A DNA stretch of 40,247 bases. Source: Burkholderiaceae bacterium. GTDB lineage: Bacteria > Pseudomonadota > Gammaproteobacteria > Burkholderiales > Burkholderiaceae_E. The notes beneath the pieces are model-generated. The model saw only the letters and a program-made list of their open reading frames with translations. It did no database searches and was not told the origin of the DNA. Position 1 is the stretch's first letter; the number at the start of each line of letters is the position of its first letter. The position numbers were made by a program, and so were the translations under genes. This document shows positions 1 to 40,247 of the stretch, piece by piece. Where the stretch lies: positions 1-40,247 of the forward strand of contig JAHDXY010000007.1 in the NCBI GenBank assembly GCA_023384005.1, given 5' to 3'.

Positions 1-48
1 ACCTTCGGGTTATGAGCCCGACGAGCTGCCAGACTGCTCCACCCCGCG
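1..48 (-). tRNA. tRNA-fMet(CAT), 5' part, truncated by window start
   Basis: Reverse complement reads CGCGGGGTGGAGCAGTCTGGCAGCTCGTCGGGCTCATAACCCGAAGGT: D-arm, CGGG-CTCATAA-CCCG anticodon stem-loop with three G:C pairs and CAT anticodon, as in initiator tRNA. The 3' half lies outside the window. Confidence 0.93.
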
Positions 49-193
49 TCCGAACCGCGAAACATGGACGGAACGGGCGATGTACCGGCGGCGGCGTTCG
101 AAGTGGGCCCTGGAGCACCGCGCAGCTACCCTTTTCGCCGATCATCGTCGCCGCCCGTGACGCCAGCGGTCCCGGCAAACCTCCCTCTGCTGC

Positions 194-1042
194 CTACGCC
201 TGCTGCTCTTGCGGCCCGACCGGCCACATCTGCGCCAGCTCAAGCATCTCCAGCATCGGCGGAATCCACACTTCGTGGTACGAGAACGCAGTGTCGGAAA
301 ACGTGTAACCGACCAGCTGCAGAAACAGCCCCATGGTCTGCCGCGCCACCTCGATCTGGTCGCAGACGGCATCGGGCATCCGCGCCACCCGCGCGCGTTG
401 CTTCACGTACAGCGTGGGTGCGGCAAACTGCTCCGCCAGTATGCTCTTCAGGTTGATCGCCTCGATGCTGCCGATCGGGCGTTTCATCATTGCGCCGAAG
501 CGCGTGGCGGGAAGGTAAAACTCGCTGTGGCAATAGAACCGATCGTCGATATTGAACTGCCGGCGGATCAGGACGAATCCCTTGGCGTCGCGCCCCAGCG
601 CTTCGGTCCAGGGACCATGCCCGCGCAGCAGCTTGCGCTCGATCACGCGCGAATAGACCGGCAGCAGTTCGCTTCCGCCCTCCGCGAAAAACCGGAAGTG
701 CCAGTTGTCGCTGATCGCCCGCGGCGTGCTCGCCACGTAGGTGCCGCGGCCGTGCTCGCGCACCAGCACCCTTGCTGCCGCGAGCTGCTCGATCGCGCGG
801 CGCACGGTGCCCAGCGACAGCCCCAGACTGGCGGTGAGGACCTGCTCCGGCGGCAGCTGGCTGCCTGAAACCAGCAGTCCCGAATTGACGCAACCCAGGA
901 TCGCCTTGCGCAGTTGCGCGTGCTTGGGCAAACCGCCTTCCGCGACCGCGATGAATCGTTGCCGGATGCGCATTACCATCGCTGCGCGGTCGTCGGGCCC
1001 AGCCTGCTCGCGCGGCCGGGGTTCCAGGACGCTAGTTTGCAT
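194..1042 (-). CDS. GntR family transcriptional regulator (HutC/UTRA type)
   Basis: 282 aa; N-terminal wHTH (LRKAILGCVNSGLLVSGSQLPPEQVLTASLGLSLGTVRRAIEQLAAARVLVREHGRGTYVA) plus UTRA-like effector domain. Confidence 0.9.
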   Translation of the reverse strand: MQTSVLEPRPREQAGPDDRAAMVMRIRQRFIAVAEGGLPKHAQLRKAILGCVNSGLLVSGSQLPPEQVLTASLGLSLGTVRRAIEQLAAARVLVREHGRGTYVASTPRAISDNWHFRFFAEGGSELLPVYSRVIERKLLRGHGPWTEALGRDAKGFVLIRRQFNIDDRFYCHSEFYLPATRFGAMMKRPIGSIEAINLKSILAEQFAAPTLYVKQRARVARMPDAVCDQIEVARQTMGLFLQLVGYTFSDTAFSYHEVWIPPMLEMLELAQMWPVGPQEQQA

Positions 1043-1856
1043 GTGTCTTCATCCGTTCGCCGCGCCGCTGCATCCACTGCATCGCAAGCGCCAGCAGTAT
1101 CGATATGCACATCAGCACGGTGGCTACCGCGGTGATCACCGGCGTGATCTCCTCCTGCGTGCCCGCCCACATCTGCCGCGGCAGCGTGCGCTGGTCGGAG
1201 CCCGAGAGCAGCAGCGCGATGATCAGCTCGTCGAACGACACGACGAACGCGAACAGCGCGCCGGCGACCACACTGGGCATGATGATGGGCAGGACCACCC
1301 GGAAAAAGGTGGCGACGGGGCTGGCGCCGAGGCTCGCCGCGGCGCGCAGCAGGTTGATCCGGAAATGCGCCAGCGAGGTTGCGACGGTCAGCACCACGAA
1401 CGGCGCGGCGACGGTCGTGTGGGCGAAGATGATACCCCACAGCGTCTGCACCGCACCCAGCCAGGAATACAGGAAGAACATTCCCAGTCCGGTGATGATG
1501 TGCGGAACCATCATCGGCGAAATCAGCAGCGCGATCAGCGCGCCCTTGCCGGGGAAATTCGCGACGGTCAGGCCCACTGCCGCAAGGGTGCCCAGCGCCG
1601 TCGCCAGGACGACGGTGGCGCCGGCGATGATCAGGCTATTGCTGAACGCGAGGCGCCATTCGTACGATTCGGCGAATTGCGCGTACCAGCGCAGCGAAAC
1701 GCCGCGCAGCGGATAGGTGAAAAAGGGCTCGGAATTGAAGCTGAGCGGGATGATCGCCAGCATCGGCGCGATCAGGAACACGAGCAGGGCGGCGCAAAAG
1801 CCATAGTAGAGCCACCTCCACAGGCGCTCCAGCGTCGTTGCGGCGTGCCCGGTCAT
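1032..1856 (-). CDS. ABC transporter permease (PotC-like)
   Basis: MTGHAATTLERLWRW...; hydrophobic; EAA-loop-like ...LRAAASLGASPVATFFRVVLPIIMPSVVAG. Start codon overlaps upstream permease stop (ATGA). Confidence 0.92.
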   Translation of the reverse strand: MTGHAATTLERLWRWLYYGFCAALLVFLIAPMLAIIPLSFNSEPFFTYPLRGVSLRWYAQFAESYEWRLAFSNSLIIAGATVVLATALGTLAAVGLTVANFPGKGALIALLISPMMVPHIITGLGMFFLYSWLGAVQTLWGIIFAHTTVAAPFVVLTVATSLAHFRINLLRAAASLGASPVATFFRVVLPIIMPSVVAGALFAFVVSFDELIIALLLSGSDQRTLPRQMWAGTQEEITPVITAVATVLMCISILLALAMQWMQRRGERMKTHAN

Positions 1857-3115
1857 CCGATTTTCATCCGGTCCAGGCCAAAGACGGACTTGAAAATCGC
1901 GAACACCGCGAAGGTCAGCAGCAGCAGCCAGACCGAGAGCGCGGACGCCGACTGCCAGTTGAGCGTCACGTTGGTGAAGAACGCGATGTAGTAGCTGATC
2001 ATCTGGTCGTTGGGTCCGCCTACCAGCGCAGGCGTGACGTAGTACCCGATCGCGAGTATGAACACCAGCAGCGCGCCCGAGCCCACTCCCTGCAGCGTTA
2101 GCGGCAGATAGACCCGCGCGAGGGCGGTCAGCGGATTGGCGCCAAGCGACAGCGCGGCGCGCCAGTAGCTGTCGGGTATGCGCTTCATGATCGCCTGTAG
2201 TGGCAGCACGATGTACGGCAGCAGGATATGCGTCATGGTCACGTACAGGCCTGTGCGGTTGTGGATCAGCTGGATGCGCTCCGACCACAGCCTCAGGTTG
2301 ATCCCGACGTCGTTGACGACGCCTTCGGTCTGCAGCAGCACCAGCCAGGCACTGGTGCGCACCAGCAGCGACATCCAGAATGGCAGCAGCACCAGCACCA
2401 GCAGCACATTGCCCAGGCGCGGCGGCGCCGTCGCGATCAGGTGCGCCAGCGGAAAGCCCAGCACCACGCACACCAGCGTGACCACACCGGCAATCCAGAA
2501 CGTGCGTCCCCAGGCCGTCAGGAAGACCCGTCGATCGGGTGCCACCCGAGCCAGCTCGGCGTTATCGTCGAGCTTCAGGTCGAGCGCGGAGAGCAGGTGC
2601 ACCGGCGTCCAAGGGCTGGCAGTGCGGGCGAGAACCCGCCAGGTGTCGATCGCTACCCAGCGCTCGTCGAACGTGCGCAGCTGCTCCTTCCACGACGCCG
2701 GCGCATCCGCGGGCAGCGCGCGCGCGGTCCGGTTCAGCAGCGCCTGGAATCCCGGGCGCTCGTTGTTCAGGCGCTTGGCTGCGATATGCAGCGTGCGCGC
2801 GTCGTGCGCCTCGCGCAGATCCTGCGCCAGCGCCGCGAAAGCGGTCTCCGGCGGCAGTTCGTTGCCGTCCCACGCGGCGACCGCCTTGACCACGCGCGGC
2901 AGGACCAGAATCACCTCGCGGTCGTCGACGCTCTTGAACAGCAGGATCGCCACAGGCACCGCGAAGTTGACGACAATCCACAGGAAAAGCGGCGCGATCA
3001 GCGCGAGCCCCATCAGCACGCGCGCGCGCTGTGCCCGGCGCAGCGCGCGCCGCAGGCGCAGCGGCTCGCCCGCCTCCGCAGGCAATCGTGTCGCCATCTG
3101 CGCCGCGCCGGTCAT
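1853..3115 (-). CDS. ABC transporter permease (PotB-like)
   Basis: MTGAAQMATRLPAEAG...; YWRAALSLGANPLTALARVYLPLTLQGVGSG EAA loop; 4-bp overlap with ATPase gene. Confidence 0.92.
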   Translation of the reverse strand: MTGAAQMATRLPAEAGEPLRLRRALRRAQRARVLMGLALIAPLFLWIVVNFAVPVAILLFKSVDDREVILVLPRVVKAVAAWDGNELPPETAFAALAQDLREAHDARTLHIAAKRLNNERPGFQALLNRTARALPADAPASWKEQLRTFDERWVAIDTWRVLARTASPWTPVHLLSALDLKLDDNAELARVAPDRRVFLTAWGRTFWIAGVVTLVCVVLGFPLAHLIATAPPRLGNVLLVLVLLPFWMSLLVRTSAWLVLLQTEGVVNDVGINLRLWSERIQLIHNRTGLYVTMTHILLPYIVLPLQAIMKRIPDSYWRAALSLGANPLTALARVYLPLTLQGVGSGALLVFILAIGYYVTPALVGGPNDQMISYYIAFFTNVTLNWQSASALSVWLLLLTFAVFAIFKSVFGLDRMKIG

Positions 3116-4254
3116 GTCTGAGCCAGGGCGAGGCAATCGCGCGCCGACCAGGCGAGGTCGACCTCCAGCCCGACGCCCAGCGACGCGGGCGAGCTGCCGA
3201 CGTGGACCTTCGCCAGCAGTTCCAGCGAGGTGTCCACGACGGCCAGACGCACCCGCAGATGATCGCCGAGGTAGATGACCTCGACGATGCGCGCGCGAAA
3301 CGCGTTCTCGGCCGCGCGCTTCGCCTCGTGGTCGCCCAGCACGACGCGTTCGGGCCGCAGCGACAGCACCACCGCGGCGCCCGGCGCCGCATTCACCGCG
3401 TCGCCAACCGTTGTCGCCAATACCGTCGGCCCCGTAGCCAGCACGACGCGCGCTACGCCAGAATGCTGATCCTGCAGCCGGCCGGCCAGCTGGTTATTCT
3501 CGCCGATAAACTGGGCCACGAACGAATCGCAGGGCCGCTCGTAGAGCGCCTGCGGCGTGTCGAGCTGGCAGATGCGGCCCTTTCTGAACACGGCGATCCG
3601 ATCCGACATGACCAGCGCCTCCTCCTGGTCATGCGTCACGTACACCACCGTGACGCCCAGCTCCCGCTGGAGGCGCTTGATCTCCAGCTGCAGTTGCTCG
3701 CGCAACTGCTTGTCCAGCGCGCCGAGAGGCTCGTCCATCAGCACCAGGCGGGGGCCGAACACCAGCGCGCGCGCCAGCGCGACGCGCTGCTGTTGTCCTC
3801 CGGACAACTGGCCGGGGCTGCGATCCTCGAGTCCCGACAGCTTCACCTTGGCGAGCGCGGCCATCGCCTTCGCCCTGGCTTCGTGCTTTGCGAGCTTGCG
3901 CACCGATAGCGGAAAGGCGACGTTCTCCAGCACCGACATGTGTGGAAACAGCGCGTAATCCTGGAACACCATGCCCAGATTTCGCCGCCAGGCGGGTTCT
4001 CGTTCGATCGACCTCCCGGCGATTTCGATGCGCCCGCCGGTCGGTCGCTCGAAGCCCGCCAGCATCAGCAGCGTCGTGGTCTTCCCGGAGCCGGAGGGCC
4101 CGAGCAGGGTCAGGAACTCGCCGTCATGGATCGACAGGTTCAGCCCCTTGATGACCAGCGTCACGCCATCGTAGGTCTTCTCGACGTCGACAAATTGCGC
4201 CAACGCGTCGCGGCGCGCAGCGACTGGAGTCGCTGTGCTGGATTCCCCGCCCAC
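3112..4254 (-). CDS. ABC transporter ATP-binding protein (PotA-like)
   Basis: Walker A GPSGSGKTTT, signature LSGGQQQRVALARAL, Walker B LVLMDEPLGALD, TOBE-like C-terminus. Confidence 0.96.
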   Translation of the reverse strand: MGGESSTATPVAARRDALAQFVDVEKTYDGVTLVIKGLNLSIHDGEFLTLLGPSGSGKTTTLLMLAGFERPTGGRIEIAGRSIEREPAWRRNLGMVFQDYALFPHMSVLENVAFPLSVRKLAKHEARAKAMAALAKVKLSGLEDRSPGQLSGGQQQRVALARALVFGPRLVLMDEPLGALDKQLREQLQLEIKRLQRELGVTVVYVTHDQEEALVMSDRIAVFRKGRICQLDTPQALYERPCDSFVAQFIGENNQLAGRLQDQHSGVARVVLATGPTVLATTVGDAVNAAPGAAVVLSLRPERVVLGDHEAKRAAENAFRARIVEVIYLGDHLRVRLAVVDTSLELLAKVHVGSSPASLGVGLEVDLAWSARDCLALAQT

Positions 4255-4261
4255 TTCCGGG

Positions 4262-5626
4262 TCAATCCGCCGCGACGCTTTCCGGGGCCATCGCGCGCAG
4301 GCCGTCGTGCACGACCTCGGCGAAGCGGTCGATCTCCGCTTCGGTGTTCGCCGTCGACAGGCAGCCTGCCCCCATTCGGGTGATCAGGAACCCGTTGTTG
4401 ATGATCCAGCGCATCAGCCGTTCGCCTTGCTCCACCTCCGGCGCCGTCTGCAGATAGCCGCGGTAGTCGTGATACTCGCGGGTGTGGAACAGGATCCGGA
4501 AAAGCGATCCCAGCCCCACCACCTGACCGGCTACGCCGGCCGACTTGAACGCGGCAGCGACTTTCTCGCGAAGCCGCTCGCCCATCCGGTTCAGGTGCTC
4601 CAAGGCGTCGCGGGTGAAGAGCTCCATTGCGGCATGCCCTGCGGTCATGGTGAGCGGGTTGCCGTTGAAGGTGCCGCCATGCGAGACCTTTGCGCCGATC
4701 GACATGTTGAATACATCCATGACGTCGGCGCGACCGGCCACGCCGCCGACGGGCAGGCCGCCACCGATGATCTTGCCGATCGCGGTCAGGTCGGGCTTGA
4801 CGTCGAACTCGCCGTGCGCGCCGCCGTAGCCGAGGCGGAAGTTCAGGACTTCGTCGGACAGCAGCAGCGCGCCCGAGCGCCGGCAGAACGCCTGCAACAT
4901 GTCGAGAAACGGCCGGCTGGCCCGAGGCAGCCCGCAGCGCAGCGGCGAAAGGTCGATCACGACGCCCGCGAGTTCATCCTTGCTCTGCTCGAGCAGCGCC
5001 AGCGCGCGCTGCGGATCATTGAACGGGATCACGACGACGTTGTCGAGCACCGCCTGCGGGGTGCCCTGCGAGGAGGCCACGCGCGAGGGCGCGTCAATCG
5101 GGCCCCAGCTCTGCGGGTCGGTGTTGACCGACACCTCCATGAACTCCGAGGTGCCGTGGTAGGCGCCCTCGGTCTTGGCGATCTTCGGGCGGCCCGTATA
5201 GGCCCGCGCGGCTTTCACCAGGTTCAGCGTGGCTTCCGTACCCGAGTTGCAGAAGCGGATGCGCTCGAATGACGGCACACGCTCGCACAGCAGTTCGGCC
5301 AGCCGGATCTCGGGTTCGGAGGTCAGGCCGAACACCGTCCCGCGCCGCGCCTGCTCGATCAGTTTTTCCGTGACCTGGGGATGGGCGTGGCCGTGGATCA
5401 GCGAGGTGTAGTTGTTCTGAAAATCGATGCGCTCGACACCGTCGGCGTCGATCACGCGGCTGCCCGCACCCGAGGCGGCGTAGATCTGGTACGGCGGCCA
5501 GTGGATCGACGAACGGGTCAGGCCGCCCGGCATGACCTTGCGCGCGCGCTCCGAGAGCCGGGCGGAGCGCGACGACAGATCCGGGAACGAACCCGCTTCC
5601 TTGCGCAACATCGTGGGGGGCGCCAT
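4262..5626 (-). CDS. class III aminotransferase, glutamate-1-semialdehyde 2,1-aminomutase-like
   Basis: ARKVMPGGLTRSS, CNSGTEATLNLVKAARAYTGRPKIAKTEGAYHG, LLLSDEVLNFR, TAIGKIIGGGLPVGGVAG, SHGGTFNGNPL. Confidence 0.9.
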   Translation of the reverse strand: MAPPTMLRKEAGSFPDLSSRSARLSERARKVMPGGLTRSSIHWPPYQIYAASGAGSRVIDADGVERIDFQNNYTSLIHGHAHPQVTEKLIEQARRGTVFGLTSEPEIRLAELLCERVPSFERIRFCNSGTEATLNLVKAARAYTGRPKIAKTEGAYHGTSEFMEVSVNTDPQSWGPIDAPSRVASSQGTPQAVLDNVVVIPFNDPQRALALLEQSKDELAGVVIDLSPLRCGLPRASRPFLDMLQAFCRRSGALLLSDEVLNFRLGYGGAHGEFDVKPDLTAIGKIIGGGLPVGGVAGRADVMDVFNMSIGAKVSHGGTFNGNPLTMTAGHAAMELFTRDALEHLNRMGERLREKVAAAFKSAGVAGQVVGLGSLFRILFHTREYHDYRGYLQTAPEVEQGERLMRWIINNGFLITRMGAGCLSTANTEAEIDRFAEVVHDGLRAMAPESVAAD

Positions 5627-5685
5627 TCATCTACTCCGTCGGACGGTGGTCGCGGCAGACGCTGCCGGGCTTCGCGCCGCGTGGC

Positions 5686-6729
5686 CTACTTGGCGAGCCA
5701 CGCCTGGAACTTGATCTCCAGATCATCCTGATTGTCGCCCCAGTAACGCGCATTGACTTGCCACGCCGTCTTCATGGCCTCGGGCGCCGTCAGCATCTCG
5801 GCGCGCAGCGCCGGCGTCATCTTGTCCAGCGACGCCTTGATCGCCGGCGCGTACGCGATGTACTTCGGAAACTCCGCCATCACCTCCGGGCGGCTCGCGA
5901 ACTCGATGAACTTCATCGCCGCTTCCTTCCGCTTCGAACCCTTTACGATCGTCCACAGATCGAGCGCGTAGCCCTGCCGGTCCCACAGCCACTTGATTTC
6001 AGGACGGGTCTTCGCGGCGGCGGACAGGCGCCCGTTGGTGCCGATCGACATCACCACTTCGCCGTCGACCAGCAGCTGCTGCGGCTGGGCCCAGGTATTG
6101 AACCAGACCTTCACGTGCGGCTTGATCTGGTCGAGCTTCTTCAGCGCGCGCTGCACGCCAGCGTCGGTTCCCAGCAGCTTGTAGACGTCCCGCGGCGGGA
6201 CGCCGTCGGCGAGCAGCGCCAGCTCGAGGTTGTGCTTCGGCCACTTCTTCATCGCGCGCGGACCCGGGAACTTCTTCACGTCCCAGAAATCGGCCAGCGT
6301 CTTCGGCTCGCCGTTGGGGAACTTGGACGCGTTGTAGCCCACGACGATCGACGACAGGAACGCCGGCACCGCGCAGGGATGGGTGGTGCCTTCGATGAAC
6401 TTGTCCTTGCCGCCGAATTTGGCGACATCCAGCGGCTCGACGAGGCCCTCGTCGCAGGCGCGGTCGCTCTGGCCGTCGGATACCTCCAGCACGTCCCAGG
6501 TGACGTTGCCCGATTGCACCATGGCGCGCAGCTTGGCCATTTGCCCGCTCCATTCGTCCTCGACGATCTGGATGCCGGTGGCCTTGGTGAAGGGCTCGAA
6601 AACGGATTTGCGCAATGCATCGCCCACGGCCCCGCCGAAGGTGACGACGGTCAGTTTTTCCTGCGCCAGCACGGGGCAGGCGATCAGAAGTGCAAGGACA
6701 CCGATCAATCCGAAACGATGGCTACGCAT
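5686..6729 (-). CDS. ABC transporter extracellular solute-binding protein (PotD/spermidine-putrescine-like)
   Basis: Signal peptide MRSHRFGLIGVLALLIACPVLA; KLTVVTFGGAVGDALRKSVFEPFTKATGIQIVEDEW. Confidence 0.92.
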   Translation of the reverse strand: MRSHRFGLIGVLALLIACPVLAQEKLTVVTFGGAVGDALRKSVFEPFTKATGIQIVEDEWSGQMAKLRAMVQSGNVTWDVLEVSDGQSDRACDEGLVEPLDVAKFGGKDKFIEGTTHPCAVPAFLSSIVVGYNASKFPNGEPKTLADFWDVKKFPGPRAMKKWPKHNLELALLADGVPPRDVYKLLGTDAGVQRALKKLDQIKPHVKVWFNTWAQPQQLLVDGEVVMSIGTNGRLSAAAKTRPEIKWLWDRQGYALDLWTIVKGSKRKEAAMKFIEFASRPEVMAEFPKYIAYAPAIKASLDKMTPALRAEMLTAPEAMKTAWQVNARYWGDNQDDLEIKFQAWLAK

Positions 6730-6805
6730 GATGACTCCTTCGAGTTGGCGACCGCCTGCGCCGAGGTTTCATTTAAAGGCAGCGGGTGGCATGGTGTCAA
6801 TAGAT

Positions 6806-6819
6806 ATATAGCACTATAT
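6806..6819. promoter_or_regulatory. perfect palindrome ATATAG-CA-CTATAT in divergent intergenic region, candidate operator
   Basis: 6-bp arms, 2-bp centre, AT-rich island between start codons at 6729 (-) and 6832/6907 (+). Confidence 0.45.
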
Positions 6820-6906
6820 CTTTGCCGCCCGATGGCGATAGAATCCTGCTGCGTCGTCCAAAGGCCGGCGCCGATTCTTCGTCCCCCGTCGCAGGAGACA
6901 CCCGCA

Positions 6907-7635
6907 GTGCGCGACAAGACCTGGCCCGATTTCGATCGCGCCGTCGCCGACATCGGCGACGGCGCGACCATCATGTTCGGCGGGTTCGGTCAGCCGGGCA
7001 CGCCGCGCAATCTGATCGCCGCGCTGCTGCGGCAGGGCGCCAGGAACCTGGTGGCGATCTCGAACCGCGCCGGCGGCGGACGCGGAATTGCGCACGACGC
7101 GATGGACGTCGGACGCCTGGTCGAAGCCGGGCGCGTGCGCAAGGTCGTGTCGACCATTAGTGCGCCGGTGATTCCTTCCAACGAATCGGTGTTCGAACGC
7201 ATGGTTCAGGCCGCACAGATCGAGTCCGAATTGGTCCCGCAGGGCACCTTCGTCGAGCGCATACGCGCTGCCGGATCCGGTCTGGGCGGCTTCTATACGC
7301 CGACCGGGGTCGGAACCGAGCTCGCCAACGGCCGCGAGACGCGGTCCATCGGCGGGGTCGATTACCTGTTCGAGCTGCCGTTGAGCGCCGACTTTGCGTT
7401 CCTGCGGGCCAAGCGCGCAGACCGCTACGGCAATCTCCAGTACCGCCTCGCGCAGCGCAACATGGCGCCGCTGATGGCCCGTGCCGCGCGCGTTTGCATC
7501 GTCGAGATCGAGGACGAGCTGCTGGAGCCGGGCGAGATCGAGCCCGACCAGGTGCATACGCCCGGCGTGTTCGTCGACCGGATGATCAACATTCCCCCGC
7601 CACCGCTGGGTTTGTGGGACCGCGCCGATGGATAA
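6907..7635 (+). CDS. CoA-transferase subunit A
   Basis: VRDKTWPDFDRAVADIGDGATIMFGGFGQPGTPRNLIAALL...; part of ORF 5758..7635. GTG 6907 start chosen; ATG 6832 (MAIESCC...) is an alternative. Confidence 0.88.
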   Translation: MRDKTWPDFDRAVADIGDGATIMFGGFGQPGTPRNLIAALLRQGARNLVAISNRAGGGRGIAHDAMDVGRLVEAGRVRKVVSTISAPVIPSNESVFERMVQAAQIESELVPQGTFVERIRAAGSGLGGFYTPTGVGTELANGRETRSIGGVDYLFELPLSADFAFLRAKRADRYGNLQYRLAQRNMAPLMARAARVCIVEIEDELLEPGEIEPDQVHTPGVFVDRMINIPPPPLGLWDRADG

Positions 7636-8299
7636 AGTGCCGCTGTCGCGCCAGGCGATGTGCGATCGCCTGGCCGCCGAGTTCCAGGACGGCTGGGTGG
7701 TCAATCTCGGCGCCGGCCTGCCGACCTTGTGCTCCAACTACGTGTTCGGCGACCGAACCGTGTTCTTCCACTCGGAGAACGGAGTGCTGGGCGTGGGCCC
7801 GCGCGCCGCCCCAGGCCACGAAGACCTGCACCTGATCAATGCGGCCAACGAGTATGTGACGCTGATACCCGGCGCCGCGATCATGGACCACGCCGATTCG
7901 TTCGCGCTGGTGCGCGGCGGACGGCTGGATGCCACGGTGCTCGGCGCCTTCGAAGTCGCCTGCAACGGCGATTTCGCCAACTGGAAGATGGCTGGCCGCC
8001 GCGGCGGCGCCATCGGCGGCGCGATGGACCTCGCGGTGGGCGCGCGGCGCGTCTTCATCGCGATGGAGCACGCGACCAAGCACGGCGAATCGCGGCTGAA
8101 GCTGCGCTGCGATCTTCCGGTCACCGCGACCGGGCGGATCACGCTGCTGATGACCAATCTGGGCCTCTTCGCTCCAGCCGGCGAATACTATGTGCTGAAG
8201 GAGATCGCGCCCGGTTTCACCGTGGACGACATCCGGCAGATCACCGCAGCGCCGGTCGTACCGGCGCCGGATTTGCGCACGGTGGCGGTGCGGCCATGA
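7628..8299 (+). CDS. CoA-transferase subunit B
   Basis: MDKVPLSRQAMCDRLAAEFQDGWVVNLGAGLPTL...FHSENGVLGVGPRAAPG: SENG motif of family I CoA-transferase B. Confidence 0.93.
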   Translation: MDKVPLSRQAMCDRLAAEFQDGWVVNLGAGLPTLCSNYVFGDRTVFFHSENGVLGVGPRAAPGHEDLHLINAANEYVTLIPGAAIMDHADSFALVRGGRLDATVLGAFEVACNGDFANWKMAGRRGGAIGGAMDLAVGARRVFIAMEHATKHGESRLKLRCDLPVTATGRITLLMTNLGLFAPAGEYYVLKEIAPGFTVDDIRQITAAPVVPAPDLRTVAVRP

Positions 8300-9447
8300 G
8301 CAGGGATGTCGCCATCGTCGGCGTGGCCGAGTCCGACGAAATCGGGGTCGTGCCCAACAAGTCGGCGCTGCAGCACCACGCCGAGGCCGCCTACAACGCG
8401 CTGGCCGACGCGGGCATCGACAAGTGCGACGTCGACGGCCTCTTCACCGCGCGCATCTCGACCCTCGCCACCGGTGAGTACATGGGCATCGAGCCCCGGT
8501 ACAGCGATTCGACCTGGATGGGTGGAGGATCCTTCGTCGCGCACGTCGCGCACGCGGCAGCGGCAATCCGCGCCGGGATGTGCGAGGTGGCGCTGATCAC
8601 GCACGGCCAGACCGCGCGCAGTTCACGCCTGCCCTCGACGGCTCACGTCAACAACTCCCCGGAAACCAACCAACCCTACCTGCAGTACGAGGAGCCGCTG
8701 GGGTTCATCGGGCCGCCGGTCAACTACGCCATTGCTTGCACGCGCTACATGCATCAGTACGGCGAGCGACGCTGCCGCCAGGCGCTGGCAGAAATCGCCG
8801 TCGCGACGCGCGCTTGGGCGACGCTGAATCCGAAGGCGCTGATGCGCGACCCGATGACCTTCGACGAATACCATGCGTCGCGCTGGATCGCCTGGCCGTT
8901 CCACCTGCTCGACTGCTGCGTCGTGACCGACGCCGGCGCCGCCGTGGTTGTGACCACTGCCGAGCGCGCGCGCGACCTGAAGAAACGGCCGATCCTGCTG
9001 CTCGGGAGCGCCGAGAGCCACGATCACGCGATGATCAGCCAGATGCCCGACCTCACATCGACGACCGCGCGGCGCACCGGGCCGGCGGCGATGGGCCAGG
9101 CTGGAATCACGCACGCCGACGTCGACGTGCTGATGCAGTACGACGCATTCACCTACTCGGTGCTCAGCTGCATCGAGGACCTGGGATTCTGCGGCAAGGG
9201 CGAGGGGCCCGATTTCGTCGCCAGGCAGCGCACGGCGCCCGGCGGCGCGTTCGCGATGAACACCAACGGCGGCGGGCTGTCGTATACGCACACCGGCATG
9301 TACGGCATCTTCCTGATCGTTGAAGCGGTACGCCAGTTGCGCGGCGAATGCGGCGTGCGGCAGCTGCGAAAATGCGATCTGGCCCTGGTCAACGGCATCG
9401 GCGGCATCCTTTCCTCCACCGCAACGATCGTACTGGCAAGGAGCTAG
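8296..9447 (+). CDS. thiolase-like protein (SCP2-type superfamily, lacks canonical nucleophilic Cys)
   Basis: MSRDVAIVGVAESDEIG...; NTNGGGLSYTHTGMYG; ATGA overlap with upstream gene; followed by a DUF35 gene. Confidence 0.88.
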   Translation: MSRDVAIVGVAESDEIGVVPNKSALQHHAEAAYNALADAGIDKCDVDGLFTARISTLATGEYMGIEPRYSDSTWMGGGSFVAHVAHAAAAIRAGMCEVALITHGQTARSSRLPSTAHVNNSPETNQPYLQYEEPLGFIGPPVNYAIACTRYMHQYGERRCRQALAEIAVATRAWATLNPKALMRDPMTFDEYHASRWIAWPFHLLDCCVVTDAGAAVVVTTAERARDLKKRPILLLGSAESHDHAMISQMPDLTSTTARRTGPAAMGQAGITHADVDVLMQYDAFTYSVLSCIEDLGFCGKGEGPDFVARQRTAPGGAFAMNTNGGGLSYTHTGMYGIFLIVEAVRQLRGECGVRQLRKCDLALVNGIGGILSSTATIVLARS

Positions 9448-9448
9448 C

Positions 9449-9856
9449 GTGAAGCCCGTACCCGTGCCGCAGCCCGAATCGCAGTTCTACTGGGACAAGT
9501 TGCTCCAGGGTGAGTTGTGGCTACGCCGCTGCGATGCCTGCGCCAAGGTCTATTTTTACCCCCGAGACCTCTGTCCCGGCTGCTTCTCTCGCGAAACCTC
9601 GTGGATGCGTTCGAGCGGGCGCGGCACGCTGCACAGCTTCGCCATCGTGCATCGACCGCCCAATCCCGACTGGCGAGACGCAGTGCCCTACGTCGTCGCG
9701 CTCGTCGAGCTGGAAGGCAGCGCGCGCCTTCCGACCAATCTTGTCGGCGTCGAAGCGTCTCCGGATAAGATCCATATCGGCATGGCGGTCGAGATCGTTT
9801 TCAGGAAGCTGAACGAGCAGGTGGCGCTGCCCTTGTTCAAGCCGGCGACCGAATAG
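9449..9856 (+). CDS. Zn-ribbon/OB-fold protein (DUF35 family), thiolase partner
   Basis: GTG start; WLRRCDACAKVYFYPRDLCPGCFS zinc ribbon, then GRGTLHSFAIVHRPPNPDWRDAVPYVVALVELE OB fold. Confidence 0.9.
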   Translation: MKPVPVPQPESQFYWDKLLQGELWLRRCDACAKVYFYPRDLCPGCFSRETSWMRSSGRGTLHSFAIVHRPPNPDWRDAVPYVVALVELEGSARLPTNLVGVEASPDKIHIGMAVEIVFRKLNEQVALPLFKPATE

Positions 9857-10061
9857 CCTCGCGGGCCTCTCCAAGCCGGGCGGCGTCCCGGGCTTCGCTC
9901 CGCATCAGGGCGTAGCGAGACGCGTTGACGCCGTCGTGCGCGGCAACGCGGCGCCCGCGCCATCTCGGTTCGTCGAGCCGGATGCGGCTGGCGGGTCCGT
10001 CGATCGCATGGCAGCCCTTTCGGATAGCGACGGCACGTCTACGGCGCAGGCCTGAAAACGA

Positions 10062-10087
10062 AAGGGCTCGCATCGCTGCAAGCCCTT
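10062..10087. terminator. strong hairpin between convergent genes, candidate bidirectional terminator
   Basis: AAGGGCTcGCA-TCGC-TGCaAGCCCTT; on the minus strand it is followed by TTTCGTTTTC. Confidence 0.65.
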
Positions 10088-10202
10088 GATTCGTTGGTTG
10101 CGTGAGGCGTCCGCCACGCGGCAAGCGCGCGTGCTGACCGGGCGAACCTGGCGCTACGCCCCGAACAGCGAAGCAGCTGTGCTCGCTACCCGCGGATGCG
10201 AA

Positions 10203-10997
10203 TCAAAACGGCAAATTCTGGGCGATCCGCCCACCGTCGACATAGAACGTCTGGCCGGTGACATAGCTTGCCTGCTCGCTCAGGAGGAACGAAACGACGG
10301 CAGCAACCTCTCTTGGCTCGCCGACGCGGCCCAGCGGCGTGCGCAGCATCACCGCGTCGAGCGCATCGGGTTTGTCGGCGACCCAGCGATCGAGCATCTC
10401 GGTGCGAATCGTGCCCGGTCCGACAGCGTTCACCCGAATTCGCTCGGGCGCCAGTTCGACCGCCATCACGCGCGTTACCTGCCCGATAGCGCCCTTGGTC
10501 GCGGAGTACGCAGTGTGCTTGGCGCTGCCGATCATCGCGTTGACGGACGACAGGTGGACGATCGAGTAGGACCGCCCCGCCGCGAGCTCCTGACGCATCA
10601 TCTGCTGCGCGACGAGTTGCGCGGTGCGAAAGGACCCGATCAGATTGATGTCAAGGATCAGTTTGAACTCGTCGTCAGCGAGATCGAACAGCCTATGGCG
10701 CCGATCGACGCCAGCGCTGTTGACGAGCCCGTCCACGCGGCTGAAACGCCGTATTGTTCGTGCGATCATCTCCTCGATATCCGAACGACTCGTCACATCG
10801 CAACGAACGACCAGCGCGCAGTCACCGTCGCGCTCGAGTTCGACCAACTGCTCGGGCGTCGGCGTTGCGAGATCGGCAAGCACGACACGAGCGCCGCGCT
10901 CGAGCAGCATCCGCGCGGTCGCAAATCCGATGCCTCCCAGACCGCCCGTCACGATCACTACCTGCTCGGCGTGCATCATCTTCCAGTGCGCCGTCAT
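10203..10997 (-). CDS. SDR family oxidoreductase
   Basis: VVIVTGGLGGIGFATARML, YSATKGAIGQVTRVMAVELAPERIRVNAVGPGTIRTEML; ATGA overlap with enolase-family gene. Confidence 0.92.
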   Translation of the reverse strand: MTAHWKMMHAEQVVIVTGGLGGIGFATARMLLERGARVVLADLATPTPEQLVELERDGDCALVVRCDVTSRSDIEEMIARTIRRFSRVDGLVNSAGVDRRHRLFDLADDEFKLILDINLIGSFRTAQLVAQQMMRQELAAGRSYSIVHLSSVNAMIGSAKHTAYSATKGAIGQVTRVMAVELAPERIRVNAVGPGTIRTEMLDRWVADKPDALDAVMLRTPLGRVGEPREVAAVVSFLLSEQASYVTGQTFYVDGGRIAQNLPF

Positions 10998-12172
10998 TTC
11001 CGGAACTCGTGATAGCCCGTGCGCCTGCGCTTGATCAGTTCCCAATTCAGCGTCACGCCAAGCCCTGGCCCATCAGGCACCGGATAGCATCCGTCTTCGC
11101 CGACGGCGGTCATCGCTTCGGAGTAGCCGTCGGCGTAGATGGGGGGCAAAATGGTCGGAATCCTCGGGCCGACCAGAGCGAGTTCGTAGTAGTTGCTGTT
11201 TCGCATCGCGCTCATGCAAGCGCGGTGGGCTGGGCCCGCCGAGTGGACCTCGCAGTCCAGCCCGAAGGCCTCTGCCAGGTGCGCTGTTTTCATCGTACCG
11301 GTGATCCCCAAATCGTACTCGGGGTCCGCGCGCACGAAATCGGTCGACTCCGACGCGATCCAGTCAGCCTTCGGCTCGAGCCCACGCACATGTTCGAGCG
11401 CGAGGATCGGGGTACGGATCATCTGCCGCAGCTTCTTTTGCGCGTGTTGCGAAGTACCATTGTCTCGAAACGGGTCTTCGAGCCAATAGAAACCTGCCTC
11501 GTCGCACGCACGCCCGATGTCGAGCGCGTCCGCGAAGGTCAGGATCTCGCCGCCAAGGTCGAGCATCAGCTTCATTCGACCCGCGAACTGCCGACCCAGG
11601 TGCAGCACATTCTCGATTTCGCGTCCGGCATCGCCCTCGGTCCAGCCATGCACCTTGAAGCCGCGAAATCCAAGCGCGAAGCATTCCTCGGCGAAATCGA
11701 CGAACGCCTCTTTGCAGTGCAGCCCCCCGTTGTCGTCGGCATGGATCGCGCTCGCGTACGCAGGCAGGCGCTTGCGGTAGCCTCCGAGCAGTGACGAAAC
11801 AGACAATCCGCAGCGCCGCCCGAGAAGATCCCAAAGCGCGCAGTCGATATGCGAGGCGCCGACGCCTCCGAAGTGCCGAAGGACCTTCTTCAGATCGTTG
11901 AACACACGTTCGCGTTCGTCGACCGAATAGCCGATCACGAGAGGAGCCACGTACAACACCTGCCCAAGGTGCGGAAGTTTCCCGCCCAGGCCAGGCGCGA
12001 ACTCCCCGATCGATCCTTCACCGCCTGTGATCCGGACGACGAAATTCGAGATCCGCGATTGCGCGCCGCTCTGGTAAACACGATTGTGCTTGCGGTCGGC
12101 ACCGAGATTTTCGACCGTATAGTCGTACTCGAATACTTCGACACGCTCGATGAGTTCAGCCATGACTGACAC
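10994..12172 (-). CDS. mandelate racemase/muconate lactonizing enzyme (enolase superfamily) protein
   Basis: SHIDCALWDLLGRRCGLSVSSLLGG, GFKVHG, MLDLGGE, YWLEDPF. Confidence 0.87.
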   Translation of the reverse strand: MSVMAELIERVEVFEYDYTVENLGADRKHNRVYQSGAQSRISNFVVRITGGEGSIGEFAPGLGGKLPHLGQVLYVAPLVIGYSVDERERVFNDLKKVLRHFGGVGASHIDCALWDLLGRRCGLSVSSLLGGYRKRLPAYASAIHADDNGGLHCKEAFVDFAEECFALGFRGFKVHGWTEGDAGREIENVLHLGRQFAGRMKLMLDLGGEILTFADALDIGRACDEAGFYWLEDPFRDNGTSQHAQKKLRQMIRTPILALEHVRGLEPKADWIASESTDFVRADPEYDLGITGTMKTAHLAEAFGLDCEVHSAGPAHRACMSAMRNSNYYELALVGPRIPTILPPIYADGYSEAMTAVGEDGCYPVPDGPGLGVTLNWELIKRRRTGYHEFRK

Positions 12173-12177
12173 TTCTC

Positions 12178-13350
12178 CTATGCGGGCACGAGCACCTGGC
12201 GCAGCGCGGTACCCGCTGCCAGAGTGTCGAACGCCTCGTTCATCTCTTCCAGGCGCACGGTCGCGCCAGTGATTCGGTCGACCGGCAACTGTCCCAATCG
12301 ATACGCACGTATAAGCCGCGGCAGGTCGCGCACCGGGACGCAGGATCCGAAATAGCTTCCCTTTACCGTGCGCTCTTCCGCGACCAGACTCGCGTGCGAA
12401 AACGGGGCTTGCAGGTTCCCCGCGGGAAGTCCGGCGACAACGGTCGTGCCGCCGCGGCGCGTCACGCGGTAGGCGATGTCGAGGGCCTGAGTCGCGCCGG
12501 CGGTCTCGAAGGCGTAGTGGACGCCCCCCTCTGTCGAATCGCGAATGCGCGCGACGGCGTCGGGGCTATCCGAGCGAACCGCGAGGCTTGCGCCGAGATC
12601 GAGCGCGAGACGCAGCTTCTCGTCGCTTGGGTCCACCGCGACGATCGGAAACGCTCCGGCCATACGAGCACCGAGCAGCGCGCTCAGGCCCACACCGCCC
12701 AAACCGATCACCGCGACTGAGTCGCCCGCCCTGATGCGAGCGGTATTCAGAACCGCGCCGACACCTGTCAGGACCGCGCAGCCAAAGAGCGCCGCGCTCT
12801 CGAACGCGACGTCGTCGTCGATCTTCACGAGCGAATCGCGCACCATCACCGTCATCTCGGCAAAGCCGGCGACGCCGACATAGTGATGAATCGTTCTTGA
12901 ACCGCGGCGAAAGCGGGTGCCTCCAGTGGCGAGAACGCCACCCGCGCTAAAGCGCGGCGCGGGCTCGCAAAGCGCCGGGCGGCCCTCCATGCATGACACG
13001 CAGTGCCCGCAGCTCGGAACAAAGGTCGTCACCACGCGGTCGCCTGGCTTCAGATCGGTGACTCCCGCCCCAACCTCCAGCACTTCACCGGCGGCTTCAT
13101 GCCCAAGAATCATGGGCAGTGGCGTGCGCTCGGCCGGTCGCGTGCCGTCGATCGCGGACAGATCGGAGTGACACAGGCCGGCGGCATGGACCTTGAGCAA
13201 TACCTCGCGAGGGCCGGGGCCATCGAGCTCGAGCTCCTCGACTTCGAGCGGGCGGCTCACCGAGTATGGGCGCGTTGCGCCGATCCGAGTTAGTACCGAT
13301 GCACGTACCTTCAACTTCAGCTCCTTGATAGCGCGCCGCCCACGCGACAA
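12178..13350 (-). CDS. Zn-dependent alcohol dehydrogenase
   Basis: GLCHSDLSAIDG, GHEAAGEVLEVGAGVTDLKPGDRVV, CGHCVSCMEGRPALC, VIGLGGVGLSA. Start could be further inside the ORF. Confidence 0.92.
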   Translation of the reverse strand: MSRGRRAIKELKLKVRASVLTRIGATRPYSVSRPLEVEELELDGPGPREVLLKVHAAGLCHSDLSAIDGTRPAERTPLPMILGHEAAGEVLEVGAGVTDLKPGDRVVTTFVPSCGHCVSCMEGRPALCEPAPRFSAGGVLATGGTRFRRGSRTIHHYVGVAGFAEMTVMVRDSLVKIDDDVAFESAALFGCAVLTGVGAVLNTARIRAGDSVAVIGLGGVGLSALLGARMAGAFPIVAVDPSDEKLRLALDLGASLAVRSDSPDAVARIRDSTEGGVHYAFETAGATQALDIAYRVTRRGGTTVVAGLPAGNLQAPFSHASLVAEERTVKGSYFGSCVPVRDLPRLIRAYRLGQLPVDRITGATVRLEEMNEAFDTLAAGTALRQVLVPA

Positions 13351-14658
13351 TTACTCCGCGAGGCGAACGAAGAAAAGCACCATGTCGGGCCAGAGCATTG
13401 CCATCGTCACGACAACCAGATCAGCGAGAAGAAACGCGGCGATTCCCTGGAACACCGTCCAGGTGCTGCAAGAGTCCCCGACAACGTTCTTGATCACGAA
13501 CACGTTCAGACCCACCGGAGGCGTCAGCATCCCGATCTCGAGAAACTTCGTCAGAATCGCCCCGAACCAGATCAAATCGATGCCTAGCGACGCGAGTACC
13601 GGATAGACGATCGGGATCGTAAGCAACATGATGCCGATCGGCTCGAGGAACATTCCCAGGACGAGGTAGAGCGCGCTGATGATGGCGAAGAACTCGAGCT
13701 GCGATGGCTGCAGCGAAACAACCCAATCCGAGATGAACTGATCAGTGCCGGACAACGCGAGGAATCGAACGAGCAGGTTCGCGCCGATCGCGATCAGGAA
13801 GATCACACAGGTCGTTGACAACGCCTCCTCGAGCGCCAGTCGCAGACCTTTGAGCGATAGCGTGCGCCGTGCGAAGCCGATGATGACCGCGAGCGCAGCG
13901 CCCACCGCGCCGGATTCGGACGCCGTGAACACGCCCGAGAACATGCCACCGAAGACCAGCACGACCATGACGATCGCAGGCAGCGTCTCCCTGAGCACCG
14001 CGACTCGTTCGACCCGGGTCGGCCTTTCGGCTAGCTTGGGGGCGTCTTGGGGACGAAGCTTGGTCCAAACCAGAATCACGAGTATGTAACCAACCATGGT
14101 CACGATGCCGACGGCGAGTCCGGCCAGAAACAGCTTCCCGATCGGTGCCTGGATGAAGATGCCGTAAAGGATCAGGATGATGCTGGGCGGAATCAGCGGG
14201 CCCAGAGTGCCGGCCGCCGCGACGGTGCCGACCGCGATGCGCAGGCTGTACCCGTGCTTGAGCATCTCCGGAACGGCGATACGACCCATCGCCGCGGCAC
14301 AGGCGACGCTCGAGCCGCTGAGCGCCGAAAACCCCGCAGACGCGAACACCGCCGCGACGGCCAGACCGCCGGGCATCGCGGACAACCACAACCGCGCCGC
14401 ACGAAACAGCCCCTGCGTGAGCTGCGCATGGTAGGAGACGTAGCCCATAACGAGAAATGTCGGCACCGAGGCGAGTGCCCAGTTCGCGGCGAACTCGTAA
14501 GGCAGAGACCGAACCAGGCCAAGCGCTGCGGATAGCCCAAGGATGCTGGCGATTCCGCTTACCGAGACAATGATCATCGAGATCGCGATCGGAAAGCGCA
14601 GCGCGATCGCGATCAGAAGAACCACGACAAAGAGTATTCCGCTCTGCTGGTCAGTCAT
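13351..14658 (-). CDS. TRAP transporter large permease (DctM)
   Basis: MTDQQSGILFVVVLLIAIALRFPIAIS...; GTLGPLIPPSIILILYG; ITPPVGLNVFVIK-like ...MLTPPVGLNVFVIKNV. Confidence 0.95.
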   Translation of the reverse strand: MTDQQSGILFVVVLLIAIALRFPIAISMIIVSVSGIASILGLSAALGLVRSLPYEFAANWALASVPTFLVMGYVSYHAQLTQGLFRAARLWLSAMPGGLAVAAVFASAGFSALSGSSVACAAAMGRIAVPEMLKHGYSLRIAVGTVAAAGTLGPLIPPSIILILYGIFIQAPIGKLFLAGLAVGIVTMVGYILVILVWTKLRPQDAPKLAERPTRVERVAVLRETLPAIVMVVLVFGGMFSGVFTASESGAVGAALAVIIGFARRTLSLKGLRLALEEALSTTCVIFLIAIGANLLVRFLALSGTDQFISDWVVSLQPSQLEFFAIISALYLVLGMFLEPIGIMLLTIPIVYPVLASLGIDLIWFGAILTKFLEIGMLTPPVGLNVFVIKNVVGDSCSTWTVFQGIAAFLLADLVVVTMAMLWPDMVLFFVRLAE

Positions 14659-15217
14659 GACCGGCTCGCTCGGAGAAGTAGTCCTGCGCGACATCAACGG
14701 CCCGGTTCAGACCTGCAGGAAGCCGAAGCACGGCGATCGACATCCGCGCGAGCGACACGCCCGCCGCCGAGAAGAACCCGATCGGCAGCATGAAGTACGA
14801 GATCCATGTCTCGATACGCACGCTCTGTTCGATCATGAACATGCGTACCTCGTAAGCGCGTGCCGCTTCGATCGCTGATTCCCAGCCGAGGAGGCTGAAC
14901 ACGGCAACGCTGAGTGCCCAAGTCGCCAATCGCAGCACCGACTGCATGCGTTGCGGCAGCCGTTGCGCGAGCACTTCGACTTCGATGTGCTTGCGCTCGC
15001 GCTCGGCGACGACAAGCGGAAGGAACGTCACCGCTACCATGTAGTAGTTCGCAACGAAGGCGATCGTCGCCGGCAGCTGGCGACCAAGAAAGAAGCGCGC
15101 GACCACGTCGACCGCGATGTGCAGCACCATTAGGCCCATCACGAAGAGCCCGAGTAGCGACACAGCGCGCGAGAAAACGACGACTACGCGACGCAGCAGG
15201 CTATCGCGCCCCTTCAT
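14651..15217 (-). CDS. TRAP transporter small permease (DctQ)
   Basis: Four predicted TM segments; ADHIEVEV-like REERKHIEVEVLAQRLP; overlaps DctM start. Confidence 0.9.
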   Translation of the reverse strand: MKGRDSLLRRVVVVFSRAVSLLGLFVMGLMVLHIAVDVVARFFLGRQLPATIAFVANYYMVAVTFLPLVVAERERKHIEVEVLAQRLPQRMQSVLRLATWALSVAVFSLLGWESAIEAARAYEVRMFMIEQSVRIETWISYFMLPIGFFSAAGVSLARMSIAVLRLPAGLNRAVDVAQDYFSERAGHD

Positions 15218-15319
15218 CGCGGCTCCTCGCCGCAACGGCCATCACCGAAGTTGTCGTAGCGGAGCCCCACCGCGCAGAGCCCCGCCTGGTACAGGTTCGG
15301 GCCGCGGCGCTTGTTGCGG

Positions 15320-16450
15320 CTACTGGCCGTACGTCGCGAAGTCGAGCTTCGCGAAGATCTCCTTCTGGTAGAGATCCCCGAGCTTCTTGTAGTCCGCTGG
15401 CATGCCGCTGGTGAGTTTCTCCCACTTGGCGAGAAGTTTCACAAAACGCTCCGCCTTTTGCGGCGCGTTCTTCAGACCGTAGTTCTTCGCGGCGAGTTCG
15501 GCGATGGTCTTCTCGTCCTTCTTAAGGAACTGATCGCTTGCGGCAACGAACTCCTTGGTCGGCTGGTGCAGTGTGACCTTCAACTCGGGCAACCGTCCGC
15601 GGACGTTGTTCGCTGCGATCGTCAGGTTCGTCACGTAGCGCGCGAGCAGGAAGGGCGCGAGATCGAGTACCACCCGGCGAGCCTCCGGCGACATCGTCTT
15701 CCAGTTCTTCGCGCTGAAGTTCATCGATGCCCCGAGATAGACGCCGAGCGGCATGTCGGTCACGTGTTTGACGACATCGGCCAGGCTTTGATCGACGAGG
15801 GAACCGACCGAGTGGGTGTGCGCGTCGAGCACGCCCTGGCTGAGCGCCTGATACGCTTCCGCGGCGGGCATCGCGACCTTTACTCCGCCCATTCCTTCGA
15901 TCCAGCGACCCCATGCGTCGCCGCCGCTTCGGATTTTCAGACCGCGCAAGTCGGCGACGGTCACGACCGGCTTCTTCGTAAGCAGCGAGTACGGCGCGTT
16001 GGCGATGTTGCCGAGGTAGATCTGCCCCTGCTTCTTCATCTCCGCCATGCACTCGTCACAACCGAAGATGTACTCGGTGGCCGCACCCGCCGCTGCGGCG
16101 TTCGACTTCGCAAACAATGAAAAATCGGCGATGAAATTCGCCTCCGGGAACTCTGCCGGATGGTACGGATGCACGATCAGACCCATGTCCGCGACACCGT
16201 CACGCAAGCCGGCAGGGATCTCCTTGACGCTCAACAGCGTCTGCGGGAAGACGCGACCCGTCACCTTGCCGCCGGATTTTTCGCCAAGCCACTTCCCGAA
16301 ATCGACCATCGCCTTCACGCCGTCGTGCTGCGGTCCGTCGCCGGACGCGATCCGAAGTTGCTCGGCCGCGGTCAGCATCGGGATCGTTGCCAGAAGCAGT
16401 CCCGCGCACAATGCAATGGTCCCCGAGACACCCAATCGATTCTCACTCAT
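15320..16450 (-). CDS. TRAP transporter substrate-binding protein (DctP)
   Basis: Signal peptide MSENRLGVSGTIALCAGLLLATIPMLTAAEQ; LRGLKIRSGGDAWGRWIEGMGGVKVAMPAAEAYQALSQGVLDA. Exact start among in-frame ATGs uncertain. Confidence 0.92.
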   Translation of the reverse strand: MSENRLGVSGTIALCAGLLLATIPMLTAAEQLRIASGDGPQHDGVKAMVDFGKWLGEKSGGKVTGRVFPQTLLSVKEIPAGLRDGVADMGLIVHPYHPAEFPEANFIADFSLFAKSNAAAAGAATEYIFGCDECMAEMKKQGQIYLGNIANAPYSLLTKKPVVTVADLRGLKIRSGGDAWGRWIEGMGGVKVAMPAAEAYQALSQGVLDAHTHSVGSLVDQSLADVVKHVTDMPLGVYLGASMNFSAKNWKTMSPEARRVVLDLAPFLLARYVTNLTIAANNVRGRLPELKVTLHQPTKEFVAASDQFLKKDEKTIAELAAKNYGLKNAPQKAERFVKLLAKWEKLTSGMPADYKKLGDLYQKEIFAKLDFATYGQ

Positions 16451-16517
16451 GACGTTCTCCATTTTGGCCAGGTGCACGACTCTCTCGAATCATTCTCGAA
16501 TCTCGGCGAACGGTTCG

Positions 16518-17384
16518 TTACTGCGTGAGCGCGGTTCGCCTGTCCGCACTCGAACAAGGAAATCCGTAGAGCGCGGCAGGGTTGCCCGCAAGAACTCGCT
16601 CCCAGGACTGCTTACCCGTCCACGAATGGAGGAGATCGAGCAGTTGTGCTTCAGAGGGTTTCTCGGCACGGCCCGGGTGCGGCCAGTTGGTTGCCCAAAC
16701 CATGCGCTCGGGCGAATGCCGCAGCAGCGCGCAAGCGAGCGCGGCGACGTCGGCGTATTCGGGGGGACCGGTTCGCGACGTCTCGTACGGTGCTGACAAC
16801 TTGACCCAGACGCGACCAGAGTCGAGCAATCGCAAGAGCGCCTGAAACGACGGATGCCCGGTGTCGACTGGTTCGAGGAACTTCCCGACGTGATCGATGA
16901 CGACCGGACAAGGGAGCGACTCCAGCAAACGGGCTCGTTGCGCAAGCTCGCCGCCGTCGAGTTGAACCTGCATGTGCCAGCCGAGCCCCGCGATGCGCCG
17001 GGCGAGCGGTTCCAGCTCGTCCCACGCGAGCACGCCGCCGGGGAGCATGAACGCACGCGCGCCGCAAACTCCGCTCCTGTCGAGCATCCGAAGTTCGGCG
17101 ATCGGCGTTCGCGGCGCCACGACTGCAACGCCACGGGCACCGGTGCCGATCTGTGCCATGCCTTCGAGCATGCATCGATTGTCGAAACCATAGAGAATCG
17201 ATTGCACGGCCACGACACGCGTGTGTCCCAGGCGCTGCATCAGCTCGCGGTACTCGGCCGCGCTGCCTCGTTGCGCGGCCAGCCCCGCGTCGGCGCGCGG
17301 CACGTACTCTCTCGGGTCGCCATAGAAGTGCACGTGGCAGTCGCAAGCGCCGGCCGGGAGCGCGCGTGCCGTGGTCTCGTTCAT
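16518..17384 (-). CDS. amidohydrolase of COG3618 / PDC hydrolase-sugar lactonase type
   Basis: CDCHVHFYGDPREY, PCPVVIDHVGKFLEP, RMVWATNWPHPG; ATGA overlap with upstream enolase gene. The longer ORF (to 18008) reads through the neighbouring gene. Confidence 0.87.
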   Translation of the reverse strand: MNETTARALPAGACDCHVHFYGDPREYVPRADAGLAAQRGSAAEYRELMQRLGHTRVVAVQSILYGFDNRCMLEGMAQIGTGARGVAVVAPRTPIAELRMLDRSGVCGARAFMLPGGVLAWDELEPLARRIAGLGWHMQVQLDGGELAQRARLLESLPCPVVIDHVGKFLEPVDTGHPSFQALLRLLDSGRVWVKLSAPYETSRTGPPEYADVAALACALLRHSPERMVWATNWPHPGRAEKPSEAQLLDLLHSWTGKQSWERVLAGNPAALYGFPCSSADRRTALTQ

Positions 17385-18631
17385 GCCGACATCCGTTCGG
17401 CGGTCCGTTCGCCGCTCAGACGCAGCCGCGTATCGCTTCGCGCGAACAGGACGGGTGAAAGCTCCGTACCCAAGCCTGGTCGTTCGAGCGGATGAACGAA
17501 CCCCGACTCGATCAACGGCAGCTCGTTGACGATCTGTCGATAGAAACCGTGCGTATGACTGCGTACCGTCTCGGCGATCAGGCCGTTCGGCGCGGCGACC
17601 AACATATGGACGTTCGCGATCAGGGTGACGGGCCCGGTGCAGTCGTGCGGCGCGATGCAACGGTCGAATGCTGCCGCCAGGTGCGTGATCCGCTGACCTT
17701 CGGACAGGCCGCCGATCCAGCCGAGGTCGAAGTGCGCCACGTCGAGCGCGCCACGGGTGAAGACCTCGCGATACCAGGGAACGGTGCCAAGGTTCTCGCT
17801 GCCCGCGACACGACCGCGCACTCGCTCGCGGTAGCGTGCGAGATCGTCGAAATTCTGCATCCCTATCGGCTCTTCGTGCCAATAGATGTCGTGCTCGCGC
17901 AGTGCGTCTGCGATCTTCAGCGCTGCGGGCAAGCGCCACAGGCCGTGGTACTCGATCAGGATGTCGATACGATCGCCGACCGCCGCGCGGATCTGCTCGA
18001 TCGGCCACAATCCGGCCGATAGCTCGCGGGCGCTGATGTCGGCACCCTCGTTGCGCAGCGCGAAGACGTCGAATGGCCAGATCTTCATTGCCGTGATGCC
18101 CTCGGCGAGCAGTTCCTGCGCGAGTTGCGCCGGTTCGTAGACCTGCAGGAGCAGGTCCTCGTAGCGGCCGATAGTGGCGGGCGCGCGCACGTCACGCGAC
18201 ACCAACTCGGTGTTGTAGTTGTGCCGCAGCTTGTTGTTGTATTGCCCACCAGCGCAAGTGTTGTAGATGCGCACTCGATCACGCGTGCGACCGCCAAGCA
18301 GCCGGTATAGCGGCACACCGAGATGCTTGCCGTCGAGGTCCCACAACGCGAGGTCGATCGCCGAGTTTCCGCGTACCTCGACGCTTCGGGTCGGGAATCC
18401 GTTGAAGTGGTTGCCGACCTTCGTCGCGAGTTCGTGCATTCGCGCTTCGCGGCACAACGGGTCCTTGCCTATCAGGTGCGGCGCACAGGTTTCATGCACG
18501 TATGCAACTGTCGCCTCGGGATTGCGGAATGTCTCGCCCAACCCGACCAGGCCTTCGTCAGTGTGCAAGAGGACCCAGACAAGGTTTCCGTACTCCTCGA
18601 CCTGAACGGTTTCGAGCCCGACGATCTTCAT
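17381..18631 (-). CDS. mandelate racemase/muconate lactonizing enzyme (enolase superfamily) protein, sugar-acid dehydratase-like
   Basis: MKIVGLETVQVEEYG...SAIDLALWDLDGKHLGVPLYRLLGG; MKIWPFD; IEYHGLW; YWHEEPI; GSENLG. Confidence 0.9.
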   Translation of the reverse strand: MKIVGLETVQVEEYGNLVWVLLHTDEGLVGLGETFRNPEATVAYVHETCAPHLIGKDPLCREARMHELATKVGNHFNGFPTRSVEVRGNSAIDLALWDLDGKHLGVPLYRLLGGRTRDRVRIYNTCAGGQYNNKLRHNYNTELVSRDVRAPATIGRYEDLLLQVYEPAQLAQELLAEGITAMKIWPFDVFALRNEGADISARELSAGLWPIEQIRAAVGDRIDILIEYHGLWRLPAALKIADALREHDIYWHEEPIGMQNFDDLARYRERVRGRVAGSENLGTVPWYREVFTRGALDVAHFDLGWIGGLSEGQRITHLAAAFDRCIAPHDCTGPVTLIANVHMLVAAPNGLIAETVRSHTHGFYRQIVNELPLIESGFVHPLERPGLGTELSPVLFARSDTRLRLSGERTAERMSA

Positions 18632-18701
18632 GGATTCCGCTGTGATCGATATCGAATATTACAAGTAGAGGCGGATTGTTAACCAATTGCAGCAATACGT
18701 C

Positions 18702-18714
18702 AATCCAATGGATT
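18702..18714. promoter_or_regulatory. palindrome AATCCA-A-TGGATT between divergent genes, candidate GntR operator
   Basis: Perfect 6-bp arms with odd centre; 8-mer AATCCAAT recurs at 19872-19879 on the other side of the regulator gene. Confidence 0.4.
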
Positions 18715-18939
18715 CCTTATGCGACCGAATCTCGTTGGATCTTGATTTGAGTCATAACTCTCAAGTAACCCTGAATTCGCCCTACGACCGATGCTTTCAG
18801 CGCACTCCCGATAGATCTCATTAATTTTACAACTTTGACCAATTATGCGATTCTTGAGCCGCGCGCCGCGAGCAGGTGGAGCGGCGGATCGCATTCGCAC
18901 CCGAGTCGAATCGAGCGCCCTACTGAAGTGACGAAGACC

Positions 18940-19656
18940 ATGAACCCAAGATCGCCAGCATCGAGGAACGATTCGCCCACCGTCCCCCAAAGGTTGGGCG
19001 ATCAGGTCTACGACGCGTTGGCGGTACAGATTGCCGAGGGTCGCTACCCGGTGGGTAGCCGCTTGCCATCCGAGCTGGATCTCGCGAAGCAATTTGGGGT
19101 GTCGCGACCGGTATTGCGCCAGGCCCTCGCACGCATGCGCTCCGAAGGCCTGGTCGTCGCCCGCCAGGGAGCCGGGAATTTCGTGCGACGCGGGAGCGAA
19201 TCGCAACGGCTGGGTTTCGGACCGCTGCAGAACATCCCGGACGTCCAGCGCTGCCTGGAATTCCGCTGCTGCCTCGAGAGTGAGGCCGCGAGGCGCGCGG
19301 CGATCGCTCACGACGACGAGGCAATCGACAGCATCGCACTCGCGATCAGCGCGATGGAGCGGGCGATCGCCACCGGTAGTTCAGCGGTCGAGGCGGACTA
19401 TGAGTTTCACCTCGCGATCGCGCGCGCAGCGCGCAATCGATTCTTCGTGACAACGCTCGAGGCGTTGAGAGACCAGGTGCAGTTCGGAATCAACCTGTCA
19501 CGCAGTTTCTCTTCGACGCCTATTCATGAACGCCTCGCAAGCGTGCTCGCCGAACACCGGGACATCTACGATGCGATCCGCCGCGGCGATTCGGAACTCG
19601 CCCAACGCGCAGTCAGCCAGCACATCGACGCGGGCATCGCACGGCTGTTCCGTTGA
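18940..19656 (+). CDS. GntR family transcriptional regulator (FadR/FCD type)
   Basis: LGDQVYDALAVQIAEGRYPVGSRLPSELDLAKQFGVSRPVLRQALARMRSEGLVVARQGAGNFV, then FCD-type helical domain (EADYEFHLAIARAARN). Confidence 0.92.
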   Translation: MNPRSPASRNDSPTVPQRLGDQVYDALAVQIAEGRYPVGSRLPSELDLAKQFGVSRPVLRQALARMRSEGLVVARQGAGNFVRRGSESQRLGFGPLQNIPDVQRCLEFRCCLESEAARRAAIAHDDEAIDSIALAISAMERAIATGSSAVEADYEFHLAIARAARNRFFVTTLEALRDQVQFGINLSRSFSSTPIHERLASVLAEHRDIYDAIRRGDSELAQRAVSQHIDAGIARLFR

Positions 19657-19913
19657 GCGGATGCGCGGGGATATCGGCGTTCGAATGCAGCGCGGCGTCG
19701 TCGCGGACTCGCCCCGCGCACATTGCGTGACGTGGCCGGTTTGCGCCCGGGGCCGCGAAGAAGCGCGCACAAGGGCCCGCAAGCACCCTCGAGCGGCAAG
19801 AGAGCACGGACGCGACGACTACGCGACTACGCGCGAGGCTCGGGTCAAACACCCGCGGCATTCGAATTCCTAATCCAATTTCATAAGAATTAATCGCTTG
19901 CGATGATGAGTCG

Positions 19914-19939
19914 TCGCTTTGCATACTCGCTTTGCGTAC
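19914..19939. repeat. 13-bp tandem repeat TCGCTTTGCATAC / TCGCTTTGCGTAC upstream of mutase operon
   Basis: 12/13 identity, directly adjacent copies. Confidence 0.7.
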
Positions 19940-20001
19940 TCGCCAGGCGCCCTACCGGTGTATCGGCGGGGCTCGATCGAACACGGATCACGGAGGGAGC
20001 A

Positions 20002-21675
20002 ATGTTGCGCGAGGACTTGAAACTGGCTGAAGCATCGTGGAGGGGCAACCACGCCGAAGAACTGGCCGAAGCAGCGGCGAGGCCGGCAACATGCGAGGAC
20101 GGGCTGCCGCTCAAGGTGGTCTACACACCGCTCGACATCCAGGACGGAACCAGCGTCAACGCTGCTTTCCCGGGCGAATACCCGTATACCCGCGGCAACG
20201 ACGCGACCGGCTACCGCAAGAAGCTCTGGACGATCAGCCACTACGCGGGGTTCGGCAGCCCGCGCGAAACGAACGTCCTGTTCCGCAAGATGATCGACCA
20301 TGGGGACGTGCCGCCGTACATGGCGCTCGATCTGCCGACGCAGCTCGGCCTGGACCCCGACGACCCGATGGCGCTCGGCGAGGTGGGCCTCACCGGCACG
20401 TCGATCGCGTCGCTGCGCGACTGGGAAACGATCTTCGACGGAATCGATCTCGAGAGCACCTTCGTCGGCACGGTGATCAACGCGCCGGCCGCCGTGATCC
20501 TCGCGATGCACATCGTCCTCGCGCAGAAACAGGGCGCCGACCTCGCCAAGGTACGCGGCAACCTGCAGAACGACATCCTCAAGGAGTTCTCGGCGCGCGG
20601 CAATTTCATCTTCCCGGTCGCGCCGTCGCTGCGGCTCGTTACGGACTCCGTCGAGTACTGCGCTCGCCACCTTCCGTCGTTCTGGCCGCTGAACGTGACA
20701 GGTGGGCACTTCGCCGAGGCTGGCGCGGACCGCGTGCACGAGGTGGCATTCGCCTTCGCGGACGCGTTCACCTACATCGAGCGCCTCCTCGCGCGCGGCG
20801 TGCCGATCGACTCGTTCGCCCGGAACATGTTCTTCCTGATGAAGACAAATCACTTCGACCTGTTCGAAGAAGCGGCGAAGTTTCGCGCGATGCGCAAGAT
20901 CTGGGCGACACGATTGCGCGAGCGTTACGGCGCGCGCGACCCCGAGAGCCTCAAGTGCAAGGTGCTCGGCCACAGCGGCGGCTCGCAGATGACCCGCGAG
21001 CGGCCCGAACTCAACATCGCGCGAACGACGCTGGCGTGCCTCGCTGGCGCATTGGGCGGAATCCAGCTCATCGGGCTGCGCACGATGGACGAGGTGTTCG
21101 GTATCCCGACCGAGAAATCCGAGATGATCGCGATCGGCACCCAGCACGTCGTCGCCCACGAAACGGGCGTCCCCGACGTCGTCGATCCGCTGGGCGGCTC
21201 GTGGTACGTCGAGTCGCTCACCCGAGAGTTCGAAACTCGAGTGCACGCGGAACTGGACCGTATCGATGGCGAAGGCGGCGTAGTCCGCGCGATCGAAACC
21301 GGCTCGATTCGGCGCTCGATCGCGCAGGACGCGTACGAGGCGCAACGCGCTGTCGAGCGCGGCACCAAGGTGAAGGTCGGCGTCAACAAGTACCGCATCG
21401 ACGAGGTCGAACCGCCGCGCCGGCCGTACCAGCTCGATCCCGCCGAGGAAGGCCGCCGCGTGGACGAAGTGCGCGCGGTGCGCCAGCAGCGCGACCAAGC
21501 GGCAGTCGAGACGGCGCTCGCGGAACTGCAGCGCGTGGCACGCCTGCCCGAGGGCAGCGATACCAACCTGATGCCGCCGATCATAGAGGCGGTACGCGCA
21601 TACGCCACGATAGGCGAGATCTGCGGCGCACTGAAGCACGTGTTCGGCGAATACGTCGAACGCGGGCGGGTGTGA
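20002..21675 (+). CDS. B12-dependent acyl-CoA mutase, large (substrate-binding) subunit; methylmalonyl-CoA mutase family, divergent
   Basis: PGEYPYTRGNDATGYRKKLWTISHYAGF, DLPTQLG, LQNDILKEFSARGNFIFPVAPSLR, VDPLGGSWYVESLT; RBS GGAGGGAGC before ATG. Confidence 0.93.
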   Translation: MLREDLKLAEASWRGNHAEELAEAAARPATCEDGLPLKVVYTPLDIQDGTSVNAAFPGEYPYTRGNDATGYRKKLWTISHYAGFGSPRETNVLFRKMIDHGDVPPYMALDLPTQLGLDPDDPMALGEVGLTGTSIASLRDWETIFDGIDLESTFVGTVINAPAAVILAMHIVLAQKQGADLAKVRGNLQNDILKEFSARGNFIFPVAPSLRLVTDSVEYCARHLPSFWPLNVTGGHFAEAGADRVHEVAFAFADAFTYIERLLARGVPIDSFARNMFFLMKTNHFDLFEEAAKFRAMRKIWATRLRERYGARDPESLKCKVLGHSGGSQMTRERPELNIARTTLACLAGALGGIQLIGLRTMDEVFGIPTEKSEMIAIGTQHVVAHETGVPDVVDPLGGSWYVESLTREFETRVHAELDRIDGEGGVVRAIETGSIRRSIAQDAYEAQRAVERGTKVKVGVNKYRIDEVEPPRRPYQLDPAEEGRRVDEVRAVRQQRDQAAVETALAELQRVARLPEGSDTNLMPPIIEAVRAYATIGEICGALKHVFGEYVERGRV

Positions 21676-21680
21676 AGGAC

Positions 21681-22097
21681 ATGACGATGGACAAACGAGT
21701 GCCCCGAATCCTCATGGGCAAGCCTGGCTTGTGCGGCCACGACCGGGGGATCATGCTCGTAATCATGGCGCTGCGCGATGCGGGCATGGAGGTGATCTAC
21801 TCCGGCCGGCACAATTCGCCCGAGCATCTCGTCGACGTTGCCGTGCAGGAGGACGTCGATGTACTTGGTGTCTCGATCCTCTCCGGCGCCCACATGACGC
21901 TGTGCGCGCGGATCGCGAGCCGCCTGAAGGAGCAGGACGCTGCGGATATCGTCCTCCTCGCCGGCGGTTTCATTCCGCCCGAGGACGTCTCGCGCCTGAA
22001 GGCGCTCGGCGTACGCGAGGTGTTCACGGAGGGCGCGAAGCTCGATGACGTGGTGGCCTTCGTTCGCCGCGCGAGCGAGGAACGGACGCCGGCATGA
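21681..22097 (+). CDS. B12-binding small subunit of acyl-CoA mutase
   Basis: RILMGKPGLCGHDRGIMLVIMALRDAGMEVIYSG; EDVDVLGVSILSGAHM; LLAGGFIPPEDV. Reads CGHDRG where DGHDRG is expected. Confidence 0.93.
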   Translation: MTMDKRVPRILMGKPGLCGHDRGIMLVIMALRDAGMEVIYSGRHNSPEHLVDVAVQEDVDVLGVSILSGAHMTLCARIASRLKEQDAADIVLLAGGFIPPEDVSRLKALGVREVFTEGAKLDDVVAFVRRASEERTPA

Positions 22098-23629
22098 ACA
22101 TCTCCGAGTGGCTGGTACGCAATGCCGATCGCGATCCCGACGGCGCCGCGATTCATTTCGAGGGCGACACGATTTCGCACGGCGAACTGCTCGCGCGCGT
22201 CGAGGCGTTCGCCTGCGCGCTCGCAACGTTTGGCGTCCGCCCCGGAGATCGCGTCGGGTTGTTCCTCGAGAACTGCCCGGAGTTCCTGATCGCGCGATGG
22301 GCGGCGATCCGGCTAGGAGCCGCGGCCGCGCCGATGAACGTCATGTTCCAGGCACGCGAGGCGCAGTACGTGCTGAACAACGCGACACCCGGCGTACTCG
22401 TCACCCAGTCCTCGCTGCTGCCGCTTGTCGAGCAGATCTGGCCCGACTGCCCTCACCTCTCGCATCTCGTCGTGTCCGGCGCCGAGATCCACGGTGCGCA
22501 CTCGTTCGCCGCTCTGGAGAGCGCGTACGCGGGGCGAAGCATCGCGCTGCACGACTGTGTCCCGGACGATCTTTGCGACCTGTACTACACCTCTGGCACC
22601 ACCGGACGCCCCAAGGGCGTGATGTGCTCGCACTTCAACTTCGAGAGCCTGCTGCGCTACGAGCAGGTCATATGGGACATGGGCGTGTCCGACCACACCA
22701 TGGTCGCGCTGCCGTTGTTCCACGCGAAGGGCCTCATCATCCCGTGCCTGCTCGCGACCTACGTTGGCTGCCCGCAGACGCTGCTGCGACGTTGGGACAC
22801 GCGCGGCGTGCTGGAGCTGATCGAGCGCAACAAAGTCACCTTCTTCGCCGGCGTGCCGACGATGTACGCCTATCTCAACGCCTTCGACGACGTTGAACGC
22901 TACGATCTGAGCTCGATCCGCATCTGCCGTGTCGGCGGCGCACCGATGCCAGTTGAGATGCACCGCGCGTTCGAAAAGCGCACGGGCGCCGCGATCATCG
23001 AGGGATGGGGTTGCACCGGCTGGACGGGGACGTCGAACCCGCTCGACGGAGAACGGTCGATCGGCTCGATCGGCAAGGCGCTGGGCGAACTGCACCCGTC
23101 GATCCGTTGCGAGATCCGCATCGTCGACGAGACCGGTGAAGACGTGCCCGCCGGCGAGGAAGGCGAGGTCGTCATCCGCGGCGACCAGATCCCCAAGGGC
23201 TTCTGGCGCATGCCGAACAAGACCGCGTCGGACTATCGCGAGGGATGGTTCCACACCGGCGACATCGGTCGCCGCGACGAGCGCGGCTTCATTTACCTCG
23301 TGGGTCGCAAGGACGACCTGATCATCACCTCGGGCTTCAACGTCTACCCGCGCGAAGTCGAGGAGGTTCTGCACGCGCACCCTAGCGTCGCCGACGTCGC
23401 GGTGGTCGGGATGGCCGACGGCGACAAGGGGCAGTCGATCAAGGCCTTCGTCGTGTGCAAGCCCGGAGTGGCCGCGAGCGAGACCGCGCTGGTCGAGTAC
23501 TGCCGCTCGAAACTCGCGAAGTACAAGGCGCCGCGCGCGGTCGAGTTCATCGACGCGCTGCCCAGGACCGCGTCGGGCAAGGTGCAACGGTTCCTGCTCA
23601 CTGGCGGGAACGCCGCACCAAGGAGTTAG
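22094..23629 (+). CDS. AMP-forming acyl-CoA synthetase/ligase
   Basis: YYTSGTTGRPKGVM, GWFHTGDIGRRDERGFIYLVGRKDDLIITSGFNVYPREVE, TASGKVQR; ATGA overlap. Confidence 0.95.
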   Translation: MNISEWLVRNADRDPDGAAIHFEGDTISHGELLARVEAFACALATFGVRPGDRVGLFLENCPEFLIARWAAIRLGAAAAPMNVMFQAREAQYVLNNATPGVLVTQSSLLPLVEQIWPDCPHLSHLVVSGAEIHGAHSFAALESAYAGRSIALHDCVPDDLCDLYYTSGTTGRPKGVMCSHFNFESLLRYEQVIWDMGVSDHTMVALPLFHAKGLIIPCLLATYVGCPQTLLRRWDTRGVLELIERNKVTFFAGVPTMYAYLNAFDDVERYDLSSIRICRVGGAPMPVEMHRAFEKRTGAAIIEGWGCTGWTGTSNPLDGERSIGSIGKALGELHPSIRCEIRIVDETGEDVPAGEEGEVVIRGDQIPKGFWRMPNKTASDYREGWFHTGDIGRRDERGFIYLVGRKDDLIITSGFNVYPREVEEVLHAHPSVADVAVVGMADGDKGQSIKAFVVCKPGVAASETALVEYCRSKLAKYKAPRAVEFIDALPRTASGKVQRFLLTGGNAAPRS

Positions 23630-23630
23630 C

Positions 23631-24806
23631 ATGTACGCGAAGCACCCTCGCCTGTTCCTGACCGAAGAGCAGGACGCGTTGCGCCAGAGCGTCGCGCGGC
23701 TTGCCCGCGAGCGCCTGGCGCCGCGCGCCGCCGAGATCGATGCCACCGCGCAGTATCCGCAGGACGTCTTCGAACTGCTGGTTCAGAACGGACTCACCGG
23801 CATCACGATTCCCGAGGCCTACGGTGGCTCGGGCGCCGGCCTTCTCGAGTTGTGCGTCGCCGTCGAGGAACTCGCAAAGGTCTGCACGACCGCGGCGCTG
23901 ATGCCGGTGTTGTCCAATATCGCCGGCGTCATGCTGTTGCGCTTCGGGAGCGACGAGCAGAAGTCGACGCTGCTGCCGAAACTGGCGCGCGGCGAGCTGC
24001 GCTTCTCGAACGCGCTGACCGAGGCCGACGCAGGGTCCGATGCGGCATCGATACGCAGCGAGGCGACCGCAGTCGGCGACGGATACGAGATCTCCGGCAC
24101 GAAATCCTACATCACCGGCACGACGATCTCTGACATCTTCATCGTGTTCGCGAAGCACGCCGACGGCGCTGCCGCAGGCCGGGTGTCCGCGTTTCTCGTT
24201 CCGCGCGATCGACCGGGAATCACCGTCGGAGCACTCGAGAGGAAGATGGGAATCCGCGGTATGCCGACCGGCGGGGTATTCTTCGACAAGGTCACCGTTC
24301 CCCGCGATGCGCGCCTGGGCGGCGAAGGCCAGGGCCTGTCGGTGCTCTTGAGTTCGATGACCGGAAACCGCCCGGCGATCGGCGCCCGCGGCGTGGGCCT
24401 CGCCCAGGGCGCGTTCGAGATCGCCGTCGATCATTGCCTGAACCGCAAGATGTTCGGCGGCACGCTCATCGATCTTCAGGGCCTGCAGTTCAAACTCGCC
24501 GATCTTGCGATCGCCATCGAGGCCTCGCGCCAACTGGTTCATGCAGGCGCTCGCCTCGTCGACCAGGGCGTGGCGACCAAGGACTTGTCCGGGATGCTCG
24601 CGATGGGCAAGTGCCTGGCCACCGATACGGCAATGAGCGTCACGATCGAGGCCATCCAGTGCCTGGGCGCCACCGGCTACTCGATGGACACGCCGCTCGA
24701 GCGCCTGATGCGCGACGCAAAGCACCTCCAGATTGTCGACGGGTCGAACGAGATACAGCGAGTGCTGATCGCACGCGCGTTGCGGGAGTGGCGCACGAAT
24801 GGGTGA
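23631..24806 (+). CDS. acyl-CoA dehydrogenase
   Basis: LTEADAGSDAASIRSEA, GYEISGTKSYITG, MGIRGMPTGGVFFDKV, LERLMRDAKHLQIVDGSNEIQRVLIAR. Confidence 0.95.
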   Translation: MYAKHPRLFLTEEQDALRQSVARLARERLAPRAAEIDATAQYPQDVFELLVQNGLTGITIPEAYGGSGAGLLELCVAVEELAKVCTTAALMPVLSNIAGVMLLRFGSDEQKSTLLPKLARGELRFSNALTEADAGSDAASIRSEATAVGDGYEISGTKSYITGTTISDIFIVFAKHADGAAAGRVSAFLVPRDRPGITVGALERKMGIRGMPTGGVFFDKVTVPRDARLGGEGQGLSVLLSSMTGNRPAIGARGVGLAQGAFEIAVDHCLNRKMFGGTLIDLQGLQFKLADLAIAIEASRQLVHAGARLVDQGVATKDLSGMLAMGKCLATDTAMSVTIEAIQCLGATGYSMDTPLERLMRDAKHLQIVDGSNEIQRVLIARALREWRTNG

Positions 24807-26190
24807 TCGCAGGCCGGAAACACTGTCGGAATCGCTCTGGCGCGAGGCGAAGGCGTTGCGTTACGACGCGCTCCCCACTCCCGTCGTCGACAAGATCAAG
24901 GACCTGACGCTCGACACGCTCGGCGTCGCGCTCGGATCGGCGTCGCTCGATTTCGGTGTCGCGACGCGCGAGCTCATGCGCTCGTGGAACAGCGCGGGAG
25001 GCGCGAGCGCCATAGGCGAGTCGCGTCGTGCCCCCCCCCACGCCGCAGCGCTGGTCAACGGCGTGCTCGCGCACGGCCAGGACTTCGACGACACGCACAC
25101 CGAGTCGGTTACGCATCCGAGCGCGTGCGTCATCCCGGCCGCACTCGCGGTCGCCGAATCGCGAGGCGCCAGCGGGCGCGACGCGATCGTGACGATGGCT
25201 GCCGGCTTCGAGTCGATGATCCGGCTCGCGCTTCCGGCGCGCAATCAGTTTCACTTGCACGGGTTCCACACAACGTCGATCGCCGGCACTTTTGCCGCCG
25301 CCCTGATCGCGTCGAGGCTCGCCGGGCTGGACGACGGGTCGGCCACGAATGCGCTCGGGGTTTCGGGCAGCTTTACGAGCGGCCTGCTCGAGTGCGTTCC
25401 TGCCGGAGCTGGCTCGAAGCGCCTGCACGCCGGCTGGGCAGCAATGGGCGGGATCATCGCGGCGGATCTCGCCGGCAGAGGATTGACCGGGCCGGACACC
25501 GTGTTTGAAGGCAAGCTCGGCGTGTTCAACTCCTTCGTGCGCGGCGAGTCGATCAACCTGGCGGAGATTCTCGACGGGTTCGGCGTGCACTGGAGCGTGC
25601 TCGATACGCGGCCGAAGCTCTACCCGTGTTGCCACTACCTTCAGTCGTTCATCGACTGCGCACGTCGGCTGCGCGACGAGCGTGGCGTGCGCCCCGCGGA
25701 CATCGCATCGATTCGTTGCCGCGTCGCCCAGGGTTCGGTAAACATGATCTGCACTCCGTGGGCGACCAAGCAGGCGCCTCGCGACACCTACGAGGCCAAG
25801 TTTAGCCTGCCCTTTGCAGTGGCGATCGCGCTCCACGACGGGTGCGCGGGAACGTCCGAGTTCACACTGGAGAACGCGCAACGCCCCGAGATCGCGGCGC
25901 TGATGGCGCGCGTCAACTACGAGGTCGATCCCTCCTTCAGTGTCAAGGACATGCCCGGCGATGTCGAGATCTCGCTCCTCGACGGACGCATCGAGCGTTG
26001 CGTGCAGCAACGCGTGCGCGGAGACCGCGACACTCCGATATCACGCGCCGAGCTTCTCGACAAGTTCCACGACAACGTGCGCGTCACCGCGTTCGCGCAT
26101 CACGCCGATACGATCGCGACGACCGTGCTGAACCTGGACACGCAACGAGATCTCGAAGCGCTGGGCTCCCTGTTGCGCGGCGGAAAGTGA
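24799..26190 (+). CDS. MmgE/PrpD family protein
   Basis: ALVNGVLAHGQDFDDTHTESVTHPSACVIPAALAVAE; KLYPCCHYLQSFIDCA. Confidence 0.93.
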   Translation: MGDRRPETLSESLWREAKALRYDALPTPVVDKIKDLTLDTLGVALGSASLDFGVATRELMRSWNSAGGASAIGESRRAPPHAAALVNGVLAHGQDFDDTHTESVTHPSACVIPAALAVAESRGASGRDAIVTMAAGFESMIRLALPARNQFHLHGFHTTSIAGTFAAALIASRLAGLDDGSATNALGVSGSFTSGLLECVPAGAGSKRLHAGWAAMGGIIAADLAGRGLTGPDTVFEGKLGVFNSFVRGESINLAEILDGFGVHWSVLDTRPKLYPCCHYLQSFIDCARRLRDERGVRPADIASIRCRVAQGSVNMICTPWATKQAPRDTYEAKFSLPFAVAIALHDGCAGTSEFTLENAQRPEIAALMARVNYEVDPSFSVKDMPGDVEISLLDGRIERCVQQRVRGDRDTPISRAELLDKFHDNVRVTAFAHHADTIATTVLNLDTQRDLEALGSLLRGGK

Positions 26191-27434
26191 CTTCGGTTCC
26201 TGGTGCGGGGGCGGGCGCTGCGGCCCCGTCGATCCGAAGCGCTCACGGCGTGCTCGCGGCGACGTTCGCGCTGCATGCCCTGCTGGCGAGCGCCCCCTAC
26301 GGGCTTCCCGCTCTGCTCCCGTTCATTCGCAGCGAACTCGGGGGAGGATACTTCGAGGCAACGCTCGTGTCCTCGGCATTCCTGTTCGGCATCGTCGTGG
26401 GTTCGCCGATCGCTGGCGGCGCAGTCGATGCGTTTGGCATTCGGCGTTCGATCGTTGCCGGCACCGCTCTTGCCACGGCCATGCTCGCATTGGTCCCGAG
26501 CGCACCCTCGCTTTGGCTGGTGTGCATGTACCTCGCGTTGGCCGGAATCGGCTACAGCGTCCTCACGCCCGGGACCAACAGGGCAATGCTGGTGTGGTTC
26601 GCGCAGAGCAACCGGGCAACCGCGGTCGGCGTCAAGCAGACTGGCGTGAGCGTTGGCGGTATCGTCGCTGCGAGCTTCGTACCCGCCGTGTCGCTCGCGT
26701 GGAACTGGCAGGCCTCGTTTCACGTCATCGCGCTCTTCTATGTCGCCGCGCTCTGCGTCGCATCGAACACGTTGCTTGACGGTCCGCCAGGTCGCTCTGG
26801 GCACGCCGCGCGTCCGGCGCTGCGAAGCGTCATCGCGACGATGCTCGGTCACCGCCCGACGATGCTGCTCGCACTCGACGGATTCCTGCGCGTCGGCATC
26901 CAGTACGCATTCCTCACCTTCCTGATCGCATACGCGATCGACAGCCTGCACTCGCCGGTTGCGTGGAGCGCGTTGATCTACGCACTGGCGCACCTGTTCG
27001 GCGCCGCGGGGCGGGTCGGTTGGGGTTGGGCGAGCGATCGCCTGTTCCACGGACGAAGGCGCGGCCCTTACGCGGCCATCGCAGTCACCGCGGCTGTCGG
27101 TTTCACGCTCCTCGCGCTGGCAGCGCCCTTGCATTGGACGATCATGCTTGTTTCGGTCGCGCTGCTGGGTCTTTCTGCCGTCGGTTTCCAGGGCGTCGGC
27201 CTGTCGATGCTGGCAGAGGTGGGGGGCACCCGCGCGGGAGCCGCTTCGGGACTCGTCAACGCGCTGTCGTTCCTCGGCGCGGCGTTGATGGTACCGCTGT
27301 GCGGGCGGTTGCTCGACGCGGGTGCGTCGTTCCCGGCACTGTTCGCAATCCTGGCGGCGTTGTCCGTTCTGACGGCGGGGATCACGCTGGCCTTGCCGGA
27401 TACCCCCTACGAGGTGCCGGAAGATGCCGGCTGA
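26187..27434 (+). CDS. MFS transporter
   Basis: GTG start overlapping upstream stop (GTGA); many TM segments; AGIGYSVLTPGTNRAMLVWFAQSNRATAVGVKQTGVSVGG. Confidence 0.9.
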   Translation: MTSVPGAGAGAAAPSIRSAHGVLAATFALHALLASAPYGLPALLPFIRSELGGGYFEATLVSSAFLFGIVVGSPIAGGAVDAFGIRRSIVAGTALATAMLALVPSAPSLWLVCMYLALAGIGYSVLTPGTNRAMLVWFAQSNRATAVGVKQTGVSVGGIVAASFVPAVSLAWNWQASFHVIALFYVAALCVASNTLLDGPPGRSGHAARPALRSVIATMLGHRPTMLLALDGFLRVGIQYAFLTFLIAYAIDSLHSPVAWSALIYALAHLFGAAGRVGWGWASDRLFHGRRRGPYAAIAVTAAVGFTLLALAAPLHWTIMLVSVALLGLSAVGFQGVGLSMLAEVGGTRAGAASGLVNALSFLGAALMVPLCGRLLDAGASFPALFAILAALSVLTAGITLALPDTPYEVPEDAG

Positions 27435-28452
27435 GGACGCGCGAGCCGTGCGTGCGGACATGGCGGCGACCGAGCGCGTCGCGACCACCGTCGATGGCGT
27501 ACGCGCCGGTCGCGCACGCGCAATCGGTCGTGCGATCAGCGAAGTCGAGAGTGATTCGGACGCTGGGCGCCAGATCGTGGCTGCGTTGGCCGGACACGTG
27601 GGGCGTGCGCACCGCATCGGTTTCACCGGTCCGCCAGGTGCGGGGAAGTCGTCGCTGGTCGGCATGTTGATCGAACGATTCGAACTCCACGGCGATCGCG
27701 TGGGCGTCATCGCGGTCGATCCGTCGAGTCGGGCGACGGGCGGTGCGATTCTCGGCGATCGGGTGCGAATGGAGAATCACGCCGGAGGCGGCGGTACGTT
27801 CATCCGCTCGCTCGGATCACGCGGCGAAACCGGTGGGTTGTCGCTCGCGGCGGCACGCGCCGCCGACGTGCTCGACGCGGCCGGCTACGACCCCATTCTC
27901 CTCGAGACGGTCGGCGCGGGACAGGCCGATCTCGAAGTGAGCGAAGTCGCACATACCAGCGTCGTCGTTCTGCCGCCGGGGCTTGGCGACGAGATACAGG
28001 CCGTCAAGGCCGGAGTGATGGAGATCGCCGACATTTTCGTGGTCAGCAAGTGCGACATCGCGGGCGCCAGCCAGACGCGCGCGGATTTGCTCGCCCTGCT
28101 GCGCCTGCGCGGCCCCGAGGCGACAGGCATACGCGTCATCGGCACGTCTACCGTCGATGGCGAAGGCGTCGAAGCGCTGTTCGAGGCGCTGAACGAGCGC
28201 GCATCGCAGCGCGAGCCCGGCGTTGCCGAGGGCTCGCTCGCACGGCTCGTCGTGCGCCGGGCGCTGCGCACCACCGAGCTCGAACTCGCCGCGTTGCCCC
28301 GGGCCCGATTGCTGGATCTGGGCGCCCGGGTACGACGGGGCGAGATCACACTCGAGCACGCCGCACGAGCGGCTCTCGACGCGGCGCAGGAGCTTGCGAA
28401 ATCACCCGCAATTGCGGCGCGCGGGCGTTCTTCAAGCGCAGCGTCTGACTGA
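27424..28452 (+). CDS. MeaB/ArgK-type GTPase, putative mutase chaperone
   Basis: RIGFTGPPGAGKSSLVGMLIE, VIAVDPSSRATGGAILGDRVRM, ETVGAGQADLEV, PPGLGDEIQAVKAGVMEIADIFVVSKCD. Confidence 0.94.
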   Translation: MPAEDARAVRADMAATERVATTVDGVRAGRARAIGRAISEVESDSDAGRQIVAALAGHVGRAHRIGFTGPPGAGKSSLVGMLIERFELHGDRVGVIAVDPSSRATGGAILGDRVRMENHAGGGGTFIRSLGSRGETGGLSLAAARAADVLDAAGYDPILLETVGAGQADLEVSEVAHTSVVVLPPGLGDEIQAVKAGVMEIADIFVVSKCDIAGASQTRADLLALLRLRGPEATGIRVIGTSTVDGEGVEALFEALNERASQREPGVAEGSLARLVVRRALRTTELELAALPRARLLDLGARVRRGEITLEHAARAALDAAQELAKSPAIAARGRSSSAASD

Positions 28453-28520
28453 ACTCCCGAGCCGCACGCGCTGCACGGCGCGATCGGCCGAGCGAAACCT
28501 GTTCCGGAGTCGGAGCGCCG

Positions 28521-29510
28521 TCAGGCGGCACCAGCGACGAGTTCCAGCAGCCGGCGGTGCACTGCGGGATCGATCTCGACGTCGCGATCGCCGCCGTCGC
28601 GCCGCGCACGCAGCGAACCATCGCCGGGGACGCGCACGGCGGTGTGTCCGGCGGCCGGACGCGACGCTCGCACCGCTTCGCGCAGGCTCGCCACGCGCTC
28701 CCGAAATGCCGCCGCTGGCATCAGTAGATCGGGCTTGAGCGCCAGGAAAAACATGCCGGAATTGCGGGTCTCGTTGAGCACCGGATCGCTGCCAGCGAGT
28801 ATTCCGAGAATCTGCGCCGCGAACGCCAGGCAGGACCCGCGCGCTCCGCCCCAGGTCAGGAACGCACCTTCGAGCGCAGCCGTCGGGTCGGTGGTGACAC
28901 GGCCCTGTGCATCGACCGCGGTTCCAGCGTCGAGCGAACGCCCGGTCGCCTGGCGAAGCAACACCTCGCCCCAGGTGACGGCGCTGGTACCGATGTCGAG
29001 AACCACGGGATCGCCATCACAGGGAAACGCGAACGCGATCGGATTCGTGCCCAGGATTCGCTCGGCGCCGCCGAACGGGGCGACGCGCGCCGTCGTGTTC
29101 GCGGTGTGCATGGCGATCAATCCGGCGCGGGCGATGCGCTCGACATAGTACGCGAGGCGTCCACTGAACCAGGTGTTGGACGCGCCCACCACGGCGATCC
29201 CCGAGACTTGCGCGATTTCGATCGCCTTGTCGGCCGCGAACAGCGAGACGACGTAGCCATTCACATCTGCACCATCGATCGTGGCAGATATCCCCGTTTG
29301 TCCGGTCAGGCGAATCGGGCCGCCGGGGCCCTTGTTCGCAAGCTGCTCGATGATCGCAGGTACTCGCGCAAGCCCGGCGAAAGCGTGACCCGCGACCATC
29401 GCGTCGATCAGGTGTGCTGCGACCTCCTCGGCGTGCGCGAGAGGCATTGCATGGCGCACGAATGCCGCCACGGCAAGCGCGCGCGCTTCAGCTTGCGACA
29501 GCCTGATCAC
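28521..29510 (-). CDS. malate/L-lactate dehydrogenase (LDH2) family oxidoreductase
   Basis: NTTARVAPFGGAERILGTNPIAFAFP, VVLDIGTSAVTWGEVL, TTDPTAALEGAFLTWGGARG. Confidence 0.88.
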   Translation of the reverse strand: MIRLSQAEARALAVAAFVRHAMPLAHAEEVAAHLIDAMVAGHAFAGLARVPAIIEQLANKGPGGPIRLTGQTGISATIDGADVNGYVVSLFAADKAIEIAQVSGIAVVGASNTWFSGRLAYYVERIARAGLIAMHTANTTARVAPFGGAERILGTNPIAFAFPCDGDPVVLDIGTSAVTWGEVLLRQATGRSLDAGTAVDAQGRVTTDPTAALEGAFLTWGGARGSCLAFAAQILGILAGSDPVLNETRNSGMFFLALKPDLLMPAAAFRERVASLREAVRASRPAAGHTAVRVPGDGSLRARRDGGDRDVEIDPAVHRRLLELVAGAA

Positions 29511-30876
29511 AGTGCGACGCTGCGTTCACCCATCCTTGCGGGCGCGCGGACTCCAGCGCGTCGAGCAGTGGCGCAAGCGACGGCTGGCGTTCGAAATCGA
29601 GGATGAAATCGCGCACGCTGTCGGTGTCCGCGCCGAGCACCGGGCGCGCAAGCTCGTCGTACTTGCGACACAGCACGTCGGTTGCGACCGGGTTCTCCGG
29701 TTCGCCGACCGGGTAGTCGAGCGAGAGCGTGTGCACGCCGGCCCCGGTCTCGATCGAGACGCGCGACGCCCGCTTCGCAGGGTAGTCGGCGTCGAGCGCC
29801 GGATCGTGGCGCACGGCGATCCGTTCCATCAGCGCGCGAACCAGGGGATCCGCTATTCGGCGTTCGGTGAACGCGAATGCGCTCGTTTCTCCATGAACCG
29901 CCGCTACAGCGATCGCGAACGCGATGCTGAACTGCGCCTGCGCCGGCGACTCCGGGCGTTCGATCTCGGCAGCGAGCGTGTACCGGTCGACGTAGACCGA
30001 CACCGCGCGCAAGTCCGCGGCCACCGTGCCGTGCTCCTGCATCAGGGCAAGGAACGCGTCGAGCGGCGCATGATTGCCGCGACACCCCCCGTGCATCTTG
30101 ACGTAGGTCTCGAGTATTCGCGGCACCGAAGGCTCCGTTACCGGGCGCTCCGCATCGGCATACGCTGGGTAGAACCCCTCCGAGAGTATGGCCTCGTGGC
30201 CGCGCGCGCCTGCGGCCGCCATCAACGCCGCGACACGGCCCGATTCGCATCCCTGCGCGACCTGGAGCGGCTGGGTCACAGACTCCCTCAGCGCCGCCTT
30301 GAGCCCGGCGCCCAGGCTCGCCGCGATCGCGAGCGCGTGCATCGTCTGCGTCTCGGACAGGCGCAGCAAACGCGCAGTCGCAGCAGCCGAAGCGATCGGC
30401 GCAAGCACCGCGGTGCTCTGGAAGCCGCGAGCAACGATCGCCGGATACGCGCGTTCTCCCACGCGCAGGAACACGTCGTACCCGAACGCGACCGCCGAAA
30501 GCAGGTCCTCGGGCCGAGGGAGCGCAGCGCGCAGGCTGCTGGCCACGGTGAGCGCCGTAGGGGTGACGACGCAGGAAGGGTGGCCTCCGGTCGAGCGCGA
30601 GCCGTCCTCCATGTACGCCGCGTGCGACATGAACGCATTCAGTCGCAGTGCATCGGAAGTCGCGCGAGCCTGGCCGCTGAACCAGCTTCGCGCGGCCCCG
30701 GCAGCGTCGAGCGCCTGCCCGAGACTTCGCCAGGTGCCGATTCGATACCCCGCGCAGGCACTGCCGATCAGATCGAGAACCCGCATCCGGGTCGCTTCGC
30801 GCACTCTCGCATCCGCCACGCCGCTCGCCGCCGAACACTGCGCGAGTGCGCGGACGTCGATCGCGTCCACCGTCAT
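29488..30876 (-). CDS. MmgE/PrpD family protein
   Basis: MRVLDLIGSACAGYRIGTWRSLGQALDAAG, HPSCVVTPTALTVASSL, GFQSTAVLAPIASAAATARLL. Start set at MTVDAIDVRALAQ (ATGA overlap with TRAP stop). Confidence 0.9.
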   Translation of the reverse strand: MTVDAIDVRALAQCSAASGVADARVREATRMRVLDLIGSACAGYRIGTWRSLGQALDAAGAARSWFSGQARATSDALRLNAFMSHAAYMEDGSRSTGGHPSCVVTPTALTVASSLRAALPRPEDLLSAVAFGYDVFLRVGERAYPAIVARGFQSTAVLAPIASAAATARLLRLSETQTMHALAIAASLGAGLKAALRESVTQPLQVAQGCESGRVAALMAAAGARGHEAILSEGFYPAYADAERPVTEPSVPRILETYVKMHGGCRGNHAPLDAFLALMQEHGTVAADLRAVSVYVDRYTLAAEIERPESPAQAQFSIAFAIAVAAVHGETSAFAFTERRIADPLVRALMERIAVRHDPALDADYPAKRASRVSIETGAGVHTLSLDYPVGEPENPVATDVLCRKYDELARPVLGADTDSVRDFILDFERQPSLAPLLDALESARPQGWVNAASHCDQAVAS

Positions 30877-32828
30877 GGCGCCGCGTGCAGCCGCGTGCGC
30901 CGAAACGCGATCCACTGCCGCCCGAACATCGCGACGAACACGATGACGCCGACCGCGTCGGAATAGTGTCCCGGAAAAGCCATGGCGCAGCCGGCGGCGA
31001 CCAGTACGACACGCTCCCAGATCGCGAGCGGTGCGATCAGGAATCCGATCACGCCGGCACCGTATGGAATCGCCGCCAGGAACAGCATTGCCCACGCGTA
31101 GGCGACCGTGCCGTCGAACCCGTTGGGCATCAGAAGAGGTGTGTAGACGAACATGAACGGCATCAGGTAGAGAAAGGACGAGAATTTCATCGCATGAAAT
31201 CCGGTCCGATACGGGTGCGCTCCCGCAATCCCCGCCCCCGCGAATGCGGACATGCATACCGGCGGCGTTACGTTGGAACTCTGGCTGAACCAGAACACCA
31301 CGAAGTGCGCGGCGATCAACGGCACGCCGAGCTGCCCCAGCGCGGGCACCGCGAGCAGCGCCAGAATCAGGTAGTCCGCAGTTACCGTGATTCCCATGCC
31401 CAGAATGAAGGTCGCGAAAAGCACGAGCAAGAGTGCAAGCCAGACCATCCCGTGGGTCTGCGCCATGACGATCTCGGAGAACCGAAACGCCAACCCGGTG
31501 AGGAGCGCGATGCCGATGATGATGCCAACCGGCCCGGCGGTCACTCCCACGATCAGGGACTTCTCACCTCCATTGGCGAGGCCCGTATACAGGGCGGGGA
31601 GGAAGCGACGCACCTGCCCGGCCATCGCGTAGCGGCTGAACATCAGCGCGACGAAGCTGACGATCGCCCAGAATGCGGCGAACGAGGGCGTGTAGCCTTC
31701 GAACAGCGTAACGAACAACACCGCCAGCGGCAGCAGGTAGAACCAGCCTCCACGCAGAACGGCTGCAATCGCGGGCCTCAGCGACTTTGGCATCGAGCCC
31801 AGACCGGCGCGGCCCGCCTCGAAATGGACCATCATCAGCACGGAGAAGAAGTACAGAATCGCCGGCACGAACGCTATCGTGATGATGTGAGCGTAGGGAA
31901 CCTTGAGCATCTCCGCCATCAGGAATGCGCCCGCACCCATCACCGGCGGCATGAACATGCCCCCAGTCGACGCCGCCGCCTCTATCGCCCCAGCCACTTC
32001 GGACCGGTAGCCCATCTTCTTTATCAACGGAATCGTGAACGTACCTGTAGCGACGGTGTTCGCCACTGCGCTTCCCGAGATCATCCCGAACATCCCGCTC
32101 GCCACGACAGCGGCCTTGGCTGGACCACCCCGAAAGCGTGCAGTCAACGCCACCGGCAGATCGATGAAGAATCGCCCGGCGCCGAACTCCTCGAACAGCG
32201 CACCCATGATGATGAACAGCATCACGTAGGCGATGAAGACGTAGGCGACGAAACCGAAGATGCCGTTGGTCGACGCATAGCTATCGCCGATCACCTGGGC
32301 ATAGCCGTATCCCTGGTGTGCCAGGACACCGCCCGGCAGATGCTGTCCGAGCAGCGCGTAGGCGAGCATGACCAGTGCGAGTATCGGCAGGACCACGCTC
32401 ATCGCACGCCGGCACGCCTCCAACACCAGTGCGATCGCGATCGTCCCGAGAACCAGATCGCGTGTCGTCGCCGCACCGGCGCGCCAGGCCATGTTCTCGT
32501 AGTCGACGATGAAGTTCCCGAACGCCAGCAGCGCGAGCACGATCAGGATCAAGTCCGATGCGCTGGGCCGGTCGCGCGGCGCACCCTTCGTCGCCGGATA
32601 GCGCAGAAAGACGAGCGCGAGAATTGCGAGCAGGAACCCGCCGCGCAGCGTGGCGGTGCCAACGTCGTCGACGAGAACAGCAAGGATCAGGAGCAGGCTA
32701 TAGGTCGCGGCGAGCAGCTTGTACGCGTGTTGCCACCAGCCCTTGAACTCGCGCACCGCACGCGTGCCCTCGGCCTCTTCGAGCAGTTCAAGGAATCGCG
32801 AAGGGCGTGCTCCGGAGGGCGTCGACAT
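30873..32828 (-). CDS. TRAP transporter fused permease (4TM/12TM, TAXI-associated)
   Basis: 651 aa, multiple TM; GAFEAAASTGGMFMPPVMGAGAFLMAE-like (AIEAAASTGGMFMPPVMGAGAFLMAEML). Confidence 0.94.
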   Translation of the reverse strand: MSTPSGARPSRFLELLEEAEGTRAVREFKGWWQHAYKLLAATYSLLLILAVLVDDVGTATLRGGFLLAILALVFLRYPATKGAPRDRPSASDLILIVLALLAFGNFIVDYENMAWRAGAATTRDLVLGTIAIALVLEACRRAMSVVLPILALVMLAYALLGQHLPGGVLAHQGYGYAQVIGDSYASTNGIFGFVAYVFIAYVMLFIIMGALFEEFGAGRFFIDLPVALTARFRGGPAKAAVVASGMFGMISGSAVANTVATGTFTIPLIKKMGYRSEVAGAIEAAASTGGMFMPPVMGAGAFLMAEMLKVPYAHIITIAFVPAILYFFSVLMMVHFEAGRAGLGSMPKSLRPAIAAVLRGGWFYLLPLAVLFVTLFEGYTPSFAAFWAIVSFVALMFSRYAMAGQVRRFLPALYTGLANGGEKSLIVGVTAGPVGIIIGIALLTGLAFRFSEIVMAQTHGMVWLALLLVLFATFILGMGITVTADYLILALLAVPALGQLGVPLIAAHFVVFWFSQSSNVTPPVCMSAFAGAGIAGAHPYRTGFHAMKFSSFLYLMPFMFVYTPLLMPNGFDGTVAYAWAMLFLAAIPYGAGVIGFLIAPLAIWERVVLVAAGCAMAFPGHYSDAVGVIVFVAMFGRQWIAFRRTRLHAAP

Positions 32829-32906
32829 CGGGAATCCTGGGTCTGGCAGCAGAGAGAGCGGCGCTCGGGTCGGACGAGCTTCGCCCGACCCGCGAAGCCC
32901 GGCGCG

Positions 32907-33911
32907 CTACTTCAACGCGGCGGCTGGAACCTTGACCCCGAGCTCGTTCCAGAATTTCGCGGCACCCGGATGCACGGGGCCAATGTTCCCTTCGAGCGGA
33001 TTTGCGCGATTCAGGTTGCTTCCCTTGAAGGCCATGCCGACCTTGCTGATCGCGCCGTCGGAGTAGGCCAGGCGCGTGAACTCGTAGACGATCTCATTCG
33101 GCACGTCTTTGTGCGCGATCAGGAAGCCGGCGTTGCCGAACAACGTAACGTCCTTGTCCTGTCCCTTGTACGTGCCCGCCTTGACGACGACCTTCTGGTA
33201 GAACGGATACTTGTCGAGGAACCTGGAGCGCTCGAGCTCCGGGCCGAAGTCAACCAGGTTGATCGCCCGGCTCGCGGCGACCTCGTCAACAACAGCTGCG
33301 GGCACCGAGCCCAGTCGGCTGAACGCCTGGATCTTGCCGTCGAGGAGCTGCGACGGATAGTCCTGGTGGCCTTCCATGCGGATACGCACGTCGTTCTTCA
33401 TGCCGACATGGTCGAGGAAGAGCGACATCGCCATCGTCGACCCCGAACCCGGAGCACCGATGGCGAAGGTCTGGCCCTTCAGGTCCGACGCGGTATGGAT
33501 GTTGTTCGTTTTCAGCGCGATCACGTGATTGGCCATCGGCGGCGTGACGACGCCGATCACTCGCCAGCTGCGCATCTGCTTGTCGAAGGGCTTTTCACCG
33601 TTCCAGGCCTGCGACATCGTCTCGGGCTGCGTCATGCCGAACTGCGCCTGCCCGGCTTCCACCCGACGGAGGTTCTCGAACCCGCCTCCCGATGTACTGG
33701 GGGAGAGGCGAAGCATCTTCGAGTTCTCGTTGATGAAGTTCGCCAGCGGCGCGGCGATCATGTAATAGGTGCCGGTCACCCCGCCAGTCGTGATCTGCAT
33801 GGCGGTCTGGGCGACTGCCGTAGCGCCCCCCCCGGCGGCGCCGAGTGCGAAAGCTACCCCGACCAGTACACGAGCCGCGCCACGCGCGTTGTCATTGTGC
33901 TTGCAGGTCAT
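32907..33911 (-). CDS. TAXI family TRAP solute-binding protein
   Basis: Signal peptide; QITTGGVTGTYYMIAAPLANFINENSK; TSGGGFENLRRVEAGQAQFGMTQPE. Confidence 0.95.
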   Translation of the reverse strand: MTCKHNDNARGAARVLVGVAFALGAAGGGATAVAQTAMQITTGGVTGTYYMIAAPLANFINENSKMLRLSPSTSGGGFENLRRVEAGQAQFGMTQPETMSQAWNGEKPFDKQMRSWRVIGVVTPPMANHVIALKTNNIHTASDLKGQTFAIGAPGSGSTMAMSLFLDHVGMKNDVRIRMEGHQDYPSQLLDGKIQAFSRLGSVPAAVVDEVAASRAINLVDFGPELERSRFLDKYPFYQKVVVKAGTYKGQDKDVTLFGNAGFLIAHKDVPNEIVYEFTRLAYSDGAISKVGMAFKGSNLNRANPLEGNIGPVHPGAAKFWNELGVKVPAAALK

Positions 33912-34023
33912 GAAATTCTCCCTTGATCAGTTACATCTGGCATTGATAAGCACGGCGTCGCGCGACCCCTCTTCGATTTCGAGACTACGAAACTGATTGA
34001 AACGATACTAACTATGTTGACAT

Positions 34024-34048
34024 ATCATAGCAAACGGATATATATGAT
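34024..34048. promoter_or_regulatory. inverted repeat ATCATA-N13-TATGAT in AT-rich divergent promoter region
   Basis: Lies 27 bp upstream of the LysR start, in an AT-rich island. Confidence 0.3.
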
Positions 34049-34074
34049 CAGAATCCATCAATAAACATTATGTT

Positions 34075-35055
34075 ATGTCTCTTACGTTGAAGCACCTTGA
34101 AGCACTCTATTGGATCTGGCGACTCGGGAGTTTCACTGCGGCGGCTGAGCGGTTGCACTCGACGCAATCTGCGATTTCAATGCGTATTCGCGATCTCGAA
34201 GCGGCGCTAGCGCAGGAGCTCTTCGACCGGACTGCGCGGACCGCTCGTCTGACCGCCAAGGGCCAGGAGTTGGTCGGTTACGCTGAACGAGTAATGGATC
34301 TGATGGCGGAGATCAAGACCCGCATCGGCGACCCGACGATCGTTTCGGGTGTCGTGCGTGTGGGGGTCACCGAGTATGTCGCACTAACGTGGCTTCCCAA
34401 TCTGGTGCGCGAGCTCAATGGGCAATTCCCGCGGGTGACGTTGGAGATGAACGTAGACCTCACGCTCTCGCTGATTGAGAAGCTGCGCGGCGGCGAAATC
34501 GACCTCGCGTTACTTCCCGGGCCGATCGTGGAGCCCGGGCTGCGAAATGTCTCGCTCGGTTTCGTACGGTTCGCATGGATGACAAGTCCGGCGCTCAAGG
34601 TTCCGGACCGCAGCATGACGCCGCGAGACCTCGACAACTGGCCCATCCTTACTCTGTCGAAGAGGTCCAACCTGCACGCGCCGCTGGAGAGGTGGTTCGA
34701 GGAAACGGGCGCCGTTGGCCATCGTACGGACACTTGCAACAGCCTTTCGGTCCTGGCGTCGTGGACAATCGCAGGGCTGGGCATCGGCTACTTGCCTGTC
34801 GATCACTTCGGCCGGGACATCCGCGCCGGCCGGTTACGCGTCGTCGATGTAGCGCCCAAGCTTCCGGATCTTGAGTACGTCGCGGTGCTCGATCGTCGTC
34901 ATCCGCAACCACTCGCGCAGTCGGTGGCGGATCTCGCGGTCAAAGTGAACGACTTCGAGCGTAGGTCCGGGGATCCCGAATCTCCAGCGACACCGGTCGC
35001 ACGCACGAGCGGGCCCCGTCGTAGGGGGCCGGCCGCGAAGACCGGCACACCCTGA
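34075..35055 (+). CDS. LysR family transcriptional regulator
   Basis: LKHLEALYWIWRLGSFTAAAERLHSTQSAISMRIRDLEAALAQELFDRTARTARLTAKGQEL. Confidence 0.95.
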   Translation: MSLTLKHLEALYWIWRLGSFTAAAERLHSTQSAISMRIRDLEAALAQELFDRTARTARLTAKGQELVGYAERVMDLMAEIKTRIGDPTIVSGVVRVGVTEYVALTWLPNLVRELNGQFPRVTLEMNVDLTLSLIEKLRGGEIDLALLPGPIVEPGLRNVSLGFVRFAWMTSPALKVPDRSMTPRDLDNWPILTLSKRSNLHAPLERWFEETGAVGHRTDTCNSLSVLASWTIAGLGIGYLPVDHFGRDIRAGRLRVVDVAPKLPDLEYVAVLDRRHPQPLAQSVADLAVKVNDFERRSGDPESPATPVARTSGPRRRGPAAKTGTP

Positions 35056-35222
35056 GATACGCCGCGCGCTCCCCCAGGAGTCCGGGCGGCAGGACTTCTG
35101 GTTGCCGCCCGTTGACTTCACGGTCAGGTCCGGCCGTGCCCGCAGGCCGCTCCTGGCGAAGGGTCGCGCTCGCAGCGGAAATTCCACTTTGAAAATGTCT
35201 ACTTGACAGGTGAGCTTACGGA

Positions 35223-35246
35223 TGGATACCAGCGTGGATACCAGCG
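35223..35246. repeat. perfect 12-bp tandem duplication TGGATACCAGCG x2
   Basis: Read directly. Confidence 0.9.
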
Positions 35247-35270
35247 GGCAGTGTTGCGCCCATTGCGTCA

Positions 35271-35951
35271 TTACGTCGTGCTTTTGGCCAAGATGCGAAA
35301 GCGGCGAAGGTACCAACTGCGGACCCATGCGCTCCACGGAGTCTGGGTTTCTCTCTTGAATGCCTCCGTTTCGAGCACATTCTCATCGGCGAGATCGTAT
35401 GCGGTCACGTATTTTGGTCCCGGCGTGTGGATGCCCGACGCGCTAGGCACGCCACTCTCGACGAGCCGAAACCGTCGCCCGGCAACAAAACCGGGCACGC
35501 GCTCCAGCATCGACGGCAGGTGCTCCGTGTCGTACCAAGCGTTGAACTCCTCGTCCCGGTTTGGTGGCACATCATGACCGATCACGAATAAGACGCTTGT
35601 ATCGGGGATCAGGTATTCACCTGTCTTGGGCCCTATCTGCTCGTACACTCCGCGCGCGAAACCGGGAAGCTTCTGCGTCATCACCTCAAAGCTCTGTGGC
35701 GAGCACGACGCCTCGCGCGCCCGAAGTTCGAGGTACGGTGCGCTGGTCAGCGCGTCGAGCGCAGACAACTCGTACAGCGTGAGATAGCGGTACTCGCCGA
35801 AGATCGAGCGATAGCGACGCGCGGCAACAAATCCCGGCTTGTCGAGGCGATTCGGAAGGTGTTCGGTATCATACCATTGGTTCCACGCCGATTCGATCTC
35901 GGTCGGAACTGAGGAAATGCGTACGAAGAGCAGATATTTCGCGTCGCTCAT
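35271..35951 (-). CDS. EthD/dimeric alpha-beta barrel-like protein with internal duplication
   Basis: Two halves share (N/A)xWYDTEHLPxxL...PGFVAxRR(Y/F)R. Confidence 0.75.
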   Translation of the reverse strand: MSDAKYLLFVRISSVPTEIESAWNQWYDTEHLPNRLDKPGFVAARRYRSIFGEYRYLTLYELSALDALTSAPYLELRAREASCSPQSFEVMTQKLPGFARGVYEQIGPKTGEYLIPDTSVLFVIGHDVPPNRDEEFNAWYDTEHLPSMLERVPGFVAGRRFRLVESGVPSASGIHTPGPKYVTAYDLADENVLETEAFKRETQTPWSAWVRSWYLRRFRILAKSTT

Positions 35952-36055
35952 TTTGGCTCCAGTTTGGCTCTTGTCTGGAAGATACCGACGGTGCGCTGCA
36001 ACGCGACCTCGCCGCCGAGATCGCGTGGCTTCGCCTAGATCAGCATGTGGAGTAG

Positions 36056-36205
36056 CTACTTGTCACCGTTTCTCGCGGACGCGTAGAACGCGCTCCGGTC
36101 CAAGGCGTCAAACGTGTCATTGATGAAGTACGCCGAGTGCCCCTCGGGCAGGCATCCCAGTAGCGCAGCAGGCAGCAACATCACTTGATCCGGATCGCCC
36201 GGCCG
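36056..36205 (-). pseudogene. transposase N-terminal remnant (IS1182-like)
   Basis: Minus-strand reading RPGDPDQVMLLPAALLGCLPEGHSAYFINDTFDALDRSAFYASARNGDK* resembles the (D)PDQxxLLPPxLxDWLPEGHLAxFIxDxVDxLDLSAFYA N-terminus; truncated. Confidence 0.75.
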
Positions 36206-36219
36206 CACGGCATGCTCGG

Positions 36220-37218
36220 CTACTTCAGCTTGGCATCCGGGATCTTGACGCCGAGCTCGTTCCAGAACTTAGCGGCACCCGGATGCACCGGACCCATGCT
36301 ACCTTCGAGTGGGTTGCTGCGGTTCAGGTTGCTTCCCTTGAACGCCATCTCGACTTTCTTGATCGCGCCGTCCGAGTAGGCGAGGCGAGTGAAGTCGTAG
36401 ACGAGCTCGTTGGGCACGTCTTTGCCCACAATCAGGTAGCTCGCATTGCCGAACATCGTGATGTCCCTGTCCTGCCCCTTGTAGGTACCTGCTTTGACGA
36501 CAACCTTCTGATAGAAGGGATACTTCTCGAGGAACTTCGAGTTCTCGAGCGCAAGGCTGAAGTCCACGAGGTTTACAGGCTGGCTGGCGGCGACCTCGTC
36601 GACCACCGCGGCAGGTACAGAGCCTAGCCGAGCGAACGCCTGGAGCTTGCCGTCGAGGAGTTGTGAAGGGTAGTCCTGGTGCGATTCCATGCGAATGTTT
36701 ACATCATTCTTCATGCCGACATAGTCGAGGAACAGTGACGTTCCCGTCGCTGACCCTGAGCCCGGGGCACCGATCGCAAACGTCTTGCCCTTGAGGTCCG
36801 ACACGGTACGGATCTCGTTCTTATGTAGCGCGATCACGTGGATAGCCATTTGCGGCGTTGCGACGCCGATGACACGCCAGTTGCGCATGGGCTTGTCGAA
36901 TGGCTTCTCACCGTTCCATGCTTTTGTCATGGCGTCGGGCTGCGTCATTCCGAACTGTGCCTGTGCGGAGTCCACGCGACGCAGGTTCTCATAAGCGCCT
37001 CCCGATGTACTGGGCGACACACGCAGAATCTTGGAATTCTCGTTGATGTAGTTAGCGAGAGGTGCTGCGATCATGTAATTCGTACCAGTCACGCCGCCGG
37101 TGGCGATCTGCGTGGCAGTCTGAGCGACTGCCACCCCAGATCCCAGGACGGTGCTGATCGCCAGCACCGTCTTGGCGAGTGCGCGTGCTGCGTTGCGTGC
37201 GAGGGTGATGCTATTCAT
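36220..37218 (-). CDS. TAXI family TRAP solute-binding protein, paralog of 32907-33911
   Basis: MNSITLARNAARALAKTVLAISTVLGSGVAVAQ signal; QIATGGVTGTNYMIAAPLANYINENSK; long identical blocks with the other copy. Confidence 0.95.
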   Translation of the reverse strand: MNSITLARNAARALAKTVLAISTVLGSGVAVAQTATQIATGGVTGTNYMIAAPLANYINENSKILRVSPSTSGGAYENLRRVDSAQAQFGMTQPDAMTKAWNGEKPFDKPMRNWRVIGVATPQMAIHVIALHKNEIRTVSDLKGKTFAIGAPGSGSATGTSLFLDYVGMKNDVNIRMESHQDYPSQLLDGKLQAFARLGSVPAAVVDEVAASQPVNLVDFSLALENSKFLEKYPFYQKVVVKAGTYKGQDRDITMFGNASYLIVGKDVPNELVYDFTRLAYSDGAIKKVEMAFKGSNLNRSNPLEGSMGPVHPGAAKFWNELGVKIPDAKLK

Positions 37219-37390
37219 GATTGCCTCCAGAGATGCTGGGTTTCGGATCTTCTCGAGCACGCCTTCGCGTGCGACGTGATCCAGGGAATACAACCTGGAC
37301 CGTGCTCGACATGTAAAGTGACAGATGGAACAACACACAAGAAACTCCATGATGACGGCCCATATACGTGCAGACAGCTGCTTCCCGGTG

Positions 37391-38152
37391 TCAAACCAGT
37401 AGGCGGCCGCCATCAACCGCGAGGCACTGGCCGGTAACGAACGCAGCTTCGTCGGAGGCTAGATAGAGAGCTGCCCAAGCCATATCCATGGCTTGGCCAA
37501 TTCGGCCAAGCGGAATCGCGGACCCCATCTGTTCACGCTTGGCTTGCGACTCGCCTCCAGCCATATGCCAGACCATTGGGGTATCGGTGCGCACAGGTGC
37601 GATCGCGTTGACCCGGATCCGATCCGGCGCCAACTCTATGGCAAGCGCATCGGTCAACGTGATCACCGCCCCCTTGCTCGCCCCATACCAGGCCATACCC
37701 GGTCGTGGGCGTATCCCGCCCACGGACGCGATGTTGACGATCGATGCTCCTGCTCGCGCACGCCGCAGTTGTGGCACGGCGAACACAGTTGTGTAGTAGA
37801 GACTTTTGAGATTGACCGCCAACATTCGGTCGACCGTAGCCTCAGCGATCTCCAGGCTGCTACACGGCTGCTGGGTTATGCCGGCGCTATTGACGAGCGT
37901 GCTGAGCCCCCCGAACGCATCGACCGTACGTCTGACTATCTCTTCGACGTCGGCGCCGACGGTCACATCAGTGCGGCCGAAAATCGCCTTCCCTCCCTCC
38001 GCGCGAATGGCGGCCGCGACGGCCTCCCCAGCTACGTTATTGACGTCGGCAACCACGACATTGGCTCCCTCCTTCGCAAACAGCCGTGCTATGCACTCTC
38101 CGATTCCGGAACCGGCTCCCGTAATGAGTGCAGTCTTGCCCTCAAGTCGCAC
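37391..38152 (-). CDS. SDR family oxidoreductase
   Basis: ALITGAGSGIGECIARLFAKEGANVVVADV, NIASVGGIRPRPGMAWYGASKGAVI. Confidence 0.93.
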   Translation of the reverse strand: MRLEGKTALITGAGSGIGECIARLFAKEGANVVVADVNNVAGEAVAAAIRAEGGKAIFGRTDVTVGADVEEIVRRTVDAFGGLSTLVNSAGITQQPCSSLEIAEATVDRMLAVNLKSLYYTTVFAVPQLRRARAGASIVNIASVGGIRPRPGMAWYGASKGAVITLTDALAIELAPDRIRVNAIAPVRTDTPMVWHMAGGESQAKREQMGSAIPLGRIGQAMDMAWAALYLASDEAAFVTGQCLAVDGGRLLV

Positions 38153-38243
38153 GTCGCATTCTCCTCACTGAGCTCGCCGGTTCGAGTCATGAACGCCCGA
38201 CGAGAGCCTCAATGTCAAACAGCAATTTCCCACTTCCTTATCG

Positions 38244-39416
38244 TTATTCGCACCGATCGATCGTGCATTTTGCGATGACCACTTCCTGCCCGTCGCGCAA
38301 CTGTGCGATGTAGAAGGGCACACTGATCTGCCGATCGATTCCATACGTCTTTGCACCGGTCCATTCGACCTTGCCGAGCACACCTTGAAAGTTTTTGAGC
38401 GAGGCCATTGCGTCGCGGACCTTGATCGTGTCGTCAACCGTGTTGGCGGTTCGCATCGCCTGCAGCATCATGTTGAAGCCGTCATAGTAAAACGGCGCAA
38501 AGCCGTTCATCGGGTGCTTATAAGTCGCTTCGAATTTCTTCTTGAAGGCAACTAAGACCGGATCGCTCGGGTTCGTAGGAGCGTGAAGATAGAGTCCTTC
38601 GGCAGCCTTTTTTCCGGCAACGTTGACGATTTCCTGCGTCGCCGGCCCGCCGGTTCGCACGATCAAACCCGCATATCCGAGCTCACGTGACTGCTTGACG
38701 ACCAGTCCAGCGGTCGTGGGTGACATCCCACTGAGCTCGATAGCATCGACTTTTCCTGCCAGCGCGCGGGTCAGGATTGAAACGAAGTCGACGCTGTTCC
38801 GTTCAAAGAACTCAGTCCTGTAGGCGACGCCGTTTTCCTTGTATGCGCGTGCAGTATCGACCTCCATAGCGTGGCCGGTCTCGTCATTTTCAACGAGGCC
38901 AATCACGTTCTTGAGATTCTTGTGTTTAACCAGCCAACTGATCTGCGGCATCGCCATCTGCTGGGAGCCGACGGACACGCGGAATATGCCGGGATTCTCC
39001 GGGTTGGTGGCTTTCGGGGTGAATGCCAGCGTGATGGCGACGGCGCCGTTCTGCTTCAGGAGTGGCTGAGCCGCAAGCAATGTTGCCGAGCCCATAGGGC
39101 CAACAAAGTACTTGACATGGTCACTTGAAATCAACCGGTTGACTACAGTCACAGCCTCGTTGGCCTGGTACTTGGTATCGTAGGGAATGACTTTGAGCGT
39201 GTAGGTCTTGCCGGCCACTTTCAGCCCGCCAGCATCGTTGACCTCCTTGGCTGCCATTTCCACGACGTGCTGCATGCTTATACCCCACGCTGCACCGGGG
39301 CCTGAAAGTGGTAGCGGAGCTCCGATAGCTAAGGTTTCCGCTGCCTGCAGTGCGGCTGTAGAAAGAAAAGTCGTAGCAAACAAAATGCCAACTGCGACAG
39401 TCCTTTTTCTCATAAA
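38244..39416 (-). CDS. ABC transporter substrate-binding protein (branched-chain amino acid/LivK-like)
   Basis: Signal peptide MRKRTVAVGILFATTFLSTAALQA; LAIGAPLPLSGPGAAWGISMQHVVEMAAKEVNDAGGLKVAGKTYTLKVIPYDTKY. Start within the M-rich N-terminus uncertain. Confidence 0.92.
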   Translation of the reverse strand, partial: FMRKRTVAVGILFATTFLSTAALQAAETLAIGAPLPLSGPGAAWGISMQHVVEMAAKEVNDAGGLKVAGKTYTLKVIPYDTKYQANEAVTVVNRLISSDHVKYFVGPMGSATLLAAQPLLKQNGAVAITLAFTPKATNPENPGIFRVSVGSQQMAMPQISWLVKHKNLKNVIGLVENDETGHAMEVDTARAYKENGVAYRTEFFERNSVDFVSILTRALAGKVDAIELSGMSPTTAGLVVKQSRELGYAGLIVRTGGPATQEIVNVAGKKAAEGLYLHAPTNPSDPVLVAFKKKFEATYKHPMNGFAPFYYDGFNMMLQAMRTANTVDDTIKVRDAMASLKNFQGVLGKVEWTGAKTYGIDRQISVPFYIAQLRDGQEVVIAKCTIDRCE

Positions 39417-39565
39417 CATGGTTCTCTCCATTGCGTGGTTGAACTGAAAGGGTTACGACGCCCATTGGCAATATGGCATTGCTGGGTCTTGATATGCTGA
39501 AGACCATGGTCAGAATTACTACGCATTGAGCCAGCTCGCTTCAAAGCGCTTGCCGTGGTATGTGG

Positions 39566-40247
39566 CTATTCAGGGGTGACACCAGGGTTCGGCGCGGGGC
39601 GAACACCGCCGTACAACTCCCAAGTGCTGGCAGTCAGCCATCCCGCGTCAATTATCAGGTTTATGCCGGTGATCGCCGAGGCACGATCAGAGGCTAGAAA
39701 CTCGATACCCTCGGCCACCTCTATCGGTTCGACGCAGCGGCCAAGCGCCATGTGTGCATCGGGGTCGCTCGCATAGCGCCCTCCCGCCTCAAAGCGAGCT
39801 AACACGCGGGGCACTAAAGTAAGGCCAGGTGCAACGCAATTCACGCGGACACCAGCACGACCCCATTCCCCGGCCAGGCATTGCGTAAGATGGATGACCG
39901 CCGCCTTGCTTGGCCCATAGGCATGCAGAGGCGAGGAGCCGATACCCGCCAGCGATGCGACGTTTACTATGCTGCCGAAACCACGTGCCGCCATGCGCGT
40001 CCCGAAGGCGCGATTTGCGAAGTAGGTGCCGTCGAGATTGACCGCCATAATCCGCTCCCAGACATCGAGCGGCGTCTTGGCTACCGGAACATTTTGCTGA
40101 AAGGTTCCAGAAGAGACGACGAGAGAGGCAACCGGGCCGATCTCTTCCTCGATCTTGGCCGCGAGTTGATCCATTGCGGCCATGCTGCTGACATCCGTTG
40201 CAAAGGCTTGCCCGCCGATCTCGGCCGCTAGCTGCTGCGCCGTCTCG
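39566..40247 (-). CDS. SDR family oxidoreductase, truncated at window end
   Basis: NVASLAGIGSSPLHAYGPSKAAVIHLTQCLAGEWGRAGVRVNCVAPGL; reading frame continues to the end of the window (ETAQQLAAEIGGQAFATDVSS). Confidence 0.92.
   Translation of the reverse strand, partial: ETAQQLAAEIGGQAFATDVSSMAAMDQLAAKIEEEIGPVASLVVSSGTFQQNVPVAKTPLDVWERIMAVNLDGTYFANRAFGTRMAARGFGSIVNVASLAGIGSSPLHAYGPSKAAVIHLTQCLAGEWGRAGVRVNCVAPGLTLVPRVLARFEAGGRYASDPDAHMALGRCVEPIEVAEGIEFLASDRASAITGINLIIDAGWLTASTWELYGGVRPAPNPGVTPE

Follow-up and report, generated by a model that had tools for sequence, protein, structure and literature searches.

A seven-gene operon of a Burkholderiaceae bacterium encodes an AdoCbl-dependent acyl-CoA mutase of a candidate new subclass, with conserved MmgE/PrpD partners and a possible role in dicarboxylate catabolism

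The analyzed stretch of 40,247 nucleotides (the window), which comes from an uncultured bacterium, contains an operon whose mutase, judged by its sequence, represents a candidate new subclass of AdoCbl-dependent acyl-CoA mutases, separate from every class sampled (ECM was not among them). We put at slightly under one-half (roughly 0.48) the probability that this mutase and its MeaB partner take part in breaking down a succinic acid substituted at C2/C3, or else a similar 1,4-dicarboxylate; such a route for a substituted succinic acid has probably not been described before. To our knowledge, few substrate classes of B12-dependent acyl-CoA mutases have been recognized, each of which defined a catabolic route when it was found. 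The clade described here combines its separate position with an altered cobalamin-binding motif, and the conserved partners of the mutase would narrow its substrate to an acid of the 1,4-dicarboxylate type.

All seven genes are intact and co-directional, spanning positions 20002–28452 (Table 1), with successive junctions from mutL to the MeaB gene of −4 (GTGTGA), −4 (ATGA), +1, −8, −4 (GTGA), and −11 bp. The boundaries and overlaps given in the preliminary description were all confirmed, as was every protein family (Pfam E-values between 6.5e-19 and 8.7e-167). Two neighboring features lie outside the coordinates considered there, namely a GntR/FCD-family protein immediately upstream, which is likely a local regulator, and a minus-strand set of Ldh_2, PrpD3, TRAP, and TAXI genes (28521–33911) that converges on the operon. 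No Rfam match to a cobalamin riboswitch or other RNA element was obtained in the window, and the inverted repeats upstream of mutL are weak ones only.

Table 1. Genes of the mutase operon and of the adjacent regulator and converging operon.
Feature	Position	Strand	Evidence and remarks
GntR/FCD-family transcriptional regulator	18835..19656	+	Pfam GntR + FCD; start uncertain, TTG ORF perhaps too long
mutL, B12-dependent acyl-CoA mutase large subunit	20002..21675	+	PF01642 8.7e-167
mutS, cobalamin-binding small subunit	21672..22097	+	PF02310; motif GLCGHDRG
Acyl-CoA ligase	22094..23629	+	PF00501 2.3e-80
Acyl-CoA dehydrogenase, VDG replacing YEG catalytic motif	23631..24806	+	Pfam; motif comparison
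PrpD2, MmgE/PrpD protein	24799..26190	+	Pfam; conserved residues; co-occurrence with mutase
MFS transporter	26187..27434	+	PF07690 8.2e-37
MeaB-like GTPase chaperone	27424..28452	+	PF03308; TIGR00750 above cut-off
Ldh_2-family (malate/lactate/sulfolactate type) dehydrogenase, converging operon	28521..29510	-	PF02615 5.6e-79
PrpD3, second MmgE/PrpD, converging operon	29488..30876	-	Orthologues adjoin mutase in G090, G134
TRAP permease (DctM, fused), converging operon	30873..32828	-	PF06808 1e-74
TAXI/NMT1_3-type substrate-binding receptor, converging operon	32907..33911	-	PF16868 4.2e-59

The product of mutL is placed in the mutase superfamily by PF01642 together with a B12-binding domain, by the catalytic residues H244 and Q197, and by its predicted structure, which matches the HCM and MCM folds (TMq 0.82–0.87, HCM being the best match). 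In the tree it forms a clade of its own (support 100/100) with two orthologues (74 and 72%), both of which belong to a different family within the order. This clade lies outside the MCM, HCM, PCM, Iaa-type, and ICM-like clades, which were the classes sampled, ECM being not represented and the ICM label resting on residues F89/Q207 in a tree devoid of biochemically characterized ICM. Joining the mutL clade with another class into one clade was rejected by the AU test for MCM (p = 9e-5), HCM (p = 3e-41), and Iaa (p = 0.0013). The position outside these five groups that had been anticipated for the large subunit is thus upheld by phylogeny, with AU support for three of them. In a first tree of 67 rows, the mutL and Iaa clades had fallen together among 27 rows whose grouping was only loosely resolved. 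An ECM reference was sought in plasmid records, where none was identified, the fetched sequences grouping with or near MCM. The mutase occurs in 3 of 399 genomes of the order, representing only two independent lineages; within the genus, the nine further genomes searched gave no mutase match at the threshold used.

Residue signatures were compared class by class. The active-site set differs from that of MCM, Y/A/R occupy the positions of the HCM signature I89/D116/Q207, and Y89/R207 stand in place of the F89/Q207 of the ICM-like clade; the protein also falls outside the Xaut_5043 (PCM) clade and the clade of mutases adjoining the GGG-motif IaaF, and is thus assigned to neither PCM nor benzylmalonyl-CoA mutase (IaaGH). 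Retained in the mutL clade are Y89, Q197, R207, and H244, and about a dozen other active-site positions are changed in common in all three orthologues. Differences from MCM fall at positions 75, 78, 82, 87, 114, 117, 195, 236, 243, 283, 285, 287, 328, and 330, among them the pocket replacements S114Y, N236W, Y243G, and R87S. Several CoA-contact positions are changed as well (R82K, R87S, R283N/G, and S285F), so that any thioester binding mode is putative. R207 is kept here, but the residue at this position in the ICM, HCM, and PCM types is Q or N; the substrate therefore likely carries a free carboxylate.

The small subunit contains CxHxxG, as confirmed by direct reading of the DNA, instead of the DxHxxG cobalamin-binding motif otherwise common to B12 methyltransferases and isomerases (PMC3727330). 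The same Cys is found at the orthologous loci L123 and L124: a survey of 99 entries, with some loci fetched twice, yielded 90 Asp, 3 off-pattern cases, and 6 Cys, all of which belong to these three proteins. The DxHxxG motif of mutS is therefore incomplete, but its cobalt-ligating His and its Gly are kept, and for this reason the protein is still assigned to the AdoCbl-dependent acyl-CoA mutase superfamily.

The orthologous loci keep mutL, mutS, PrpD2, and MeaB, with PrpD3 nearby, whereas neither orthologue has a ligase, acyl-CoA dehydrogenase, or MFS gene in its vicinity; the complete seven-gene set is absent from all other loci among more than 100 mutase-bearing ones. The expectation that the seven genes form a conserved neighborhood was therefore not borne out, and the suggestion of a self-contained route is doubtful, as the conserved PrpD3 sits in the opposing operon. 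The MmgE/PrpD partner, singled out earlier as distinctive, did prove to be conserved alongside the mutase. Strong PrpD2 matches were found in exactly the three genomes of the order that possess the mutase, the only strong PrpD3 matches in G090 (95 candidates) and G134 (54 candidates) adjoin the mutase, and PrpD3 is also missing from congeners that have no such mutase. The PrpD2-PrpD3 pair is present on a Variovorax plasmid as well, where roughly 20 kb of sequence in each direction carries no annotated mutase. We found no report of MmgE/PrpD joined with an acyl-CoA mutase in the open-access library searched.

All characterized MmgE/PrpD enzymes use 1,4-dicarboxylates, and one of them, methylsuccinate isomerase, acts on the free acid and adjoins methylsuccinyl-CoA dehydrogenase (PMC12290011). 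PrpD2 has all six dicarboxylate/enolate residues (H85, D88, H99, H150, K198, and K266), whereas PrpD3 keeps only H85, H99, and K266 and lacks D88, H150, and K198 (IDS-epimerase numbering). The second catalytic base (Tyr145/Tyr148 in IDS epimerase/methylsuccinate isomerase) is His in PrpD2 and Val in PrpD3. Assignment of PrpD2 as 2-methylcitrate dehydratase was dropped, its NCBIfam scores of 77 and 29 bits being far below the respective cut-offs of 950 and 575. Among solved structures, the nearest to the operon ligase in a PDB search are those of malonyl-CoA synthetase (MatB), and this likeness to a dicarboxylate ligase was counted in favor of a dicarboxylate substrate; the ligase reaches the cut-off of none of the NCBIfam models listed. 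The dehydrogenase has VDG in place of YEG, and replacement of the catalytic-motif Tyr in acyl-CoA dehydrogenases has been associated with substrates that are bulky or carry an alpha substituent (PMC8360864). In MeaB, the P-loop, switch I/II, and switch III (DEIQAVKAG; D-x-x-Q-x-x-K) are intact.

In the pathway that we envisage, whose activities, substrates, and reaction directions are all predicted, the acid would enter through the MFS transporter or the adjacent TRAP system, and PrpD2, with or without PrpD3, would deprotonate and reprotonate it in free form at C2, acting as a stereo-isomerase or possibly a dehydratase. The ligase would then form the CoA thioester, a step for which a CaiB-type CoA-transferase may substitute in relatives without the ligase. 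The mutase would rearrange substituted forms of succinyl-CoA and malonyl-CoA into one another. In its active site R207/Y89 would bind the free carboxylate and the pocket reshaped by S114Y, N236W, Y243G, and R87S would accommodate the substituent. The product would be oxidized by the acyl-CoA dehydrogenase, whose small Val and Asp base would suit alpha-substituted substrates. Because the ligase, dehydrogenase, and MFS genes are absent near the orthologues, thioester formation and oxidation may be local additions. The Variovorax plasmid, the altered CoA contacts, and the restriction of the mutase to two independent lineages likewise weigh against the envisaged pathway. We also propose, tentatively, that the mutase performs a 1,2-rearrangement of a carboxylic acid that has no known mutase, using the reshaped pocket and the Cys-x-His-x-x-Gly site, and that the PrpD pair, one member of which has a degenerate catalytic site, prepares the free acid.

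Given these absences, the conserved unit might comprise only mutL, mutS, PrpD2, and MeaB (plus PrpD3), the other three genes having been inserted for a different substrate or to extend the route. The CaiB-type CoA-transferase and Bug receptors upstream in L123 are in line with such a history, but the tight co-directional packing of all seven genes and the predicted ligase and dehydrogenase activities, which suit one pathway, make it rather unlikely. Drift of the mutase away from canonical chemistry, whether by dispensing with the CoA thioester, by changing what it does with cobalamin, or by ceasing to be catalytic, has little likelihood: the replaced CoA contacts and the Cys in all three small subunits point that way, but H244, Q197, and R207 are kept, the dedicated MeaB is intact, the 71–73% identity between families implies selection for function, and for CoA esters the operon also supplies both a ligase and a dehydrogenase.

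A further reading, in which an ordinary MCM variant feeds propionate-type metabolism or that of methylcitrate and PrpD is a 2-methylcitrate dehydratase, would fit the retained Y89/R207 pair and H244 and a PrpD family that includes methylcitrate dehydratase; the AU rejection, the shared active-site differences, and the low PrpD2 scores render it improbable. The preliminary description had named the Iaa pathway as the closest analogy and had allowed for a branched or aryl-substituted acid. An Iaa-type reading would comprise a benzylmalonyl/phenylsuccinyl-CoA mutase, an oxidizing, decarboxylating dehydrogenase, and an aryl-substituted acid. Iaa operons likewise combine a ligase, a dehydrogenase, and a split mutase, R207/Y89 are found in both mutases, and the first tree grouped the two clades loosely. 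Nevertheless, the AU test rejects their union, the Iaa-type mutases have N114, S/T236, and N287 against Y114/W236/L287 here, the GGG of the dehydrogenases at iaa-type loci is VDG in the operon enzyme, and an iaa-type operon distinct from this one lies on a different contig of the genome. The analogy thus fails at the level of parts and the aryl substrate was dropped as lacking specific support, leaving such a route with a very small chance, and the evidence favors a 1,4-dicarboxylate backbone.

Among known systems, the Iaa-type operon of the Aromatoleum indoleacetate pathway further differs by hydantoinase-like genes at its loci, where the window PrpD found no match. MCM shares the fold and Y89/Q197/R207/H244 with mutL and differs in its separate clade, the 14 active-site positions, and the CxHxxG of the window small subunit. 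Xaut_5043, which we take to be pivalyl-CoA mutase (PCM), likewise has split subunits and MeaB, but belongs to a distant clade with L89/N207; the genome studied itself encodes a PCM-like copy that shares 69% identity with Xaut_5043. The HCM operon (Methylibium PM1/Xanthobacter Py2) unites split subunits, a GntR regulator, an acyl-CoA ligase, and MeaB, so that this portion of the partner set previously regarded as unusual is already the HCM layout; MmgE/PrpD, acyl-CoA dehydrogenase, and MFS are absent from the HCM regions fetched. The itaconate/methylsuccinate cluster of Cupriavidus and Pseudomonas (PMC12290011) similarly pairs an MmgE/PrpD isomerase with an acyl-CoA dehydrogenase for a branched dicarboxylate, but it is devoid of a B12 mutase and its isomerase has Tyr as the second base where PrpD2 has His, and the dehydrogenase of a related Roseobacter cluster carries GEG in contrast to the VDG of the window.

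The large subunit of the B12-dependent acyl-CoA mutase (mutL) was placed in a maximum-likelihood phylogeny, carefully built from 39 sequences, with references for methylmalonyl-CoA mutase (MCM; human, P. shermanii, M. tuberculosis), 2-hydroxyisobutyryl-CoA mutase (HCM; 4r3u, PM1, Xaut_5021), and pivalyl-CoA mutase (PCM; Xaut_5043, a presumed PCM). The Iaa-type group was recognized through the adjoining dehydrogenase with a GGG motif, the hallmark of IaaF (PMC8360864), and not through a placed Aromatoleum IaaG. The window protein and its two orthologs form one clade (support 100/100), which is grouped with sisters at 50% identity and locus L090 (100/99), and the MCM, HCM, PCM, and Iaa-type groups each stand apart at 100/100. 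Single clades uniting the window clade with MCM, HCM, or Iaa were rejected by the AU test (p = 9e-5, 3e-41, and 0.0013, respectively). The proposal that the mutase lies outside the known classes held in every test run, the large subunit falling in none of the sampled MCM, HCM, PCM, and Iaa-type clades (ethylmalonyl-CoA mutase, ECM, not among them).

The window residue pattern at the active site is absent from every other sampled mutase class. Residues Y89, Q197, R207, and H244 (P. shermanii numbering, with which the Y89F and H244A mutant structures in the PDB agree) are kept, the changed positions reading D75, G78, K82, S87, Y114, L117, N195, W236, G243, N283, F285, L287, L328, and H330; both orthologs have this pattern, except for G283. 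In MCM, R207 and Y89 grip the free carboxylate, H244 serves as catalytic His, and positions 82, 87, 283, and 285 touch CoA. Because position 207 is Q or N in monocarboxylyl-CoA mutases, versus R in the window, the substrate is likely a dicarboxylyl-CoA. The fold of an AlphaFold model of mutL (pLDDT 78, pTM 0.79) matches those of HCM and MCM (TMq 0.82-0.87); model confidence is low around residues 57-77, and therefore no pocket geometry was drawn. The small-subunit motif is GLCGHDRG, in which Cys (codon TGC in the window) replaces Asp of DxHxxG in the window and both orthologous loci (L123, L124). DxHxxG has been described as the sole sequence motif common to B12 methyltransferases and isomerases (PMC3727330). 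Among 99 surveyed small-subunit entries (some loci twice), 90 have Asp, 3 depart from the pattern, and 6 have Cys, the latter being the proteins of these three loci.

The operon layout of the preliminary description was confirmed exactly: seven intact co-directional genes with overlaps as described (junctions -4, -4, +1, -8, -4, and -11 bp), each family supported by Pfam. The operon is preceded by a gene for a GntR/FCD regulator and followed by a convergent minus-strand set encoding Ldh_2, another MmgE/PrpD, a TRAP permease, and a receptor of TAXI type. The source genome is a 4.8-Mb draft (507 contigs, completeness 90.6%, contamination 4.5%), the window being contig C93.

Coordinates of the features considered
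Feature	Location	Strand	Content
Mutase operon	20002-28452	+	seven genes
PrpD2	24799-26190	+	MmgE/PrpD inside the operon
PrpD3	29488-30876	-	MmgE/PrpD in the converging set
Another organic-acid catabolic cluster	12178-18631	-	second TRAP system, zinc dehydrogenase, enolase-superfamily protein, amidohydrolase
L132 (own genome, contig C449)	63-1628		mutase-family protein without R207, H244, Q197 at aligned positions

When one genome per GTDB species was scanned, the best of the matches listed was only ~45% identical to mutL. True orthologs were found in 2/399 same-order genomes, G090 (74%) and G134 (72%), which share one genus of another family. In the genus of the window, nine further genomes gave no mutL match at the threshold used; therefore, the operon is accessory in this genus. 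The sister mutases at 50% identity (L125, G321:C13; L126, G090:C37) are accompanied by a ligase and a small subunit. Their neighbors, named by eye, are Asp/Glu-racemase-like, or enoyl-CoA hydratase and UbiD-like; these differing partners suggest a second undescribed subclass. Another separate mutase lineage, unassigned to a class (L122 in G693; L129, G134:C155), has its own residue set, A243, G328, and V330.

The window's own genome contains nine PF01642 matches (contigs C93, C500, C151, C95, C449, C382, C100, C104, and C405): the window, the PCM-like copy L001 (69% identical to Xaut_5043), an Iaa-type operon on C382 (L128; GGG-motif dehydrogenase, split mutase, ligase, and hydantoinase-like and thiolase-like genes), the divergent pair L003/L004, the very divergent L132, and three partial matches at contig ends. 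The cobalamin motif of the small subunit adjoining L132 likewise departs from the pattern.

Both orthologous loci have the order mutL-mutS-PrpD1-PrpD2-MeaB, with PrpD3 within ~3 kb, and are missing the ligase, dehydrogenase, and MFS genes. Across the 399 same-order genomes, PrpD2 matches at E <= 1e-125 occur in exactly three, the mutase carriers. PrpD3 has a single strong match, adjoining the mutase, in both G090 (95 candidates scored) and G134 (54 candidates scored), and none in two congeners without the mutase. The MmgE/PrpD family is very strongly expanded in some of these genomes, with 88-95 candidates in three congeners (G090, G041, G173) and 284 in G321. Since G090 and G134 are congeners, the association represents two independent lineages. 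Variovorax sp. WDL1 plasmid 4 (NZ_LR594692.1; L133/L142) encodes PrpD2 and PrpD3 in tandem (69% and 71% to L123), and the ~50 kb around the tandem contain no annotated mutase; thus, the pair can serve other routes too. TauD-type dioxygenases and tricarboxylate receptors are encoded near this tandem.

The analysis shows which genes are present, the clade of the mutase, its residue pattern, and which partners are conserved; all activities, the substrate, and the direction are inferred. The favored reading is catabolism of a C2/C3-substituted succinate. The acid would be taken up, isomerized in free form by PrpD, activated to the CoA ester, rearranged by the B12 mutase (substituted succinyl-CoA <-> substituted malonyl-CoA), and dehydrogenated. 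The ligase scores under the cut-offs of the family models, its nearest solved structure being the malonyl-CoA synthetase MatB, and MeaB is complete, including switch III (residues after PMC10481361). The dehydrogenase motif is VDG, not YEG; exchange of the Tyr has been associated with substrates that are bulky or carry an alpha substituent, and cyclohexanecarboxyl-CoA dehydrogenase has Asp in the motif (GDG) (PMC8360864).

All characterized MmgE/PrpD members share a 1,4-dicarboxylate substrate backbone and a probable enolate mechanism; one is an (S)-(R)-methylsuccinate isomerase that turns over free acids but not CoA esters, and its gene adjoins that of methylsuccinyl-CoA dehydrogenase (PMC12290011). 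PrpD2 keeps 6/6 conserved residues, and PrpD3 has lost D88, H150, and K198. Methylsuccinate isomerase and IDS epimerase have Tyr as second base, whereas PrpD2 has His there; a PrpD with the PrpD2 residue set is encoded on a Roseobacter plasmid beside a GEG dehydrogenase, CaiB, MaoC, and a CoA-ester lyase. The claim about the partner set has to be amended: only PrpD2, PrpD3, and MeaB are conserved with the mutase, and the combination of ligase, MeaB, and split subunits is the layout already present in HCM operons.
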